Of a DNA stretch of 64,000 nucleotides, positions 1 through 64,000 are shown in pieces. The position numbers and the translations under genes were made by a program. This DNA comes from Pseudomonas rhizosphaerae (GTDB lineage: Bacteria > Pseudomonadota > Gammaproteobacteria > Pseudomonadales > Pseudomonadaceae). The stretch is from positions 2,170,001-2,234,000 of the forward strand of contig NZ_CP009533.1 of NCBI RefSeq assembly GCF_000761155.1, in the 5' to 3' direction. Below the pieces are notes generated by a model. That model did no database searches, was not told where the DNA came from, and worked only from the letters and a program-made list of their open reading frames with translations. Position 1 is the stretch's first letter, and each line of letters opens with the position of its first letter.

Positions 1-1
1 C

Positions 2-361
2 AACGTCAACATGAAGAGCAAGGACAACTACTTCGTCGGTTTCCCGGCGGCGTGGAATGTGGTGGCGCTGTGCATGTACATCATCTCGCCGTCGCCTTGG
101 GTAGCCCTGCTGGCCGTGATCGGCCTGGCCCTGCTCACCGTGACCAAGATGAAGTTTCTGCACCCGTTCCGAGTGCGCCGCTTCATGGCGATCAACATTG
201 CCGTAACCTCGATCTGGCTGCTGTGCACCTTCGTGCTGATCCTCAATCATCCGGCCAGCAACCCCGTTGCGATGGGGCTGTGGAGCTTGATGTCGGCCTA
301 TTTCCTGGGCATCTGCGTCTGGCGCACAGTGGTCGAATGGCTCGGCCGCCTGCGCGCCTGA
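2..361 (+). CDS. pcs: Phosphatidylcholine synthase, C-terminal part (cut by window edge)
   Basis: The visible 119 residues run in frame from the first bases of the window to a TGA, so the gene begins to the left. They hold about four hydrophobic segments and the stretch KSKDNYFVGFPAAWN, which I recognise from bacterial Pcs of the CDP-alcohol phosphatidyltransferase family. Pcs condenses CDP-diacylglycerol with choline in the inner membrane to give phosphatidylcholine. The catalytic DG...AR motif lies in the missing N-terminal half, so activity cannot be judged here. The ATG at position 11 is internal and not the true start. Confidence 0.85.
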   Translation, partial: NVNMKSKDNYFVGFPAAWNVVALCMYIISPSPWVALLAVIGLALLTVTKMKFLHPFRVRRFMAINIAVTSIWLLCTFVLILNHPASNPVAMGLWSLMSAYFLGICVWRTVVEWLGRLRA

Positions 362-370
362 TGCCTGGAT

Positions 371-1501
371 TCAAGCGCCGGGCAGGCTGAGCATCTCGAT
401 CCACAAGGCGCCTTTGCCCGAAGGCGCCTCCCCGGTGCGGGTCAGTGCGCCTTGCGCGCCAACCGCGTAACTGCCTACCTTGTCGGCTTTCTCACCGGTC
501 ACCAGCAACCAGCGTCCGCTCGGCGAGAAGGCGATGTTGCGCGGTTGTTTTTCCTGCAACGGGTAGTTGCCCTGGAAACTCAGGGTGCCACTGGCCGGAT
601 CGGCCTTGAATGCCGACACCGAGCTGGTGGTGCGCTCGGTGATATAGATCAGCTGGCCGTCGGGCGATACTCGAACGTCCGCAGCCCAGATGCGCGGCGT
701 CGGGTCGTCCTTGAGGTCGTTGTTGGCTGCGTTGCGAATTTCGCCGTGCGCCAGGTTCAACGATTTCGGTACGCCTTCGGCATGGGCGACCTTGGTCAGG
801 GCGCCGGTTTGCGGGTCGATCGAAAAGCTGTCGACCGTGCCACTGAGTTCACCCACCACGTAGAGAAACTTGCCGCCTGGCGCGAAGGCGATGTGGCGCG
901 GGCCGCTGCCGGCCGTTACCAACGCATGCCCGGGACCGATGGGCTCCAATGCGCCGTTCTGCTGGTTGAAGGAGAACTGCAGCACCTTCTCGTCGCCGAG
1001 CGTGGTGGCGTAAACGAAATGGTTGCTGGGATCGCTTCGAACCGAGTGGGCATAAGGGCCCGTAGTGTAGACCTTGCTGTCCTTGGCCGGACGATGCTGC
1101 GCATCGATGGCCTGCACGGTCAGTACGTTGCCGCCGTAGGAGGCGCCCATCAGGTAGCGGCCGCTGCGGTCGGTGCTCAGATAGGCCAGGCTTGCCGCCA
1201 GTGGCGCTTCGGCGGTCGGTGCCAGTTGGCCAGTGGCCGGATCGATGCGATAGGCCATGACTCGGAACGGCTCGACCCGCAGCGCGGCGTACAGGGTGGT
1301 GTGGTCGGGGCTCAACGCCATGGGGTTGACCTTGTCACCAGCGGACGTCTGGTGCAGCAGGGTCAAGGCGCCGGTGGCTTCATCCAGGCGGTACTGGGAA
1401 ATCATGCCGTCGTCGGGGCTAGAAATGTAAGCGAAGGTATTGGCCTGGGCCACACCGCCTGCACAGCCGATAGCGGCAGCAAGAAGCAAGTGTTTACGCA
1501 T
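371..1501 (-). CDS. Lactonase family (YbhE/6-phosphogluconolactonase-like) seven-bladed beta-propeller protein, secreted
   Basis: 376 residues with a clear signal peptide (about residues 1-20, ending VAQA). The rest is repeated propeller blades with recurring patterns such as YISSPDDGMISQYRLD, DRSGRYL, SPDGQLIYITER and SPSGRWLLVTGE, typical of the COG2706 lactonase family. Cytoplasmic YbhE hydrolyses 6-phosphogluconolactone. This copy is exported, so its substrate is more likely an unphosphorylated sugar lactone or another periplasmic compound, which is inference. The start ATG has a GAGGAT ribosome site eight bases upstream. It converges with the phosphatidylcholine synthase gene. Confidence 0.8.
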   Translation of the reverse strand: MRKHLLLAAAIGCAGGVAQANTFAYISSPDDGMISQYRLDEATGALTLLHQTSAGDKVNPMALSPDHTTLYAALRVEPFRVMAYRIDPATGQLAPTAEAPLAASLAYLSTDRSGRYLMGASYGGNVLTVQAIDAQHRPAKDSKVYTTGPYAHSVRSDPSNHFVYATTLGDEKVLQFSFNQQNGALEPIGPGHALVTAGSGPRHIAFAPGGKFLYVVGELSGTVDSFSIDPQTGALTKVAHAEGVPKSLNLAHGEIRNAANNDLKDDPTPRIWAADVRVSPDGQLIYITERTTSSVSAFKADPASGTLSFQGNYPLQEKQPRNIAFSPSGRWLLVTGEKADKVGSYAVGAQGALTRTGEAPSGKGALWIEMLSLPGA

Positions 1502-1721
1502 GGATGATCCTCGGTTTTGTTGTTGTGATCAGTCATCCTATGAGTGCCGCGCAGCGAAGTAAAGGATCCCACGCCGCCTGTTCAGCCGCGCTATGGTGGC
1601 CAGGAAAATAGCGTAAGTCGGGGAAGGGGGTATTCTGTAGCAGCAGCGCAAGCCGCGTCCGGCCGCGCCGCGGAATTCCAGGAAGATAACGGGTATCGCG
1701 TGCGCGGCAGGTTGCGGGTGG

Positions 1722-2027
1722 TTAAAGGCTGGAACGCAGCGGGATTTCCTCGCGCATGGTGTGATTGCCTTCTTCGGGGTTGCCGATCATTTCATCATGG
1801 GCATTGCCCTGAACCAGGAACAGCTTGATATCGGCGACGCCGGCCAGCACCTTGCGCGCTTCCTCCACCGAAGCGACGTGAATGGTCGCGCCATTGGCAC
1901 TGGCCACCGGCTGCGACACGCCTTCCAGGATCGCGTGCAGCACATACGAACCACCTTCCATGGAAACAAGGTTCACTTCACTGATCTCGCCATTGTTGAC
2001 GTGGCTACTCAATTTATCGATGTTCAT
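1722..2027 (-). CDS. DUF6482 family small protein
   Basis: A 101-residue soluble protein beginning MNIDKLSSHVNNGEISEV. It has no signal peptide or membrane segment and looks like the Pseudomonas family DUF6482, of unknown function. I chose the ATG at 2027 because GAGGTC lies seven bases before it; the open frame extends further upstream (to 2084) without such a site. It is followed by the FUSC gene upstream on the same strand with about 115 bases between, so co-transcription is possible but not shown. Confidence 0.7.
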   Translation of the reverse strand: MNIDKLSSHVNNGEISEVNLVSMEGGSYVLHAILEGVSQPVASANGATIHVASVEEARKVLAGVADIKLFLVQGNAHDEMIGNPEEGNHTMREEIPLRSSL

Positions 2028-2144
2028 GCACGACCTCGAAATGGCGTGATGGACCGGAATGGCCATCGCTCTTGCTTCATGCAAGGTTTGAGGCTGTCCG
2101 TGCGCAGGGAGTTCAATCGCGCAGCTGCCCTGCCGCTTGCGGCA

Positions 2145-3218
2145 TCAGATTTTCCAGCGGCCTGCGGTCTTGGCCAATCGCTGCTGCAGCCCGTCCAGGT
2201 TATTGACCAATTGCAGCGTCAGCAGCCGATACCCGATCAGCTCACCGGGCACCACATTGGGCGCGTCCGAATCGGCACTGGCGTAGTTGCGCTCGAGTCG
2301 CTCGGTGGCACCATCGCGCAGGGCGCGGGCCATGCCCACCAGTTGCCGGCGGATGTGCCGGTTTTCACCGTTCAAGCACTGCTGCAGTTGTGCCATTGCA
2401 TTGCGGTCGCTGCCACTGGGACGCAGGTTGGCAAGAATTTCCAGGGTGCTCAGGCACATGCGAAAATGGCCTTGGATCGCGTCCAGCTCGGTCATGGAAA
2501 TCTTCACTTCCTTGGACACCGAAGGCAGCAGCGAGCGCAACTGGACCATGTTCGCGTTGAGTTTGGCCATCAGCTTCAGGTGCTCGTCGGCGGACACCGG
2601 CTGGCCGCTGACGATACGGCTGTGGATGGTGGCGCAGCCGCGCAGTCCGGTGGCCAGGTTGTAGCGCCACGAATACACCGCATACAGCGGCAAGGCGAAC
2701 GAGAACGCCAGGGCCAGGGCGATACCGATGAGGATATCGACGGTGCGCCACAGCCCGTCGGTGATCGGATTGTCGCCATGGCCGGCGACGATGAACAAGG
2801 TGATGGCCGAGAGCAGCGCGGTATAGCCGCCCTTGCCGATGGCGTGGTAGGCGAAGAAGCCGCACGCCACCGACATCAGCAGATAGGTCACGACGGGCAT
2901 TTCGAAGTAGTTCTGCTGGGCCACCACCGCCAGCCCCAGCGCGGCGCCGATGAGGGTGCCGTAGGCGCGCTCGATGGATTTCTTGCCGATGTTGCCATGG
3001 TGCTGCAGCCCGCCGATCACGATCAGCAGGGTCACCGAGGCCCATTCGCCATGGGGCAGGTTGAAGCCGCTGGTCAACAGGATCGACACCAGCAAGGCGG
3101 CGACGATGCGCGCCGCATGGATCAGGCGTGCGTGTCGGTAACGGCGGTAGGGATCGAGCAATGGCCGCAGGACGCGGCGCAACCAGACGGGTAGGGCGAT
3201 AGATTTGAATGCATTCAT
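2145..3218 (-). CDS. FUSC-family inner membrane protein (fusaric acid resistance / aromatic efflux type)
   Basis: 357 residues. The N-terminal half (about residues 35-190) carries six hydrophobic segments, with the FUSC-like stretch HGEWASVTLLIVIGG followed by an amphipathic basic region. The C-terminal half is soluble and alpha-helical. The family includes AaeB and FusC, which export aromatic acids such as p-hydroxybenzoate or fusaric acid, usually with a periplasmic adaptor. No adaptor gene is adjacent, and the protein is about half the length of AaeB, like the shorter YccS/YhfK-type members. The substrate is unknown. It is divergent from the ABC exporter. Confidence 0.75.
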   Translation of the reverse strand: MNAFKSIALPVWLRRVLRPLLDPYRRYRHARLIHAARIVAALLVSILLTSGFNLPHGEWASVTLLIVIGGLQHHGNIGKKSIERAYGTLIGAALGLAVVAQQNYFEMPVVTYLLMSVACGFFAYHAIGKGGYTALLSAITLFIVAGHGDNPITDGLWRTVDILIGIALALAFSFALPLYAVYSWRYNLATGLRGCATIHSRIVSGQPVSADEHLKLMAKLNANMVQLRSLLPSVSKEVKISMTELDAIQGHFRMCLSTLEILANLRPSGSDRNAMAQLQQCLNGENRHIRRQLVGMARALRDGATERLERNYASADSDAPNVVPGELIGYRLLTLQLVNNLDGLQQRLAKTAGRWKI

Positions 3219-3336
3219 CCGTTAAATGACCATGGGTGCCTGGAATAAGTCCGCCACACAGCTGTCGACTCTGGGCTGGAACGTAAATTGTGTCATGGCT
3301 GCGGCCATTTATCTTGTTCAAGGAATGCTTTTGTCG

Positions 3337-5148
3337 ATGCCTGCCTTCTCCCGCCTCAAGACCTTTCTGGGCCAAGCCCGGCGCGCCCTGCAATTGGTCT
3401 GGGCCACGTCACCCGGTTTGCTGCTCGGCTTGGTGCTGGCGACGCTGGCTGCGGGCATCCTGCCAGCACTGGCTGCGTTGCTGGGCCAGCGCATCGTCGA
3501 TGCAGTGGTGGCTGCCATGCAGTTGCACCAGCAGACCGGCGCGGCGCCCCTGTGGCCAGTGCTGCGCTACGTGCTCATGGAAGCCGGCGTGCTGGCGTTG
3601 CTGGCGGGCGCACAGCGCGGCCTCTCGGTGCAACAGGCGCTGCTGCGCGTACAGCTGGGGCAAAAGGTCAACACACTGATTCTGGAGAAAGCCCAGACCC
3701 TGTCGTTGATGCAGTTCGAGGACTCGGAATTCTATGACAAGCTGGTGCGCGTGCGCCGCGAGGCTTCAACGCGCCCCTTGGCGCTGGTGAGCAAATCGCT
3801 GGGGCTGGTGCAGAACCTGATCTCGCTGGTCAGCTTCGGCGTGCTGCTGGTGCATTTCTCGCCTTGGGCACTGGCCATTCTGGTGGTAGGCGCCTTGCCG
3901 GTGTTCTTCGCCGAAGCACATTTTTCCGGCGACGCGTTCCGCCTGTTCAGTCGCCGCGCACCGGAAACCCGGCGGCAGAACTACATCGAAACGCTGCTTT
4001 CCCACGAAGGCTACATCAAGGAGGTGAAGCTGTTCGGCTTCGCGCCGCTGTTGCTGCAGCGTTATCGCGACACCTTCACCAAGCTGTATGCCGAGGACCG
4101 CCGCCTGACCTTGCGCCGCGATGGCTGGGGTTTCGTGCTGGGCCTGTTGGGCACGACGGCTTTCTATCTGGCGTATGGCTGGATCGTCATCGACACGGTG
4201 AACGGCCATATCACCCTGGGTCAGATGACCATGTACCTGGTGTTGTTCAAGCAGGGACAAAGCGCGGTCAGCAGCAGCCTGACGGCCATTGGCGGGCTGT
4301 ATGAGGACGGCTTGTACCTGGCCGACCTGTATGACTATCTGGCCTACCCGGTGCAGGTTGCCCAGGGCGATATCACCGAAGGCGTCAGGCCGGGCGACGG
4401 CTTGCGCTGCGAAGGGCTGGGCTTCCGCTACCCAGGCGCCAACCGGGCCACCCTGCAAGGCATCGACCTGCATCTAGTGCCGGGCAAGAGCCTGGCGCTG
4501 GTGGGTGAGAACGGCTCGGGCAAGACCACCTTGATCAAGCTACTGACGCGTTTGTACCGTCCCGACGAGGGGCGCATCCTGCTCGACGGCAGCGATCTGC
4601 AGGACTGGCAGGAAGAGGCGCTTCGTCAGCGTATCGGGGTGATCTTCCAGGATTTCATCCGCTATCAGTTCAGCGTCGGGGAAAACCTTGGCGTAGGGGA
4701 TACGCGGGCGTTCGATGACACCCAGCGCTGGCGCGAGGCGGCAGTGCAGGGTACTGCGGAACCGTTCATCGAGCGTCTGGAAAACGGCTATGCCACGCAG
4801 TTGGGGCGCTGGTTTGCCGGTGGTCAGGAGCTGTCCGGCGGGCAATGGCAGAAGCTCGCGTTGTCGCGGGCGTACATGCGCCGTGACGCCGACATTCTGA
4901 TTCTCGATGAGCCCACTGCAGCCTTGGACGCCAGTGCCGAAGCGGCGGTGTTCGAGCATTTCCGCGAGTACGCCAAGGGCCGCATGACCCTGTTGATTTC
5001 GCACCGCTTCTCGAGTGTGCGCAATGCCGACCATATTGTGGTACTGGAACAGGGCCGGGTGCTGGAGCGCGGCAACCATGAACAATTGATGGCCCAGGCG
5101 GGGCGTTATGCCGAGCTGTTCGAGGTGCAGGCGCGGGGTTATCGCTGA
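3337..5148 (+). CDS. ABC exporter, fused membrane and ATPase domains
   Basis: A half-transporter of about 603 residues. Residues 1-330 form the six-helix exporter domain. The ATPase domain has Walker A GENGSGKTT near 390, the signature LSGGQ near 498, Walker B ILILDEPTAALD near 520 and the H-loop SHRF near 555. All catalytic residues are present, so a working homodimer or partner-dependent exporter is expected; the cargo cannot be told. The frame is open back to 3226, but that would leave only seven bases to the divergent FUSC gene. I prefer ATG 3337, with AAGGA upstream; ATG 3325 is the alternative. Confidence 0.75.
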   Translation: MPAFSRLKTFLGQARRALQLVWATSPGLLLGLVLATLAAGILPALAALLGQRIVDAVVAAMQLHQQTGAAPLWPVLRYVLMEAGVLALLAGAQRGLSVQQALLRVQLGQKVNTLILEKAQTLSLMQFEDSEFYDKLVRVRREASTRPLALVSKSLGLVQNLISLVSFGVLLVHFSPWALAILVVGALPVFFAEAHFSGDAFRLFSRRAPETRRQNYIETLLSHEGYIKEVKLFGFAPLLLQRYRDTFTKLYAEDRRLTLRRDGWGFVLGLLGTTAFYLAYGWIVIDTVNGHITLGQMTMYLVLFKQGQSAVSSSLTAIGGLYEDGLYLADLYDYLAYPVQVAQGDITEGVRPGDGLRCEGLGFRYPGANRATLQGIDLHLVPGKSLALVGENGSGKTTLIKLLTRLYRPDEGRILLDGSDLQDWQEEALRQRIGVIFQDFIRYQFSVGENLGVGDTRAFDDTQRWREAAVQGTAEPFIERLENGYATQLGRWFAGGQELSGGQWQKLALSRAYMRRDADILILDEPTAALDASAEAAVFEHFREYAKGRMTLLISHRFSSVRNADHIVVLEQGRVLERGNHEQLMAQAGRYAELFEVQARGYR

Positions 5149-5194
5149 GGGTAATGCTGCCTCCTGAGGTCCGGCCCTTGCACCGCATTGACTG

Positions 5195-5284
5195 CTTCGC
5201 GGGCAGAGCCCCGCTCCCACAGGGTCCACATCGCACTCACACTTCACCACCCCACCCTGTGGGAGCGGGGCTCTGCCCGCGAAG
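5195..5284. repeat. Inverted pair of REP elements (GC-rich variant)
   Basis: A 31-base element at 5195-5225 (core GGGCAGAGCCCCGCTCCCAC) recurs as its reverse complement at 5254-5284, separated by 28 bases. The pair can form a long stem and lies between the ABC exporter and glutaminase genes, as expected for REP pairs mobilised in trans by REP-associated transposases. Confidence 0.8.
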
Positions 5285-5405
5285 AGTGCCCCACGGTCCG
5301 GCAGAGGTACCGCCAAGAGGTACCGCCACTCTTCTGCAGAACGGATCTGTGATGCGTTCGCAAGTACCGCCGTCTATGGCTTGATCCCTTGATGCGAGTA
5401 GCCCG

Positions 5406-6314
5406 ATGCAAGCGCTTTTGGTTGAAATACTGGATGCCGTCCGCCCACTGATCGGGCAAGGCAAGGTGGCCGATTACATCCCGGCGCTGGCCGATGTGCC
5501 ACCAGCGCAGCTGGGCATTGCCGTGTATGGCAACGATGGCGAAGTGTTCAGTGCTGGCGATGCCCACACGCCGTTTTCCATCCAGAGTATTTCCAAGGTG
5601 TTCAGCTTGGTCCAGGCCATTGGGCACTCGGGCGAGGATATCTGGCAGCGGCTGGGTCACGAACCGTCCGGCCAGCCGTTCAATTCGCTGGTGCAGTTGG
5701 AATTCGAACGGGGCCGACCGCGCAATCCGTTCATCAACGCCGGCGCGCTGGTCATCTGCGATATCAACCAGTCCCGGTTCGCCGCGCCTGCGCTGTCGAT
5801 GCGCGACCTGGCCCGGCGGTTGTCGGGCAACCCCCAGGTGATCGTCGATGGCCGGGTGGCGGAGTCGGAGTACCAGCATCGCGCGCGCAACGCGGCCATG
5901 GCCTACCTGATGAAGTCGTTCGACAATTTCCACAATGACGTCGAGGCCGTGCTGCGCAGCTATTTCAGCCACTGCGCATTGCGCATGGACTGCGTCGATC
6001 TGGCCCGCGCCTTCTGCTTCCTGGCCAACGACGGCTACTGCAAACACAGTGGCGAGCAGGTACTGACCCGGCGCCAGACCCAGCAGGTCAACTCGATCAT
6101 GGCCACCAGCGGCTTGTACGACGAGGCCGGCAATTTTGCCTACCGGGTCGGTCTGCCGGGCAAGAGCGGCGTGGGCGGCGGCATCGTGGCGGTCGTGCCG
6201 GGGCAGTTCACCGTGTGCGTCTGGTCCCCGGAACTCAACCCTGCCGGAAACTCCCTGGCCGGCATGGCGGCCCTGGAACTGCTCAGCGAACGCATCGGCT
6301 GGTCGGTTTTTTAG
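5406..6314 (+). CDS. glsA: Glutaminase A (serine-type, YbaS/YneH family)
   Basis: 302 residues, the usual length of bacterial glutaminases. The serine-dependent beta-lactamase-like fold is marked by the catalytic S-x-x-K pair in SIQSISK (Ser61 and Lys64), by [17 protein letters not shown] around 98-116 and by the C-terminal GKSGVGGGI loop near 255. It hydrolyses L-glutamine to glutamate and ammonia in the cytoplasm, supplying nitrogen or consuming protons in acid stress. The gene stands alone between REP clusters; its ribosome site is weak (GAG before GTAGCCCG). Confidence 0.93.
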
Positions 6315-6323
6315 GTAGAGGCC

Positions 6324-6530
6324 TGACCGACCGAGGTGCTGTTTCGCGGCCACAGACCGCTCCCACACGATCAGCGTGCATCCGTAGGAGCGGTCATCGG
6401 CCGCGAAGGGCATGGCACGATGTGTCTGATCGACCGAGGGGGCTTTTTCGCGGCCACGGACCGCTCCTACATGATCAGCGTGCATCCGTGGGAGCGGTCA
6501 TCGGCCGCGAAGGGCATGGCGCGGTATGCC
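6324..6530. repeat. Two tandem copies of a ~103-bp unit, each containing an inverted REP pair
   Basis: This unit fills most of the roughly 310-base stretch between glsA and the SCO gene. The first copy (6324-6426) and second copy (6427-6530) are close to identical, each starting TGAYCGACCGAGG. Each contains REP cores facing one another (6342-6367 with 6383-6409; 6446-6471 with 6487-6511; core GCGGCC..GACCGCTCC). The third start of the unit (TGACCGTCCG, 6531) is cut short. I see no gene in this stretch. Confidence 0.85.
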
Positions 6531-6624
6531 TGACCGTCCGCGATTAAACAAAATGTGACAGGTTGCAGTGCCCAACTGGAGCCTGGACCCTTAAACTGCG
6601 GGCCTCTCCAGAGGGCAATATGGC

Positions 6625-7230
6625 ATGAACGATTTTCCGACCCGCCGCCGAGTACTCGCCGGCATGGGCATTCTCGGTCTCGGCGCGCTGGCCGGATGTG
6701 GCGACAGCAACAAGTTGTCATTCAAGCACGGCAAGGACCTGAGCAACGAGATCCTCGGCCGCACCTTCCGCCTCAAGGATCCACAAGGCAATGAAAAAAC
6801 CTTGTCCAGCTTCCGCGGCATGATGCCGATGGTCTTCTTCGGCTTCACCCAATGCCCGGCGGTCTGCCCGACCACCCTGGCGCGCGCGGTCCAGGCCAAG
6901 AAACTCATGGGCCGCGATGGCGACCGCCTGCAAGTGATCTTCATCACCCTGGACCCTGAGCGCGACACGCCCGAAGTACTGGACGCCTACGTCAAGCTCT
7001 TCGACCCCACGTTCGTGGCCCTGCGTGGCACGCTCGAGCAAACCGCCGAGGTCGCCAAGGAGTTCAAGGTCTTCTTCGAAAAGGTCCCGGTGGGCGACAC
7101 CTACACGATCTCCCACACCTCGACCAGCTACGTCTTCGACTCCCGCGGCGTGCTGCGTCTGGGTTTGTCCCACTCCCTCACCGCACAAGAGTGCGCCGAG
7201 GATCTGCTCACCGTAATGGAAGTCTGCTGA
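6625..7230 (+). CDS. SCO1/SenC/PrrC-family copper-binding thioredoxin-fold lipoprotein
   Basis: 201 residues. A twin-arginine-like start (TRRRVLAG) leads to a lipobox LAGC with Cys25, so the protein is probably anchored on the periplasmic side. The SCO signature CPAVC (Cys77 and Cys81) and the distal copper-binding His in SHTSTSY (about 163) are intact. SCO proteins pass Cu to, or reduce, the CuA site of cytochrome c oxidase. The stop codon overlaps the start of the PCu(A)C gene (TGATG), and the two families are known partners in CuA assembly, so this is a two-gene copper-delivery operon. Confidence 0.9.
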   Translation: MNDFPTRRRVLAGMGILGLGALAGCGDSNKLSFKHGKDLSNEILGRTFRLKDPQGNEKTLSSFRGMMPMVFFGFTQCPAVCPTTLARAVQAKKLMGRDGDRLQVIFITLDPERDTPEVLDAYVKLFDPTFVALRGTLEQTAEVAKEFKVFFEKVPVGDTYTISHTSTSYVFDSRGVLRLGLSHSLTAQECAEDLLTVMEVC

Positions 7231-7724
7231 TGAAATTCGTCGTCAAGAAGCTGTCTGTGACCACTCTGAATACTGTCCGCCACGCCACCCTGCTGATCGC
7301 CGCGCTGGGCTTCACTGGCCATGCCATGGCGCAAACCACAGTCGAAGACGCCTGGGCACGCGCCACCGTTCCCGGCCAGCCTGCCACGGGCGCGTTCATG
7401 ACCCTGAAGGCCGACGCTGACAGCACCCTGATCAGCGTGCAATCACCGGCTGCCAAGGACACGCAGATCCACCAGTCGACCATGAAAGGCGACGTGATGA
7501 GCATGTTGCCGGTGGACGAAGTCAGCCTGCCCGCCGGCGAACCGGTCGTGTTCGATGCCAACGGCTATCACGTGATGTTGATAGGCTTGGTCAAGCAGGT
7601 GAAAGAGGGTGATGCGGTGCCATTGACCCTGAAGATCAAGAATGCACAGGGAGAGGAAGAAACGCTGGAAGTAAACGCCGTGGCCAGGGCACTGAATGCA
7701 CCCGGCCACGCTCATGCTCACTGA
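7230..7724 (+). CDS. PCu(A)C-type periplasmic copper chaperone
   Basis: 164 residues from the ATG that overlaps the SCO stop codon. A signal peptide ends near residue 35 (GHAMA). The mature part is the cupredoxin-like DUF461 fold with the Cu(I) ligands of the family, H-x3-M (His81, Met85), a further Met near 90, and H-x-M in GYHVM (His114, Met116). The C-terminus is His-rich (GHAHAH). PCu(A)C binds Cu(I) and delivers it to cytochrome c oxidase together with SCO, which is encoded immediately upstream. Confidence 0.92.
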   Translation: MKFVVKKLSVTTLNTVRHATLLIAALGFTGHAMAQTTVEDAWARATVPGQPATGAFMTLKADADSTLISVQSPAAKDTQIHQSTMKGDVMSMLPVDEVSLPAGEPVVFDANGYHVMLIGLVKQVKEGDAVPLTLKIKNAQGEEETLEVNAVARALNAPGHAHAH

Positions 7725-7771
7725 ATGACCGGCAACTGGGCGCTGCCGGCATCACAGTTGCACCGTCGCAA

Positions 7772-8302
7772 TCACTTACCGACGGTCTGACCCAGGAACC
7801 AGGCGCGTTCTTCGGCCTGGTCGATCCACTCTTCTAGCAGGCTGGTGGTGGACAGGTCGTTGGCTTCGTCGGTGACGCCGTGGGTAGTGCGCATGTAGGC
7901 AGCCAGGGACTGGTTGTCGTCATGCAGCTCGGTCAGCATGTCTTCCGGCGACAGGTCGGCAGCTTCGCTGCTGGCCAGACGCTTGAGTTGCACCATCTGC
8001 TCCATCGAGCGGACAGTCGGCTCGCCAATCTTGCGGGCGCGCTCGGCGATCAGGTCAGTGATGGCGTAGATCTGAGTGGCTTGCTCTTCCAGCAGCAGGT
8101 GATAGTCGCGGAAATGCGAGCCTTTCATGTGCCAGTGGTAGTTCTTGGTTTTGAAGTACAGCGCAAAGACGTCAGACAGCAGCACTGCCAGTTCCTGACC
8201 AACTTCGGCTTGGTTCTGCAAGCGGGCGCCTTCGCCTTTCTCGGCCTTGGCCTTGACGGACGATACGGTCTTGAGTTCCTGTTTCACATTGGCAACGGCC
8301 AT
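7772..8302 (-). CDS. Dps-family DNA-protection / ferritin-like protein
   Basis: 176 residues from an ATG preceded by AGGAGA. The four-helix ferritin-like core shows the Dps features LYFKTKNYHWHMKGSHFRDYH (ferroxidase His, residues about 51-70) and the Asp/Glu ligands in the following helix. Dps dodecamers oxidise Fe(II) with peroxide and shield DNA. The N-terminal lysine-rich tail (residues 1-30) may bind DNA. The gene converges with the copper chaperone pair and lies downstream of the sensor kinase on the same strand, separated by 94 bases. Confidence 0.88.
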   Translation of the reverse strand: MAVANVKQELKTVSSVKAKAEKGEGARLQNQAEVGQELAVLLSDVFALYFKTKNYHWHMKGSHFRDYHLLLEEQATQIYAITDLIAERARKIGEPTVRSMEQMVQLKRLASSEAADLSPEDMLTELHDDNQSLAAYMRTTHGVTDEANDLSTTSLLEEWIDQAEERAWFLGQTVGK

Positions 8303-8396
8303 TTGAAATCTCCTGGTACAGGTTTGCGGGATAGGGTTTGTAACCACTAATTGAATCGACCGCGCTGTGAACCGGAATGCTCAGAGATTTTTTCAA

Positions 8397-9821
8397 TCAC
8401 ACCGATGAAGGGTCGCTATCAGGGTTGAAATCAAGCTGCAGAGTGCCTGCATTCGGGAAGCTCAAGGTGAAGGTCGTCACGCCGTTGCCACTGGACGCAC
8501 TCACCTTGCCGTTCACCAACGTCATGATTGACTGCACTATGGCCAGTCCCAGGCCACCGGAGTCGCCAGGCTCCGTGCGTGCCGGGTCGATGCGAAAGAA
8601 GCGATCGAACAACTTCGGCAGATGCTCGGGCGCGATGGTGTCACCTTCGTTGCGTACGCACAGGCGCACGAACGCCGCGTCATCGTGTTGGCTCAACCGC
8701 ACAGTCGTGCCGGGGCGGGCGTGGCGCACCGCGTTGGCGAGCAGATTGCCCAAGGCCCGTTGCAACAGTTGCAGGTCGGTGTTCAATGTCCCGTGCAACG
8801 AATGCTCCAGGCATGCTCCGCGCTCGTCGGCTAGCAGCTGGAAGTAGTCGCACAGCTCTTCGCCCAGATGAGCAAGGTCGATGGCCTGCGGGTGCACCGG
8901 GCGCTGGCCGTGGTCGGCACGGGCCAGGAACAGCAGGTTTTCCACCATGCGGTTCAGACGCTCGTACTCTTCTATGTTGGAACCGAGCAATTCACGGTAT
9001 TCATCCGAACTGCGGGGCTGGTTCAGGGCCTGGCCAGTGCTGGCCAGCAGCGTGTGCAGCGGCGTGCGAATCTCGTGGGCCAGATCGGCCGAGAATTGTG
9101 AGAGCCGTTCGAAACCCTGTTCGAGCCGCGCCAGCATGCCATTGAGCGCCTGGATGGGCGCCTGCAATTCCAGGGGCGCGGCGGTATCGGCCAGCCGTCG
9201 GTGCAGATTGCGCAGGTCGATGAGGGCCAGCGCGTCGGCCATATCGCGCAGGGGCGTCAGCGCCCGCCGTACCAGCAGCAGACCGATGATCCAGGCCAGC
9301 AAAGCGCCCGCCGCCACGGCCAGGTACAGACGCAGTCGATAGCTGGCCAGGATCGCCTCGCGCTCGTGCAGGCGTTTGCCGACCATCACCGTCAACGCTT
9401 CACCCGCGGGGCCCACAGCATCGCCGGCCAGCAACGAGGCGCCACTGTCCAGGCGAATATCGGACCGACGCGGGTGCTGGCCCAAGCCGATGCGCAGGGG
9501 ATCGCCCAGCTCATCGCCGTGGGGGTTGATCTCGAACACCAGGCTGCCATCGGCGCGGCGCACCCGCAGTACGCTTTCCTGGTTGCCAAGCATGTTCTGG
9601 TACAGCTGAGGCCGCTGTTGCAGCGCGCCCAGGCTGTCGCTGTCGTGCAGCAAGGTACGGATTTGCTCGAGCCGACCCAGCAGGGCGAGGTCGTCGCGGT
9701 AGGCGATTTCGGCCGCCAGCGAGCGGTACAGAAACACCGCCACCGTGCTCATCACCAGTGTGCAGACCACCGCCACGGCCAGCGCGAGACGCCAGGCCAG
9801 GGAATGGCGGCGTTCACTCAT
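8397..9821 (-). CDS. Heavy-metal-type sensor histidine kinase (CusS/CopS/HprS family)
   Basis: 474 residues. Transmembrane segments lie at about 11-32 and 165-185 and bracket a periplasmic sensor domain of about 130 residues. A HAMP linker follows, then the H-box [13 protein letters not shown] with phospho-acceptor His249, and an ATPase domain with N, G1 ([11 protein letters not shown]) and related boxes. Its start overlaps the response regulator stop by eight bases, so the pair is translationally coupled. The periplasmic part lacks an obvious His/Met metal site. Context (hydroxyisourate hydrolase next door, HprR-like box) favours the peroxide/HOCl-sensing HprS branch over copper sensing; this is inference. 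Confidence 0.85.
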
Positions 9822-10488
9822 CCTGATGCTCCAACTGGTACCCGACGCCGCGTACGGTATGAATCAGCTTGGGCATGAACGGATCGTCGACCTTGGCCCG
9901 CAGGCGGCGTATCGCCACCTCGACCATGTTGGTATCACTGTCGAAATTCAGGTTCCATACCTGAGACGCTATCAGGGTACGCGACAGCGCTTCGCCAGGC
10001 CGGCTGATCAGCATGTGCAGCAAGGCGAACTCCTTGTTGGTCAGGCTGATGCGTTGTCCACCGCGGCTGACCCGACGGCGCAACACGTCCACCTCCAGAT
10101 CGGCCACCTGATAATGCTCCACCTCGCGCACCGCGCCCCGGCGCAACAGGGTGCGCACCCGCGCCAGCAGTTCGGCGAAGGCGAACGGTTTGACCAGGTA
10201 GTCGTCGGCGCCCAGCTCGAGGCCGCGCACGCGGTCTTCGATGGCGTCCTTGGCGGTCAGGAACAGCACTGGCGTCGCGCCGCGCTGGCGAATCAGTTTG
10301 AGCAACTGCCAGCCGTTCAGGCCAGGCAGCATGACGTCGAGAATCACCAGGTCATAGGCCTGCTGCTCGATCAGGTAGCGCCCGTCCAGGCCATTGAGGG
10401 CCACATCCACCGCAAAGCCGGATTCGCCCAGCCCCTTGGCGAGAAAATTCGCCGTTTTTGCTTCGTCTTCAACCAGCAACACACGCAT
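9814..10488 (-). CDS. OmpR-family response regulator (CusR/CopR/HprR type)
   Basis: 224 residues: a receiver domain with the phosphorylation site Asp51 in VILDVMLPG and Lys in VLFLTAKD, followed by a winged-helix DNA-binding domain containing [20 protein letters not shown] and a C-terminal VRGVGYQLE. It partners the overlapping histidine kinase gene. A dyad ATTACAA-AG-TTGTAAT 52 bases upstream fits the recognition sequence of the HprR/CusR branch and probably serves both this operon and the divergent gene pair. Confidence 0.9.
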
Positions 10489-10540
10489 CGTTCAGCTCCA
10501 ATACCTGCGCATAGGCTAGGCCTCTGCCGGGCGATTGCCT

Positions 10541-10556
10541 ATTACAAAGTTGTAAT
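10541..10556. promoter_or_regulatory. HprR/CusR-type box between divergent operons
   Basis: ATTACAAAGTTGTAAT is a dyad with two seven-base arms and a two-base centre. It is close to the E. coli HprR box (CATTACAAAATTGTAATG) as I remember it. It lies between the two-component genes and the GlcG-like/hiuH pair, at a suitable distance from both starts. Confidence 0.7.
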
Positions 10557-10622
10557 CCCTGCGACGGGGTTCTGTCGCGGGCAGCTTGCTAACGTGGTTG
10601 CCACTGATCACGGAGATGCCCG

Positions 10623-11090
10623 ATGAAAGCCCTTTGCATGACATTCACCTTGGCCTGCCTGATGGCCACCCAGGCCCATGCGGCACTGGCCCAGCACCCT
10701 GACCTGGACCTGGCAACCGCCCAGCGGCTGGCCAACGGCAGCGGCTGCGTGGCTGCCGTGGCGGTCCTGGATCGCGGCGGCAACATCCTGGTGCAGCAGC
10801 GCGGCGACGGCGTGGGCCCGCACAACACCGAAGCGGCCCGGCTAAAAGCCTATACCGCCTTGTCGACCAAGACCCCGACCCGGCTGTTCGCCGAGCGCGC
10901 CCGCAACAACCCCGAGGCGGCCAATCTGAGCTCGTTGGGGCAACTGCTGCTACTGGGCGGTGGCGTGCCGGTCTACGAAGGCAAGCAACTGGTCGGTGCC
11001 ATCGGCATTGCCGGTGCCGGCGGCGCCGAGCAGGACGAAGCCTGTGCAATCAAGGCCACCGAATCCGTCGGTCTGGCCACTCACCCTTGA
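10623..11090 (+). CDS. GlcG/HbpS-family protein, exported
   Basis: 155 residues with a signal peptide ending ATQAHA (about residue 19). The mature part is a single GlcG/HbpS domain with the typical LDLATAQRLANG, VAVLDRGGNILVQQR and GGGVPVY segments. HbpS of Streptomyces is an extracellular haem-binding octamer that modulates the SenS-SenR two-component system under redox stress. The present protein sits divergent from a two-component system, so a similar accessory role is conceivable. The ribosome site is GGAG, and the stop lies just before the hiuH start, so the two are one operon. Confidence 0.75.
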   Translation: MKALCMTFTLACLMATQAHAALAQHPDLDLATAQRLANGSGCVAAVAVLDRGGNILVQQRGDGVGPHNTEAARLKAYTALSTKTPTRLFAERARNNPEAANLSSLGQLLLLGGGVPVYEGKQLVGAIGIAGAGGAEQDEACAIKATESVGLATHP

Positions 11091-11104
11091 AGGAGCGATG
11101 CACC

Positions 11105-11506
11105 ATGTTGAAGAAAACCCTTTTGGCGGCCACCCTGGCCTCCCTGTCGAGTCTGGCGATGGCTGCCAACCCCCTGAGCGTCCACGTGCTGAACCTGGAA
11201 ACGGGCGTACCCTCGGCCGGTATAGAAGTCACCCTGGAGCAGCACTCGGGCAACCAGTGGCAGCCGCTGGGGCAGGGCGTCACCAACGAGCAGGGACGCA
11301 TCGCCGGGCTGTACCCGGAGCAGCGTCAATTCGCACCGGGCGAGTACCGTGTGGTATTCAAGACCGGTGACTACTACCACAAGGTCGGCCATGAGACGTT
11401 CTTTCCAGAAATTCCGGTGATCTTCGAAGTGAAGAATACCGAGCAGCACTATCACATCCCGTTGCTGCTCAGCCCCTACGGCTTCAGCACCTATCGCGGC
11501 TCCTAG
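11105..11506 (+). CDS. hiuH: 5-hydroxyisourate hydrolase (transthyretin-like), periplasmic
   Basis: 133 residues from ATG 11105, which has GGAG nine bases upstream; an in-frame ATG at 11087 is less likely. A signal peptide (residues 1-20, ending AMA) precedes a transthyretin-like domain beginning NPLSVHVLNLETGVPSAG and ending in the family signature YRGS. The enzyme hydrolyses 5-hydroxyisourate, the product of urate oxidation, to OHCU. Periplasmic versions occur in enterobacteria, where hiuH (yedX) lies beside hprSR (yedVW). Here it lies divergent from the same kind of two-component system. Confidence 0.92.
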   Translation: MLKKTLLAATLASLSSLAMAANPLSVHVLNLETGVPSAGIEVTLEQHSGNQWQPLGQGVTNEQGRIAGLYPEQRQFAPGEYRVVFKTGDYYHKVGHETFFPEIPVIFEVKNTEQHYHIPLLLSPYGFSTYRGS

Positions 11507-11513
11507 TGGTACA

Positions 11514-11535
11514 GGCCAGGCGCAAACGCCTGGCC
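11514..11535 (+). terminator. Terminator-like hairpin after hiuH
   Basis: GGCCAGGCG and CGCCTGGCC form a perfect nine-base stem around CAAA, eight bases after the hiuH stop. No run of T follows, so it may stop transcription poorly or act to stabilise RNA ends. Confidence 0.5.
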
Positions 11536-11680
11536 ACGGCTGGTCTCTGGCAAGAGCTGCCGTCATGCTTTCACTGTGCCCGGAAAACTATTGCCCCATG
11601 CGTGCGGTCTGTTGCACCAGAGCAAGCGCTGCGGGGCAGGGCGCCGGGGACATTGCGCAGGATCATGACGGGTACCATTG

Positions 11681-12649
11681 ATGAAACAGCTTGATCTGCA
11701 GGTCATACAGCAAGCCCAGGCCTGGCTTGGCCAGGGCCGGGGCGTGTGGCTGTGCACGGTATTGTCGACCTTCGGTTCGGCGCCACGCGGGCCGGGGGCA
11801 ATGCTGGTCGCGCTGGACAACGGCGAACATTGTGGGTCGCTGTCTGGCGGCTGTGTCGAAGACGATTTCCTGGAGCGCGTCGCCGCCGGGTATTTCACGC
11901 CCATCAATCAGGTGGTGCGCTACGGCGACGGCGGCCTGGCACCGACCATGGCGCTGCCGTGCGGCGGTGTGCTGGATGTGCTGGTCGAACACCTTGCGCC
12001 CGATGACGCCACGCGGCAGCATCTGGCGCAGATCGAGCAGGCCTTCGCCGGCGGTGAGCTGGTAGCACGGCAGGTGATCCCTGGAACTACGCAACGCAGC
12101 ATTCGCGCAGGCCACATGGGCGACGCGCGGGTGGCGGTGAGCGACCAGGAAATCAGCATCCGCATTGGCGCCGTGCAGCGCCTGATCCTGGCTGGCCTTT
12201 CGCCGGTGGCGGAGTTTTGCGCCGGGTTTGCCCTGAGCCTGGGCTATGAAGTGATCCTTTGCGAGCCACGACCCGAAGTCCTGGCCCGTCTCGATCTGCC
12301 AGGCGTGCAGGTCCATGAAGTCTTGCCAGCGGTGTTCATCGCCGAGGGCGGCTGTCATTCGGCGACAGCCGTGGTGGCGTTGACCCACGACCCTCGACTC
12401 GACGACCTGACCCTGCTCGAAGCGGTGCGCACGCCAGCCTTCTACATCGGTGCCATGGGCTCGATGCGCACCAGTGAAAAGCGTTTCGAGCGCCTTCAGC
12501 GAATCGGAGGTCTGGACGCCGACGCACAACAGCGTATCCATGCACCCATCGGTCTGAACCTTGGTAGCAAGACACCCGCCGAGATCGCCCTTGCGGTCAT
12601 GGCGGATATCCTGCGTGTGGCCAACGGTATCGACCGGCAGCGACTATGA
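11681..12649 (+). CDS. xdhC: XdhC-family molybdenum cofactor insertion protein
   Basis: 322 residues from ATG 11681. The N-terminal XdhC/CoxI domain has [16 protein letters not shown] and the Cys motif [11 protein letters not shown]. The C-terminal XdhC domain is Rossmann-like and includes AFYIGAMGS and the conserved [15 protein letters not shown]. XdhC binds and sulfurates Mo-MPT and inserts it into xanthine dehydrogenase. No xdhAB genes are next to it here, which is unusual, but hiuH just upstream and the NCS2 permease at 19-20.6 kb fit purine use. The last six bases overlap the end of copA on the other strand. The ribosome site is weak. Confidence 0.85.
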
Positions 12650-14911
12650 GTGTGCGGCGGGCGGCTGAAAGCCTTTTAGCCGCAGCGCATTGACCAGCAC
12701 GAAGACCGACGACAAGGCCATGGCCCCCGCCGCGAATTGCGGCGACAGGGTCAGCCCATAGATCGGGTAGAGCACCCCAGCAGCCACCGGAATCAGCGCG
12801 GCGTTGTAGACGAAGGCCCAGAACAGATTCTGCCGAATGTTGTTCAGGGTCGCCGTCGACAGCGCGATGGCGGTGGCCACCGAGCCCAGATTGTCCGACA
12901 TCAGCACCACATCCGCTGCCTCGATGGCGATGTCCGTGCCACTGCCCACGGCAATGCCGACATCGGCCTGGGCCAGCGCCGGCGCATCGTTGATGCCGTC
13001 GCCTACGAACACCGTTACGCCGTACTCGCGCTGCAAGGCTTGAACTGCGGCCACTTTGCCCTCGGGCAAGACTTCGGCCACCACCTGATCGATGCCCAAC
13101 TGGGCGGCGATGGCCTGGGCGGTGCGGCTGTCATCCCCTGATATCATCGCGACTTTCAGGCCCAGTGCATGCAGCGTCTGAATCGCAGCCTGGGTAGAGG
13201 GCTTGAGGGTGTCTGCCACGGCGATGACCGCAGCCAGTTGGCCATTCACTGCGGCGTACAGTGGGGTCTTGCCGTGTTCGGCGAGCGAGTGCGCGGCGCT
13301 GGCGAACGGCGCGGTATCCACACCCAGTTGCGCCATGTAGCGATCGGCACCGATTGCAATACTTTGCCCATCCACCGTAGCGCTTACGCCGTAGCCAGTG
13401 TGCGCCTGGAAGTCCTGCGCTTGAGGCCAGGTCAGCTGTTCCTCCTGTGCCGCCACTACGATGGCCCGGGCCAGCGGGTGCTCGGAAAGTGCTTCGACCG
13501 CTGCCAGCAGGGGCAGCAGCCGTTCGCGGGTGAAGCCAGGTGCAAGCTGCAGGTCGGTCAGGCGCGGCTGGCCTTCGGTAAGCGTGCCGGTCTTGTCCAG
13601 CGCGACCACCCGTGCTCCCTTGAGCTGCTGCAATGCCTCGCCCTTGCGCAACAGGATCCCCAGCTCGGCGCCACGGCCGGTGCCGACCATGATCGAGGTG
13701 GGTGTCGCCAGGCCCATGGCGCAGGGGCAGGCGATGATCAGGACCGCCACTGCATGGACCAGCGCCATGCCCAGGGCCGGCTGCGGGCCAAGCCAGTACC
13801 ATCCGGCAAAGGTCAGCAGTGCCAGCAGCATGATCACGGGGACGAACCACAGGGTCACCTGGTCCACCAGCGCCTGGATCGGCAACTTGCTGCCTTGTGC
13901 CTGCTCGACCATGGCAACGATCCGCGCGAGCAGGCTAGCGCTGCCCAGCTCGGTGGCCCGGACCTGCAACGTGCCGTTCTGGTTCAGCGTCCCGCCGACC
14001 ACGCGGTCGCCGGCCTGCTTGCGTACCGGCATGGGTTCGCCGGTGAGCATCGACTCGTCGACGAAGCTGTCGCCAGCCAGTACGGTGCCGTCCACCGCGA
14101 TCCGCTCGCCGGGGCGTACCTGCACCACGTCACCCTGCACCAATTGCGCCAGTGGGACTTCCATCAGCCCGACCTGGCGTTGCACCCAGGCGGTCTGAGG
14201 CTGGAGATTCAGCAGCCGCTTGATGGCTTGCGAAGTGCGGCCGCGGGCGCGGTTTTCGAGAGTGCGGCCCAGCAGGATCAGGCAAATGATCACGCACACG
14301 GCTTCGTAGTAGACCGTTGCCGTGGCGCTGGGCAGCAGATGCGCGGCGAAGGTCGATACGACGGAAAAACCGTAGGCGGCGAGGGTGCCCACCGCGACCA
14401 GAGAGTTCATGTCCGGCGCACCGCGCAGCAATGCCTGGATACCCTTGCCATAGAAGCGCTTGGCACAGGTGATCAGCACCAGGGTGGTCAACGCGAACTG
14501 CAGCAGCCAATTGCCCTGCTGAGCGAAATGCTGGTCGATCCAGGCATGAAAACCGGGTATCAGGTGCGCGCCCATCTCGAGGATCACCACCGGCAGCGAC
14601 AGCAGTACCGACCAGCGCAGGTCGCAGTGCAGGCGGGCGGCATCGGCGGCGTGAGCGCGGCTGGATCGGTCCAGTTCGTCCTGGGTGTGTTCGATAGGGG
14701 TGGCGGTGTAGCCGGCCTTGTCGATGGCAGCGATCAGGGCCTGCACATCCAGGCTTTCATCGCCTTCCACCCGCCCGCGTTCGGTGGCCAGGTTGACCGC
14801 TACCGTGGTGACGCCGGGCACCTTGCCCAGCGTCCGCTCGACCCGACCCACACAGGACGCACAGGTCATCCCCTGGATACCCAGCTCGATCGCACCTTTA
14901 TTCGCCGCCAT
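12644..14911 (-). CDS. copA: Cu(I)-exporting P1B-type ATPase
   Basis: 755 residues from ATG 14911, with AAGGAGG eight bases upstream. One N-terminal metal-binding domain carries GMTCASC (Cys17, Cys20). The pump core has the copper-type [13 protein letters not shown] (CPC near 394), the phosphorylation motif DKTGTLTEG (near 437), the HP motif [18 protein letters not shown], and YN and MALSS in the last helices, which are the ligands that define Cu+ (P1B-1) pumps. It exports cytoplasmic Cu+ to the periplasm. Transcription is expected from the CueR-type promoter just upstream. Confidence 0.96.
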
Positions 14912-14941
14912 GCCCACATCCTCCTTCCATTCCAAGCCTCG

Positions 14942-14972
14942 ACTTTGACCCTTCCCATCATGGGAAGGTCAA
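14942..14972 (-). promoter_or_regulatory. CueR-type MerR-family promoter/operator of copA
   Basis: A perfect 19-base palindrome CCTTCCCATCATGGGAAGG (14950-14968) sits between a consensus -35 TTGACC (minus strand, 14972-14967) and a -10-like CAAAGT (14947-14942) with a 19-base spacer. Overlong spacers with the dyad inside them are the hallmark of MerR-family promoters, and CCTTCC-N7-GGAAGG is the CueR site of E. coli copA. The start codon follows 31 bases downstream. Confidence 0.9.
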
Positions 14973-14990
14973 GCCCGACAACACCCTGCG

Positions 14991-15120
14991 TAGGAGCGGT
15001 CCGTGGCCGCGAAAAGAGCACCGCGGTGTACCAGCCACACCGCATCGCGCCATTCGCGGCCGATGACCGCTCCTACAGGTTCAGCACCGACCGCGTGGGA
15101 GCGGTCGGTGGCCGCGAAAG
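14991..15120. repeat. Cluster of three REP elements
   Basis: REP cores (GGAGCGGTC-N-TGGCCGCGA or its complement) lie at 14991-15014, 15051-15079 (inverted) and 15095-15120, between the copA promoter and glycerate kinase. Confidence 0.8.
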
Positions 15121-15215
15121 GGGCAATGCGGTCCGCGAGGTGCGCTGTGGGCGATTCGATTCGCGCCGGCGTGGCGAAAATGGCAGCATGGGCATACAAG
15201 AACTGGAGAACGGCC

Positions 15216-16349
15216 ATGAAGATCGTCATTGCACCTGATTCATTCAAAGACAGTCTCAGCGCCGCCGATGTCGCTGCGGCCATTGCCCGGGGGCTGCGCC
15301 AGGCGTTGCCGGAGGCTGCGCTCGTCGAGCGGCCGATGGCCGATGGCGGCGAAGGCACCATGCAGGCGATCATGGCGGCCTGTAAGGGCGAACTGCGCAC
15401 TGTCACGGTGGACGGCCCTCTGGGCGACCCTACTCGAGCACAGTGGGGCTGGCTGGCCGCCGAACGCACGGCAATCATCGAAATGGCCGAAGCCAGCGGA
15501 TTGCAGCTGCTCGAGCGCCAGCACCGCGATGCCTGCAACAGCAGCACCTACGGCACCGGGCAGTTGATCGCTGCGGCTATGGATGCTGGCGCCCGACGAA
15601 TCATCCTCGCCATTGGCGGTAGCGCGACCAACGATGCCGGTACCGGCATGCTGCGTGCGCTTGGCCTGCGCCTGACCGACGCCCAAGCTGCCGATCTAGC
15701 CCGAGGCGGGTTGGCGTTGTCACACTTGACCACGCTCGACATCAGCGGACTCGACAGGCGCCTGGCCGAGGTGCAGTTCGAAGTCGCGGCAGATGTCGAT
15801 AACCCTCTGTGCGGACCCCACGGTGCCTCGCATATTTTCGGCCCGCAGAAAGGCGCTACAGCCGAGCAGGTGCTAGCCCTCGACACGGCCCTGGGCCATT
15901 TTGCCGACCATTGCGTACCGGTACTCGGCCATGACCACCGCGACCTGCCTGGGTGCGGCGCAGCGGGTGGCATGGGTTTCGCGGCCAAAGCCTTTCTGAA
16001 TGCATCGTTCCGTCCGGGCGTCGAAGTCGTGGCGCAGCTGGTGGGCCTGGCCGAGGCCGTCATCGGTGCCGATCTGGTCATCACCGGGGAAGGGCGCTTC
16101 GATGCCCAGACCCTGCGGGGCAAGACGCCCTTCGGCGTGGCTCGTATCGCGCGTGACGCAGACGTTCCGGTGGTGGTATTGGCTGGCACGCTCGGCGAAG
16201 GCTATCAGGACCTGTACGCCCATGGCATCGATGCCGCCTTTTCCCTGGCCTGCGGGCCGATGACCCTTGAGCAGGCCTGCGCCGATGCGAGTGCGTTGCT
16301 CAGCGACCGTGCTCGCGATATCGCTTTGCTCTGGCAGCTGCGCCGCTAG
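15216..16349 (+). CDS. glxK: Glycerate 2-kinase (GlxK/GarK family)
   Basis: 378 residues from ATG 15216, with GGAG upstream. It begins KIVIAPDSFKDSLSA and continues with ERPMADGGEGT, GGSATNDAGTGML and GEGRFDAQTLRGKTP, all diagnostic of the type II glycerate kinase family. It phosphorylates D-glycerate to 2-phosphoglycerate, the final step of glyoxylate or hydroxypyruvate use through tartronate semialdehyde. It is not linked to gcl or glxR here, but the hydroxypyruvate isomerase at 60 kb belongs to the same pathway. Confidence 0.93.
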   Translation: MKIVIAPDSFKDSLSAADVAAAIARGLRQALPEAALVERPMADGGEGTMQAIMAACKGELRTVTVDGPLGDPTRAQWGWLAAERTAIIEMAEASGLQLLERQHRDACNSSTYGTGQLIAAAMDAGARRIILAIGGSATNDAGTGMLRALGLRLTDAQAADLARGGLALSHLTTLDISGLDRRLAEVQFEVAADVDNPLCGPHGASHIFGPQKGATAEQVLALDTALGHFADHCVPVLGHDHRDLPGCGAAGGMGFAAKAFLNASFRPGVEVVAQLVGLAEAVIGADLVITGEGRFDAQTLRGKTPFGVARIARDADVPVVVLAGTLGEGYQDLYAHGIDAAFSLACGPMTLEQACADASALLSDRARDIALLWQLRR

Positions 16350-16367
16350 AGCCATGCGCGGTGTCGG

Positions 16368-17567
16368 TCAATCCCGCTCGCGCATGAAAAACCCGGCCAC
16401 GTACTTGCGGAAGGTCTCCAGACTCTTGAAGTCGGCCAGGCGCTTGAAGGTCTCGGAGCTGGGCTCCGGACCCAGCGGCTCCTTCATCAGCGAGACCGAC
16501 AGCACCCGGTCCAGGTCCGAACTGAGCACCAGTTCGTCCATCACCATGGCGCCGATCACCGGTCGGCGCATCACCACCTTGACGCCCTTGCTGGCCATCC
16601 AGTCGATCAGCGAAACCAGCATCTTCAGCGGCTCGCGCTCCTCGTCGCGGAACACTGGAAACAGGTGCCCACGCGTCAGCACCGGCACCGTCGCCACGTG
16701 GACCATTTCGTAGAACTGACTGCCGGCGGTCGCCGGTGAGTACAACGCCAGCGCCAACAGCGGTCCACTGCTGCGCGCGCCACCCCACAGCAGATGATGA
16801 CCCTGAAAATCGAACCCGGCGCTGCTGCGGTCGGTGATCACCTTGCGCCCGACCACATCCGCCACGCAGTCGAGCAGCAGACCATAGCGACGCTGACCGA
16901 TGAACGCAGTAGAATCCTTCAGCCGCGACTTAAGCATCATCATGTGCTTCATGTCGATGCGGGTTTCCAGGTAGTTGCTCGCCGGCACCCGGTCGATCAG
17001 CGGGTAGCGCGTGGCAACCGCACGCAGGTCGGCGAACTGGCGGCTCAGGTCCTTCTTCAAGTGCGTGGCATACACATTGAGCCCGGACGCTTCGATGAAC
17101 GTCAGCAACAGCGACAGCAACCGATGTTGCTCCCGACGCTGACTGGCTGCCAAGGCGTTGGCAGGAGTGCCTGGGGTGGCTGGGGCGCGGAAGTCGCCTA
17201 TCAGCTTGAGCGGCACGTCAGGAGGCAGCCAGGCCGCAGGCAATGACGCATCCTCCCCACGCACCGACGGGTTTTCACGTTCGTCATGGATGAACGGGCA
17301 GCCGGGAGCATGCTCGGCGGTGCCCGGGTTGTTCTTCAGGAACAACGTGCCAGTGCTGCTGTTGAGCGTGACGTTCATCACCGGCAGCGTGCCAGGCCGG
17401 CAATCGCAGGCCAGCCACTGACCCTGGGTACGGACCTTCATCAGCCACTGATTGGCCTGCAGCAGCTTCGGACCTTCGCTGCGGCCTTCGGCGAACTCGG
17501 TCACCAACAGCTGCTCGGCAGGGGTGAGGGCGCGCACTTGGGCGCCGGTTTTTTCGATGATTCTCAT
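16368..17567 (-). CDS. Uncharacterised protein with an N-terminal Cys/His cluster
   Basis: 399 residues, no signal peptide or membrane segment. Residues 50-95 contain a possible metal site: Cys54-x-Cys56, then His86-x3-Cys90-x3-His94 (WLACDCRPG and HAPGCPFIH). The middle (about 155-260) is rich in charged helices, with YATHLKKDLSRQFADL. The C-terminal third looks alpha/beta, with MASKGVKVVMRRPVIG. I do not recognise the family with certainty; DUF1173 comes to mind because of its length and early cysteines. The gene converges with glycerate kinase and is divergent from the SRPBCC gene. The ribosome site is weak. Confidence 0.6.
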   Translation of the reverse strand: MRIIEKTGAQVRALTPAEQLLVTEFAEGRSEGPKLLQANQWLMKVRTQGQWLACDCRPGTLPVMNVTLNSSTGTLFLKNNPGTAEHAPGCPFIHDERENPSVRGEDASLPAAWLPPDVPLKLIGDFRAPATPGTPANALAASQRREQHRLLSLLLTFIEASGLNVYATHLKKDLSRQFADLRAVATRYPLIDRVPASNYLETRIDMKHMMMLKSRLKDSTAFIGQRRYGLLLDCVADVVGRKVITDRSSAGFDFQGHHLLWGGARSSGPLLALALYSPATAGSQFYEMVHVATVPVLTRGHLFPVFRDEEREPLKMLVSLIDWMASKGVKVVMRRPVIGAMVMDELVLSSDLDRVLSVSLMKEPLGPEPSSETFKRLADFKSLETFRKYVAGFFMRERD

Positions 17568-17785
17568 GACGCTGCAGACGCCCCTTCGACGAACAGGTTC
17601 AGGCCAGGTTGGCTTCCATGGGACAACGCTTGTGCGTCATGTTTCCGTTGCTCGCGTCCCAGCGCACCGTGCGTCACAGCCGCACTGGCGCTGTAGTCAA
17701 GGACAAGAAGGAATGCACTAACGGCTTGCTGCACACTCGAACCCTCGCTACCGTTGTACCTCAGCCCATCGACAGGAGCCATGAC

Positions 17786-18193
17786 ATGGCAAGCACGCAA
17801 GCGAGCATCGACATTCCGGCATCGGCCGACCAGGTCTGGAACCTGGTGGCCGGATTCAACTCCCTGGCCCAGTGGTTGCCGATGATCCAGCACAGCGAAG
17901 CCCAGGAGCATGGCCGGTTGCGCCACCTGACCACAGTGGATGGCACGGTCATCGTCGAGCGCCTGGAAAGCTACGACAACGCTGCGCGCACCTACAGCTA
18001 TTCGATCACCGAAGGTCCGTTTCCGGTGACCGACTACCTCGCCACCCTCAAGGTCATCGAAGTGGACGCCGGCAACAGCCGCGTGGAGTGGGGCGGTCAA
18101 TTCACCCCGGCAGGTATCACTGACGCCGAGGCCGTAGAGATCTTCGACGGCGTCTATCAAGGCGGCCTGCAGGCACTGCGCGATAACTTCTGA
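17786..18193 (+). CDS. SRPBCC (START-like/polyketide cyclase) small protein
   Basis: 135 residues from ATG 17786, with AGGAG seven bases upstream. The whole protein is one ligand-binding SRPBCC fold: IDIPASADQVWNLVAGFNSLAQWLP at the start, a central antiparallel sheet with RTYSYSITEGPFPVTDYLATL, and a long C-terminal helix GVYQGGLQALRDNF. Members bind hydrophobic ligands or act as cyclases or transfer proteins; no substrate can be assigned. The longer open frame upstream lacks a ribosome site. The recombinase gene follows after about 95 bases. Confidence 0.8.
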   Translation: MASTQASIDIPASADQVWNLVAGFNSLAQWLPMIQHSEAQEHGRLRHLTTVDGTVIVERLESYDNAARTYSYSITEGPFPVTDYLATLKVIEVDAGNSRVEWGGQFTPAGITDAEAVEIFDGVYQGGLQALRDNF

Positions 18194-18288
18194 GCGAACC
18201 CGGCGGGGTGACGGCGAGCAGGTCAGGCAGGGATGCGGGTGTTAGAATGTTCGGCGTTCACTTCGACGCCTTAAAGGATCCCCACGGT

Positions 18289-19200
18289 TTGTCTGATCTG
18301 CAAAACCCTCTGTTGCAATACCTCGCCCGGCTGATGCCGTCCAGCCGTACGACCATGCAATATGTACTGCAGGACGCCGCCGACCGCCTGGGCTTCGACG
18401 ACGCCGACATCCGCGACGTGCCCTGGCATCTGCTGGAGCCGGGCCATGTCACCTCACTGGTGGCCGCCCTGCGCGAAGACGGTTATGCGCCCAACACCAC
18501 CTCGCTCTACGTCAACGCTGTGCGCGGCGTCATGAACGAAGCCTGGCGGCTGAGCCTGATCGATCAGGATCACCTGCTCAAGATCCGCTCGGTCAAACCC
18601 ATGCAGGGCACGCGCCTGGGCAACGGCCGCAACCTCAAGCGCAGCTTGATCCGCGACTTGATGGAGGTCTGTGCCAGCGATCCTCGCCCCCAGGGCCTGC
18701 GCGATGCCGCCGTGATCGCCATTCTGTATGGCTCGGGGATGCGCAAGTCGGAGTCGGTCAACCTCGACCTGACCCAGGTCGACTTCAGCGAACGCAGCCT
18801 GCGGGTGGTGGGCAAGGGCAACAAGGAATTGATCAAGTACGCGCCCAGTTGGGCCTTCACGCACCTGGAAACCTGGCTGGCGTTCCGCCGCAGTCAGCTG
18901 CCGGCAGGCCAGGCGGATGATGGTTTCCTGTTCAACCGCATTCGTCGCGGCGCGCACATCACCCGCGAGCGCATCACCAAGTACGCCATCTACTACATCG
19001 CCCGACAGCGCGGTGCGCAGGTCGGGGTGAAGATCATGCCCCACGATTTTCGCCGCTCGTTCATCACTCGGGTGATCGAAGAACACGACCTGTCGATCGC
19101 CCAGAAGCTGGCCCACCACACCAACATCCAGACCACCGCTGCCTACGACATGCGCGACGACAACGAACGTCGGCGTGCCGTGGACCGTTTCGACCTCTAA
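18289..19200 (+). CDS. Tyrosine recombinase/integrase, stand-alone
   Basis: About 303 residues from TTG 18289 (AAAGGA ten bases upstream); ATG 18247 is an alternative start. An N-terminal SAM-like core-binding domain (residues 5-100) is followed by a catalytic domain with Arg152 (GSGMRKSE), the HxxR box PHDFRRS (His252, Arg255), LAHHTN (His276/277) and the nucleophile Tyr286 in TAAYDMRD. All catalytic residues are intact. It is of XerC/D-like size but diverged, with no excisionase, mobile cargo or att site visible nearby, so it is probably a domesticated chromosomal recombinase. Targets are unknown. Confidence 0.85.
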   Translation: MSDLQNPLLQYLARLMPSSRTTMQYVLQDAADRLGFDDADIRDVPWHLLEPGHVTSLVAALREDGYAPNTTSLYVNAVRGVMNEAWRLSLIDQDHLLKIRSVKPMQGTRLGNGRNLKRSLIRDLMEVCASDPRPQGLRDAAVIAILYGSGMRKSESVNLDLTQVDFSERSLRVVGKGNKELIKYAPSWAFTHLETWLAFRRSQLPAGQADDGFLFNRIRRGAHITRERITKYAIYYIARQRGAQVGVKIMPHDFRRSFITRVIEEHDLSIAQKLAHHTNIQTTAAYDMRDDNERRRAVDRFDL

Positions 19201-19211
19201 GCGGGCGCGGC

Positions 19212-20576
19212 TTACTGGCGAGCCGCGGGCGCGGCCGGCAGGAACCAGTTCAGCACCAGCGCGCAGATACCCCCGGTGGCCACGCCCGACTCCAGCACAT
19301 TGCGCAGCGCCCCCGGCATGTGCGCCAGGAACTCGGGCACCTGGGCCACACCCAGGCCCAAGGCCAGCGACACGGCAATGATCAACAGCGCGCGGCGATC
19401 CAGATCGACACTGGCCAGAATGTTGATGCCCGACGCGGCAACCGCACCGAACATCACCATGGCAGCGCCACCCAACACCGGTTCGGGCACCGCCTGGATC
19501 ACCCCGGCCACCGTCGGGAACAGGCCAAGCAGCACCAGCATCGCCGCAATCCACACGCCGATGTGCCGACTGGCGATGCCGGTAAGCTGAATCACGCCAT
19601 TGTTCTGCGCGAAGATGGAGCTGGGGAAGGTATTGAACAGGCCGGCCAGCATCGAATTGACGCCGTTGACCAGCACGCCACCCTTGATGCGCTGCATCCA
19701 CAACGGACCCTCGACGGGCTGGCGTGACACCTTGCTGGTTGCCGTCACATCGCCGATCGCTTCCAGGCTGGTCACCAGGTAGATCACCAGCATCGGAATG
19801 AACAGCGCCCAGGAAAAGCCCAGGCCGAAGTGCAGGGGCGTGGGCACTTGGAACAGCGCCGCCTGATGCATGCCAGTGAAATCCAGCCGGCCCAGGTAGC
19901 CGGCCAGCGCGTAACCCATGGCCAGCGCGATGACGATGGCCGCGCTGCGCATCCAGGTCACCGGGATGCGGTTGAGCACCACGATGATCGCCAGCACCAG
20001 GCCAGAGAGCATGAGGTTTTCGCCGTTGGCGAAGGTACCGTTAGCCATCGCGCCGAAGCCGCCGCCCATGCTGATCAGGCCCACCTTGATCAAGGTCAGG
20101 CCGATCATCAGCACCACGATGCCGGTGACCAGCGGGGTGATCAGTTTCTTGACGAAAGGCAAAATCCGCGAGATGCCGATTTCCACGAACGAACCAGCAA
20201 TGACCACGCCGAATATGGCCGCCATCACAGCCTCCACCGGCGTACCCTGCTGCACCATCAGCGCGCCCCCGGCAATCAGCGGCCCGACGAAGTTGAAGCT
20301 GGTGCCCTGCACGATCAACAAGCCTGCGCCGAACGGACCGATGCGGCGACACTGCACGAATGTGGCGATTCCGGAGATGACCAGCGACATCGAGACGATC
20401 ATGTTGGTGTCACGGGCGCTCACGCCCAGTGCCTGGCAGATCAACAACCCCGGGGTGACGATTGGAACGATGATCGCCAGCAGGTGCTGCAGGGCGGCCA
20501 GCAAACCCAGCAGTGGCCGGGGGCGGTCTTCCAGACCCAGGATCAGGTCGTCACTGGGGGGCAGGGGGGCGGTCAT
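19212..20576 (-). CDS. NCS2-family xanthine/uracil (nucleobase) permease
   Basis: 454 residues from ATG 20576, with GGAG eight bases upstream. There are about 14 hydrophobic segments. Features of the NCS2 family include LLGLLAALQHLLAII at the start, GASF-like IVQGTSFNFVGPL, GVVIAGSFVEI and NTFPSSIFAQNNGVIQLTGI, with the conserved NG pair. The resemblance is greatest to the xanthine/urate branch (XanP/UacT). It would import a purine base by proton symport, consistent with xdhC and hiuH nearby. It converges with the recombinase gene. Confidence 0.88.
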   Translation of the reverse strand: MTAPLPPSDDLILGLEDRPRPLLGLLAALQHLLAIIVPIVTPGLLICQALGVSARDTNMIVSMSLVISGIATFVQCRRIGPFGAGLLIVQGTSFNFVGPLIAGGALMVQQGTPVEAVMAAIFGVVIAGSFVEIGISRILPFVKKLITPLVTGIVVLMIGLTLIKVGLISMGGGFGAMANGTFANGENLMLSGLVLAIIVVLNRIPVTWMRSAAIVIALAMGYALAGYLGRLDFTGMHQAALFQVPTPLHFGLGFSWALFIPMLVIYLVTSLEAIGDVTATSKVSRQPVEGPLWMQRIKGGVLVNGVNSMLAGLFNTFPSSIFAQNNGVIQLTGIASRHIGVWIAAMLVLLGLFPTVAGVIQAVPEPVLGGAAMVMFGAVAASGINILASVDLDRRALLIIAVSLALGLGVAQVPEFLAHMPGALRNVLESGVATGGICALVLNWFLPAAPAARQ

Positions 20577-20691
20577 GGCGCGGGCTCCAGGAAAAAGAGC
20601 GCGATGGCTCTGCTGAAAAGAGCGCGATTCTACGGCGCGTGGCCCACTGGGCAAACCGCTTTCTGCCAGGCTTGCCTGATCTGCCGGCAAG

Positions 20692-20716
20692 AAAAAGCCC
20701 GCGCGAGGCGGGCTTT
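20692..20716 (-). terminator. Rho-independent terminator after the YccA-like gene
   Basis: AAAGCCCGC and GCGGGCTTT form a GC-rich stem with a short loop. On the minus strand the stem is followed by T residues (AAAAA on the plus strand). It lies 18 bases past the stop of the YccA-like gene. Confidence 0.85.
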
Positions 20717-20733
20717 GACGTGGCAGCGATGGA

Positions 20734-21405
20734 TCAGTCGTCGCGACCCATGATGCCGAACAGCTGCAACAGGCTCACGAACAGGTTGTAGATCGACACG
20801 TACAAGCTGATGGTGGCCATGATGTAGTTGCGTTCACCACCATGGATGATCGCGCTGGTCTGGAACAGGATGCACACCGACGAGAACAGCACGAAGCCGG
20901 CGCTGATCGCCAACTGCAGACCGGCGATCTGGAAGAAGAAGCTTGCCAGCACCGCACCCAGCAGCACGAAGAAGCCTGCGGTGATGAAGCCGCCCAGAAA
21001 GCTCATGTCCTTGCGGGTGATGAGCACGTAGGCCGACAGGCCGCCGAACACCAGGGCGGTCATGGCGAAAGCCGAACTGACGACCTCGGCACCGCCTTGC
21101 ATGCCCAGGTAACGGTTCAGGATAGGGCCCAGCAGAAACCCCATGAAGCCGGTGAGGGCGAAGGTGGACACCAGGCCCCACGCCGAATCGCGCAGCTTGT
21201 TGGTCAGGAAGAAGAGCCCGTAGAAACCGATCAGTACGACGAAGATGTTCGGGTAGCCGACGCGCATCTGCTGCGCGACGTAGGCCATCACACCACTGAA
21301 AGCCAGGGTGAGGGCCAGCAAGCCGTAGGTGTTGCGCAGGACGCGGCTAACTTCTAGCTGCTGCACCTGCGAGCCTTGATTAACTGCATAATCCTGTTCG
21401 CGCAT
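20734..21405 (-). CDS. Bax-inhibitor-1 family membrane protein, YccA-like
   Basis: 223 residues from ATG 21405, with AGGAG eight bases upstream. Seven hydrophobic segments follow a hydrophilic N-terminus (MREQDYAVNQGSQVQQLE), with the BI-1 pattern VLRNTYGLLALTLAFSGV at the first helix and a C-terminal YVSIYNLFVSLLQLFGIMGRDD. E. coli YccA of this family is a substrate and modulator of the FtsH membrane protease. The sequence suits that role better than a calcium leak channel, though both are proposed for the family. A strong terminator follows. Confidence 0.88.
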   Translation of the reverse strand: MREQDYAVNQGSQVQQLEVSRVLRNTYGLLALTLAFSGVMAYVAQQMRVGYPNIFVVLIGFYGLFFLTNKLRDSAWGLVSTFALTGFMGFLLGPILNRYLGMQGGAEVVSSAFAMTALVFGGLSAYVLITRKDMSFLGGFITAGFFVLLGAVLASFFFQIAGLQLAISAGFVLFSSVCILFQTSAIIHGGERNYIMATISLYVSIYNLFVSLLQLFGIMGRDD

Positions 21406-21548
21406 GGCGAGACTCCTTTGATTGAACACGTCTGAAACGTTCAGATGCAAAGATCATATCAGACCCATGTGTAGCCGCTCTATCCAGAGTTTGACAGCGT
21501 GTTTCATTACGGTATTATGGCGCCCGCAAAGCAACCAGCAAGACATTC

Positions 21549-21639
21549 GGGAAATTGGCAGAGTGGTTGAATGCACCGGTCTTGAAAACCGGCGAACGTT
21601 AATAGCGTTCCCAGGGTTCGAATCCCTGGTTTCCCGCCA
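21549..21639 (+). tRNA. tRNA-Ser (anticodon UGA)
   Basis: A 91-base type II tRNA with a long variable arm. The acceptor strands are 21549-21555 (GGGAAAT) and 21629-21635 (GTTTCCC). The anticodon loop is CTTGAAA with anticodon TGA, the T arm is CAGGG-TTCGAAT-CCCTG, and the 3' CCA is encoded. It reads UCA codons and wobble partners. Confidence 0.97.
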
Positions 21640-21649
21640 AACATCGTGA

Positions 21650-21673
21650 AGCCCCGCATTGGCGGGGCTTTTT
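21650..21673 (+). terminator. Terminator of the tRNA-Ser transcript
   Basis: GCCCCGC and GCGGGGC pair around ATTG and are followed by five T residues, ten bases after the tRNA end. Confidence 0.92.
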
Positions 21674-21909
21674 CGTTTCTGGGGTTCCAGAAACGCGACG
21701 TTGAGAAACTTACCCGTGCAGGTGTCCTGATTGTTGCGCTACAGCAAGAAAAAGCTCTCGAGAATGATCAGGAAAGGTGTCGTCTACGTGACGGTCATGG
21801 GAGTGATGGGCAACTCCGGTAGGATCTTCGACCATGTTTCCACCTGGCAACCGTGGCGCCTGGCCAAGCAGATGCTGGGCTACGTACTGATGCACTGACC
21901 ACTGGCCGA

Positions 21910-22560
21910 TCAGTTGGCCGTCAACCGCCCACGCAGGGCCAGCACCTTGTCGCGCAGCGCATGTCCGCGGCACATCAACACCACCAGCGAGCCTGCAGCT
22001 GCCACGGCCATGTCTTTCTGGGCGTCCCAGAAATCGCCCTGGGCACCAACGAAGGCCGAGTCGCCGCCGCCCACGTACGCCGCGCCTACCCACTCCATCA
22101 GTTCATAGAGCATGGATGTCGACAGCACCAGTGACCAGGCAATGAGTGATGCCCATGCGCCCTTGAGTTCACACTTCTGGCTGACGATTTCCCGCAGCGG
22201 CAGGCTGAACAGCAACCCGTATGCCAAATGCACGAAGCGATCGTATTGGTTGCGCTCCCAGCCGAACGCGGCATTCAGGTCCATACCGCTGATCAGATGG
22301 ATTGCTTCGTTATAGGGAACCTGGGGATAGGTGAAGTGCGTGCCCACTTCGTGCAGGCAGAGAAATGCGATCACCATGATCCATGATCGACGGCTCCAGT
22401 AGAAATGCTGGCGGCTGCACCACACGGCCATCGCACCTATCAGTATCAGAATGTTCTCGATCAACCAGGTTTGCCGGTCCACAGGCTCCCAGCCCGAGAC
22501 GATCAGGGCCAGCAGCAGGATGCAGTGCAAATAGCCCACGCCTGTCGTTCGAGTACTCAT
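21910..22560 (-). CDS. DUF2238 (YjdF-like) inner membrane protein
   Basis: 216 residues from ATG 22560, with AGGAG eight bases upstream. About six hydrophobic segments are separated by short loops. Family landmarks are the conserved LHEVGTHFTYPQVPYN, the motif NQYDRFVHLAYGLLFSLP, ELMEWVGAAYVGG and DFWDAQKDM, rich in conserved Asp, Glu and His within the membrane region. The function of DUF2238 is not known. The gene is alone, with no partner that would suggest a role. Confidence 0.82.
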   Translation of the reverse strand: MSTRTTGVGYLHCILLLALIVSGWEPVDRQTWLIENILILIGAMAVWCSRQHFYWSRRSWIMVIAFLCLHEVGTHFTYPQVPYNEAIHLISGMDLNAAFGWERNQYDRFVHLAYGLLFSLPLREIVSQKCELKGAWASLIAWSLVLSTSMLYELMEWVGAAYVGGGDSAFVGAQGDFWDAQKDMAVAAAGSLVVLMCRGHALRDKVLALRGRLTAN

Positions 22561-22802
22561 CAACCGGCTCCTCGCCAAATGCTCTGCTTCGGTTGATCAC
22601 CCTGCCGCCCATTAATTCGCTCAGGTTCGGGCCTGGACTGGCAGCGGTAACGGCTCTGCGCGGTAAAAGTGGATAAGTCGATAATCAAAGTGAACATTTG
22701 CCGCACTACCACCCGTCGTATCTATCTGCAACGAACGCGCGATAGATAGGTCAAGAGACTTACGGCCGCCGGGTGCCGGCCTCTCCACGACAGGTATCGT
22801 CC

Positions 22803-23477
22803 ATGATTGGAATCATTGTCCCAGCTCATAATGAAGAAGCGGTGGTTGCCCAGTGCATCGAGTCGTTGTTGCTAGCCGGTGAGCACCCGGCGTTGGCGGG
22901 CGAAGAAGTCTGTGTGGTCATCGTGCTGGACCAATGCTCCGACGGCACCCAGCGCGTGGTCAATCGCTACCCGGTGCAGAGCCTTGTGGTATCCCATTGC
23001 AACGTGGGTCGCACGCGGGCTGCGGGTGCCGAGTCGATGCTGGGGCAAGGTGCGCGCTGGCTCGCGTTCACCGATGCCGATACGGTCGTGCCCGCTACCT
23101 GGCTCGTCGATCAACTGAGATTTCGTACCGACGCCGTGTGTGGCACCGTACGGGTGGATGACTGGTCGCTGCACGGCGAGGAAGTGCGCAGCCGCTACGA
23201 TGCCCTGTACACCCCCGTTGAAGGTCACCAGCATGTACATGGCGCCAACATGGGGGTCAGTGCCCAGGCTTACCGCCAGGTCGGCGGATTCAAGCCATTG
23301 AAGGCTCATGAAGACGTGCATCTGGTCGCCGACTTGAACCAGGCAGGCGCGTCCATCACCTGGACGTCCATCAACTGCGTGACCACCAGCGCACGCCTGG
23401 ATTGTCGCTGCCGCGAGGGCTTTGGCGACTATCTGCGTTCGCTGTCGATCAGTGCGCCGCTCGAAGCTGTGAGCTGA
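22803..23477 (+). CDS. Family 2 glycosyltransferase (short, soluble)
   Basis: 224 residues from ATG 22803. It begins IGIIVPAHNEEAVVAQCIESLL, with the nucleotide-binding DQCSDGTQ, the DxD-type FTDADTVVPATWL near residue 98 and the acceptor-site region MGVSAQAYRQVGGFKPLKAHEDVHL, which are the GT-A fold landmarks of GT2. No membrane helices are present. The acceptor and sugar are unknown. The ribosome site is weak. The gene is divergent from the DUF2238 gene with about 240 bases between. Confidence 0.82.
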   Translation: MIGIIVPAHNEEAVVAQCIESLLLAGEHPALAGEEVCVVIVLDQCSDGTQRVVNRYPVQSLVVSHCNVGRTRAAGAESMLGQGARWLAFTDADTVVPATWLVDQLRFRTDAVCGTVRVDDWSLHGEEVRSRYDALYTPVEGHQHVHGANMGVSAQAYRQVGGFKPLKAHEDVHLVADLNQAGASITWTSINCVTTSARLDCRCREGFGDYLRSLSISAPLEAVS

Positions 23478-23652
23478 ATGTGCGTCATACAGCGGTACGA
23501 AAGTACCAACTGACATATTTAAGAAAATACAGGCAATACGATAGGAACTATTCACGGCGTACAACGCCCTAACATCAGGCAGCAAGTACGGAGCTTTCTG
23601 GCTTACATACTTCAAGTACTGTCATTCAACATTGATCAAGGTGAGAACTAAT

Positions 23653-23901
23653 ATGAAAAGCGAACAGATCGAAGGCGTAGCAGAGAAGATTGCTGGCAAG
23701 GCTCAGGGCGTCGTAGGCAAATTGGTCGGTGACCATTCCCTGCAAGCCGAAGGCGCAGGCCGTGAAGCCGCTGGCCAACTGACCAAAACCTATGGCGACG
23801 CACTGAACAACGTTTCGGCTTTCGTCAAGGAAAAGCCAGGCGCTTCGCTGGCCATCGGCGCAGCCGTGTTCGTACTGGTCAGCCGCTTCCTGCGTCGCTG
23901 A
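23653..23901 (+). CDS. CsbD-like stress protein
   Basis: 82 residues from ATG 23653, with AGGTGAG upstream. The N-terminal half (MKSEQIEGVAEKIAGKAQGVVGKLVGD) is the CsbD repeat pattern of helical Gly-Ala-Lys segments. The C-terminus (ASLAIGAAVFVLVSRFLRR) is a single hydrophobic helix with a basic end, so this version is probably membrane-attached, unlike soluble CsbD. Members are general-stress proteins of unknown mechanism. It stands alone. Confidence 0.82.
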   Translation: MKSEQIEGVAEKIAGKAQGVVGKLVGDHSLQAEGAGREAAGQLTKTYGDALNNVSAFVKEKPGASLAIGAAVFVLVSRFLRR

Positions 23902-24007
23902 TTCGGGTTCGCAGCACGGTTTCTTCCAGATCGTTCGATGACAGGCTCACTGCCGGTTGAACGATCGGGAAGTGCCGCCAACGGGCGGCCATATCTCCTC
24001 GCTTTTT

Positions 24008-24541
24008 CTACTTTCCCCAGCCCAACGCCGCTTTTATAGCCTGCCGATAAGGTGTATCGATCTGCTGCGGCAGTCGCTCGATATATTCCCGGGCGTGGGT
24101 CCGAACATCCCCTTGCAGAATTTCAAGATAACCAACGACGTCATCGACGCTGGGTACCCGTGCCTCGATTCCAGCGAAGCGAGGGGGCAGGGCAGTCCAG
24201 ATGACTGCGTCCAGCTCTTGGGCGCGAGCCCATTTAGCGATGACGCCGGTAGCCGTGCCGCTGAGGATGAATGTGCCAATGCCGTCGTCGCGCGATCGCG
24301 GTATCTGCTCGCGTTCACGCAGCGCCTCGCAGGCGTGTTCCAGCGAATTGCTGTCCAGCACTGCCCAAAGCGATGGGCTGGCAGGTGCGTTGATGCAAAT
24401 CGCCGTGGCCAGTTCGCCGCCATCTCCCACCCTGCAAAGCTCCACCGGCAAGGCCGGGCCATCTTCATGCCACGCACTGCAGACCGGTAGCACGCCGGGC
24501 TTCCATATGAGTGATCCCCAGGCCAGACAAGCTATCTTCAT
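24008..24541 (-). CDS. Uncharacterised protein, faintly like the gamma-glutamylcyclotransferase fold
   Basis: 177 residues from the second of two adjacent ATG codons, with AGGAG six bases upstream. The start MKIACLAWGSLIWKPGVLPV recalls the FGYGSLIWKP opening of ChaC/gamma-glutamylcyclotransferases. In the middle, DAVIWTALPPRF and the C-terminal helix YIERLPQQIDTPYRQAI give little more. The aromatic of the canonical YGSL is replaced by AWGSL, and the catalytic Glu cannot be placed with certainty, so the similarity is only suggestive. No operon partner. Confidence 0.6.
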   Translation of the reverse strand: MKIACLAWGSLIWKPGVLPVCSAWHEDGPALPVELCRVGDGGELATAICINAPASPSLWAVLDSNSLEHACEALREREQIPRSRDDGIGTFILSGTATGVIAKWARAQELDAVIWTALPPRFAGIEARVPSVDDVVGYLEILQGDVRTHAREYIERLPQQIDTPYRQAIKAALGWGK

Positions 24542-24660
24542 CATCCACTCCTGTTTGTACGGCCGTTGTCTGCGGGTGCAGTGTCAACTAAGGCTAGTGG
24601 CAAGGCGTACAAGTTCAGGGTATTGGCCAGGCGGGCAGGGAACAGCGCACCGCGCACTGT

Positions 24661-25947
24661 TCAGTCCAGCAAAGGCCTGGCCACAGCGCGCAGCCGTTGT
24701 TTTTCCTCATCGAGCGTGAGGGCGACGTTCGCTCGTTTCAGCAGCCACTGTGCATGCAGCCTGCACTGCGGGCCGAAGGTTGCCTGGCTGATGTGGTTCA
24801 GGCTGATGAGCGCCTTGAGCATGCGGATGTCGACTTCCAGCAGCCCGGCACCGTCACGTGCCACCAGGGTGAAGAAGTCGTCGAACAAATCCGCCAGCAG
24901 CAGCCCGTGTACGTGTACTCGTTGGCAGCGAGGGTCGATGTCCCGCTGGTCATGCTCGGTGGCGGCGTGAACGTGCCAGGCGGTCAGGCAGCGAACCGCG
25001 CGGCCGATCACGTCGATCACCGTGCCCGAATCGTTGGTGGCTGGCGACAAGGCGCGCGAGGCGATCTCTGCCAGCACCGAAAAGCCGAAGCGCGGGTCTT
25101 GTTCGAAAGTGCGGCGCAAGCCGACCGTCATGGCCTGGCGAATGGCGGTGGTCAGGTCTTCAAAATTTGCGGCCTGTTCAGGGTCGTCCTTCACCAGTTG
25201 GGCGATCGGCGCACCCAAATGCAGGAACGCGCCAGGCAGTACTTCCACGAAGATGCGCAGTCCGTGCTTGTCCGCCAATATGCCCAGTGCCGCGACGTCG
25301 ATGTGTTGCACGTAGCCAGTCTGATCGCTGTTCACGGTGTGGGCTCTGGACGGCAAGCTTTCATCGACCGGGTAGGGGGCTGCACCCATGTACGGCCATT
25401 GCGCGCGATTCTTCAAGGACTCAAGCGCGGCGGCTTCCACGCGGTCGATGGTCTCGCCGACCCGGCCGAGCTTGGACAGGTGATCGATCCAGCGCAGCAG
25501 GGTGTAGACGATGAGGATGATCATGACGATGGTCACTGCGAACAGCACCACTCGCCCTTGGGCGCCATAGGCGCCGGTGCTCAGGGCGATGATGCCGACC
25601 AGGCTGAACAGGAAGGAGCCAATGAAGGTCGCCAGGGCATTCTGCGTGGTGCTGTCTTCCATGACCAGCGAGGTGGCGCGAGGCGTTACGCCACTGCTGG
25701 CGGCGCTGTAGGCACTGACCATGGTGCTGAGCGAGAAGGTCGTTACCGCGAGCATGCTGGACGCAATGATGGCCAGGATCTTGTCGACCGAGTCGGCACC
25801 GATCTTCGTCGGCAAGTCGGCAGGGACGAAATCCTTGAAGACAATGGCCACTAGCGCGGTGGCGATGCCCACCAGGGAAAACAGGCTTGCGCGGAACCAC
25901 AAGCGTTTGGTCATCTGACCCAGGGCCCAGCGCCAGCGAGCGATCAT
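24661..25947 (-). CDS. DUF2254 membrane protein
   Basis: 428 residues; ATG preceded by GAGGAA. Hydrophobic segments lie near residues 18-36, 58-80, 105-125 and 130-150 and are followed by a soluble C-terminal domain of about 270 residues. The stretch ITASSMLAVTTFSLSTMV-like region near 60-80 and ASRALSPATNDSGTVIDVI near 310 are family landmarks. The architecture (membrane part plus cytoplasmic domain) is that of DUF2254, whose function is unknown. It stands between unrelated genes. Confidence 0.8.
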   Translation of the reverse strand: MIARWRWALGQMTKRLWFRASLFSLVGIATALVAIVFKDFVPADLPTKIGADSVDKILAIIASSMLAVTTFSLSTMVSAYSAASSGVTPRATSLVMEDSTTQNALATFIGSFLFSLVGIIALSTGAYGAQGRVVLFAVTIVMIILIVYTLLRWIDHLSKLGRVGETIDRVEAAALESLKNRAQWPYMGAAPYPVDESLPSRAHTVNSDQTGYVQHIDVAALGILADKHGLRIFVEVLPGAFLHLGAPIAQLVKDDPEQAANFEDLTTAIRQAMTVGLRRTFEQDPRFGFSVLAEIASRALSPATNDSGTVIDVIGRAVRCLTAWHVHAATEHDQRDIDPRCQRVHVHGLLLADLFDDFFTLVARDGAGLLEVDIRMLKALISLNHISQATFGPQCRLHAQWLLKRANVALTLDEEKQRLRAVARPLLD

Positions 25948-26068
25948 GGTGAATTCCTCGGGAGTGCAAGTCGAACGGTACCGGCCCCAGCATCAGCGCG
26001 GCTGCACATTGAGTCCCGGACCTCGATGAAAGTTTCACGATGGCGTCGTGACAACGCGTATGGCCGTC

Positions 26069-26158
26069 TGTAGGAGCGGTCATCGGCCGCGAAGGGTTTG
26101 TGCGGTTTGCCTGACGTACCGCTGTGCCCTTTTCGCGGCCACTGACCGCTCCCACAGG
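26069..26158. repeat. Inverted pair of REP elements
   Basis: REP cores at 26069-26094 (TAGGAGCGGTCATCGGCCGC) and, inverted, at 26130-26158, in the 290-base gap between DUF2254 and a small gene. I see nothing else in the gap. Confidence 0.8.
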
Positions 26159-26237
26159 GACCTTCGTGACATTGGACGGAACCCTGGATCGGTCAGTGGG
26201 CTCACAGTGTTGAGCCCCTCATTGAAAGGAACCGACC

Positions 26238-26363
26238 ATGGCCGATGACAAGCAACCGCCCGCCGAGGACACCGAGGACCAGACGCCTGCCCATTCCACA
26301 CCGGAAGAAAAGGAACGGCTGAAGGATTTCAACAAGGACGGGATTCCGCCAGGCGTGGCCTGA
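26238..26363 (+). CDS. Very small acidic protein (41 residues)
   Basis: An ATG with AAGGA seven bases upstream opens a 41-codon frame (MADDKQPPAEDTEDQTPAHS... GIPPGVA). It is hydrophilic, rich in Asp, Glu and Pro, and predicted disordered, with a central charged helix EEKERLKDF. The composition, coding-like third positions and good ribosome site make it likely real. It lies directly upstream of another small acidic gene, so the two may be co-expressed. No function is assignable. Confidence 0.55.
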   Translation: MADDKQPPAEDTEDQTPAHSTPEEKERLKDFNKDGIPPGVA

Positions 26364-26415
26364 GGCTGCACTGCGGCATTTCGCCTGATGGCGCACATCC
26401 ATGACTGGAGGATTT

Positions 26416-26583
26416 ATGAGCAACGATACCAAGCCTGACGACGAACTGGGTTTCGATCCGGATTCACCCGACCTTGCGGACCCGCAGATCGATCCGCCGA
26501 AACCGGCCAAGACCCCCGAAAGCGAGCAATCCGACAAGCAGAACGATGGCGATGATTATCCGCCCTATGGCACCAAGGACTGA
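26416..26583 (+). CDS. Small acidic disordered protein (55 residues)
   Basis: From ATG 26416, with GGAGG five bases upstream (an in-frame ATG at 26401 would put that site inside the gene). MSNDTKPDDELGFDPDSPDL continues with Pro/Asp-rich sequence and ends DYPPYGTKD. It has no hydrophobic core and is probably unfolded. Its neighbour 52 bases upstream has similar composition. I do not recognise a family. Confidence 0.55.
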   Translation: MSNDTKPDDELGFDPDSPDLADPQIDPPKPAKTPESEQSDKQNDGDDYPPYGTKD

Positions 26584-26723
26584 GTCTGGTAGCCTTGTGC
26601 AGGCAGTTGTCGGAGTCTGCCTGCCGTACCACGGTAAAACGTGATGGCGCCGCCACTGCCAACTGATGGCGCACCCACGCTGCGACAAGTCTCCAGCCAT
26701 GACATCGCCAGGAGAAGCTCAAG

Positions 26724-26993
26724 ATGATTCCCACCACCGAAATGCGCCGCATCGTCGAAGCCAGCTTCGCGCCCCTCAAATGCCATTGCACCCTGAATCC
26801 GGGCGGCACCATGACCGTCGAAGTGAGCGACCCAGCCAGTGGTCAGGTAGACCTGTTGATGGTAGGCGTGGACACCCAGCCGCTGTCCAGCAGTCGTGCC
26901 ATCGCCGAATTGGTCGCGCAGCTGCGTGTCGAGCTCAAGGGTAACCAGGAATGGTTTTGCCGCAACTCGCCGCGCGGTGCTACCCGGCCTTGA
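26724..26993 (+). CDS. DUF1652 family protein
   Basis: 89 residues from ATG 26724, with AGGAG nine bases upstream. The whole protein fits DUF1652, a family found almost only in Pseudomonas: MRRIVEASFAPLKCHCTLNPGGTMTVEVSDPASGQVDLLMVGVDT followed by SSRAIAELVAQLRVEL. The function is unknown. Its TGA stop abuts the stop of the convergent MFS gene, and both 3' ends contribute to one hairpin. A second, diverged member is at 41.7-41.9 kb. Confidence 0.85.
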   Translation: MIPTTEMRRIVEASFAPLKCHCTLNPGGTMTVEVSDPASGQVDLLMVGVDTQPLSSSRAIAELVAQLRVELKGNQEWFCRNSPRGATRP

Positions 26994-27004
26994 TCAGGCC
27001 GGGT
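26982..27004. terminator. Hairpin shared by the ends of two convergent genes
   Basis: ACCCGGCC and GGCCGGGT form an eight-base stem around TTGATCA; the loop contains both stop codons (TGA at 26991-26993 and its mirror on the other strand). It could act in both directions. There is no T run, so it may be a weak or Rho-assisted terminator. Confidence 0.5.
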
Positions 27005-28268
27005 GCTTCTGGCGCTCGGGCAGTGCTTGCTCATTGTTGTCGATGGTCCATAGCGGTCTGAACAATCGAGTCCACAACCCCACGATCAGTAATGTACCGA
27101 CGGCGCCAAACACCGCCGCCGGCACGGTGCCCAGTGCGGTCGCACTGACCCCGGCACGGAACTCGCCCAATTCGTTCGAAGACCCTATGAACAGCATGTT
27201 GACCGCGCTGACCCGGCCACGCATGTCGTCGGGCGTGGCGAACTGGATCAGGGATGACCGGATATAGACGCTGATCATGTCGGCCGCACCGGCGATGAAC
27301 AGCGCTGCGCACGACACCCAGAACCAGGTGGACAAGGCGAATACCAGGTTGGCCACGCCGAACACTGCCACGGCCAGGAACATGCGTTGACCCATCCGGG
27401 CATTCAGTGGCCGCAGGCTCAGGTAGAAGCCCATGCCCAACTCACCCAGCGCGATGGCGCTACGCAGCAACCCAAGCCCGGCTGGACCGACATGAAGGAT
27501 TTCCGCCGCATAGATCGGCAGCAGGGCGACCACACCGCCGAGCAGCACCGCGAACAGGTCCAGGGAGATGGCGCCCAGGATGATGGGCCTCGACGTGATG
27601 AAACGAATGCCAGCGGTGAAGCGGCTCACAGCGGTGGTCTGATCGTCGACGGCGCGGACGATGCGTACGCTCGGCACCCACTGCAGCAGGAACACGCCAA
27701 TGGCGAAGCCCAACAGGCAAACCCCGAACGTCCAGCCACCGATCGCGGCGTACAAGAGCCCGCCCAGCAACGGGCCAGCAATCACTGCGACCTTCATGAT
27801 CATGCTGTTGGTGGCGATGGCTTGCGCCAGGTGCTCGCGCGCGACGATCTGCGGCAACAGGCTCTGCACGGCCGGCCCGGTGAAGGCGCGGGTACAGCCG
27901 AAGACGAACAACGCGACATAGTACGGCCAGGTGTCGACCGTTTCACTCAGGGCCAGCCACAGCAGCGCGGCGGACGAGAGTACCGACACGCTCCAGCTGA
28001 TCTGCAAAATCCGGCGCCGATCGAAGCGGTCCAGCAGGTCGCCCGCCGGCAGTAGCAACAGCACCATGGGTATGAATTGCGCAAGGCCGACGTAGGCGAG
28101 GGTCAGCGGGTGGCGGGTCATGTCGTACATGTGCCAGGCAACGACGATGGCCTGGATCTGCATGGCGAACATGGCGGCCAGGCGCACCATCAGGAAGGCG
28201 CGGAAGCCCGGTTGGGAAAAGATAGCCGTGGAAGTGCGTTTCAAAGTCGACGTTCTTGTGCCAGTCAA
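26994..28268 (-). CDS. MFS transporter (EntS/DUF894-like drug or siderophore exporter type)
   Basis: About 424 residues with 12 hydrophobic segments. MFS landmarks include PAGDLLDRFDRRRILQIS between helices 2 and 3 and the corresponding TPDDMRGRVSAVNMLFIGSSNELGEF in the second half, which places it near the EntS/DUF894 exporters. The substrate is unknown. The start is uncertain: the frame opens with TTG at 28268 and has no clear ribosome site; the first ATG (Met27) would cut into helix 1. It converges with DUF1652. Confidence 0.75.
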   Translation of the reverse strand: MTGTRTSTLKRTSTAIFSQPGFRAFLMVRLAAMFAMQIQAIVVAWHMYDMTRHPLTLAYVGLAQFIPMVLLLLPAGDLLDRFDRRRILQISWSVSVLSSAALLWLALSETVDTWPYYVALFVFGCTRAFTGPAVQSLLPQIVAREHLAQAIATNSMIMKVAVIAGPLLGGLLYAAIGGWTFGVCLLGFAIGVFLLQWVPSVRIVRAVDDQTTAVSRFTAGIRFITSRPIILGAISLDLFAVLLGGVVALLPIYAAEILHVGPAGLGLLRSAIALGELGMGFYLSLRPLNARMGQRMFLAVAVFGVANLVFALSTWFWVSCAALFIAGAADMISVYIRSSLIQFATPDDMRGRVSAVNMLFIGSSNELGEFRAGVSATALGTVPAAVFGAVGTLLIVGLWTRLFRPLWTIDNNEQALPERQKHPA

Positions 28269-28429
28269 TGGGTCACGCGATCAGCGCATACGTTTCAAGA
28301 TGTTAACGCCATTGAGTGTACGTGATGCTGCCTGAGGTGTGCAGGGTCAGTCGGTCCGCCGATCATAAAAGGTGCGATCGATATGTCGATAATGACTATT
28401 GACGAACACGATAGTGGCAGCCTGATCGG

Positions 28430-28569
28430 GCTGGTATCTTTGATTTCGAAGATGAATACAGGGCCAGCCGCCGATTCTTCCCCCCGCATGGCGACTGGCC
28501 AAGTGCTCCGCTTCGACTCTCTTTGGTTTGTATTTCAGCCACCTCACGTCAGTGCGGTGGCTTTTTTTT
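28430..28569 (+). ncRNA. Possible small RNA ending in a strong intrinsic terminator
   Basis: A 478-base gap between the MFS gene and galM has no convincing CDS. A strong terminator at 28537-28569 faces right, yet no plus-strand gene lies upstream of it. The 100-150 bases before it form stretches able to pair (for example GGGCTGG near 28430 with CCAGCC near 28463). This is how an orphan sRNA would look. The 5' end is a guess and I could not place a promoter. Confidence 0.3.
28537..28569 (+). terminator. Orphan Rho-independent terminator
   Basis: AGCCACC (28537-28543) pairs with GGTGGCT (28556-28562), with a small inner CAC/GTG helix, followed by eight T residues. Confidence 0.88.
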
Positions 28570-28624
28570 GCCCTGAATCTGCGCTCTTACACGCTGTTGT
28601 GTTTCAGGTGCACCGCGGTGACGC

Positions 28625-28710
28625 CTTCGCGGCCGATGACCGCTCCCACAGGTGGCCGAGTTCTTTACAGGTGGCTGCAGTTGTCTGTAGGAGCGGTCTG
28701 TGGCCGCGAA
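28625..28710. repeat. Inverted pair of REP elements
   Basis: Cores at 28625-28652 (CGCGGCCGATGACCGCTCCC) and inverted at 28685-28710, between the orphan terminator and galM. Confidence 0.8.
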
Positions 28711-28746
28711 CAGGCACCGCGCGGGATCTGTCCGTACATCGCTCAG

Positions 28747-29898
28747 TCAGTTCGCGGAGAAGGCGAACACTGTGGTCTGGTTATACGTCTGGCCGGGATC
28801 GAGACGGGTGCTGCTGAAGTTGGGCTGGTTGGGCGCATCGGGGAAGTGTTGCGTTTCCAGGGTGAAAGCGCCCCAGTGCGGGTACAGCTTGCCGCCTTTG
28901 CCGCGAACCGTGCCGTCGAGAAAGTTGCTGGTGTAGAACTGCACACCCGGTTCAGTGGTGTACAGGGTCAGGGTGCGGCCCGATGCCGGGTCGGTCACCT
29001 TCGCCGCTTCGCGCTTCATGTCGCCTTCGGTGTCCAGCACCCAGTTGAAATCGAAGCCACCCTGTTTCGGCTCGGCGAATGCCAACTGCTCGTGCTTGGC
29101 GCGGATATGCTTGCCGATGGCAGTGGGCGCGAGGAAATCCATCGGAGTGCCTTTCACAGGTGCCAACTCCCCGGTCGGGATCAGCTTCGCCGTCACCGGT
29201 GTATAGCGGCTCGCATGCAAAGTCGCCACCTGTTCCAGCACATCGCCGTTGCCTGCACCGGCCAAGTTGAAATAGCTGTGGTTGGTCAGGTTGAGCACGG
29301 TCGGCTTGTCGGTGGTCGCCTTGTACTGAACGCGCAGCTCGTTGCGCTCGTTCAGGCTGTACGTGACCTCAGTGGACAGTGTGCCGGGGAAACCCATCTC
29401 GCCATCGGGCGAGCGATAGGTGAAGGTCGCAGCAACCTGATCGGCATCCTGCTTGGCCTCCACGGCCCAGACATGCTTGTCGAATCCGCGTGTGCCGCCG
29501 TGCAGCGCATTGCTTTTGTCGTTGAGCGGCACCGAATAGGTCTGTCCATCCAGGCTGAACTTGCCGCCGGCCAGACGATTGCCGAATCGACCGATGGTCG
29601 CGCCGAAATACACGGTGGGGTTGGCCTGGTAGCCCTGAATGTCATCGAAACCCAGCACCACATCGGCAACTTCGCCTTTTTTGTCGGGCACCTGCAGCGC
29701 CTGCAAGGTTGCGCCGTAGGTGATGATGCTGGCCTTCATGCCGTGGCTGTTGCTCAGGGTGATCTTTTCCAGCGGCGTGCCGTCGGGCAGGGCGCCGAAG
29801 CTTTCGCGGGTCGAAGTCAAGCCTGCCGCATGGGCAGAAATGGACGCAGTCATGAGGGTCAATCCAATAGCGCTGAGCAGTTTTTGATGAATAGGCAT
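28747..29898 (-). CDS. galM: Aldose 1-epimerase (galactose mutarotase), exported
   Basis: 383 residues from ATG 29898. A signal peptide ends near residue 25 (ISAHA). The galactose mutarotase fold follows, with TIGRFGNRLAGGKF, the catalytic-His loop NALHGGTRGFDKHVW, a second His in NHSYFNLAG, and the distal Glu region near TTEPGVQFYTSNFLDG. The enzyme interconverts alpha and beta anomers of aldoses. Export to the periplasm would present the right anomer to a binding protein, and the divergent araFGH importer is an obvious partner. The ribosome site is weak. Confidence 0.9.
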   Translation of the reverse strand: MPIHQKLLSAIGLTLMTASISAHAAGLTSTRESFGALPDGTPLEKITLSNSHGMKASIITYGATLQALQVPDKKGEVADVVLGFDDIQGYQANPTVYFGATIGRFGNRLAGGKFSLDGQTYSVPLNDKSNALHGGTRGFDKHVWAVEAKQDADQVAATFTYRSPDGEMGFPGTLSTEVTYSLNERNELRVQYKATTDKPTVLNLTNHSYFNLAGAGNGDVLEQVATLHASRYTPVTAKLIPTGELAPVKGTPMDFLAPTAIGKHIRAKHEQLAFAEPKQGGFDFNWVLDTEGDMKREAAKVTDPASGRTLTLYTTEPGVQFYTSNFLDGTVRGKGGKLYPHWGAFTLETQHFPDAPNQPNFSSTRLDPGQTYNQTTVFAFSAN

Positions 29899-30013
29899 GT
29901 AAGGCGTTCCGTAGTTTTTTATAGGAGATAGCTCGATCCCGGGGTTGGACAACCTCACCCCGGCGATGGCTGCACTGGCAGGTATAGCTGAAATTCGACG
30001 GCCGTAAAAATAA

Positions 30014-30145
30014 ATGGTAAGACTATTGGCGGATTGATCGCAGCGCCATTTCCTACAGGATCTCTGGCGCGCTGCCGTTGCCGGCGCGAGCGTGACGTTA
30101 CGTTACAAATGCCTATCCTGGAATATGGTATGACTATTCGCTGAT
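30014..30145. promoter_or_regulatory. 21-bp direct repeat in the galM-araF promoter region
   Basis: ATGGTA-A-GACTATT-G-GC-G-GAT at 30014-30034 recurs at 30125-30145 with three mismatches, 111 bases apart (start to start) and in the same orientation. The second copy ends 44 bases before the araF start; the first lies 116 bases before galM. Direct-repeat operators are typical of AraC-family regulators, which can loop DNA. A binding site for the arabinose or sugar regulator of this locus is the natural reading. Confidence 0.6.
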
Positions 30146-30189
30146 GTTGCTGGACGCTGTAGCTATTCAATAAAAATAAGGAGTTAGCT

Positions 30190-31191
30190 ATGTTGAGTCG
30201 TCACGGGATCCGTTCCCTGTGCTGTGCCGCCCTGACCGCCGCGATGTTCGCAGGCTCATCGGCTTCCTGGGCCGAAGAGGTCAAGATCGGCTTTCTGGTC
30301 AAGCAAGCCGAAGAACCCTGGTTCCAGACCGAGTGGGCCTTCGCCGAAAAAGCCGGCAAGGACAAAGGTTTCAAGGTCATCAAGATCGCCGTGCCCGACG
30401 GTGAGAAAACCCTTTCCGCCATCGACAGCCTGGCCGCCAACGGCGTCAAGGGCTTCGTCATCTGTCCACCGGATGTGGCTCTGGGCCCTGCCATCGTCGC
30501 CAAGGCCAAGCTCAACGACATGAAAGTGATGGCGGTCGACGACCGTTTCGTCGACGCCAAGGGCAACTTCATGGAAGACGTGCCGTACCTGGGCATGGCG
30601 GCCTTCGAAGTGGGCGAGAAGCAAGGCATGGCCATGGCCGGCGAAGCCAAGAAGCGGGGCTGGGACTGGAAAGACACCTACGCGATCATCAACACCTACA
30701 ACGAACTGGACACCGGCAAGAAACGCACCGATGGCTCGGTGAAGGCCTTGCAGGCGGCCGGCTTGCCGACCGAGCACATTCTCTTCGCCCCGCAGAAAAC
30801 CCTCGACGTGCCTGGCAGCATGGACGCCACTAACTCCACGTTGGTGAAGTTGCCGGCGGGCGCCAAGAACCTGATCATCGGCGGCATGAACGACAACACC
30901 GTGCTGGGCGGCGTACGCGCCACCGAGAGCGCCGGGTTTGCCGCTGCCAACGTGATCGGTATCGGCATCAATGGCACCGATGCCATTGGCGAGTTGAAGA
31001 AAGCCAACAGCGGCTTCTTCGGTTCGATGCTGCCCAGCCCCCATACCGAGGGCTACAACACAGCGAGCATGATGTTCGAGTGGGTCACCACCGGCAAAGA
31101 GCCGCCCAAGTACACGGCCATGGATGACGTGACCCTGATCACCCGGGAGAACTTCAAGCAGGAACTGGAAAAGATCGGTTTGTGGAACTGA
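30190..31191 (+). CDS. araF: L-arabinose ABC importer, periplasmic binding protein
   Basis: 333 residues; ATG preceded by AAGGAG. A signal peptide ends at SSASWA (about residue 28). The mature protein EEVKIGFLVKQAEEPWFQTEWAFAEKAGKD closely resembles E. coli AraF, as do the ligand-pocket segments DDRFVDAKGN, NTYNELDTGKKR and GGMNDNTVLGGVRATE. It captures L-arabinose (or D-galactose, which AraF-type proteins also bind) in the periplasm for AraGH, encoded just downstream. It is divergent from galM. Confidence 0.95.
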   Translation: MLSRHGIRSLCCAALTAAMFAGSSASWAEEVKIGFLVKQAEEPWFQTEWAFAEKAGKDKGFKVIKIAVPDGEKTLSAIDSLAANGVKGFVICPPDVALGPAIVAKAKLNDMKVMAVDDRFVDAKGNFMEDVPYLGMAAFEVGEKQGMAMAGEAKKRGWDWKDTYAIINTYNELDTGKKRTDGSVKALQAAGLPTEHILFAPQKTLDVPGSMDATNSTLVKLPAGAKNLIIGGMNDNTVLGGVRATESAGFAAANVIGIGINGTDAIGELKKANSGFFGSMLPSPHTEGYNTASMMFEWVTTGKEPPKYTAMDDVTLITRENFKQELEKIGLWN

Positions 31192-31266
31192 CCCGATCGA
31201 TGGCCTCTGCTCAGCGGAGGCCCCTTGGTCACGGTGCGCCGTGATGCCTGCTCTGGAGTTGTATCC

Positions 31267-32766
31267 ATGCGTGTAGAGTCGTTGCGTTTCAACGGTATCG
31301 GCAAGAATTTTCCGGGCGTGCGCGCCCTGTCGGACATCAGCTTCGAAGTCCGCCCCGGCAGTGTGCATGCCCTGATGGGCGAGAACGGTGCCGGCAAGTC
31401 CACTTTGCTGAAGATTCTTGGCGGCGCCTATCAGCCCAGCGTTGGCAGCCTGCAGATCGGCAGCCAGACCATGGCCTTCAAGTCGGCCGCCGAGAGCATC
31501 GGCAGTGGTGTGGCGGTGATTCACCAGGAGCTGCACCTGGTGCCCGAAATGAGCGTGGCCGAGAACCTGTTGCTGGGTCATATGCCCTCGCGATTTGGTT
31601 TGATCGATCGCGGTGCCATGGTCCGCCGCGCAAGCGAGCTGCTGGCGGGCCTGGCCGACGAAATCGATCCGCGTCAGCGGCTCGGCAGTCTGTCGCTTGG
31701 GCAACGGCAGTTGGTAGAAATCGCCAAGGCGATGTCGCGAAATGCCCATGTAATTGCTTTCGACGAGCCGACCAGCAGCCTGTCGGCGCGGGAGATCGAT
31801 CGCCTGATGGCCATCATCGCCAAGCTGCGCGACGAGGGCAGGGTGGTGCTATACGTCTCCCATCGCATGGAAGAGATATTCCGTATCTGTGACGCGGTGA
31901 CGGTGTTCAAGGACGGGCGCTACGTGCGCACTTTCGACGACATGGCCCAGCTGACCCATGACCAGTTGGTGACCTGCATGGTCGGCCGCGACATCCAGGA
32001 CATCTACAATTACCGCCCTCGGCCGCACCAGGGCGAAGCGTTGCGTGTCGAGGGTTTGCTGGGCCCAGGGTTGCAGGAGCCGATCAGCTTCAGTGTCGCC
32101 AAGGGCGAAGTACTGGGCTTTTTCGGTCTGGTGGGCGCAGGTCGCACCGAGCTTTTGCGGCTGCTGTCCGGACTGGCGACCAGCAAGGCCGGCAGCCTGA
32201 CCCTGGACGGCCGCGCGCTGACCCTGGCCAACCCGCGCGACGCCATCGCTGCGGGCATTCTGCTGTGTCCCGAAGACCGCAAGAAGGAAGGCATCGTGCC
32301 GCTGGCCAGCGTTGCCGAAAACATCAACATCGGTGCCCGCGACCGCCATCTTACCTTGGGCTGCCTGGTGCAGGGCCCGTGGGAGAAGGAAAACGCCGCG
32401 CGGCAGATCAAGGCGCTGAACATCAAGACTCCGTCTGCCGAGCAGCCGATCATGTACCTCTCAGGCGGCAATCAGCAGAAGGCCATTCTCGGCCGCTGGC
32501 TGTCGATGCCGATGAAAGTGTTGCTGCTAGACGAACCCACGCGCGGCATCGACATCGGCGCCAAGGCCGAGATCTACCAGATCATTCATGGGCTGGCCTC
32601 CGACGGCATCGCGGTGATCGTGGTGTCCAGCGACTTGATGGAAGTGATCGGCATCAGCGACCGCATCTTGGTGATGAGTGAAGGTGCGTTGACCGGCGAA
32701 GTGCTGCGCGAAGAGGCGCAGGAATCCAGGTTGCTGCAATTGGCACTGCCGCGTACGCGCGGCTGA
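31267..32766 (+). CDS. araG: L-arabinose ABC importer, duplicated ATPase subunit
   Basis: 499 residues from ATG 31267. Two fused ATPase domains: the first has Walker A GENGAGKST near 38-45, signature LSLGQRQL and Walker B VIAFDEPTSSLS; the second has a degenerate Walker A GLVGAGRTEL, signature LSGGNQQKA and KVLLLDEPTRGID. This asymmetric pair is characteristic of CUT2 sugar importers, and the order after araF and before araH fixes the assignment. It powers arabinose import with AraH. Confidence 0.95.
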   Translation: MRVESLRFNGIGKNFPGVRALSDISFEVRPGSVHALMGENGAGKSTLLKILGGAYQPSVGSLQIGSQTMAFKSAAESIGSGVAVIHQELHLVPEMSVAENLLLGHMPSRFGLIDRGAMVRRASELLAGLADEIDPRQRLGSLSLGQRQLVEIAKAMSRNAHVIAFDEPTSSLSAREIDRLMAIIAKLRDEGRVVLYVSHRMEEIFRICDAVTVFKDGRYVRTFDDMAQLTHDQLVTCMVGRDIQDIYNYRPRPHQGEALRVEGLLGPGLQEPISFSVAKGEVLGFFGLVGAGRTELLRLLSGLATSKAGSLTLDGRALTLANPRDAIAAGILLCPEDRKKEGIVPLASVAENINIGARDRHLTLGCLVQGPWEKENAARQIKALNIKTPSAEQPIMYLSGGNQQKAILGRWLSMPMKVLLLDEPTRGIDIGAKAEIYQIIHGLASDGIAVIVVSSDLMEVIGISDRILVMSEGALTGEVLREEAQESRLLQLALPRTRG

Positions 32767-32787
32767 ACAATAACAATAGAGGTGCAT

Positions 32788-33753
32788 ATGTCTACGCAAA
32801 ACACGCTGCCGGCGCCCCGCCAGGGCCTCAACCTGCGTCGCTTCCTTGACGAGTGGGTCATGCTGCTCGCCGCGCTGGCGATCTTCGTGCTGTGCACGAT
32901 GTTCATCGACAACTTTCTCTCGCCGCTGAACATGCGCGGGCTCGGGCTGGCCATTTCCACCACCGGGATCGCCGCCTGCACCATGCTCTACTGCCTGGCG
33001 TCGGGGCACTTCGACCTGTCGGTGGGTTCGGTGATCGCCTGCGCCGGAGTCATCGCGGCCGTGGTGATGCGCGACACCGACAGCGTGCTGCTGGGTGTGG
33101 GCGCAGCCCTACTGATGGGCCTGATCGTCGGCCTGATCAACGGCATCGTCATCGCCAAGCTGCGCATCAATGCGCTGATCGCGACCTTGGCCACCATGCA
33201 GATCGTGCGCGGACTGGCCTATATCTTTTCCAACGGCAAAGCGGTCGGGGTGATGCAGGAGGACTTCTTCGTCTTCGGCAACGGCCAGTTACTGGGCGTG
33301 CCGGTGCCGATCCTGATTACCATCGTCTGCTTCATCTTCTTCGGCTGGCTGCTCAACTACACCACCTATGGCCGCAACACCATGGCCATCGGCGGTAACC
33401 AGGAAGCTGCCTTGCTGGCCGGTGTGCACGTGGATCGCACCAAGATCATCATCTTCGCCGTGCATGGCGTGATCGGCGCGCTGGCCGGCGTGGTGCTGGC
33501 ATCGCGCATGACTTCGGGTCAGCCAATGATCGGCCAGGGCTTCGAATTGACGGTGATTTCGGCGTGCGTGCTGGGCGGGGTGTCACTGGCGGGCGGGATC
33601 GGCATGATCCGGCATGTGATCGCCGGGGTGCTGATTCTGGCGATCATCGAGAATGCGATGAACCTGAAGAACATCGACACGTTCTATCAGTACGTGATTC
33701 GCGGGACGATCCTGCTGATCGCGGTGATCATTGATCGTTTAAAGCGGCGGTGA
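32788..33753 (+). CDS. araH: L-arabinose ABC importer, permease subunit
   Basis: 321 residues from ATG 32788, with GAGGTG just upstream; a GTG two codons earlier is possible. About ten hydrophobic segments, with the CUT2 permease landmarks ASGHFDLSVGSVIACAGV, GLINGIVIAKLRINALIATLATM and YTTYGRNTMAIGGNQEAALLAGV. It forms the membrane channel for AraF-delivered L-arabinose. It closes the araFGH operon, and a REP cluster follows. No arabinose-catabolic enzyme or araC gene is adjacent. Confidence 0.95.
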   Translation: MSTQNTLPAPRQGLNLRRFLDEWVMLLAALAIFVLCTMFIDNFLSPLNMRGLGLAISTTGIAACTMLYCLASGHFDLSVGSVIACAGVIAAVVMRDTDSVLLGVGAALLMGLIVGLINGIVIAKLRINALIATLATMQIVRGLAYIFSNGKAVGVMQEDFFVFGNGQLLGVPVPILITIVCFIFFGWLLNYTTYGRNTMAIGGNQEAALLAGVHVDRTKIIIFAVHGVIGALAGVVLASRMTSGQPMIGQGFELTVISACVLGGVSLAGGIGMIRHVIAGVLILAIIENAMNLKNIDTFYQYVIRGTILLIAVIIDRLKRR

Positions 33754-33766
33754 TCTGCGGAGCGGC

Positions 33767-33895
33767 TTTCGCGGCCGATGACCGCTCCCACAGGGGCATG
33801 AATTCTGTAGGAGCGGTCTTTGGCCGCGAACCGGGCACTGCGGTGCATCAGGCACACCGCGGTGCGGCTTTCGCGGCCGATGACCGCTCCCACAG
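33767..33895. repeat. Cluster of three REP elements
   Basis: REP cores at 33767-33794, 33805-33830 (inverted) and 33868-33895, between the convergent araH and gntT genes. The first and third are nearly identical (GCGGCCGATGACCGCTCCCA). Confidence 0.82.
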
Positions 33896-33910
33896 AATGA
33901 TCTCCAGGGT

Positions 33911-35263
33911 TTAAACCACCAGCGACAAGAGCAGGATGAAGATCAGGCCTACCACGGACAGGATGGTTTCCATCACGGTCCAGGTCTTCAGGGTTTCGGT
34001 GACGGTCATGTTGAAGTACTGCTTGACCAGCCAGAAACCGGCGTCGTTCACGTGAGACAGGATCACCGAGCCGGCGCCGGTGGCCAGCACCAGCAGCTCA
34101 CGGTTGACGCCCGGCATCATGCCGATGACCGGGGCCACGATGCCCGCGCCGGTGATGGTTGCCACCGTCGCCGAACCGGTAGCGACGCGAATCACCGCAG
34201 CCACCAGCCACGCCAGCAGGATCGGGTTGACCTCGGCCTGCACGGCCATCTGCCCGATGATGTTGCCCACGCCAGTGTCCACCAGCATCTGCTTGAAGCC
34301 ACCGCCAGCACCGACGATCAGCACGATGGCCGCAGTTGGCGCCAGGCTCTGGTCCAGCAGCTTCATGATCTTGGAACGGTCGAAACCGCGCGCCACGCCA
34401 AAGGTGTAGAAAGCCAGCAGCAGGGCGGCGAGCAGGGCGGTGATCGGGTGGCCGATGAAGTCCATCCACTGGCGGAACAGGTTTTCCGCCGGCAGGGCCA
34501 CGTCGGCGAAGGTTTTGAGCATCATCAGGAACACGGGCAGCAGGATGGTGATCAAGGTCACCGCGAAGCTGGGCAGATTCTGGTTGTCCGACTCCTTGGC
34601 GATCTGGTCCATCAGTTCCTTGGAAGGATTGCCCGGAATGTACTTGGAAATGAACGAACCGAAGATCGGACCGGCGATCATCGCCGTAGGCAGGCCGACG
34701 ATCAGACCGTAGAGAATAGTCTTGCCGATGTCAGCGTTGAAGATGCCGATGGCCAGCAGCGGGCCCGGATGCGGCGGCACCAGGCCGTGCACCACCGACA
34801 GGCCGGCGAGCAGCGGGATGCCGATCTTCACCAGCGACACACCGGAGCGGCGGGCGACGATGAACACCAGCGGGATCAGCAGGACGAAGCCGATCTCGAA
34901 GAACAGCGGGATGCCCACCAGGAAGGCGGAAAACATCATTGCCCAGTGAATGCGCTTGACCCCGAACTTGCGGATCAAGGTCTGCGCGATCTGGTCGGCG
35001 CCGCCCGAGTCGGCCATCAGCTTGCCGAGCATGGTGCCCAGCGCGAGGATGATACCGACGAATCCAAGGACCCCGCCAAAGCCATCCTGAAACGACTTCA
35101 TGACCTTGACCACCGGCAAGCCGGACGTCAGGCCGAGGAAGATCGCCGCGATGGTCAGTGCAACGAAGGGGTGAACCTTGAACTGGGTGATGAGCACGAT
35201 CAGACCAATGATGGTGACCAGTGCATCAAGCAGCAAGTAGGTGTCGTGAGCTAAGCCAAACAT
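33911..35263 (-). CDS. gntT: Gluconate permease (GntP family)
   Basis: 450 residues with about 12-14 hydrophobic segments. Family landmarks: LVPPHPGPLLAIGIF, GVARGFDRSKIMKLLDQSL, AGGGFKQMLVDTGVG, VATGSATVATITGAGI and the C-terminal LSHVNDAGFWLVKQYFNMT. It takes up D-gluconate with protons. It lies downstream of gntK on the same strand with about 100 bases between, in which sits a perfect AGACAGCGCTGTCT palindrome that is a candidate GntR operator. Ribosome site GAGGCA. Confidence 0.92.
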   Translation of the reverse strand: MFGLAHDTYLLLDALVTIIGLIVLITQFKVHPFVALTIAAIFLGLTSGLPVVKVMKSFQDGFGGVLGFVGIILALGTMLGKLMADSGGADQIAQTLIRKFGVKRIHWAMMFSAFLVGIPLFFEIGFVLLIPLVFIVARRSGVSLVKIGIPLLAGLSVVHGLVPPHPGPLLAIGIFNADIGKTILYGLIVGLPTAMIAGPIFGSFISKYIPGNPSKELMDQIAKESDNQNLPSFAVTLITILLPVFLMMLKTFADVALPAENLFRQWMDFIGHPITALLAALLLAFYTFGVARGFDRSKIMKLLDQSLAPTAAIVLIVGAGGGFKQMLVDTGVGNIIGQMAVQAEVNPILLAWLVAAVIRVATGSATVATITGAGIVAPVIGMMPGVNRELLVLATGAGSVILSHVNDAGFWLVKQYFNMTVTETLKTWTVMETILSVVGLIFILLLSLVV

Positions 35264-35342
35264 AAAGGTCTGCCTCGTGTTGTCGTTGTTGTGGGCGCAA
35301 CGGTTGTGGTTGGGACATCAGGCACTGCTGCGCGGGATGCTC

Positions 35343-35356
35343 AGACAGCGCTGTCT
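35343..35356. promoter_or_regulatory. Candidate GntR operator upstream of gntT
   Basis: AGACAGCGCTGTCT is a perfect 14-base palindrome between gntK and gntT, 80 bases before the gntT start. Twelve of its 14 bases recur in the gntK-gntR intergenic region. Confidence 0.7.
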
Positions 35357-35367
35357 TCAAAAGCCGA

Positions 35368-35898
35368 TCAAGCCAGCGTGGACGCGCCGTGCTCGACCAG
35401 CCAATCTTCTACTTGCTGCGCCAGCTCCACGATCGGGACCGTGGCATCCAGGGGCAGGGTCAATGCTTCGCCGGTGGGCGGCTCGAGGGTCGCGAACTGG
35501 CTGTCGATGAGGCTGGCGGGCATGAAGTGGCCGGGGCGGTGGGCAACGCGGTTGGCAGCTTCCTCGCGGGTCAGTTCGAGAAACACGAAGCCCAGGCCGG
35601 GCACGGCGTTGCGCAGCGTTTCGCGGTACTTGAGCTTCAACGCGGAGCAGGTCAGCACAGGGCGCTGGCCCGATTCGATGCAGGCATGCATCTCTTCGCC
35701 AAGACGCAGCAGCCAACCGGCGCGGTCCTGGTCATCGAGAGGGGTGCCGGCGCTCATCTTGGCGATGTTGGCTTCGGGATGAAAGCTGTCGCCTTCGATC
35801 AGGCGGCCGCCACTGCGGCCGACGATGGCGGCACCGACGCTGCTTTTGCCGCAGCCGGATACTCCCATCACCACCAATGCGTTCAGAGGGGCATTCAT
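35368..35898 (-). CDS. gntK: Gluconokinase
   Basis: 176 residues from ATG 35898, with AGGAG eight bases upstream. It begins NALVVMGVSGCGKSSVG (Walker A at about 12-19) and continues with LIEGDSFHPEANIAKMSAGTPLDDQDRAGWL and CSALKLKYRE...FVFLELT, the shikimate-kinase-like GntK signature. It phosphorylates D-gluconate to 6-phosphogluconate for the Entner-Doudoroff pathway. It is divergent from gntR and upstream of gntT, and is presumably repressed by GntR. Confidence 0.94.
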   Translation of the reverse strand: MNAPLNALVVMGVSGCGKSSVGAAIVGRSGGRLIEGDSFHPEANIAKMSAGTPLDDQDRAGWLLRLGEEMHACIESGQRPVLTCSALKLKYRETLRNAVPGLGFVFLELTREEAANRVAHRPGHFMPASLIDSQFATLEPPTGEALTLPLDATVPIVELAQQVEDWLVEHGASTLA

Positions 35899-36021
35899 CA
35901 AGTCACTCCTGCTGGGGCGGACCGTCATGCATACGGGGCCCTCATCTTATTGATCTTGTCAAAGCAGTCTGGTGCAGCCTGCGGTAATAGCAAGGCACAA
36001 ATCATTATTGCTCTGGATTCG

Positions 36022-36035
36022 AGACAGCGCTACCT
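36022..36035. promoter_or_regulatory. Candidate GntR operator between gntK and gntR
   Basis: AGACAGCGCTACCT matches the gntT palindrome at 12 of 14 positions and shares its AGCGCT core. That core is also part of the P. aeruginosa GntR consensus as I recall it. It lies 43 bases before the gntR start, where it could control both divergent genes. Confidence 0.65.
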
Positions 36036-36078
36036 TACCTCAACTCTTTTTCATTGCAAGTAGATAACAACAAGAATC

Positions 36079-37095
36079 ATGGCGCGAATCGGCTCACGCG
36101 CAACCGGCCTGCCGACCCTGGCCGAAGTTGCCAAACTCTCTGGTGTTTCCCCCATTACCGCTTCACGCGCACTGCGCGGGGTGTCCACGGTCGCGCCACA
36201 ACTGGCCAGCAAAGTGCTGGAAGCTGCGCAGGCCTTGGGCTACGTGGTCAACCCGGCAGCCCGTGCCCTGGCTTCGGCGCAGAGCCAGTCGGTGGTGGTA
36301 CTCATTCCTTCGCTTTCCAACCAGTTGTTCATCGACACCCTGGAAGCCATCCATGGGGTGATGCGTCCGCGTGGGCTGGAAGTGCTGATCGGCAACTTTC
36401 ACTACGATGTCGACGAAGAGGAAAACCTCATTCGCAATTACCTGGCGTACAAGCCGGGTGGCATCCTGCTGACCGGCATGAGCCGTACCGAACGCTCGCA
36501 GGCCATGCTGCACAACAGCGGTGTGCCGTGCGTGCACATGATGGAGCTGGGCGCGGACGGCGGGGGCGCCTGTGTCGGCTTTTCCCAGGAGCAGGCCGGG
36601 GCTGTTGCGGCGCGGCATTTGCTAGATGCCGGTCGCCGGCGCCTGGGGTATGTGGCGGCGCAACTCGATCCGCGGGTGATGCAGCGAGCCAAGGGGTTCA
36701 GGGCGGCGCTCGAGACGGCGGGGGTTCATGACCCGCAGCTTGAAGTGCTGTGCCCGCAGCCTTCGTCGATCGGCCTAGGTGGTGAGTTGTTCGCCGACTT
36801 GATGCGTCGGCATCCGGACGTGGACGGCGTGTTCTTCTGCAACGACGACTTGGCGCAAGGGGCCATCTATGAGGCCCAGCGTCAGGGCATCGCAATTCCG
36901 GGGCGGGTGGGGATGGTGGGGTTCAACGATCTTCCCGGCTCGGCGCATCTGGTACCCCGATTGACCTCGATTCGCACCCCGCGTGCGGAGATCGGCCGCA
37001 AGGCGGCGCAGATGCTGCTCGACAGCATGGACGGCAAAAGCCATTGCGCAGGGGCGATCGACCTGGGCTTCGAATTGGTCGTGCGCGAAACCTGA
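36079..37095 (+). CDS. gntR: LacI-family gluconate repressor
   Basis: 338 residues. The N-terminal helix-turn-helix (about 14-37, LPTLAEVAKLSGVSPITASRALRG) and hinge (AARALASAQS) are followed by a periplasmic-binding-protein-like effector domain with VDGVFFCNDDLAQGA and a C-terminal TSIRTPRAEIGRKAAQMLLD. The adjacent, divergent gntK identifies it as GntR, which responds to gluconate or 6-phosphogluconate. The start has a poor ribosome site (AACAAGAATC). Confidence 0.92.
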   Translation: MARIGSRATGLPTLAEVAKLSGVSPITASRALRGVSTVAPQLASKVLEAAQALGYVVNPAARALASAQSQSVVVLIPSLSNQLFIDTLEAIHGVMRPRGLEVLIGNFHYDVDEEENLIRNYLAYKPGGILLTGMSRTERSQAMLHNSGVPCVHMMELGADGGGACVGFSQEQAGAVAARHLLDAGRRRLGYVAAQLDPRVMQRAKGFRAALETAGVHDPQLEVLCPQPSSIGLGGELFADLMRRHPDVDGVFFCNDDLAQGAIYEAQRQGIAIPGRVGMVGFNDLPGSAHLVPRLTSIRTPRAEIGRKAAQMLLDSMDGKSHCAGAIDLGFELVVRET

Positions 37096-37110
37096 TTCGA
37101 TCGGCAAACC

Positions 37111-37246
37111 TCGACGCGGCTTGCGCCGCTGCTACAGGGGATCGCGGCGCTTGTGTAGCAGCGGCGCGAGCCGCGTTGGCGGTGGATGCGGTGTGTCTGG
37201 TGCCACGCGGTGAGGCCGGACGCGGCTTGCGCCGCTGCTACAGGGG
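37111..37246. repeat. Cluster of three type-B REP elements
   Basis: Copies at 37111-37140, 37155-37178 (inverted) and 37218-37246, core GACGCGGCTTGCGCCGCTGC. This family differs from the GACCGCTCC family elsewhere in the window. They fill the gap between the convergent gntR and AraC-family genes. Confidence 0.82.
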
Positions 37247-37275
37247 CGGTGCTGTACCTGACGTTGCGCTGGAAT

Positions 37276-38160
37276 TCAGCGCAGGTCGCGTTCCTGGCCG
37301 GGGCTGTGGTTGAAGAGGCGCTTGTACTCGCGGCTGAACTGCGAACTGCTCTGGTAGCCCACCTTCAACGCAACCTGGCTGACGTTCATTGCGTCGGCCA
37401 CCAGCAGTGCGCGGGCCTTGAGCAGGCGCAGGCGCTTGATGTATTGCACCGGCGAGGCCAGGGTGTTGCGCTTGAAATGCTCGTGGAAGGTCGAGGCACT
37501 CATGTTCGCGCGACGGGCCAGGTCATCGACCTGCAACGGCTCTTCGTAATGCGCATGCAGCCAGGACAACGCGCCAGCGATGCGGGCGAATTGCCCCTGT
37601 TGCTCCACCAAGGCACGCAGCACATGGCCATTGGGCCCGCGCAAAGCGGTATAGAGGACTTCGCGCAGGCGAGCCTGGCCCATGGCCAAGCGGTCCTGGG
37701 GATCGTGCAGACACTGCAGCAGCCGCTCCACGGCCCCGCGCATGGAATCGTCCAGCGGCACGGCGGTCATCGACTCGGTGGTCTGCGCCTGACTCGGCCC
37801 GGGCTCCATGGCCAGGACCAGTTCACCCAGCAACGTGCGATCGATCGGTATCGACACGCCGAGCAGGGGCAGCTGTTCACTGGCGAAGGTCTCGCACTCG
37901 AACGGCACCGGCAGGGCCTGGATCAGGTAATGCCCGGCGCCATACTCCAGGGTGCGCTCGCCCAGGTACGCCAGCTTGCTGCCCTGGGCGATCACCATCA
38001 GGCTGGGTTCATAGATCTGCGCGGTGCGCGCGATGTGGCTGCGGCACGAAACCACCCGCAAGCCGTCGATGGACGTAGGAATCCAGTCGTCGGCAACGGC
38101 CAGCGGACGGATCAGCTCCACCAGGCGGGCGTTGGCGTCGAGGTGTTTGGTCAGGCTCAT
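37276..38160 (-). CDS. AraC-family transcriptional regulator (AraC_N type)
   Basis: 294 residues from ATG 38160; an ATG at 38181 is also possible. The N-terminal domain (PSLMVIAQGSKLAYLGERTLEYGAGHYL) is the cupin-like AraC_N fold. The C-terminus carries two helix-turn-helix motifs, LQVDDLARRANMSASTFHEHFKRNT and MNVSQVALKVGYQSSSQFSREYKRLF. It is divergent from the zinc alcohol dehydrogenase, which is probably its target, as this family often controls an adjacent aldehyde or alcohol oxidoreductase. The effector is unknown. Confidence 0.88.
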   Translation of the reverse strand: MSLTKHLDANARLVELIRPLAVADDWIPTSIDGLRVVSCRSHIARTAQIYEPSLMVIAQGSKLAYLGERTLEYGAGHYLIQALPVPFECETFASEQLPLLGVSIPIDRTLLGELVLAMEPGPSQAQTTESMTAVPLDDSMRGAVERLLQCLHDPQDRLAMGQARLREVLYTALRGPNGHVLRALVEQQGQFARIAGALSWLHAHYEEPLQVDDLARRANMSASTFHEHFKRNTLASPVQYIKRLRLLKARALLVADAMNVSQVALKVGYQSSSQFSREYKRLFNHSPGQERDLR

Positions 38161-38330
38161 GGGATACCACGGATCAGGCATGAAATCAGACGCCCATGAT
38201 CGCACGTTCGGGCCCCGTTTGCGGGGTGCTCGGAGGAATGGGCATGCATCGCGCAGGATCGGACATGGCCGCGGGCGCGGGTGAGGGCCACAATCGGCGC
38301 CTGATCATCTTCGTTTCGAGAGGTTTCAAC

Positions 38331-39383
38331 ATGTCCAAGGCACTCGGCTACGCCGCGCTTTCGCCCACTACGCCACTGGCTCCCCTGAGCTTTGATCGTC
38401 GTGCCCTGCGCCCCGACGACGTCAGCATCGCCATCGAATACTGCGGCGTCTGCCACTCCGACCTGCACCAGGCCCGCAACGACTGGGGCATCGCCGTGTA
38501 TCCGCTGGTACCGGGCCACGAGATCGTTGGCCGCGTGGTCGCCGTCGGTGCCCAGGTGCAGAAATACGCCGTAGGCGACCGCGTGGGCGTGGGCTGCATG
38601 GTCGACTCGTGCCAACACTGCGATGCCTGTCACGCCGACCTGGAGCAATACTGCCTGGAAGGCCCGACCATGACCTACGCCACGCCCGACCGTGTCGATG
38701 GCACCAACACCATGGGCGGCTACTCGGACAGCATCGTGGTCAGCGAGAACTTCGTCGTGCGTATTCCCGACGGCCTCGATGCGGCCAACGCTGCGCCGAT
38801 CCTCTGTGCAGGCATCACCACCTACTCGCCGCTCAAGCACTACGGCGTCAAGCCGGGTGACAAGGTCGGCATTCTGGGCATGGGCGGCCTGGGCCACATG
38901 GGCATCAAGTTCGCCAAGGCGCTGGGCGCCGAAGTGACACTGTTCACCCGTTCGGCGAGCAAGGCTGCCGAAGGCCGCCGCCAGGGTGCAGACCATGTCA
39001 TCGTATCCACCGATGCCGAGCAGATGAAAGCAGCTGCCGAAACCTTCGATTTCCTGCTCGACACCATTCCAGTGCCTCACGACCTGAACCCCTACCTGGA
39101 AACCCTGCGCTTCGACGGCGTGCACATTCTGGTAGGTCTGATCCAGCCAGTGGACCCTGCACTGCACGCAGCCAACCTGGTGCTCAAGCGCCGCGTGCTG
39201 GCCGGCTCGTTGATCGGTGGCATCAAGGAAACCCAGGAAGTGCTGGATTTCTGCGCCGAACACAACATCACCTGTGATATCGAGATGCTGGACATCAAGA
39301 ACATCAACGAAGCCTTCGAGCGCATGCACGCCGGTGATGTGAAGTACCGCTTCGTGATCGACATGGCCACCCTCAAGGCCTGA
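38331..39383 (+). CDS. Zinc-dependent NAD(P) alcohol dehydrogenase (YahK/CAD-like)
   Basis: 350 residues from ATG 38331, with GAGAGG upstream. It has the catalytic zinc region IEYCGVCHSDLHQARNDWG, GHEIVGRVVAVG, the structural zinc cluster CQHCDACHADLEQYC, and the Rossmann motif GILGMGGLGHMGIKFAKALG. This is the cinnamyl-alcohol-dehydrogenase/YahK branch, usually NADPH-linked and active as an aldehyde reductase with broad substrates. It is divergent from the AraC regulator and followed by REP repeats. Confidence 0.92.
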   Translation: MSKALGYAALSPTTPLAPLSFDRRALRPDDVSIAIEYCGVCHSDLHQARNDWGIAVYPLVPGHEIVGRVVAVGAQVQKYAVGDRVGVGCMVDSCQHCDACHADLEQYCLEGPTMTYATPDRVDGTNTMGGYSDSIVVSENFVVRIPDGLDAANAAPILCAGITTYSPLKHYGVKPGDKVGILGMGGLGHMGIKFAKALGAEVTLFTRSASKAAEGRRQGADHVIVSTDAEQMKAAAETFDFLLDTIPVPHDLNPYLETLRFDGVHILVGLIQPVDPALHAANLVLKRRVLAGSLIGGIKETQEVLDFCAEHNITCDIEMLDIKNINEAFERMHAGDVKYRFVIDMATLKA

Positions 39384-39403
39384 CACGACCTCGTCGACCC
39401 TGC

Positions 39404-39496
39404 CCTGTAGCAGCGGCGCGAGCCGCGTCGGCGGCCAATGCGGTGTGTCCAGGTGACCGCATTGACCGGGACGCGGCTTGCGCCGCTGCTACGGGG
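39404..39496. repeat. Inverted pair of type-B REP elements
   Basis: TGTAGCAGCGGCGCGAGCCG at 39404-39429 faces its complement at 39470-39496. Located between the dehydrogenase and the glycosyltransferase genes. Confidence 0.82.
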
Positions 39497-39572
39497 GTCG
39501 AGGGGGCGCTTTAGATGCAACCATTCCTGCGCGCCAGCCTCAAAGCTGCAATCCGTGCCAGGAACATCCTCG

Positions 39573-40643
39573 ATGTCTTCATTTGCCTCTCGTCCGTTGC
39601 GCATCGGTGTGCTGACGCACATCAAACATCCCATTCGCCAACCGTTCGCCGGCGGCCTGGAAGCGTTCACCCATGACGTGACGTCCGGGCTGATGCAGCG
39701 GGGCCACGACGTCACGCTGTTCGCCAGTTCGTCCAGCGATCCGGCACTCAACATCGTGCCGGTGTGGGACGACTCCACCTACAAGGACGGTCGACGCGCC
39801 TGCCTGAGCTCCGAATACATCGAAGAGCATCATGCCTACCTCAAGGCGATGCAAAACATCGACGACCATCGCTTCGATGTCATTTTCAACAACAGCCTGC
39901 ACTATGTGCCGGCGACCATGGCTTCGATGATTCGCACGCCGATGCTCACGGTGCTGCATACGCCGCCGTTCTTCGAGCTGATCAACGCCTACAGCGGTGA
40001 ACGCCGTGCCGGGCATTTCGCGACCATTTCCGAGGCCAATGCACGGCAGTGGAAGGACGTCATCCCCGAGTGCCATATCATTCCCAACGGCATCGACCTG
40101 CAGACCTGGTCGCCGCGGGCCGCACCGTTGGAGCATGCCATCTGGTTCGGCCGACTGGTACCCGACAAGGGCGCGCACTTGGCCATGGACGCCGCGAAGT
40201 TGGCGGGTGTCCCGTTGCGCCTGGCCGGTCAGGCGGTGGATCCTCGCTACTTCAAGGAAGAGATTCAGCCACGCCTGAGCGAGCAGTGCCAATACCTCGG
40301 CCATCTGGGGCGTGAAGAGCTGGCGATCGAGTTGGCCAGTGCATCCGCTGCGCTGGTCACACCGTGCTGGGAAGAACCCTTCGGCCTGGTCGTGGCCGAA
40401 GCGCTGGCCTGCGGCACGCCTGTAGCGGCCTTTGCCCGTGGCGCAGTGGGCGATCTGCTGACCGACGCCACCGGCGTACTGGCCGCCGGCGGCGACGTCG
40501 AGGGCCTGGCCCAGGCGCTGCGTCTGGCTCGGCGCAAGTCGCGTCTGGCCTGCCGCCTGCACGCCGAGGCGCAGTGGAGCCATGAGGTCATGCTCGATCG
40601 CTACGACACGCTGTTGCGGCAGGTGGCCGAAGCCCGTGCCTGA
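39573..40643 (+). CDS. Family 4 glycosyltransferase
   Basis: 356 residues from ATG 39573, with AGGAAC upstream. GT-B fold: RIGVLTHIKHPIRQPFAGGLEAFTHDVTSGL at the N-terminus, HIIPNGIDLQTWSP at the domain junction, IWFGRLVPDKGAHLAMDAAK, and the GT4 EX7E element PCWEEPFGLVVAEALACGTPVAAF. It transfers a sugar from a nucleotide donor to an unknown acceptor. The next glycosyltransferase gene overlaps its last eight bases, so both are made from one message. No O-antigen, exopolysaccharide or polymerase gene is nearby. Confidence 0.88.
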   Translation: MSSFASRPLRIGVLTHIKHPIRQPFAGGLEAFTHDVTSGLMQRGHDVTLFASSSSDPALNIVPVWDDSTYKDGRRACLSSEYIEEHHAYLKAMQNIDDHRFDVIFNNSLHYVPATMASMIRTPMLTVLHTPPFFELINAYSGERRAGHFATISEANARQWKDVIPECHIIPNGIDLQTWSPRAAPLEHAIWFGRLVPDKGAHLAMDAAKLAGVPLRLAGQAVDPRYFKEEIQPRLSEQCQYLGHLGREELAIELASASAALVTPCWEEPFGLVVAEALACGTPVAAFARGAVGDLLTDATGVLAAGGDVEGLAQALRLARRKSRLACRLHAEAQWSHEVMLDRYDTLLRQVAEARA

Positions 40644-41700
40644 GCGTCCGCAGATCGGCTACTACGTCCATCACCACGGTTCGGGCCATGGCATGCGCGC
40701 CCTGGCCATCGCCCGGCACCTGGACTGCGACGTCACGTTGATCGGCTCGCGACTGCCCGAGGGGCCTTATCCCCCGAAGGTAAAGGCTCTGCAGTTGCCC
40801 GGTGACACCGCGCCAGGCATGCAGGTCGAAAGCTTTCCTGCTTTGCACTACGCGCCCCTGGCCGTGGACGGGTTGCGCGAACGCATGGGCCTGCTGGCCG
40901 ACTGGATGCGCGACGCCTGGCCGTGCCTGTTGGTGGTGGACGTGTCGGTCGAGGTCGCCATGCTGGCCCGGCTGTTCGGCGTGCCGTGCGTGTACATGCG
41001 TCAGCATGGCGAGCGAACCGACGCCGCCCACCTGCAAGCCTATGCCTCGGCCTCGCGTCTGTTGGCGCCGTATCCGTTCGCCATGGAGTGCAGCCAGATG
41101 CCCGAGTGGGTGCTGGCCAAGACCGATCATTGCGGGTGGGTGTCGCGTTACAGCCGTCGCGCTGGCGCACACGCAGAGGCCGAGCAGGGAAGCGTGCTGG
41201 TGATCACGGGGCAGGGCGGCACCGCCTTTACCGAAGATTCGCTGGCGGCGATTGCCCGTCGCTGTCCGGATCATCGATTCCGTGTGGCCGGTCCATTGCC
41301 GACGAGCGACGCGCCACTACCCGCCAACCTGACGCTACTGGGACAGCTCGCCGACCCCTTGCCGGAGCTGCTGCGCGCTGAAGTCGTGGTGGGCAGTGCC
41401 GGCGACAATGTCGTCGCCGAAGTCGCCCATCTGGGTGGCCGCCTGATCGCGATTGCCGAGCAACGGCCGTTCGACGAGCAACGCCTGCAAGCCTTGCAAC
41501 TGGAACGGTTGGGTGTGGCGGTGGGTGTGCTCGGCGTGCCGGCAGCGGACGAATGGCCCGCGTTGCTGGAACGAGCTCGACGGTTGCCCGGTTCCAGCGC
41601 CTGGCAGGCACTGCTCAGTGACAGTGCCGCGCAAGACGCCGCCGCGAGTATTGTAGAAACGCTCGACGGCCATTTTCAGCCAGCGCTCAGCCCGCCTTGA
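40636..41700 (+). CDS. Glycosyltransferase of MurG/GT28-like fold
   Basis: 354 residues from GTG 40636, which has AGGTGG upstream and overlaps the previous stop by eight bases. The N-terminus IGYYVHHHGSGHGMRALAIARHL has the Gly-rich and His loop seen in MurG and related UDP-sugar transferases. The C-terminal GT28 part has LVITGQGGTAFTEDSLAAIA and VVVGSAGDNVVAEVAHLGGRLIAI. Donor and acceptor are unknown. With the coupled GT4 gene it makes a two-step glycosylation pair. Its end overlaps the end of a DUF1652 gene on the other strand by 14 bases. Confidence 0.78.
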   Translation: MPERPQIGYYVHHHGSGHGMRALAIARHLDCDVTLIGSRLPEGPYPPKVKALQLPGDTAPGMQVESFPALHYAPLAVDGLRERMGLLADWMRDAWPCLLVVDVSVEVAMLARLFGVPCVYMRQHGERTDAAHLQAYASASRLLAPYPFAMECSQMPEWVLAKTDHCGWVSRYSRRAGAHAEAEQGSVLVITGQGGTAFTEDSLAAIARRCPDHRFRVAGPLPTSDAPLPANLTLLGQLADPLPELLRAEVVVGSAGDNVVAEVAHLGGRLIAIAEQRPFDEQRLQALQLERLGVAVGVLGVPAADEWPALLERARRLPGSSAWQALLSDSAAQDAAASIVETLDGHFQPALSPP

Positions 41701-41944
41701 GTGCTTGGGGCGGGATGAACGCTTCGAGCTCGGATTCCACCGCCTCGATGATGCGCTCCACGTCGGCGGCGTTCATGACGGTCGCGCAGGGCAGGCCGGC
41801 AATGGTTAGTAGCGTTTCACCGCTGCTGCGGTCGAAGAGCCTGGCGACCATGCTGCTGGCAGCGTCCATGCTGCCTTCGAAGCCCATGGGGTGAAAATGC
41901 CAGCGCATGACCTGGCATGCATTCGGAAACGTCATCTTGTTCAT
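41687..41944 (-). CDS. DUF1652-like small protein
   Basis: 85 residues from ATG 41944, with AGGTGG six bases upstream. MNKMTFPNACQVMRWHFHPMGFEGSMDAASSMVARLFD, then GETLLTIAGLPCATVMNAADVERIIEAVESELEAF follow the layout of DUF1652 (N-terminal helix, three strands, long C-terminal helix), though the sequence is diverged from the copy at 26.7 kb. It lies downstream of kguT, where kguD would be expected. The function is unknown. Confidence 0.7.
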   Translation of the reverse strand: MNKMTFPNACQVMRWHFHPMGFEGSMDAASSMVARLFDRSSGETLLTIAGLPCATVMNAADVERIIEAVESELEAFIPPQALKAG

Positions 41945-42100
41945 CGCGCCCACCTGTTGCACGCCACTTGCGGTAGGGCAGGCAATCCGTGGATCGCCTG
42001 TCTTGGTTACCTCTAGAGGTTTAACCGTAGCACCGCTTGGATGACAGGTGTGCGGTTTGCCGCGAACGCTGGATGATTTCATCCAGTTTCATGATCTGGG

Positions 42101-43405
42101 TCAGTGTTTGCACGGCTTGAACGCTGCCGTGGCGGCTTGTTTGACGTCCAGGTCACAACCGCTAGGCTTGAGCAGTAGGGTCAGCAGCGCCGACAGCAAC
42201 AAGGCGCCGCTCATCAACAGATAGGACGCACCAGGGTTGCCGGTGCTGGCGTTCAGGTAACCCACCAGGTAGGACCCGGCGAACGAGCCCAGGGCGCCCA
42301 TGCTGTTGATCAGCGCCATCGCGCCGCCCGCCACGTTGGCCGGAAGGATTTCCGGGACGATGGCAAAGAACGGCCCGTAAGGGGCGTACATGCACGCGCC
42401 GGCGACCACCAGCAGCGCGTAGGATCCCCAGAAGTGATCGCTGCCCAGAGCGTAGGAGCCGTAGAAAGCCAATGCGGCCAGCAGCAATGGCGGCCAGACG
42501 AAACGCTTGCGCTTTTGCATGCGGTCGGAAAACCAGCTCACTACCAGCATGCCGATCACTGCCGCTAGGTAGGGCAGGGACGACAGCCAGCCGGCCTCGA
42601 TCATGTCCATCTGCGCGCCTTGCTTGAGAATCGAAGGCAGCCACAGCACGAAGCCGTAGACACCCACACTCCAGAGGAAGAATTGCAGCGACAGCGTGAT
42701 GACCTTGCCCGAGCGGAACGCCTCGGCGTAGTTCTTCACCGGCTTCATGCCCACTTGCTCGGCGGCCAGGGCCGCTTGCAAGTCGTCTTTCTCTTGCTGG
42801 CTGAGCCACTTGGCCTGGGCCGGACGGTCGTCGGCCAGGCGCCACCAGATGAAGGCCCAGATCACCGCTGGCAGCCCTTCGATGATGAACATCCAGCGCC
42901 AGCTGTAATGCTGGATCAGGTAGCCCGACACCACCGACATCCACAGCATGGTGACCGGGTTGCCCAGAATCAGGAACGTGTTGGCCCGCGAGCGTTCGGC
43001 ACGGGTGAACCAGTGGCACAGGTACACCAGCATCGCTGGCATGACCACCGCCTCGACCACCCCGAGCATGAAGCGGATCACGATCAGCCAGTAGGCGCTG
43101 GACACCACGCCAGTCAAGGTTGCCAGGCTGCCCCAGAGGATCAGGCTGACGAAGATCAGCTGCTTGACGCTGTGCCGCTGCGCGTAGATGGCGCCGGGTA
43201 CCTGGAAGAAGAAGTAACCCAGAAAGAACAGCGCGCCGAGCAGCGAGGACAGCCCTGGCGTGATGTTCAGGTCGGCGGCCATGCCCGAGGCGGCGGCGAA
43301 GCCATAGTTGGCCCGGTCCAGGTAGGCCAGGCTGTAGGTGATGAAAACGATCGGCATGATGTACCACCAGCGACGGCTGGCGAGTTTCACGGTCTGGCTC
43401 TGCAT
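42101..43405 (-). CDS. kguT: 2-ketogluconate MFS transporter
   Basis: 434 residues from ATG 43405, with AGGAG eight bases upstream. Twelve hydrophobic segments; it starts RRWWYIMPIVFITYSLAYLDRANYGFAAA, which is typical of the anion:cation symporter branch that holds KguT, phthalate and hexuronate carriers. The kguE-kguK-kguT order with ptxS fixes the substrate as 2-ketogluconate. It follows kguK by 83 bases and is expected to be transcribed from the PtxS-controlled kguE promoter. Confidence 0.9.
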   Translation of the reverse strand: MQSQTVKLASRRWWYIMPIVFITYSLAYLDRANYGFAAASGMAADLNITPGLSSLLGALFFLGYFFFQVPGAIYAQRHSVKQLIFVSLILWGSLATLTGVVSSAYWLIVIRFMLGVVEAVVMPAMLVYLCHWFTRAERSRANTFLILGNPVTMLWMSVVSGYLIQHYSWRWMFIIEGLPAVIWAFIWWRLADDRPAQAKWLSQQEKDDLQAALAAEQVGMKPVKNYAEAFRSGKVITLSLQFFLWSVGVYGFVLWLPSILKQGAQMDMIEAGWLSSLPYLAAVIGMLVVSWFSDRMQKRKRFVWPPLLLAALAFYGSYALGSDHFWGSYALLVVAGACMYAPYGPFFAIVPEILPANVAGGAMALINSMGALGSFAGSYLVGYLNASTGNPGASYLLMSGALLLSALLTLLLKPSGCDLDVKQAATAAFKPCKH

Positions 43406-43488
43406 GGTCTGACTCCTGAGCATTTTGTAATTGTCGCAACAGGTAGAGGGGTGCTGATTCAACGATCTTGCGTGGCTGTTCTTTCAGG

Positions 43489-44430
43489 TCATCGGTTTTC
43501 GTCCGCCGTGAGCGCGGCGCGGGTGGGCAAGCCTTCCATGTCACCTGGGCTCTGCACCGCCAGGCTGCCGATCCAGTTGCCGCGAGCGGCGGCCTTGGGC
43601 AGGTCGCGGCCTTCGAGCAGGGCACTGATGACGCCCACGGCGAAGCCGTCGCCGGCGCCAACCGTGTCCACCACTTTGTGCACTGGGCGTGCGGCCACAT
43701 AGCCCTGTTGCTCGTGGCTGCAGTAGAAAGCGCCGTCCGCGCCCAGCTTGATCACCACTGCGTGCACGCCCAGGTCCAGGTAGAAACGGGCGATGTCTTC
43801 GCAGCGTTCTTGCCCGGTCAGCAGCTGCCCTTCGGCCAGCCCTGGCAGTACCCAGTCGGCAAGGGCTGCAAGGCTGTTGACCTGCTCGATCATGTGCGCC
43901 TGGCTGGGCCACAGCGACGGGCGCAGGTTGGGATCGAACGACACGCTGCGGCCGCCCGCACGCATCTGCGTCATCAAGTGCCGCGTCAGCGCGTTCATGC
44001 TGGGCGACAGCGCAGGCGCAATGCCGGTCGCGTGCAGGTGACGCGCATCGAGCAAGCGCTCGGGCACATCGGCGATGCCCATATGGCTGGCCGCCGATCC
44101 GCGGCGGAAATATTCGACGCTGGGGTCCGTGCCGTCGTTCTGCAACGACTTGAACTGGAAACCGGTAGGGTGCTGCGGATCCACGCCGACGTGGCTGCAG
44201 TCCAGCCCCTCGCGTTGCAGCGCTGCGACGATGAAACGACCCAGGGAGTCGTCGCCCACGCGGCTCAACCAGCCAACGTCGAAGCCTAGCCGCGACAGGC
44301 CGATGGCAACATTGTTGTCAGCACCGGCGATGCGCTTGTTGAAGCGCTCGACATCGGCCAGTTCACCGGTCTGCTCGGCGACGAACATGGCCATGGTTTC
44401 GCCAAAGCTCAGTACATCGAACTCAGCCAT
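43489..44430 (-). CDS. kguK: 2-ketogluconate kinase (PfkB family)
   Basis: 313 residues. A ribokinase-fold sugar kinase beginning FDVLSFGETMAMFVAEQTGELADVERF, with RIAGADNNVAIGLSRLG near 33-50 and the anion-hole/catalytic-base motif DTVGAGDGFAVG near 255-266, whose Asp is the base. It phosphorylates 2-ketogluconate to 2-keto-6-phosphogluconate. Its first eight bases overlap the end of kguE. The next step, reduction by KguD to 6-phosphogluconate, has no gene in this operon. Confidence 0.93.
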   Translation of the reverse strand: MAEFDVLSFGETMAMFVAEQTGELADVERFNKRIAGADNNVAIGLSRLGFDVGWLSRVGDDSLGRFIVAALQREGLDCSHVGVDPQHPTGFQFKSLQNDGTDPSVEYFRRGSAASHMGIADVPERLLDARHLHATGIAPALSPSMNALTRHLMTQMRAGGRSVSFDPNLRPSLWPSQAHMIEQVNSLAALADWVLPGLAEGQLLTGQERCEDIARFYLDLGVHAVVIKLGADGAFYCSHEQQGYVAARPVHKVVDTVGAGDGFAVGVISALLEGRDLPKAAARGNWIGSLAVQSPGDMEGLPTRAALTADENR

Positions 44431-45205
44431 GGGCCACCTCCTGCGTGGCTCGGCCCAGCGCAGCCAAAGTCGCCACTTGTACCTGGCTGACAGCCAGCAG
44501 GTCGGCGCCCTGCAACGGGTACTCGATGGCCCGCACCAGGCCCGGCGCCATGTGCCGGAACAGGCGTGCCCACTGGTGCAGGTCGGTCAGTTCAGGTGGG
44601 GTCGCGACCAGCTTGCCGGCGGCGGTACGCTGTACCGCCTTGCAATGGATGTACTCCACGAACCGACCCAGCTGCAACGCTGCACTTGACACCGATTGTT
44701 GCTGCCACTGCCAGTTGCCGATGTCGAAGGTCATGCCCACGGGCAGACCCTGTTCGGCAACCGCGGAGAAGAATTTGACCAGGGGATCGATCCGCCCACC
44801 CTGGGCGGTCTGGTCGTTTTCGACGAGCAGGCGCACGGGCTGGCCGCGCAGCTGCTCGTGAAGCACGTTCAGGTCGCTTGCGGATGAATAGAACCCCAGC
44901 GAGACCTTGAGCCACACCGCGTCGCAGGCAACGGCCCGCGCCAGCGCCTGTTGCAACTGCGGGTTGGGAGCGGTCTGGCCGGGCTGCCACAGCTCCAGTG
45001 GCGAGGAATAGACACAGGTCAGTCCCTGGGCAGCGATCGCGCTGCGCAGGGCGGATGCATCGAAGCTGTCGAACAACTCTTCGCGCAACTCGATGTGGCT
45101 GGCGCCGATCTGGGCAACCAAGGGCGCCAACTGGCCCTGGCCCTGCGCGCGAACATAGTCCGCGCCGAAGCTGGATAGGCTGATGGAGACGGGATAGAGA
45201 TGCAT
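44423..45205 (-). CDS. kguE: KguE sugar-acid epimerase/isomerase-like TIM-barrel protein
   Basis: 260 residues; ATG with AGAGGA upstream. It is a xylose-isomerase-like TIM barrel (AP endonuclease family 2): SISLSSFGADYVRAQGQG, ASHIELREELFD, RLLVENDQTAQGG and GMTFDIGNWQWQQQ carry the metal-binding Glu and Asp residues. KguE heads the kgu operon in pseudomonads, and its exact reaction is not established. The PtxS palindrome ends 14 bases upstream of the start codon, so PtxS should block this promoter. Confidence 0.9.
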   Translation of the reverse strand: MHLYPVSISLSSFGADYVRAQGQGQLAPLVAQIGASHIELREELFDSFDASALRSAIAAQGLTCVYSSPLELWQPGQTAPNPQLQQALARAVACDAVWLKVSLGFYSSASDLNVLHEQLRGQPVRLLVENDQTAQGGRIDPLVKFFSAVAEQGLPVGMTFDIGNWQWQQQSVSSAALQLGRFVEYIHCKAVQRTAAGKLVATPPELTDLHQWARLFRHMAPGLVRAIEYPLQGADLLAVSQVQVATLAALGRATQEVAHG

Positions 45206-45218
45206 TGTTATTGTCCTC

Positions 45219-45232
45219 TGAAACCGGTTTCA
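45219..45232. promoter_or_regulatory. PtxS operator of the kgu operon
   Basis: TGAAACCGGTTTCA is a perfect 14-base palindrome, identical to the published PtxS site in P. putida and P. aeruginosa. It sits 14 bases upstream of kguE. Confidence 0.95.
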
Positions 45233-45270
45233 ATTTTAGGCATGGGTAACGCGCATGCGGTTGTGCTGAC

Positions 45271-46272
45271 TCAACGTGGCGGTGTCGAGCCTCGAATGAT
45301 CAATTCCGGGGTGAAGTGGAACGTCTGGGCCGGGCCCTGTGCGCCCTGCAAACGTTGCAGCAGGCACTCCAGGGCCTGCACGCCGATGTCGTGCGTGGGT
45401 TGGGCCAGGGCGGTGATGCCGTCGCCTACCAGTGGGTACCAGTCGAGGTCGTCGAGGGCGATCAGGCCCACCTCGTCGAAGCGCGCGCTGCCCAGTTCGC
45501 GCAAGGCCAGCGTGCAGGCCAGGGCCGCGACGCCGTTGGCGCAGAACAACGCCTTAGGGCTAATCTCGCTGCTGGCGAGAAACAAACGCAATTGTTCGAT
45601 GAGGCCGGCGCCGGTGTGAAACACAGGGCCTTGGGTGCGCCGCTCGAAGGCATCGATGCGTTCGATACGGGAACTGGTGCCGTCGACCGGTTCGCTGACC
45701 AAGGCGATGTGGTGATAGCCACGCTCTTGCAGATGATCGATGGCCATGTCGACGGCGAGCTGGTTGTCCAGCCCCACCAGGTCGCTGGGCAGGTGCGCGA
45801 CCTTGCGGTCGACCAGCACCATGGGCAGTTCCTGCTGCAGCTCGCGCAGTTCGTCCTGGTGGCGGCCCAAGGTGTTCACGATCAGGCCTTCGATGTTGTA
45901 GGCACGCAGGGCCTGCAACTGTTGGCGTTCCTGCTCGGGGTCGCGATCGGTGTTGCAGACCACCAGGCTGTAGCCATGGCGCCGGCAGGCGGTTTGCACA
46001 CCGTGCATGACGGCCACCGAGTAGGGGTTGCGGATGTCGGCCATGAGCATGCCGATCAGGCGTGTGCGACCACGCTTGAGGCCGCGGGCCATTTGATTGG
46101 GGCGATAGCCCAGCTCTTCGATGGTGCGGGCGATGCGATCGGCGATGGCGTCGGAGAGCAGAGCGCGATCCTCGCCGATGAAGCGCGAGACGCTGGCCTT
46201 GGAAACACCTGCACGCTCGGCGACGTCGAGCATGGTCACACGGGGGCGTGCAGTCACGGAAAGACGGGTCAC
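45271..46272 (-). CDS. ptxS: LacI-family regulator PtxS of 2-ketogluconate metabolism
   Basis: 333 residues from GTG 46272, with AAGGA nine bases upstream; the frame is open further but without a ribosome site. The N-terminal helix-turn-helix VTMLDVAERAGVSKASVSRFIG is followed by a LacI-type effector domain (LIGMLMADIRNPYSVAVMHG, IEGLIVNT, ALDDLDWYPLVGDGITALAQP). PtxS represses ptxS and kgu and releases DNA with 2-ketogluconate. Both predicted operators, one in front of kguE and one 46 bases upstream of this start, are perfect palindromes. Confidence 0.94.
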   Translation of the reverse strand: MTRLSVTARPRVTMLDVAERAGVSKASVSRFIGEDRALLSDAIADRIARTIEELGYRPNQMARGLKRGRTRLIGMLMADIRNPYSVAVMHGVQTACRRHGYSLVVCNTDRDPEQERQQLQALRAYNIEGLIVNTLGRHQDELRELQQELPMVLVDRKVAHLPSDLVGLDNQLAVDMAIDHLQERGYHHIALVSEPVDGTSSRIERIDAFERRTQGPVFHTGAGLIEQLRLFLASSEISPKALFCANGVAALACTLALRELGSARFDEVGLIALDDLDWYPLVGDGITALAQPTHDIGVQALECLLQRLQGAQGPAQTFHFTPELIIRGSTPPR

Positions 46273-46317
46273 GGCCTGGATCCTTTTATGGATGTTATGG
46301 GCAGGCGATCGATAGAT

Positions 46318-46331
46318 TGAAACCGGTTTCA
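46318..46331. promoter_or_regulatory. PtxS operator of ptxS (autoregulation)
   Basis: A second perfect TGAAACCGGTTTCA, 46 bases upstream of the ptxS GTG start, consistent with autorepression. Confidence 0.95.
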
Positions 46332-46434
46332 GGAAACACCAAATCGACGTGGCCGTCAACGGGGGAAGAGGGATATTTGCGCAGGCGATCGGGCGGGTGG
46401 GGCGTGCGTTTCAAGTCTGGAACCGCAGCGCGGC

Positions 46435-46552
46435 CTTCGCGGCCGATGACCGCTCCCACAGGGGATTGGGGTACCCCTGTAGCAGCGGCGCATGCGGTCT
46501 GTCTGACTTACCGCTGGCAGGCCGGACGCGGCTCGCGCCGCTGCTACAGGGG
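46435..46552. repeat. Mixed REP cluster of both families
   Basis: A type-A copy at 46435-46463 is followed by type-B copies at 46476-46491 (partial) and 46524-46552, the latter inverted. The two families meeting in one gap between ptxS and ridA is unusual in this window. Confidence 0.8.
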
Positions 46553-46560
46553 GGCAATGT

Positions 46561-46914
46561 TCAACCGGCTGCGACGACGGTGATCTCCACCAACAGGTCA
46601 GGTGCAGCCAGGCGCGATTCCACGGTGGCGCGGGCTGGGGCGTGGCCTTCGGGGGCCCAGGCGTCCCACACCTCGTTCATGCCGGCGAAATTGGCCTGGA
46701 TATCCGACAGCCACACCTGTGCGGTGACGATACGGGTCTTGTCCAAGCCTGCCTGCTCCAGAAAATTGTCGATCTTGGCCAGCACCTGGGCGGTTTGCCC
46801 CTTGATGTCCAGGCTACGGTCGGTGGCAGTCTGGCCGCCCAGGAAGGTAAAGCCGTTGCACTGCACGACACGGCTCATGCGCTGGTTGGTTTCGATGCGT
46901 TTGATGTCCAACAT
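46561..46914 (-). CDS. RidA-family (Rid/YjgF/UK114) enamine/imine deaminase
   Basis: 117 residues from ATG 46914, with GAGGAA nine bases upstream. RidA fold with IETNQRMSRVVQCNGFTFLGGQTATD, the helix SDIQANFAGMNEVWDAW, and the substrate-carboxylate Arg in APARATVESRLAAPDLLVEI. Rid proteins hydrolyse reactive imines made by amino-acid and amine oxidases. The gene begins 12 bases past the stop of a DadA-like oxidase in the same transcript, which fits that job exactly. Confidence 0.85.
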   Translation of the reverse strand: MLDIKRIETNQRMSRVVQCNGFTFLGGQTATDRSLDIKGQTAQVLAKIDNFLEQAGLDKTRIVTAQVWLSDIQANFAGMNEVWDAWAPEGHAPARATVESRLAAPDLLVEITVVAAG

Positions 46915-46925
46915 GGTGTATTTCC

Positions 46926-48095
46926 TCACGAGTGGATAAGGGTTGTTGCAGGTTGTTCGAACGCCATCGCCGACTGCGCGAAACGCCCGATGGAAAAGGG
47001 ATCGAGACTGATCGGCGAGTGCTCGCCAAGGATTTGCTGGGCCAGCCGCTGGCCGGTTCCTGGGCCCATCTGGAAACCACTGCCGCAGAAGCCGAAGGAA
47101 TAGCTCAACCGTTCCGCCTTGCAGCTGGCGCCGATCACTGGGATGTCGTCGGCAGTGAAGGCTTCGACGCCTGCCCAGACGCGGTTCACACCCAGGTTGC
47201 GCAAGTGCGGGAACAGGTCGGTCACAGTCCGTGCGCTGGTGCTCAAGCGGTCCATCTGCACCTCGCCGTGGCGGGCGGCAAATTCCACCGACCCCACCAG
47301 CTTGCCGCCGATCACCACCGTGCCATTGGCAAACTGCTTGAACGACAGTGCGCGGCCCGTGGCGCCCAGCACGGGCGCGCAGAACGGTGCCACGCGGTGG
47401 GTGACCATCAGCATCAGGCCCTCGGGATGCACCGGCACCGGTTCGCCGACCTGCGCCGCCAGTTGCGCGGCCCAGGCACCCGCCGTGACCACCAGATGCT
47501 CGGCTTGATACACACCCGTAGGCGTATCCACGCGCCAGTGGTTGGCGGAACGCTCAATGCGCTGCGCCGGCGTCTGCTCGAAGATCTGCACACCCAGCCT
47601 TTGCGCTGCCAAACGGAAGGCGGTCACGGTGCGGTAGGGCACCGCGTAGCCGTCGCCGCTGACCCAGATACCGCCCACTACATGGGGCGCTACCGTAGGG
47701 ACCAGCTCCAGTACCTGTTGCCGATCGATCAACACCTCATGGGTAAAACCCAAGGCCCGTAATTGCTCCACGCGCCGTTGGCACTCCTGCAATTCCGCTT
47801 CGTTCTCGGCAAGTTTCAGCTGGCCGCTGGCGACGAAGCCGCCGTCTTCACCCAGCACGTCCTGCAGGCCGTGCCAGAGCGCTCGCGAAGCGAGTGCCAA
47901 AGGTATTTCCTCCACGTGGCGGCCCAAAGTGCGCACGCCACCGGCATTCACCCCGGAGGCATGCCGCCCACAGTATTCGGCCTCCAGCACGGTCACGCGC
48001 ACCCCGGCGCGCGCCAGGTGCAGGGCAGTGCTCAGGCCGTGGATACCGCCGCCGATCACCAGTACGTCAGCGCCTTGGCGCAAAGAGTCAGTCAC
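46926..48095 (-). CDS. DadA-like FAD oxidoreductase, catalytic subunit (HcnC/OoxB-like)
   Basis: 389 residues from GTG 48095, with GGGAG nine bases upstream. D-amino-acid oxidase fold: the FAD motif DVLVIGGGIHGLSTALHLARAG, VTVLEAEYCGRHASGVNAGGVR, and a C-terminal CGSGFQMGPGTGQRLAQQI. This is the oxidising subunit of heteromeric dehydrogenases such as HCN synthase, opine oxidases and D-hydroxyproline dehydrogenase. The start overlaps the preceding BFD-FAD subunit gene by eight bases. The substrate, presumably an N-substituted or D-amino acid, is unknown. Confidence 0.82.
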   Translation of the reverse strand: MTDSLRQGADVLVIGGGIHGLSTALHLARAGVRVTVLEAEYCGRHASGVNAGGVRTLGRHVEEIPLALASRALWHGLQDVLGEDGGFVASGQLKLAENEAELQECQRRVEQLRALGFTHEVLIDRQQVLELVPTVAPHVVGGIWVSGDGYAVPYRTVTAFRLAAQRLGVQIFEQTPAQRIERSANHWRVDTPTGVYQAEHLVVTAGAWAAQLAAQVGEPVPVHPEGLMLMVTHRVAPFCAPVLGATGRALSFKQFANGTVVIGGKLVGSVEFAARHGEVQMDRLSTSARTVTDLFPHLRNLGVNRVWAGVEAFTADDIPVIGASCKAERLSYSFGFCGSGFQMGPGTGQRLAQQILGEHSPISLDPFSIGRFAQSAMAFEQPATTLIHS

Positions 48096-49464
48096 CCGCC
48101 AATTCTCCCAAGGTGATGGGCTTGATCGGCGGACGGATCCGGTAATAGCCGACGTCGCCTGGCGCTGCCGCCCGGGCCTCGGCGATCACTTCAGTGACCG
48201 TCAGACCACACAGGCGTCCTTGGCACGGGCCCATGCCGCAGCGCCCGAACGACTTCGCCTGGTTTGGCCCGGCGCAGCCCATGGCGACGAATTCGCGCAA
48301 TTGGCCGGCGGTGACTTCTTCACAACGACAGACGATGACCTCGTCGGTCGGGATGCGATGTTCGTCGCGGGGCCGATAAAGAACGTCCAGAAACGGCCGG
48401 ATGCGCAGGTTGTCGTTCAATTCCTGGCGCAGGTCCACGCCACGCTGGTCGCGCTGCGGAGCGCCCAGTGCGCCCAGTCGTGCAGCGATGCCCAAGGCCG
48501 CCAGCCGACCCTGCAGCGCCGCGGCTTGGGCACCGCCAATGCCACCGCCATCACCGGCGACGAACATACCCGGCACGTCCAGCTCACCCCAGCTGTCCCT
48601 GAGTGGGCTGAAGCACAGCTGCTGCGTATCCCAGGCATGGGTCGCCCGCAACGACTGGCTGAACTGGATATTGGGCACCACACCTTGATGCAGCAGCACG
48701 CACCGGGTAGCGATGCGCTCGGTCTTGCCCTGAACACTGAAACTCAGCGCCTGGGCTGAATCACTGCCTTCGACCGCCAGGGCCGTGGCGCCCGTGAAAT
48801 GGGGGATGCGCGCCTGGCGCAGGCTGCGCATCAGTTGCAGACCCTTGCGCAGGTAGGGCCAAGCGCGCAGTGCCGAGACCAGATGCCGCCGCGCGCGCCA
48901 ATAGTCGTCGCGGTGGGTCGTGTCGACCAACGCCTTGATCGGCACGCCTGCGCGCAGGTACTGCCAGCCCAGCAGATACAGCAACGGTCCGCAGCCGGCC
49001 AGTACCACCGGCTCGACAGGCGCGGCACCCGCGCTCTTGAGCAGGATCTGTGCGGCGCCCGCAGTCATCACCCCTGGCAGGGTCCAGCCGCGGATCGGGA
49101 AGGGCCGCTCCATCGCGCCGGTGGCCAACAGCACCGCGCGAGCCTGTAACGTGTGCATGCGCCCGCTGTGCAGATAGCTCACTTGATGATCGCGACTCAC
49201 CTGCCACACAGCAGCCTCTTTGATGTGCCGCACCGACGTGTTCGCCAGCGCCTTGGCCAGTACGTTGCCATGTGCGTAGTCCGGTCCCAACAGGTCGCGC
49301 CGGCTCAGCGGGGCTAGCGTGATGCCGCGGTAGATCTGCCCGCCGGGGCTGCCTTGCTCGTCCAGCAACACCACGTTCAAACCAAGCCCGGCCAGGTCGG
49401 TGGCCCCGGCCATGCCAGCGGGTCCAGCACCCACGACGACGACATCGACCGATTCAAGGGTCAT
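48088..49464 (-). CDS. FAD/NAD-binding oxidoreductase with BFD iron-sulfur domain (HcnB/OoxA-like)
   Basis: 458 residues from ATG 49464, with GGAGG eight bases upstream. It has a first dinucleotide motif DVVVVGAGPAGMAGATDLAGLG, a second nucleotide-binding region PVVLAGCGPLLYLLG, and a C-terminal BFD-like domain with VIVCRCEEVTAGQLREFVAMGC and FGRCGMGPCQGRLC (about residues 375-425), whose four cysteines would hold a [2Fe-2S] cluster. It is the electron-transfer subunit of the HCN-synthase/opine-oxidase type. Its start overlaps the 2Fe-2S subunit stop. Confidence 0.84.
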   Translation of the reverse strand: MTLESVDVVVVGAGPAGMAGATDLAGLGLNVVLLDEQGSPGGQIYRGITLAPLSRRDLLGPDYAHGNVLAKALANTSVRHIKEAAVWQVSRDHQVSYLHSGRMHTLQARAVLLATGAMERPFPIRGWTLPGVMTAGAAQILLKSAGAAPVEPVVLAGCGPLLYLLGWQYLRAGVPIKALVDTTHRDDYWRARRHLVSALRAWPYLRKGLQLMRSLRQARIPHFTGATALAVEGSDSAQALSFSVQGKTERIATRCVLLHQGVVPNIQFSQSLRATHAWDTQQLCFSPLRDSWGELDVPGMFVAGDGGGIGGAQAAALQGRLAALGIAARLGALGAPQRDQRGVDLRQELNDNLRIRPFLDVLYRPRDEHRIPTDEVIVCRCEEVTAGQLREFVAMGCAGPNQAKSFGRCGMGPCQGRLCGLTVTEVIAEARAAAPGDVGYYRIRPPIKPITLGELAGD

Positions 49465-49829
49465 GGCTGCACCTCCAGCACCTGCACCAAGGGCACGTCG
49501 AATTGCAGATCGCGGGCGCCTTCCTGGGAGTGCACCTGCATACCGTCGACCACCTCGATCAGGCAGCTTTGCCGATTGGGCACGCCATCGATGTTGACCA
49601 GGCACTCGAAACACACACCCATCATGCAGTAAGGCGCGCGCGGCGATTCGCTTACAGGCGTGGCGCGGAAGCGTTCCACGCCCGACATCAACAGGGCTGC
49701 GGCGACGCTGATGCCCGGCGGTACGTTCAGGGCCTCGCCGTTGAAGCTTAGGGTCACGCTGCGACGGCTGGGGGTTTCGCTGGCCACCGCCTGGAACAGC
49801 GGGGCGCGGCTATGGGCTTCAATGGGCAT
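49461..49829 (-). CDS. [2Fe-2S]-binding small subunit (HcnA/OoxX-like)
   Basis: 122 residues from ATG 49829, with AAGGTG eight bases upstream; the TTG at 49835 is an alternative. A ferredoxin-like domain has Cys68-x4-Cys73-x2-Cys76-x12-Cys89 (CMMGVCFECLVNI...QSCL), the pattern of the small subunit of HCN synthase-type dehydrogenases. It probably passes electrons to the respiratory chain. Overlaps exist with both flanking genes, which implies stoichiometric co-translation. Confidence 0.85.
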   Translation of the reverse strand: MPIEAHSRAPLFQAVASETPSRRSVTLSFNGEALNVPPGISVAAALLMSGVERFRATPVSESPRAPYCMMGVCFECLVNIDGVPNRQSCLIEVVDGMQVHSQEGARDLQFDVPLVQVLEVQP

Positions 49830-50958
49830 GGGCAAGCACCTTGTCGCTGAGAAAACGTTCGCCGTTGAACACGGCCAATTCGTCGGGTTGTGCGCCGCCC
49901 ATCACCCACGGCGCGATGCGCAGGGCATGGGCAGCGGCCAGGGTCACGCCGCTGTGGCAGGTGATCACGTAAGCGCCGGGATGAGTTGTCGACTGCTGAT
50001 AGATCGGGAAACCGTCCGGGCTCATCACCCGCAGCGCTCCCCAGGCGCGGATCAGGCGCACATCGCGCAGCAGCGGAAAGGTCGCCACGCCACGCTGGGC
50101 AATGGCCGAGAGCACGCGGGTGGACGTGCTGTCGTCGAAGCCGACCTCTTCCATCGAGTCGCCCAGCTGGACCGTGCCTTCGTCGGTTTGGCGAACGTTG
50201 ATGGTGGGGTAGTCGAGAAACGGCTGGACCCGCTCGCTGACCAGTACCTGGCCACGGTTGGGCGCGACCGGCGCGTGCAGCCCGACCTGCGCGGCCAGCC
50301 CGGGGTTGCCCAGGCCGGCGGCGAGCACCACGCGCGGCGCGCAATAGGCCTGCTCGCCGACCCGGACGCGGAAGTCACCGGCGCCGCCCTCGATGCGCTC
50401 GATGTGTTGGCCACCGACGAAACGCGCGCCGTGATGCTGCGCCGAAGCGTGCAGGGCACGCAGCAGTTTCAGCGGGTTCACGTGGCCGTCCTGGGGCGTG
50501 TAGCTGGCGCCGACCACGGCCTTGCCGATCAGCGGCAGGCGCGCTTTGAGCTCGGCGGCGTCGAGCATCTCGAAGGGATAGTCACCGACCGCGACCTGCA
50601 ACTGCCGCAGCCGGGATTCGCGCTCCAGCAAGTCTTCATCGCTGAAGCACATGTGAAAGCCGCCCGGTTGCTTGAGGCTGACATCCACGCCGCTGTCGGC
50701 CAGCAGCGCATCGCGCAGGCCGGCCCAGCGCTGCGCTGAAGACCGGGTCCAGCGCGCATAGTCGGGCAGGTTGTAGCCCTTGCCCTGCACCCAGACCAGC
50801 CCGAAATTGCCGCGCGAGGCGCGAAAGGCGTCGTCGCCCTGGTCGAGCACCACGGTGTCGGCCCCTTCGCGCGCCAGTCCGTAGGCGACCGCCGTGCCCA
50901 CCAGCCCGCCACCGACGACGATGACGTCGGCGTTGATCGCTGCCGTCGAATGCTTCAT
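49819..50958 (-). CDS. DadA-like FAD-dependent amino-acid/amine oxidase
   Basis: 379 residues; ATG preceded by AGGAGA. D-amino-acid oxidase fold: the FAD motif DVIVVGGGLVGTAVAYGLAREG, the substrate-side region ASRGNFGLVWVQGKG, and a C-terminal CHSGVTLAAAHALRIAPWVMGG. It is distinct from, and not a duplicate of, the second DadA-like gene of this operon (46926-48095), so the operon has two amine-oxidising flavoproteins. It lies directly after the permease gene with a four-base overlap. Confidence 0.83.
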   Translation of the reverse strand: MKHSTAAINADVIVVGGGLVGTAVAYGLAREGADTVVLDQGDDAFRASRGNFGLVWVQGKGYNLPDYARWTRSSAQRWAGLRDALLADSGVDVSLKQPGGFHMCFSDEDLLERESRLRQLQVAVGDYPFEMLDAAELKARLPLIGKAVVGASYTPQDGHVNPLKLLRALHASAQHHGARFVGGQHIERIEGGAGDFRVRVGEQAYCAPRVVLAAGLGNPGLAAQVGLHAPVAPNRGQVLVSERVQPFLDYPTINVRQTDEGTVQLGDSMEEVGFDDSTSTRVLSAIAQRGVATFPLLRDVRLIRAWGALRVMSPDGFPIYQQSTTHPGAYVITCHSGVTLAAAHALRIAPWVMGGAQPDELAVFNGERFLSDKVLAHAH

Positions 50959-51752
50959 TTGCCTTCTCCTATCAGCACGCGATCCAGACCCACCAGGCGA
51001 TCGAGCACCAGCATCAGGATCAGCGTGCCGACGATCAACACCGTCGATACCGCCGTGATCAAGGGATCGATGGTCTGGGAAATCTGGTTGTACATCGCCA
51101 CCGGCAGCGTAGTGGTGCCCGGCGTGGCGACGAAGACCGTCATGGTCAGTTCATCGAAGCTCTGGATGAACGCCAGCATCCAGCCGCCCACCACGCCGGT
51201 GCGGATGCGCGGCAGGATGACGCGATGAAACGCGGTCCAGCGTTTGGCCCCCAGCGACAGCGCGGCCTGCTCGATGTCTTTCTCCAGGCCGATGGTTGAG
51301 GCCAGGGTCAGGCGCAAGGCATAGGGCAGCACGACGATGACGTGGGTCAGGCACAGCGCCCAGAACGAACCGCCGATCTGGGCGATGGAAAAGAAGCGCA
51401 GGAAAGCGATACCCAGCACCACCGAGGGAATCATCAACGGCGAGAGCAGGAAGCCCGTCAGCGTACCGCGACCGGGAAAGTCGTAGCGGCTGATGGCCAA
51501 GGCCGCCGGGATGGCCAGCAGGGTGGCGATGGTGGCCGAGGCCAGGCCCAGCTTGATCGACAGCGCGAACGCGTCAAGCATTTCCTGGTTGTCCAGCAAG
51601 GCCCTGAACCAGCGCAGCGACAGGCCGTCGGTCGGCAGGGACAAGTACCCTTTGTCGGTGAACGCCATGGCCATCACCACCAGTAGCGGCGCGACGATGA
51701 AGGCGATGAACAGGATATGGAACAGCAGCGAGAAAAAACCGTTCTTGTGCAT
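50955..51752 (-). CDS. ABC importer permease (PotC-type)
   Basis: 265 residues with about six hydrophobic segments and the permease EAA motif AALSLGAKRWTAFHRVILPRIRTG in a cytoplasmic loop. It belongs to the spermidine/putrescine/iron/thiamine-type (binding-protein-dependent 2-component) permeases. It pairs with the PotB-type gene that precedes it by six bases and with the ATPase and binding protein upstream. The substrate is not a certain polyamine; the linked oxidases point to an amine or amino-acid derivative. Confidence 0.87.
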   Translation of the reverse strand: MHKNGFFSLLFHILFIAFIVAPLLVVMAMAFTDKGYLSLPTDGLSLRWFRALLDNQEMLDAFALSIKLGLASATIATLLAIPAALAISRYDFPGRGTLTGFLLSPLMIPSVVLGIAFLRFFSIAQIGGSFWALCLTHVIVVLPYALRLTLASTIGLEKDIEQAALSLGAKRWTAFHRVILPRIRTGVVGGWMLAFIQSFDELTMTVFVATPGTTTLPVAMYNQISQTIDPLITAVSTVLIVGTLILMLVLDRLVGLDRVLIGEGK

Positions 51753-51758
51753 GGCGGC

Positions 51759-52631
51759 CTACTCGAAGACTTGCTTGAAGCGGCGCTCGGCCAGCTTGCT
51801 GCAACCCAGGATGATGATCAGATTGGCCACCAGCAGCAGCATGGCGATCGCTGCGCCGAGGGGCCAGTTGAGGGTGCCGAGAAATTCGTCGTAGGCAGCG
51901 GTGGCCACCACCTTGAGCCGGCGTCCGCCGATGATCGCCGGGGTGGCGAAGGCCGAGGCGGCCAAGGCGAAGACAATGATCGAGCCGGAGAGGATGCCCG
52001 GCATGATCTGCGGCACGATGATGCGCCGGAACACCGTCAGGCGGGACGCACCAAGGGACAGGCCGGCCCATTCCACTTGAAGGTCCAGGCGCTGCAAGGT
52101 GGCCCACACCGCGATCACCATGAACGGCACCAGCACGTGGGTCAGGGCAATGATCACGCCGACCTGGGTGAACAGGATCTTGACCGGTTCGTGGGTGATG
52201 CCCAGAGCCTGCAGCGCATCGTTGATCAGGCCGTTGTTGCCCAGCAGGATCGCCCAGCCCAAGGTCCGTACCACCACTGAAATCAGCAACGGACCCAGCA
52301 CCACCAGCAGGAAGGTCGAACGCCAGCGCGGCGCCATGCGCGCGATGATGATGGTCTCCGGCACGCCCAGCAGCACACACAACAGGGTGACGGCCAGCGC
52401 CATGGCGCCGGTGCGCAGGAAGATCTCGTGGAAATAGTCGTCCTTGAACACTTCGAGGTAGTTCGCCAGGCTGTATACCGGCAGCACGCCTTCGGTGTCG
52501 CTGAACAGGTTGAGCGACAGCAGCGCGGTCAGTAGCAGGGGCGCCAGCAGCAACGCAATGAACACCAGCAGTGCGGGGCCACTGAGCAGCCAGGGTGCTG
52601 CGCCGACGTGTTCGGCATCATACCTGGCCAT
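51759..52631 (-). CDS. ABC importer permease (PotB-type)
   Basis: 290 residues from ATG 52631, with GGGAGG eight bases upstream and 14 bases of overlap with the ATPase gene. About six hydrophobic segments; EAA motif region EWAGLSLGASRLTVFRRIIVPQIMPGI. It is the partner of the PotC-type permease, and both together make the membrane channel. The overlaps make a single operon from ATPase to oxidase. Confidence 0.87.
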   Translation of the reverse strand: MARYDAEHVGAAPWLLSGPALLVFIALLLAPLLLTALLSLNLFSDTEGVLPVYSLANYLEVFKDDYFHEIFLRTGAMALAVTLLCVLLGVPETIIIARMAPRWRSTFLLVVLGPLLISVVVRTLGWAILLGNNGLINDALQALGITHEPVKILFTQVGVIIALTHVLVPFMVIAVWATLQRLDLQVEWAGLSLGASRLTVFRRIIVPQIMPGILSGSIIVFALAASAFATPAIIGGRRLKVVATAAYDEFLGTLNWPLGAAIAMLLLVANLIIILGCSKLAERRFKQVFE

Positions 52632-53691
52632 GGGCAGCCTCCCGGTCGAGCAGCCGCAGGTCATCGTCCGACCAGTCCAGGCCGACTTCGCTGCCTTCGG
52701 CCGGCGGCACGTGGCCCAGGTTCGGCTGGGTCATGTGGACCAATCCGAAATGACTGTCCACGGCAATCAACCACAGGTTGCCCAGGAACACGCGCAGACT
52801 GATGCGGCCATTGATCCGTCCCAGCCCCGGTTCGGTCAGGCGGATCTTCTCGGGGCGGATGTACACATTGACGTCCAGCCCCAGTGAACGGTCCTCGTGG
52901 GGCACGTGCAGCAGGGTGTCGCGCACCTGCACATGGCAGCAGCGCTCGTTGCGCAGCTGCACGGCACCGGCGAAGGCGTTGGTCTTGCCGAGGAAGGCCG
53001 AGGCAAACGGCGAATGGGGACGTTCGTAGGCTTCGAAGGGCGTATCGATCTGCACGATGCGACCGCGCTGCATCACGGCAATGCGGTCGCTCATGGTCAT
53101 CGCCTCGACCTGGTCATGGGTCACCAGAATGGTCGTGATGCCCAGCTCGCGTTGAATCGCCCGCAGCTCGATGTGCATTTCTTCGCGCAGCTTGGCATCC
53201 AGGTTGGACATCGGTTCGTCGAGCAACAGCAGGTTGGGACGGATGGCCAGGGCACGGGCAATGGCCACGCGCTGGCGCTGGCCACCGGACAGGGCCTTGG
53301 GGTAGCGCTCGCCAAGCCCGCCCAGGCGCACCAGATCCAGCGCCTCGATGACCCGCTTGGCGCGCTCGGCATTGGCCACGCCGCGCATTTCCAGACCGAA
53401 GCTGATGTTCTGCGCAACCGTCATGTGCGGGAACAGCGCATAACTCTGAAAGACGATGCCCAGGCCGCGCTCTTCCGGGCGCACGTGGGTGATATCGCGT
53501 CCGTCGAGCACGATGCGCCCCTGGGTCGGTTGGACGAACCCGGCGATCGACTGCAAGGTGGTGGTCTTGCCACACCCGGAAGGACCGAGCAGGGCGACGA
53601 ATTCGCCGTGCTGCACTTCCAGGCTCAGTTCGTCGATGGCTTTGAACGTACCGAAGTTCTTGACGAGGCCTTCGAGTGTCAAAAATGCCAT
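52618..53691 (-). CDS. ABC importer ATPase (PotA-type)
   Basis: 357 residues. Walker A LLGPSGCGKTTTL near residues 36-46, Q-loop FQSYALFPHMTV, signature LSGGQRQRVAIARAL, Walker B LLLLDEPMSNLD, H-loop THDQ. The C-terminal TOBE domain (about 265-350) follows DVNVYIRPEKIRLTEP. This is the PotA/FbpC/UgpC branch with all catalytic residues. It drives import for the PotB/PotC-type permeases encoded next. The start has no strong ribosome site. Confidence 0.9.
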   Translation of the reverse strand: MAFLTLEGLVKNFGTFKAIDELSLEVQHGEFVALLGPSGCGKTTTLQSIAGFVQPTQGRIVLDGRDITHVRPEERGLGIVFQSYALFPHMTVAQNISFGLEMRGVANAERAKRVIEALDLVRLGGLGERYPKALSGGQRQRVAIARALAIRPNLLLLDEPMSNLDAKLREEMHIELRAIQRELGITTILVTHDQVEAMTMSDRIAVMQRGRIVQIDTPFEAYERPHSPFASAFLGKTNAFAGAVQLRNERCCHVQVRDTLLHVPHEDRSLGLDVNVYIRPEKIRLTEPGLGRINGRISLRVFLGNLWLIAVDSHFGLVHMTQPNLGHVPPAEGSEVGLDWSDDDLRLLDREAAHGQV

Positions 53692-53761
53692 GGCTTTGCC
53701 ACGCAGGCGTGCGCCTGCGGCTCCTGAAAAGGGTCGGGAGAAATCGAGCAGTGCGGTGGGA

Positions 53762-54814
53762 TCAGCGCTCGACGGTACGGTTCCAGCGCGTGGTCCATTC
53801 GCTGCGCTGCTGGTTGATCGTCTCCCAATCGACCTTGATCAAGGCGCTGACCTTGTCCGGACCGTAGGGCATGCGCGCGGCAAGCTCGGGGCTCAACTGA
53901 ACGGTCTTGTTGACCGGTGCGAAACCGTTCTCGCGGGCCTGAATGGCCTGAACCTCGGGCGACAGCACGTACTGGATGAAGGCCTGCGACAACGCCGGCT
54001 CGGCATTGGGTGTCACGCCGCAGGCGGCCAGCAGCAAGGCCACGCCGCCTTCCTTGGGGTAGATGAACTTGAGCGGGAAACCGGTGCCCTGCAGGGCCAC
54101 GGCGCGACCGCTGCCATAAACGGCCATGACCACGTCGCCGTTCTGCATCATGCCGTCCATTTCCCCAGGTGCCGAGACCCAGGCCAGCACGTTCGGACCG
54201 ATCTCGTCCTTGAGAGCCTTGAAGCCGGGGTCGATGTTCTTCTCGCTGCCGCCGCGCAGGCGGGCCATCTCCACCAGTGTGTGCAGGCCGTAGGTATTGG
54301 TCACCGGTGGCATGCCCAGCAGTTGCTTGTAACGCGGATCGGCGAGGTCTTCCCAGGAGTCGGGCGCCTCCCAACCGCGCTTCTTGAAGGCTTCCTCGTT
54401 GTAGCCGATGCCGGTGGCGACCATGCCAATGCCGGTGGCCTCCGGGCTCAGGCGGGCCAGTGGGTAGAGGTCCTGGTAGACCGGCGCATCGCTGAGCGGG
54501 CCGCACAGACCTTGCTGCAGCGCCTGGTACATGGGGCCGTCGTCCATCATGGCGACGTTGATCTGCTGGCGGCCTTTCTGGGCTTGCAGCTTGGCCAGGG
54601 TTTCGGTGGAGTTGCCAGCCACATAGACCACCTTGACATCGTGCAGCTTTTCGAATGCCGGGATGATCTTGCTCTTGTACATCTGCTCGGTGGAGCCGCC
54701 GACGCCGGCGACGTAGAGAGTCGAGGCGGCGTGGGCGCTGGCGCAGCTCAAGGCAGCGAAAGCGAGGGCGACGCGCAGGGAAGTGAAGCGAAAGGACGGT
54801 TGTTGGCTATTCAC
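53762..54814 (-). CDS. ABC importer binding protein (PotD/FbpA-like)
   Basis: 350 residues from GTG 54814, with GGAG eight bases upstream. A signal peptide ends near ASAHA (residue 29). The mature domain (TLYVAGVGGSTEQMYKSKIIPAFEK) is a type 2 periplasmic binding protein of the putrescine/iron(III)-binding family, with TGIGYNEEAFKKRGWEAP as the second-lobe landmark. It is the first gene of the operon and is divergent from the LysR regulator. The ligand is unknown; spermidine or a related amine is one possibility. Confidence 0.86.
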   Translation of the reverse strand: MNSQQPSFRFTSLRVALAFAALSCASAHAASTLYVAGVGGSTEQMYKSKIIPAFEKLHDVKVVYVAGNSTETLAKLQAQKGRQQINVAMMDDGPMYQALQQGLCGPLSDAPVYQDLYPLARLSPEATGIGMVATGIGYNEEAFKKRGWEAPDSWEDLADPRYKQLLGMPPVTNTYGLHTLVEMARLRGGSEKNIDPGFKALKDEIGPNVLAWVSAPGEMDGMMQNGDVVMAVYGSGRAVALQGTGFPLKFIYPKEGGVALLLAACGVTPNAEPALSQAFIQYVLSPEVQAIQARENGFAPVNKTVQLSPELAARMPYGPDKVSALIKVDWETINQQRSEWTTRWNRTVER

Positions 54815-54979
54815 AGACTATCTCCGAAGTGCAGGGGGCAGATCGAACAATGCGTCGGTCGCTCCGGCGAACCGGGGCCACGCATGCGCTGTGCATGCTC
54901 CCGGCCGTAAGCCTCGCCGGGTAACGCATCTTGGTGTGCGCTATGTGCTGCTGGGCTTGAGTATTGCGAGGGGTGCGGT

Positions 54980-55025
54980 ATATGGTCAAATACGGATATC
55001 GGGCCTAGTCATGCATATTTGATAT
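54980..55025. promoter_or_regulatory. Inverted repeat between lysR and the transport/oxidase operon
   Basis: ATATGGTCAAATA (54980-54992) faces TATTTGATAT (55016-55025) with 23 bases between and few mismatches. Such a dyad in the gap between a LysR gene and its divergent operon fits a LysR-type binding region, which is often T-N11-A. It overlaps the first bases of the longer LysR frame. Confidence 0.5.
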
Positions 55026-55035
55026 GGAGGCATCA

Positions 55036-55932
55036 GTGAATCTCAGGCAGATCGAAGCATTCCGCAGTGTGATGCGCATGGGCTCGATGACGGCAGCAGC
55101 CGATGTGCTGTACACCTCGCAACCCAATGTCAGCCGACTGATCGCGCAACTGGAGTTGAGTACCGAGCTGACCCTGTTCAAGCGCGCCGGTGTGCGGCTC
55201 ATTCCCACACAGGAGGGCAGGGCGTTCTTTCAGGAAGTGGAGCGCGCCTTCGTCGGGCTCGACAGCCTCAAGCACTCAGCCAAGAACATCCGCAACCTGG
55301 GCACCGGGCGGCTGCGCGTGGCGGCAGTGCCTTCCATGGGCATGAGCGTGATCCCGGAGGTGCTCAAGACCTTCACTTCGACCCGTCCGGAGTTGACGGT
55401 GTCGCTGCACGTGAACTCGTCGCAGACCGTCGAGCAATGGGTGAAATCGCAATTCTGCGAGATCGGCATCGTGGTGCACCCGGGCGATGTGGTGAACCAT
55501 CAGGTCGAGTTGTTGGCCGAGGTTCCGGCAGTCTGCGTATTGCCGGCGGCCCATCCGCTGGCACAGCGCGAGAGCATCACCTTCGGTGACCTGCACGGTC
55601 AGCCGTTCGTGTCGTTGTGCCACGGCGACGGCACTCGGGCTCTGGTGGACAGGTTGTTCGAGCAGGCCGGGGTCGAGCGTGTCATGGCGGTGGAAGCGCA
55701 GTACGGCGCGATCAACTGCGAGATGGTCGCCCATGGCATGGGTATTACCCTGGTACATCCGCTGGTAGCCCGGGATTACCTGCACCGTGACATCGTGGTC
55801 CGGCCTTTTCACCCGGACATTCCCTTGCCAACCTACGTGATCTGGCCGCACACGGAAAACCGTACCCTGTTGGCCGAGGATTTTATCGACACCTTGAAGG
55901 CCTATTTTCGCCAGCTGACGAAGACCTTCTAA
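55036..55932 (+). CDS. LysR-family regulator of the adjacent operon (NocR/OccR-like)
   Basis: 298 residues from GTG 55036, with GGAGG five bases upstream; a longer frame from ATG 55024 lacks a proper ribosome site. The N-terminal winged helix (MNLRQIEAFRSVMRMGSMTAAADVLYTSQPNVSRLI, about 1-36) and the effector domain with VHPGDVVNHQVELLAEVPAV follow. The protein resembles NocR/OccR, which sense opines, and is divergent from the uptake-oxidation operon. Likely an activator of that operon. Confidence 0.82.
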   Translation: MNLRQIEAFRSVMRMGSMTAAADVLYTSQPNVSRLIAQLELSTELTLFKRAGVRLIPTQEGRAFFQEVERAFVGLDSLKHSAKNIRNLGTGRLRVAAVPSMGMSVIPEVLKTFTSTRPELTVSLHVNSSQTVEQWVKSQFCEIGIVVHPGDVVNHQVELLAEVPAVCVLPAAHPLAQRESITFGDLHGQPFVSLCHGDGTRALVDRLFEQAGVERVMAVEAQYGAINCEMVAHGMGITLVHPLVARDYLHRDIVVRPFHPDIPLPTYVIWPHTENRTLLAEDFIDTLKAYFRQLTKTF

Positions 55933-55972
55933 CGCGCGGCTGCTAAAGAGGCACATTCAGCATGGTCCGCAC

Positions 55973-56068
55973 CCCTGTAGCAGCGGCGCGAGCCGCGTCC
56001 GATGACCCCGCGTTTTTCCAGACACACCGCCGATAAAACCGACGCGGCTTGCGCCGCTGCTACAGGGG
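55973..56068. repeat. Inverted pair of type-B REP elements
   Basis: CTGTAGCAGCGGCGCGAGCC (55973-55999) faces its complement at 56041-56068, in the gap between the convergent LysR and FdhF/YdeP genes. Confidence 0.85.
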
Positions 56069-56076
56069 AAAGTGCG

Positions 56077-58431
56077 TTACATGACCTGGTCGGCCAACGG
56101 GAGGGCGTGGGCCATGTCTTCGGCGCGGGCCTGGGCCTTGTGCAGGGTGACGGGTATGGACTTGGCGGCCGGCACCTTGCTCTTGCTCGCGTAATGCCAC
56201 AGAGGAATCAACGCGTTGCATTCGGGGTAGTAGGCGCCGGCGCAATTGATCGGGATGTTATAGGCGATGATCTGCATCGGCCCTACTTCGCGCCGCACCC
56301 CAGGCTCGATGGCGGTACGGAGGGTGACCCAGTCACCGGGATGGAAGCCCAGCCGAACGATGTCATTGCGGTTCATGAAGATCACGCTGCGGGTGCCCTT
56401 GACCCCGCGGAAACGGTCTTCGTAACCATACACCGTGGTGTTGAATTGATCGTTGCTGCGCAGTGTCATCAACTGCAACACATCGCGCTGATCACTGTTC
56501 TTCGAGACATCGTCGTCTTCGTCCAGGGTCTTGGCCGTGACGAACTGGGCCTTGCCCGAGGGCGTGGTCCATTTGCGCTCGCAGGCGCCCAAGGGTCGGT
56601 GGAAACCACCGGGCTCCCACATCCGCGTTTCCATGTCATGGAAGATCTCGGGGTAGGTCTGGGCAATGGCCTCGCGCACGCGGGCATAGTCCTGACGCCA
56701 CAGCTCCCACGGAATCTGCTCGCGACCACTGAGGGTCGCCTGAGCCAGGCCGGCGATGATTGCCAGCTCGGCGCGCAAGTGTTCGCTGGCCGGTTCTGCG
56801 CGGCCTTCCCAAGCCCGGATGCAACCGGTGCTGTCCTCGGTGGTGTAGACCTGACGGCGACCGTCCTGTACGTCGCTTTCGATGCGACCCAGGCAAGGCA
56901 GCAGCCAGCCATGTTGGCCTGGGAACAGATGGGTGCGGTTGAGTTTGGTGGCAATCTGCACGTTCAGCGTCAGGTCGGCCCACGCGGGCTCGATGCGATC
57001 GGTGTCGGGCACAGCGCGCAGGAAGTTGCCACCCAGGCCGATGAAGCCTTTCACCGTCCCGGCGACGATGCCCTCGCAGGCGTCTACCGTGGCCATCCCT
57101 TTTTTCTTCGGCACCTGGATGCCGAACAGCGATTCGATCTTGTCCGCAGGGACCTTCGCCGGATCCTCGGTGATGCCTACGGTCCGTTGCCCCTGCACGT
57201 TGGAATGCCCGCGCACAGGGCAGATGCCAGCGCCGGGCTTGCCAATGTTGCCGCGCAGCAGCAGCAGGTTGACCAGCATCTGCACGTTCTGTACGCCATG
57301 ACGGTGCTGGGTCAGGCCCATGCCGTAAATGATCATCACCCGATCGCTGCGGGCATACACGGTCGCCGCCGCTTCCATCGCCGCACGATCCAAACCACTG
57401 CGCTGCTCCAGCGCTGTCCATTCATGCTGGTCGACCTGGGCCAGGAATGCGTCCACGCCCTCGGTGTGCTCGGCAATGAACGCGTGGTCGATCACGGCGG
57501 GGCGACCCTCGGCCTGCGCCGTGCGATCCATGGCCAGCAGCGCCTTGGCGATGCCCATGACCGCCGCGGTGTCGCCGCCGATGGCCACCTGATGATATTG
57601 CGTGCTGATCACCGTGGAATCGGGACCGAGCATTTCCACCGGCGACTGCGGATTGACGAAACGCTCCAGGCCCCGTTCGCGCAGCGGGTTGAAGCTGATG
57701 ATCGGCACCTGACGCTTGCGCGCTTCCTGCAACGGGTGAAGCATGCGCGGGCTGTTGCTGCCTACGTTCTGACCGAAGAAAAAGATGCAGTCGGTGCGTT
57801 CGAAATCATTCAAGGACACCGTGCCGACCGGCACCCCGATGCTTTCCTGCAAGCCGACCGAGGTGCTTTCGTGACACATGTTCGAACTGTCGGGCAGGTT
57901 GTTGGTGCCGTAGGCACGGGCCAGCAACTGGTACATGAACGAGGTTTCCAGCGACGCACGGCCCGAGGCGTAGAAAATCACGCTGTCGGGTTCCAGGCCG
58001 CGCAGCTGCTCGCCGATGCCTTGGTAGGCTTCTTCCCAGGTGGTGGTCACGTAGCGGTCGCTGGTCGCGTCGTAGCGCATCGGATGGGTAAGGCGGCCGT
58101 GGCGTTCGAGCTCGTAGTCGCTCCAGGTCCGCAGCTCGGTCAGGCTGTGCTTGGCGAACAGTTCCGGGCCGGTGCGCAAGGCAGTCAGCTCCCAGGCCGT
58201 GGCCTTGGCGCCGTTTTCGCAGAATTCCAGGGCGTGCGGGTTGCCCGGCTTGGCCCAGGCACAGCTGACACACGCAAAGCCATCGGGCTTGTTCTGCTTC
58301 AGCAATGCCGCCGGACCCTTGCCCAGGGCCTGCTGGCGCCAGAGGATATTCATCACCGAAAACGCCGATCCCCAGCCTCCGGAGGACGAGGTGTAGGGCT
58401 GATAGCGCGCTTTGGGATGAATGATTTGCAT
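56077..58431 (-). CDS. FdhF/YdeP-family molybdopterin oxidoreductase
   Basis: 784 residues from ATG 58431. The N-terminus has FACVSCAWAKPGNPHALEFCENGAKA, with three cysteines where formate dehydrogenases bind a [4Fe-4S] cluster, then LTHPMRYDATSDRYVTTTWEEAYQGIG and the Mo-pterin-binding FFFGQNVGSNSPRML, with a C-terminal molydopterin dinucleotide domain from about 650. The family (E. coli YdeP, linked to acid resistance) has an unknown substrate. No fdhD or partner subunit is adjacent. It is divergent from the malic enzyme. Confidence 0.88.
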   Translation of the reverse strand: MQIIHPKARYQPYTSSSGGWGSAFSVMNILWRQQALGKGPAALLKQNKPDGFACVSCAWAKPGNPHALEFCENGAKATAWELTALRTGPELFAKHSLTELRTWSDYELERHGRLTHPMRYDATSDRYVTTTWEEAYQGIGEQLRGLEPDSVIFYASGRASLETSFMYQLLARAYGTNNLPDSSNMCHESTSVGLQESIGVPVGTVSLNDFERTDCIFFFGQNVGSNSPRMLHPLQEARKRQVPIISFNPLRERGLERFVNPQSPVEMLGPDSTVISTQYHQVAIGGDTAAVMGIAKALLAMDRTAQAEGRPAVIDHAFIAEHTEGVDAFLAQVDQHEWTALEQRSGLDRAAMEAAATVYARSDRVMIIYGMGLTQHRHGVQNVQMLVNLLLLRGNIGKPGAGICPVRGHSNVQGQRTVGITEDPAKVPADKIESLFGIQVPKKKGMATVDACEGIVAGTVKGFIGLGGNFLRAVPDTDRIEPAWADLTLNVQIATKLNRTHLFPGQHGWLLPCLGRIESDVQDGRRQVYTTEDSTGCIRAWEGRAEPASEHLRAELAIIAGLAQATLSGREQIPWELWRQDYARVREAIAQTYPEIFHDMETRMWEPGGFHRPLGACERKWTTPSGKAQFVTAKTLDEDDDVSKNSDQRDVLQLMTLRSNDQFNTTVYGYEDRFRGVKGTRSVIFMNRNDIVRLGFHPGDWVTLRTAIEPGVRREVGPMQIIAYNIPINCAGAYYPECNALIPLWHYASKSKVPAAKSIPVTLHKAQARAEDMAHALPLADQVM

Positions 58432-58633
58432 GGTCGTGGTCCTTGGCTGTGGAAGCCTGGATGAATCAGGCCTGCATTTACGACGGCGACCGGTTGGCAA
58501 AGGTTCGAAGAGCTTTCCGAGCCGCCGAATCCAAGCCCTTTCGGCACCCATGAACTGCGCGAGCAGAGCGGCCAGCGCTGGCGCCACGGCGACGATTGCG
58601 CTAAAACCGATGGCACCCTTTGGCAAAGGCGTC

Positions 58634-58650
58634 TATTTTGAATGCAAAAT
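58634..58650. promoter_or_regulatory. 17-bp regulatory element upstream of the malic enzyme
   Basis: TATTTTGAATGCAAAAT, a near palindrome (ATTTTG-N4-CAAAAT), lies 23 bases upstream of the malic enzyme start. The same 17 bases occur at 63854-63870 in front of the aminotransferase. Its place close to the start codon suggests repression. Confidence 0.75.
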
Positions 58651-58673
58651 ACAATAAGCAAGGGAGAAACAGC

Positions 58674-60350
58674 ATGACCAGCTCCGCCAAACGCCCTGTA
58701 AAGGTCCCGTTCACCGGCCCGGCACTGCTTGCCACGCCGTTGCTCAACAAGGGCACCGCCTTCACCGCTCAGGAACGCGACGTCCTGCATCTGCAAGGCC
58801 TGCTGCCGCAACAGATCGAAACCATCGACCAGCAATGCGAGCGCGCCTATCACCAGTTCCAGGCCTGCTCGACCGATCTGGAACGCCACGTGCTGCTGCG
58901 CTCGATCCAGGATTCCAACGAAACCCTGTTCTACCGCTTGGTCGATGCCCACATCGACGAGATGCTGCCGATCATCTACACCCCCACCGTCGGCAAGGCC
59001 TGCCAGGAATTTTCACGCATCTACCGCAGCCACCGCGGTTTGTTCATCAGCATCGATGACGTCGAGCGCATGGACGAGATTCTCAACAACGTGACCAAGG
59101 ACAACGTCAAGGTCATCGTCGTCAGCGACTGCGAACGTATCCTCGGCCTGGGCGACCAGGGCGTGGGCGGCATGGGTATCCCTATCGGCAAGCTGTCGCT
59201 GTACACCGCGTGCGGTGGTATCAGCCCGGCCTATACCTTGCCAGTCGTGCTGGACGTGGGCACCAACAACCCCGAGCGGCTCGCCGACCCGCTGTATTTC
59301 GGGCGCCGCGAAGAGCGTGTACGCGGCGAACGCTACGAGGCCTTCGTGCAGGCATTCGTCGAGGGCGTGCAACGCCGCTGGCCCGAGGCGATCCTGCAAT
59401 TCGAGGATTTCGCCCTGAGCAATGCCATGCCGCTGCTGGAGCGTTTTCGCGATCAGCTGTGCTGCTTCAACGACGACATCCAAGGCACCGCCGCGGTCAC
59501 CGTGGGCACCTTGCTGGCCGCGTGCAAGGTCAAGGGCCAGAAACTTTCCGAACAGACAGTGGCCTTCGTCGGTGCCGGCTCCGCTGGCTGTGGCATCGCC
59601 GAGCAGATCATCACCGCCATGCAGCTGGAAGGCTTGAGCGACAGCGAAGCGCGCAGCCGCGTCTATCTGCTCAACAGCAAGGGCCTGCTGACCGACCGCC
59701 AGCCCGACCTGTACGACTTCCAGCAACGCCTGGCCCACGACAGCGAGAGCCTGACGTCCTGGTCGTTCGCTGGGCAGTGGCCAACCCTGCTGGAAGTGGT
59801 GAGCAACGCCAAGCCGAGCGTGCTGATCGGCGTCTCCGGCAAGGCCGGCTTGTTCACCGAAGAGGTGGTCAAGACGCTCTACCAGCATTGCTCCAAGCCG
59901 ATCGTCATGCCGTTGTCCAACCCGACCTCGCAGATCGAAGCCCATCCCAAGGACATCCTGCAGTGGACCGAGGGCAATGCACTGGTGGCCACCGGCAGCC
60001 CATTCCTGCCAATCGAAGTGCTGGGCCGGACCTTCCCCATCGCACAGTGCAACAACTCCTACATCTTCCCCGGTGTAGGGTTGGGCGCCATTGCCAGTCG
60101 GGCCACGCGCATCACCGACGGCATGCTCATGGCCTCGGCCCAGGCGCTGGCCGACAGTGCGGCACCAGGCCAGATGCTGCCACCGCTGCGCGACGTGCAG
60201 GCAGTCAGCAAGCGTATCGCCCTGGCCGTGGGCCTGGCCGCGCAGAAGGACGGTGTGGCGGCGCCCATGGATGAGGCCGCGTTGCGCGAGGCCATCGAGG
60301 TGCACTTCTGGAAACCGGAATACCGCGCCTACGAGCGCCAGCCTCTATAA
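58674..60350 (+). CDS. maeA: NAD-dependent malic enzyme (MaeA/SfcA type)
   Basis: 558 residues from ATG 58674, with GGGAG eight bases upstream. The N-terminal domain has the catalytic Tyr in [18 protein letters not shown] and Lys/Asp in the central [20 protein letters not shown]. The NAD-binding part has [15 protein letters not shown] near 300, and the C-terminus has [21 protein letters not shown]. It oxidatively decarboxylates L-malate to pyruvate, NADH and CO2. It converges with hydroxypyruvate isomerase with 12 bases between. Its promoter carries the same 17-bp element as the aminotransferase operon. Confidence 0.93.
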
Positions 60351-60362
60351 AGCACTGACGGC

Positions 60363-61145
60363 TCAGGCCAGGTTGTGGCTCTTCATCCAGCCCAACCCGG
60401 CCTCGGTGCCGCTCAACGGTTTGTACTCGCAACCGACCCAGCCCTGGTAGCCGATCCGGTCCAGGTGCTGAAACAAAAAGCGGAAGTTGATTTCCCCGGT
60501 GCCCGGCTCGTGCCGGCCCGGATTGTCTGCCAGCTGCACATGACCGATGGCAGGCAAATGCGCCTGCAGTGTGCGCGCCAGATCCCCCTCCATGACCTGC
60601 ATATGGTAGATGTCGTACTGCAGCAACAGATTCTCGTGGCCCACCTGTTCCCGAATCGCCAGCGCTTGCTGGGTGCCATTCAGATAGAAACCGGGCATGT
60701 CGCGAGTGTTGATCATTTCCATGACCAGGCGAATACCGTGAGCCGCCAGTGCTACGCTGGCGTAGCGCAGATTGTCGACCAGGGTCTGCTGCACCTGCCG
60801 TGGATCGGCGTCGAGCGGAGCGATCCCAGCCAGGCAGTTGATGCGCGTATTGCCCAGGACTTTCGCGTACTCGATGGCTGTGGCGACGCCTGCGCGAAAC
60901 TCGTCACGCCGATCCGGCAAACAGGCAATGCCGCGCTCGCCGTTGTCCCAGTCGCCGGGTGGCAGGTTGAACAGCACCTGGGTCAGGCCGTGCTGCTGCA
61001 AACGTGCCTTGATCTCGGCGCTGTCGAAGTCGTACGGAAACAGGAATTCAACGCCTCTGAACCCTGCCTTGGCAGCGTGGGCAAAGCGTTGCAGGAACTG
61101 ATGCTCGGTGAACAGCATGGAAAGGTTGGCGCACAAACGCGGCAT
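60363..61145 (-). CDS. hyi: Hydroxypyruvate isomerase
   Basis: 260 residues; ATG with AGGAG seven bases upstream. TIM barrel of the Hyi family: RLCANLSMLFTEHQFLQRFAHAAKAGFRGVEFLFPYD, NLPPGDWDNGERGIACLPDR, IRLVMEMINTRDMPGFYL and HVQLADNPGRHEPGTGEIN, with the metal-binding Glu, Asp and His residues. It interconverts hydroxypyruvate and tartronate semialdehyde. It is the last gene of an apparent three-gene operon with the MFS carrier and the class V aminotransferase, whose product from serine is hydroxypyruvate. Confidence 0.92.
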   Translation of the reverse strand: MPRLCANLSMLFTEHQFLQRFAHAAKAGFRGVEFLFPYDFDSAEIKARLQQHGLTQVLFNLPPGDWDNGERGIACLPDRRDEFRAGVATAIEYAKVLGNTRINCLAGIAPLDADPRQVQQTLVDNLRYASVALAAHGIRLVMEMINTRDMPGFYLNGTQQALAIREQVGHENLLLQYDIYHMQVMEGDLARTLQAHLPAIGHVQLADNPGRHEPGTGEINFRFLFQHLDRIGYQGWVGCEYKPLSGTEAGLGWMKSHNLA

Positions 61146-61237
61146 GGCAGGCTCCTTCTGTCAGGGAACGCGGTGACCGTCCTGGCGTGTCACCGCGCAC
61201 ATCGATGCCATCCTACGCCTACCTGGGCATCATCGGA

Positions 61238-62524
61238 TCATTTGGGCATCACCACGGCGGCGGTGACGGGGTTGGCCGGCAGGTCGTAGACGAAGCGGTT
61301 CTGCGGACGCATGCGGAACGACAGCACCACACCGATGGCCAACAGCACGATGCTGACCATGAACGGCAGCTGCCAGTTGCCGAACTTGTCGATCAAAAGC
61401 CCCGCTGCTACCGGGCTGATGATCGCGGCCATGGCCGATCCCGTATTCATCATCCCGCTGGCGGTGCCGCAGTGGTCCGGGGCGATGTCCATGGGGATGG
61501 CCCACATCGGGCCGATGGTCATCTCCGAAAAGAAGAACGCGATGGCCAGGCAGGCCAGGGACACGTACATGTCGTGGGTGAACATCAGCGGCAGCAGGGC
61601 GACCAGGGTCAGTGACAGGCAGATCGCGACCATCAGACTGCGCGCCTTGTTGAGATTGCCGGTGCGCTTGTAGATGCGGTCGCTGACGATACCACCCAGG
61701 GTGTCGCCGACCACCCCACCGAAGAACACGGTGGAGGCGAAGATGGCGGTGTTCTTCAGGTCCAGGCCCATGTTCATGAAGTACATCGGCACCCAGCTCA
61801 GCAGCAGCCACAGCGTCCAGCCGTAGCAGAAGTAGACGATGGTGACCGGCGCCATGCGCCGAAACAGTCGTCCCCAGGGCAGCTTGATGGTGTTCTTGGG
61901 CTTGGGCGGGGGGAGTGCGTCGAGCTCCTGCTGGGTGATGCGTGGGTGATCCTTGGGTTGCTCGGTGAACACCAGCGCCCATAGCACCACCCAGACGAAA
62001 CTGATGCCGGCACAGACATAGAACGACTCGCGCCAGCCATAGGCCGCCATCACCGCCACCATGGCCGCCGGCGCCAGTGCATTGCCCAGGCGCGCAAAGG
62101 CGTGGGTGATGCCTTGGGCGAAACCACGGTTCTCCTTGCCGACCCAGCGCGACATGGCCGCCGTGGCCGCGGGGAAGGTCGCGCCTTCCCCCAGGCCCAG
62201 CAACACCCGAGCGACGATCAGCGAGACGAACCCACCGGCCATGCCGGTGAGCACCGTGGCGCTGGCCCAGATCAGCCCGCACACCACGAGCGTGCGCTTG
62301 GCGCCGAAACGGTCGCTGACCCAGCCGCCGATGATCTGGAACACCAGGTAGGGATAGGCGAAAGCCGAGAAGACGATGCCGATCTCGGTCTTGGTGAGGT
62401 TGAATTCCTTGCCGAAACCGACCGCAGCGGTGCTGACATTGACCCGGTCCAGGTACGTGATGAAATACATGGCGCACAGCATGACCAGCACCATGGTAGT
62501 AGGGCGCAGATATAACCGCTTCAT
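61238..62524 (-). CDS. MFS transporter (anion:cation symporter family)
   Basis: 428 residues; ATG with GGAG eight bases upstream. Twelve hydrophobic segments. It starts MVLVMLCAMYFITYLDRVNVSTAAVGFGKEFNLTKTEIG, has the loop GGWVSDRFGAKRTLVVCG, and a second half with MYFMNMGLDLKNTAIFASTVFFGGVVGDTLGGIVSDR, as in the hexuronate/tartrate/4-hydroxyphenylacetate carriers. The substrate is probably an organic acid fed to the flanking aminotransferase and isomerase. About 95 bases separate it from each neighbour. Confidence 0.88.
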   Translation of the reverse strand: MKRLYLRPTTMVLVMLCAMYFITYLDRVNVSTAAVGFGKEFNLTKTEIGIVFSAFAYPYLVFQIIGGWVSDRFGAKRTLVVCGLIWASATVLTGMAGGFVSLIVARVLLGLGEGATFPAATAAMSRWVGKENRGFAQGITHAFARLGNALAPAAMVAVMAAYGWRESFYVCAGISFVWVVLWALVFTEQPKDHPRITQQELDALPPPKPKNTIKLPWGRLFRRMAPVTIVYFCYGWTLWLLLSWVPMYFMNMGLDLKNTAIFASTVFFGGVVGDTLGGIVSDRIYKRTGNLNKARSLMVAICLSLTLVALLPLMFTHDMYVSLACLAIAFFFSEMTIGPMWAIPMDIAPDHCGTASGMMNTGSAMAAIISPVAAGLLIDKFGNWQLPFMVSIVLLAIGVVLSFRMRPQNRFVYDLPANPVTAAVVMPK

Positions 62525-62621
62525 GTTCTATCTCCAGTTTCTTATTGTTTACGCCGGGAGGCGTTGAGTCGGGATAGTCAGTCGCATCGAGCGCCAGCCA
62601 AGGGCGGCGGCGCCGTTGATT

Positions 62622-63833
62622 TCACTCGCGGCGCAGGGGCACGTGTTGTCCGCCCAGGTAATCCATCGCGGCCAGCACGCCGCTGGCCTCGAGCTTCACC
62701 CCCGCCATCTGCAGGCCCATTTCGCAGCCGCTCAACGTGGCCATCAAGGTCAGGTCGTTGCAGTCGCCCAGGTGACCGATGCGGAACATGCGCCCCTTGA
62801 GCTTGCCCAGGCCTGTGCCCAGCGACATGTCGAAGCGTTCGTAGATGGTCTTGCGCACGGCGTCGGCGTCGATACCTTCGGGCGTCATCACGCCGGTGAG
62901 CACCGGGCTGTAGACGCTGGGGTCGGCGCATTGGATGGGCAGGCCCCAGGCTTGCACGGCGGTACGGCAGGCGTGGGCGAGGCGTTGATGGCGGGCGAAG
63001 ACGTTGTCCAGGCCTTCGCCGAGGATCATGTCCAAGGCTTCGGACAGCCCGTACAAGAGGTTGGTATTGGGGGTGTAGGGCCAATAGCCGGTCTTATTCA
63101 TCTCGATGATTTCATCCCAGGCCCAGAAGCTGCGCGGCAGCCCGCCACGCTGGCTGGCTTCGATGGCCTTGGGCGAGAGCGCGTTGAAGCTGATGCCAGG
63201 GGGCAGCATCAAGCCCTTCTGCGAGCCGGAGATGGTCACGTCCACGCCCCACTCGTCGTGACGGTAGTCCGCCGAAGCCAGCCCGGAGATGGTGTCCACC
63301 AACAGCAGGGCCGGGTGACCGGCAGCATCGATGGCCCTGCGCACGGCGGGTATGTCGGAGGTGACGCCGGTACTGGTTTCGTTGTGCACCACGCACACCG
63401 CCTTGATCTGATGCCCGCTGTCCTGTTCCAGCCGTGCCTGGATCATGTCGGCGCGCACGCCTCCGCGCCAGCCCTCTATCCCGGGAAGCCCGATGAATTC
63501 AGGCTTGAGCCCCAGGCTGATGGCCATCTTCTGCCATAGGCTGGCGAAATGGCCGGTTTCGAACATCAACACCTGGTCGCCCGCACTCAGGGTATTGCAC
63601 AGCGCTGCTTCCCAGGCCCCGGTACCGGAGGCGGGGTAGATGATCACCGGGTGGCGGGTCTTGAAAATCCGCTGGATGCCTTCGAGGACTCTCAGGCCCA
63701 GTTCACCGAACTCGGGGCCGCGGTGATCGATGGTGGGATAGCTCATGGCCCGAAGGATGCGATCCGGCACCGGGCTGGGGCCAGGGATCTGCAGGAAGTG
63801 ACGGCCGGCAGGATGGAAATCGAGCTTGAGCAT
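62622..63833 (-). CDS. Class V aminotransferase, serine-glyoxylate type
   Basis: 403 residues; ATG preceded by AAAGGG. Fold type I PLP enzyme, FLQIPGPSPVPDRILRAM, YPASGTGAWEAALCNTLSAGDQ, HNETSTGVTSDIPAVRRAIDAAGHPALLLVDTISGL, and the PLP Lys206 in SGSQKGLMLPPG. The closest relatives by eye are serine-glyoxylate aminotransferases, giving hydroxypyruvate and glycine. A ureidoglycine-glyoxylate or alanine-glyoxylate role is possible. The shared element ends 21 bases upstream of its start. It heads the operon with the MFS carrier and hyi. Confidence 0.85.
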   Translation of the reverse strand: MLKLDFHPAGRHFLQIPGPSPVPDRILRAMSYPTIDHRGPEFGELGLRVLEGIQRIFKTRHPVIIYPASGTGAWEAALCNTLSAGDQVLMFETGHFASLWQKMAISLGLKPEFIGLPGIEGWRGGVRADMIQARLEQDSGHQIKAVCVVHNETSTGVTSDIPAVRRAIDAAGHPALLLVDTISGLASADYRHDEWGVDVTISGSQKGLMLPPGISFNALSPKAIEASQRGGLPRSFWAWDEIIEMNKTGYWPYTPNTNLLYGLSEALDMILGEGLDNVFARHQRLAHACRTAVQAWGLPIQCADPSVYSPVLTGVMTPEGIDADAVRKTIYERFDMSLGTGLGKLKGRMFRIGHLGDCNDLTLMATLSGCEMGLQMAGVKLEASGVLAAMDYLGGQHVPLRRE

Positions 63834-63853
63834 GGGTTGACCCTTTGTTGTTG

Positions 63854-63870
63854 TATTTTGAATGCAAAAT
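63854..63870. promoter_or_regulatory. 17-bp regulatory element upstream of the aminotransferase
   Basis: TATTTTGAATGCAAAAT, identical to the element upstream of maeA, here 21 bases upstream of the aminotransferase start and about 115 bases before the divergent gene that starts at 63987. Confidence 0.8.
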
Positions 63871-63986
63871 TACATTAGCAGCTGAGCGCCCTGTGTCAAA
63901 CCACTCAATTGCGCTAATATCGACCCATATTCGTGCTTTTTAGAATAAGAAAAGCTCGCGTTAATCCATTGATACAAGGAGTTTGC

Positions 63987-64000
63987 ATGCAGTCTTCGCC
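63987..64000 (+). CDS. Start of a further gene, cut by the window edge
   Basis: AAGGAG precedes an ATG by nine bases, and four codons (MQSS) follow before the window ends. It is divergent from the aminotransferase operon and shares its control region, so it may encode the regulator that binds the TATTTTGAATGCAAAAT element; nothing more can be seen. Confidence 0.55.

Follow-up and report, generated by a model that had tools for sequence, protein, structure and literature searches.

In most teaching, opine catabolism belongs with crown gall. The enzyme layout closest to that described here is the OdhB1-C-A-B2 set of Bradyrhizobium japonicum USDA110 (bll7193-7190), which was expressed and assayed; its alpha and gamma subunits are common to two complexes, one with each beta, and octopine is oxidised by both; on purification, OdhA and OdhC were recovered together with BjOdhB2 (PMC4575208, in excerpt). 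With a Km for octopine of 19.5 mM in the B2 enzyme and almost no activity in the B1 complex (PMC4575208, in excerpt), the natural substrate may be a different compound. A search with the USDA110 locus names returned no literature beyond that report itself. The same heterooligomeric plan of DAO, [2Fe-2S] and FAD-BFD subunits is described for D-hydroxyproline dehydrogenase, HcnABC and archaeal L-proline dehydrogenase (PMC4575208, in excerpt). Among systems for succinamopine/leucinopine, sacEFGH of pTiEU6 encodes a two-beta opine dehydrogenase and lecFGH of pTiBo542 has a type-2 beta, with SacABCD/LecABCD importers of another ABC type than Pot (PMC6733357, in excerpt). The occ operon of pTi1D1609 comprises OccR, OccQMPT, OoxB-C-A and RidA, with ocd afterwards. 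A Pseudomonas isolate has been reported to grow on octopine, with oox-like regions lacking arc, odh and ocd (PMC10745273).

The window, a 64 000-nucleotide stretch of Pseudomonas rhizosphaerae DNA (NZ_CP009533.1, positions 2 170 001 to 2 234 000), contains at 46561-55932 a divergent lysR and, closely packed on the minus strand, nine further genes, as judged from ORF coordinates and Pfam. All ten are on the strands and of the domain types given by a sequence-only reading that had been made earlier. The plus-strand OccR-like LysR-type regulator (55036..55932; PF00126, PF03466) is followed leftward, on the minus strand, by genes for a PotD-like solute-binding protein (53762..54814; SBP_bac_8, an AlphaFold2 model and PDB fold matches), a PotA-like ABC ATPase with TOBE domain (52618..53691; PF00005, PF08402), and PotB-like (51759..52631) and PotC-like (50955..51752) ABC permeases (both PF00528). 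Then come odhB1 (DAO1; 49819..50958), a type-1 beta subunit of the DAO family assigned to the OoxB/NoxB type by identity and tree clade; odhC, the gamma subunit, a [2Fe-2S] protein (49461..49829; PF13510); odhA, the alpha subunit (48088..49464; Pyr_redox_2, Fer2_BFD, SO_alpha_A3); odhB2 (DAO2; 46926..48095; PF01266), a type-2 beta subunit of the DAO family in a flavin opine dehydrogenase; and a RidA-family imine/enamine deaminase (46561..46914; PF01042). The potD/potA junction is a 70-bp gap, potA and potB overlap by 14 bp, and potB and potC are 6 bp apart. Overlaps follow at potC/odhB1 (4 bp), odhB1/odhC (11 bp), odhC/odhA (4 bp) and odhA/odhB2 (8 bp). The odhB2/ridA gap is 11 bp with the ridA start at ATG 46914, or a 4-bp overlap if the possible GTG 46929 is used. 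We place the potB start at ATG 52631 and that of odhA at ATG 49464 (ORF start 49614); lysR probably starts at GTG 55036, which has GGAGG just upstream, and not at ATG 55024.

In our reading, the locus is a catabolic operon complete in itself, acting on a secondary-amine dicarboxylic acid of opine type or something closely related; from sequence and analogy we give this a probability of about 0.8. The most likely substrates are N-(carboxyalkyl) amino acids, the class of octopine, nopaline and leucinopine, and compounds near to them. The compound would enter through the PotDABC-type importer. OdhA and OdhC would together make up an electron-transfer core common to both forms of the enzyme, with OdhB1 or OdhB2 as its partner, assembling as in B. 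japonicum. The complex would oxidise the secondary amine to an imine, whose hydrolysis, presumably accelerated by RidA acting on the released imine/enamine, would give an amino acid and a 2-oxo acid, while electrons would pass towards the respiratory chain. The OccR-like regulator, bound to an operator between lysR and potD, would activate the operon in response to the compound. The locus most likely follows, in well-preserved form, a plan known from Bradyrhizobium and from a crown-gall plasmid. The sequence-only reading had taken two DAO subunits in one operon to be an uncharacterised layout; this does not hold, given the assayed B. japonicum set (PMC4575208, in excerpt) and pTiEU6 (PMC6733357, in excerpt).

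That reading had proposed a search for the gene order in other pseudomonads, where we found the ten genes in identical order in 11 of 11 Pseudomonas loci; they recur so in 7 of 9 further family relatives with alpha at 57-71% identity. Because the order is kept in both sets, the cluster is not a chance assembly. In a sample of the phylum, lysR-potDABC-B1-C-A-B2 occurs in all eight Bradyrhizobium genomes that match DAO1 (genus assignment by a 96% match). Every one of these genomes has a single full-length match to alpha, and ridA turned up in six of the eight neighbourhoods. A DAO1 match was found in only 68 of 117 sampled Bradyrhizobium genomes. In the phylum sample, 26 genomes besides our own matched DAO1, and we compared 20 stretches from 19 of them; the remaining seven were left out, five having a stop inside the match. 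The ten-gene unit, in one order, spans gamma-, beta- and alphaproteobacteria, mostly outside tumour plasmids among the loci examined, a spread suggesting that opine-like iminodiacids are an ordinary soil source of carbon and nitrogen.

Against B. japonicum OdhB1-C-A-B2 the window has the same four enzyme genes, order and two beta types, and B1, A and B2 are 45-48% identical to those of Bradyrhizobium genomes other than USDA110. It shares with the pTi1D1609 occ operon the divergent LysR, the B-C-A-RidA order (there ridA comes after ooxA) and the operator pattern described below, with identities of 43% (beta), 58% (gamma), 46% (alpha), 40% (RidA) and 37% (LysR), but that operon has an importer of OccQMPT type and no B2. 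Beta, gamma and alpha genes are adjacent and overlapping, in an order that pTi1D1609 and pTiC58 share. The odhA product has an FAD domain and then a C-terminal BFD-type [2Fe-2S] domain, and is 46% identical to OoxA and 40% to NoxA. Its C-terminal Cys-X-Cys ... Cys-X4-Cys, with a middle gap of 25-36 residues, is present in all seven alphas compared (window, OoxA, NoxA, LecG, Bradyrhizobium, Azospirillum and the hydroxyproline cluster). The motif printed as C-X-C-X15-20-C-X4-C (PMC4575208, in excerpt) matches none of the seven in its literal form. The window gamma motif, C-X4-C-X2-C-X12-C, belongs to the C-X4-C-X2-C-X11-12-C form common to it, OoxC, NoxC and LecF. The cofactor motifs of the enzyme as a whole match those of OoxA/B/C and LecF/G/H. 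Support for a group with Nox and Oox is not strong in a 36-row alpha tree (93/80 and 86/87).

The beta subunits are more clearly placed in a 65-row DAO tree, in which other Bradyrhizobium rows stand in for USDA110 and several beta rows are on long branches. OdhB1, 43% identical to OoxB and 40% to NoxB, groups with both and with Bradyrhizobium B1 (100/98); OdhB2 groups with Bradyrhizobium B2 and pTiBo542 LecH (100/99). The sequence-only reading was right in likening the trimer to opine oxidase. Neither window beta falls with a pair from a hydroxyproline cluster or with a trio called Hcn-like by gene order and length alone; the archaeal enzyme was met only as 1y56. HCN synthase was rejected, HcnABC having a single beta after alpha, whereas the window has two betas, with B1 before gamma, outside the Hcn-like clade; gene order and tree agree here with the earlier proposal of a catabolic uptake-and-oxidation operon. 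We also rejected the hydroxyproline pathway, for which the genome has a separate cluster with such a trimer beside a 4-hydroxyproline epimerase (recognised by eye).

A non-opine substrate, an imino or amino acid such as an N-methylated, D- or cyclic one, with the two betas acting at two steps or on two stereoisomers, is unlikely. The fold family does include D-hydroxyproline and archaeal L-proline dehydrogenases (PMC4575208, in excerpt), and B1-C-A-RidA modules elsewhere have in their vicinity transporters of TRAP, tricarboxylate or His type, racemase-like genes or a D-amino acid dehydrogenase, so some substrates of the family may be imino acids other than opines. A Comamonas B1-C-A-RidA core relative is near alanine racemase and D-amino acid dehydrogenase genes, a Pseudomonas MPC6 core near mandelate-racemase-like genes and a BCCT transporter, and a P. 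sprentiae core near an enolase-like gene. Against this, the trees set both window betas apart from the hydroxyproline-cluster beta, the nearest layout for which activity was assayed belongs to an octopine dehydrogenase (PMC4575208, in excerpt), and no partner enzyme is widely common at one place among the 26 most shared flanking-ORF groups of 38 loci, judged by eye and distance only. The widest group is an SDR family: apart from the query itself, close copies (79-94%) lie 3.1-4.8 kb off in five of eight Bradyrhizobium loci, and four other loci have only 30-43% matches, at other places; the remaining groups are common to at most three lineages. Speaking against the opine reading, our own genome has no member of the ornithine cyclodeaminase family, and a PF02317 search of it gave no match, the controls of that search being equally silent. 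For a homarine-type pathway, no mention was found among the 10 papers listed of 816 matches.

That DAO2 is an independent oxidase (DadA, ThiO or SoxB type) at a different step we consider quite unlikely. DAO1 and DAO2 do fall in separate clades, and several loci have B1-C-A without B2; yet gamma-alpha-type-2-beta sets without B1 exist in our own genome and on pTiBo542, BjOdhB2 co-purifies with OdhA and OdhC, and the RxW motif proposed for FMN (PMC4575208, in excerpt) is retained in B2 (RVW 305; RAW 304 in B1), both betas having an N-terminal GxGxxG. In our genome, a second cluster in the C1:434755 region (potABC-C-A-B2-potD) has a Pot-type importer, gamma, alpha and type-2 beta, with B1 and ridA not detected and enzyme genes 30-37% identical to those of the window. 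The earlier description of DAO2 as DadA-like was not borne out: in the PDB, its sequence best matches glycine oxidases and 1y56_B, the beta chain of a Pyrococcus heterooligomer, which carries the label sarcosine oxidase. DAO2 is best read as an alternative beta of the same enzyme.

Of the 40 loci that have the complete four-gene Pot set, 37 carry B2 (a contig end cuts one of the other three), as do none of the 14 without it (one 25% match not counted, one locus cut by a contig end); these 54 sequences are not independent, with one species twice, one genome twice and many near relatives. Since Agrobacterium vaccinii and pTiEU6 (PMC6733357, in excerpt) carry B1-C-A-B2 with another importer, which contradicts a constant association, the pairing of B2 with Pot is only a tendency. 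In the literature listed for Pot-type opine importers we found only a separate potABCD-like set of pTiEU6 (PMC6733357, in excerpt), though others may exist.

The importer is PotABCD-like by family and fold, as had been proposed, but polyamine binding is not supported. The PotD-like protein gave an AlphaFold2 model of mean pLDDT 91.6, and the fold search finds a common binding-protein fold, from which the ligand cannot be read. That the operon is for ordinary uptake of spermidine/putrescine, with amine oxidases, is highly improbable: the families are PotABCD-like by name and one source labels many binding-protein relatives as putative spermidine/putrescine transport, but all four proteins score under the NCBIfam PotA-D cut-offs (bits/cut-off: PotA 352/482, PotB 156/348, PotC 161/326, PotD 44/582; the ATPase is also under the PhnT2 cut-off), the fold comparison gives equal or better scores to chains for GABA, sugar phosphates or pyridoxal phosphate, and in a profile alignment uncertain by about one position the residues facing D168, E171, W229, W255 and D257, the ligand residues of E. 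coli PotD, are neither acidic nor Trp.

The resemblance of the regulator to opine sensors, claimed by the sequence-only reading, is confirmed by 37% identity to OccR, a PDB match to the OccR ligand domain (5vvh) and a shared operator pattern; the LysR nearest to lecFGH is 29% identical to that of the window. The candidate operator with -35 region (54985..55025, minus strand) has the pattern ATAWCAW-N27-ATTKGAC at the lysR/potD junction, with the inverted repeat TCAAATA-N23-TATTTGA inside. Among 63 sequences (1.27 Mb), from the very set from which the pattern was derived, there were 34 matches, every one at a lysR/first-gene junction, one of them between occR and occQ of the octopine Ti plasmid; the spacer was 27 in 33 of the 34, with 22-32 permitted, and a reversed control gave no match. 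Similar spacings occur in other LysR systems (PMC5002191, in excerpt). The pattern was missing from 7 of the 40 Pot-type loci and from the pTiBo542, pAt2788b and A. vaccinii stretches.

We regard as possible rather than probable a broader view, that of a widespread opine-class pathway independent of crown gall, in which a Pot-type binding protein would be dedicated to a soil or plant N-(carboxyalkyl) amino acid, the two betas would be swapped for stereoisomers or side chains, and the operator would be retained across Pseudomonas, Burkholderiaceae, Bradyrhizobium and the octopine Ti plasmid. The sensor, binding protein and two alternative catalytic subunits form a compact, testable set for a natural-substrate search, and the common operator is a possible predictor of further opine operons. 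It recurs in a Microvirga cluster added later, and in the whole of our own genome the pattern has a single match, at the lysR/potD junction of the window.

Nine minus-strand genes and one plus-strand LysR-type regulator gene make up 46561–55932. The unit is real and well conserved, and probably serves to take up and oxidize an opine-class compound, as an operon of a kind already described. As transcribed, the minus-strand genes encode a PotD-like binding protein, a PotA-like ATPase, PotB-like and PotC-like permeases, the DAO-family flavoprotein DAO1, a small [2Fe-2S] protein, an FAD/BFD protein, DAO2 (a second flavoprotein of the DAO family) and RidA. Between potA and DAO2 each junction is an overlap or a 6-bp gap, and ridA starts within 11 bp of DAO2, which makes a single transcript likely. 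For lysR the better start is GTG 55036, with GGAGG directly upstream; the longest ORF begins at ATG 55024, within the candidate operator, and is the less likely start. Flanking minus-strand genes, judged by eye, appear to encode a PfkB-type sugar kinase, a TIM-barrel isomerase-like protein and a LacI-type regulator (43489–46359) and, on the unit's other side, a large molybdopterin formate-dehydrogenase-like protein (56077–58626).

The four enzyme genes follow the order OdhB1-C-A-B2 of Bradyrhizobium japonicum (PMC4575208), with DAO1 as B1, the [2Fe-2S] protein as C (gamma), FAD/BFD as A (alpha) and DAO2 as B2. Watanabe et al. (2015) report there the purification of such enzymes from genes of Pseudomonas putida KT2440 (nopaline) and B. 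japonicum; in the latter, common alpha and gamma subunits assemble with each beta. Both B. japonicum complexes oxidized octopine, with kcat/Km of 224 per min per mM and Km of 19.5 mM for B2, and kcat/Km of about 1 for B1; in those authors' view the B2 complex alone matters in life, A and C favoring B2. The sacEFGH genes of pTiEU6 are described as the same four-gene set, in a paper that cites the B. japonicum work (PMC6733357). Given these two precedents, the suggestion of the sequence-only reading that the layout is not that of a known characterized pathway does not hold. Its proposal that the pathway is catabolic and the trimer opine-like was a good one.

The octopine operon of pTi1D1609 comprises occR, the divergent occQMPT, ooxB, a [2Fe-2S] gene, ooxA, a RidA gene and ocd; the window proteins are identical to its products at 43% (DAO1), 58% ([2Fe-2S]), 46% (FAD/BFD), 40% (RidA) and 37% (LysR). 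The DAO tree has 65 rows, 18 of them new and the others taken from an earlier set of 49, from which a row with a long branch and an unrelated D-amino acid dehydrogenase were dropped. DAO1 groups with OoxB, NoxB and Bradyrhizobium B1 (clade support 100/98), in a tree that flags long branches including those of NoxB and OoxB. The DAO2 clade (100/99) holds Bradyrhizobium B2, LecH of pTiBo542 and the beta of a second cluster in the same genome. Neither clade includes the beta from this genome's cluster of hydroxyproline type or a putative HcnC trio, whose Hcn label we gave from gene order and length. Support in the 36-row alpha tree for the join with Nox and Oox is only moderate (93/80, 86/87). 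The gamma motif C-X4-C-X2-C-X12-C, the alpha motif CxC...C-X4-C and R-X-W in both betas are as in OoxA/B/C and LecF/G/H; the middle gap of the alpha motif is longer than printed in PMC4575208 in all seven alphas tested. Among the betas tested, R-X-W is followed by Arg in four type-1 betas and the hydroxyproline-type beta, and by Glu in three type-2 betas.

The second Pot-type cluster, at ~432500–439100 of C1 in this genome (7062–13545 of fetched stretch L043), reads potABC-gamma-alpha-type-2 beta-potD without B1, and is a probable further opine-type dehydrogenase operon. Three other loci (L045–L047) show a similar arrangement, with no gamma match. At C1:1804000–1823500 (L048) a DAO/[2Fe-2S]/FAD trimer lies beside genes that by eye are 4-hydroxyproline epimerase-like and dihydrodipicolinate-synthase-like, a probable hydroxyproline cluster.

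The one scan of genomes from named species found 11 loci, every one in Pseudomonas; each has the ten genes in identical order, with the FAD/BFD protein 77–92% identical. An even sample of 148 family genomes, this genome included, added nine with that protein at 57–71% identity: seven are complete for the ten genes, another is missing DAO2, and the last is missing both DAO2 and the importer. Within that sample the close form was absent from all 18 other same-genus genomes among those listed (17 unmatched genomes lay outside the listing); the cluster is therefore patchy and has probably moved horizontally. DAO1 matched in 27 of 398 genomes of an even phylum sample (E ≤ 1e-40, this genome counted), and 20 stretches from 19 of the 27 supplied neighborhoods. 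Plasmid or large-replicon records from Burkholderia, Caballeronia (C. zhejiangensis mapped), Azospirillum, Thioclava and Microvirga carry the unit as well. All four Pot genes are present in 40 of 54 DAO1-bearing sequences compared, and 37 of these 40 have DAO2. The alpha gene of the PotABC-B1-C-A-RidA set on pAt2788b (L129, 3945–5343) is annotated as two overlapping pieces, and may be broken or mis-sequenced.

All eight Bradyrhizobium genomes matching DAO1 in the phylum sample (genus g124, labeled Bradyrhizobium because one of its proteins matched a named protein of that genus at 96%) carry lysR-potDABC-B1-C-A-B2, each with one full-length alpha match; RidA was found in six. A wider Bradyrhizobium sample gave DAO1 matches in 68 of 117 genomes, neighborhoods being mapped for the eight above. 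Thus the published B. japonicum cluster probably includes the Pot-type importer as well, as judged through other Bradyrhizobium genomes rather than from USDA110 DNA. At one locus (L115, genome G181; 12442–13544) the B2 match is in two adjoining pieces in different frames, so that this copy may be disrupted or carry a sequencing error.

Between lysR and potD lies TCAAATA-N23-TATTTGA, the only match to this inverted repeat in the 4.685-Mb genome with a spacer of 20–26 allowed. A comparison of 63 sequences (1.27 Mb) yielded a wider pattern, ATAWCAW-N27-ATTKGAC. It matches 34 times in them, each time where lysR meets the first gene of the operon, with a spacer of 27 in 33 matches and of 28 in the other; the reversed control gave no match. 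This whole genome has the pattern once, at lysR/potD. Of 40 Pot-type loci 33 have the pattern, as does a single one of the 14 other loci, at occR-occQ of pTi1D1609. A Microvirga locus fetched once the pattern was fixed carries it; stretches from pTiBo542, pAt2788b and A. vaccinii yielded no match. In its second half the pattern is similar to a -35 box (TTGAC). OccR is reported to bind inverted repeats in occR-occQ centered near -33 and -64, and other LysR-type systems to have similar spacings (PMC5002191); the resemblance therefore supports shared regulatory ancestry and is no proof of octopine sensing.

We propose that a compound would be imported by the PotDABC-type transporter, and its C–N bond oxidized by A-C paired with B1 or B2, as shown for B. 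japonicum. An amino acid and a 2-oxo acid would be released, as is established for opine oxidases; RidA, judged by family and recurrent gene position, would remove the imine, and induction would act through the LysR operator. No member of the ornithine cyclodeaminase family was found in this genome, so arginine or ornithine, if set free, would enter general catabolism. A Pseudomonas isolate described with oox-like regions lacking ocd, arc and odh nonetheless grew on octopine (PMC10745273). Among the 26 most shared groups of flanking ORFs in 38 loci we saw no gene family that stays with the unit across lineages, and the unit thus appears complete in itself. Octopine looks like a stand-in rather than the natural substrate, given the Km of the B. 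japonicum enzyme. Close to core relatives that lack B2 or Pot genes lie genes for transporters of TRAP, tricarboxylate, His or Occ type, so the module has been adapted to several imported compounds. On a Sulfitobacter plasmid (L069), genes for GABA transaminase, dimethylarginine dimethylaminohydrolase and guanidino-oxopentanoate decarboxylase (18068–21293), ~6–10 kb beyond a TRAP-type B1-C-A-RidA set, hint at arginine-derived substrates.
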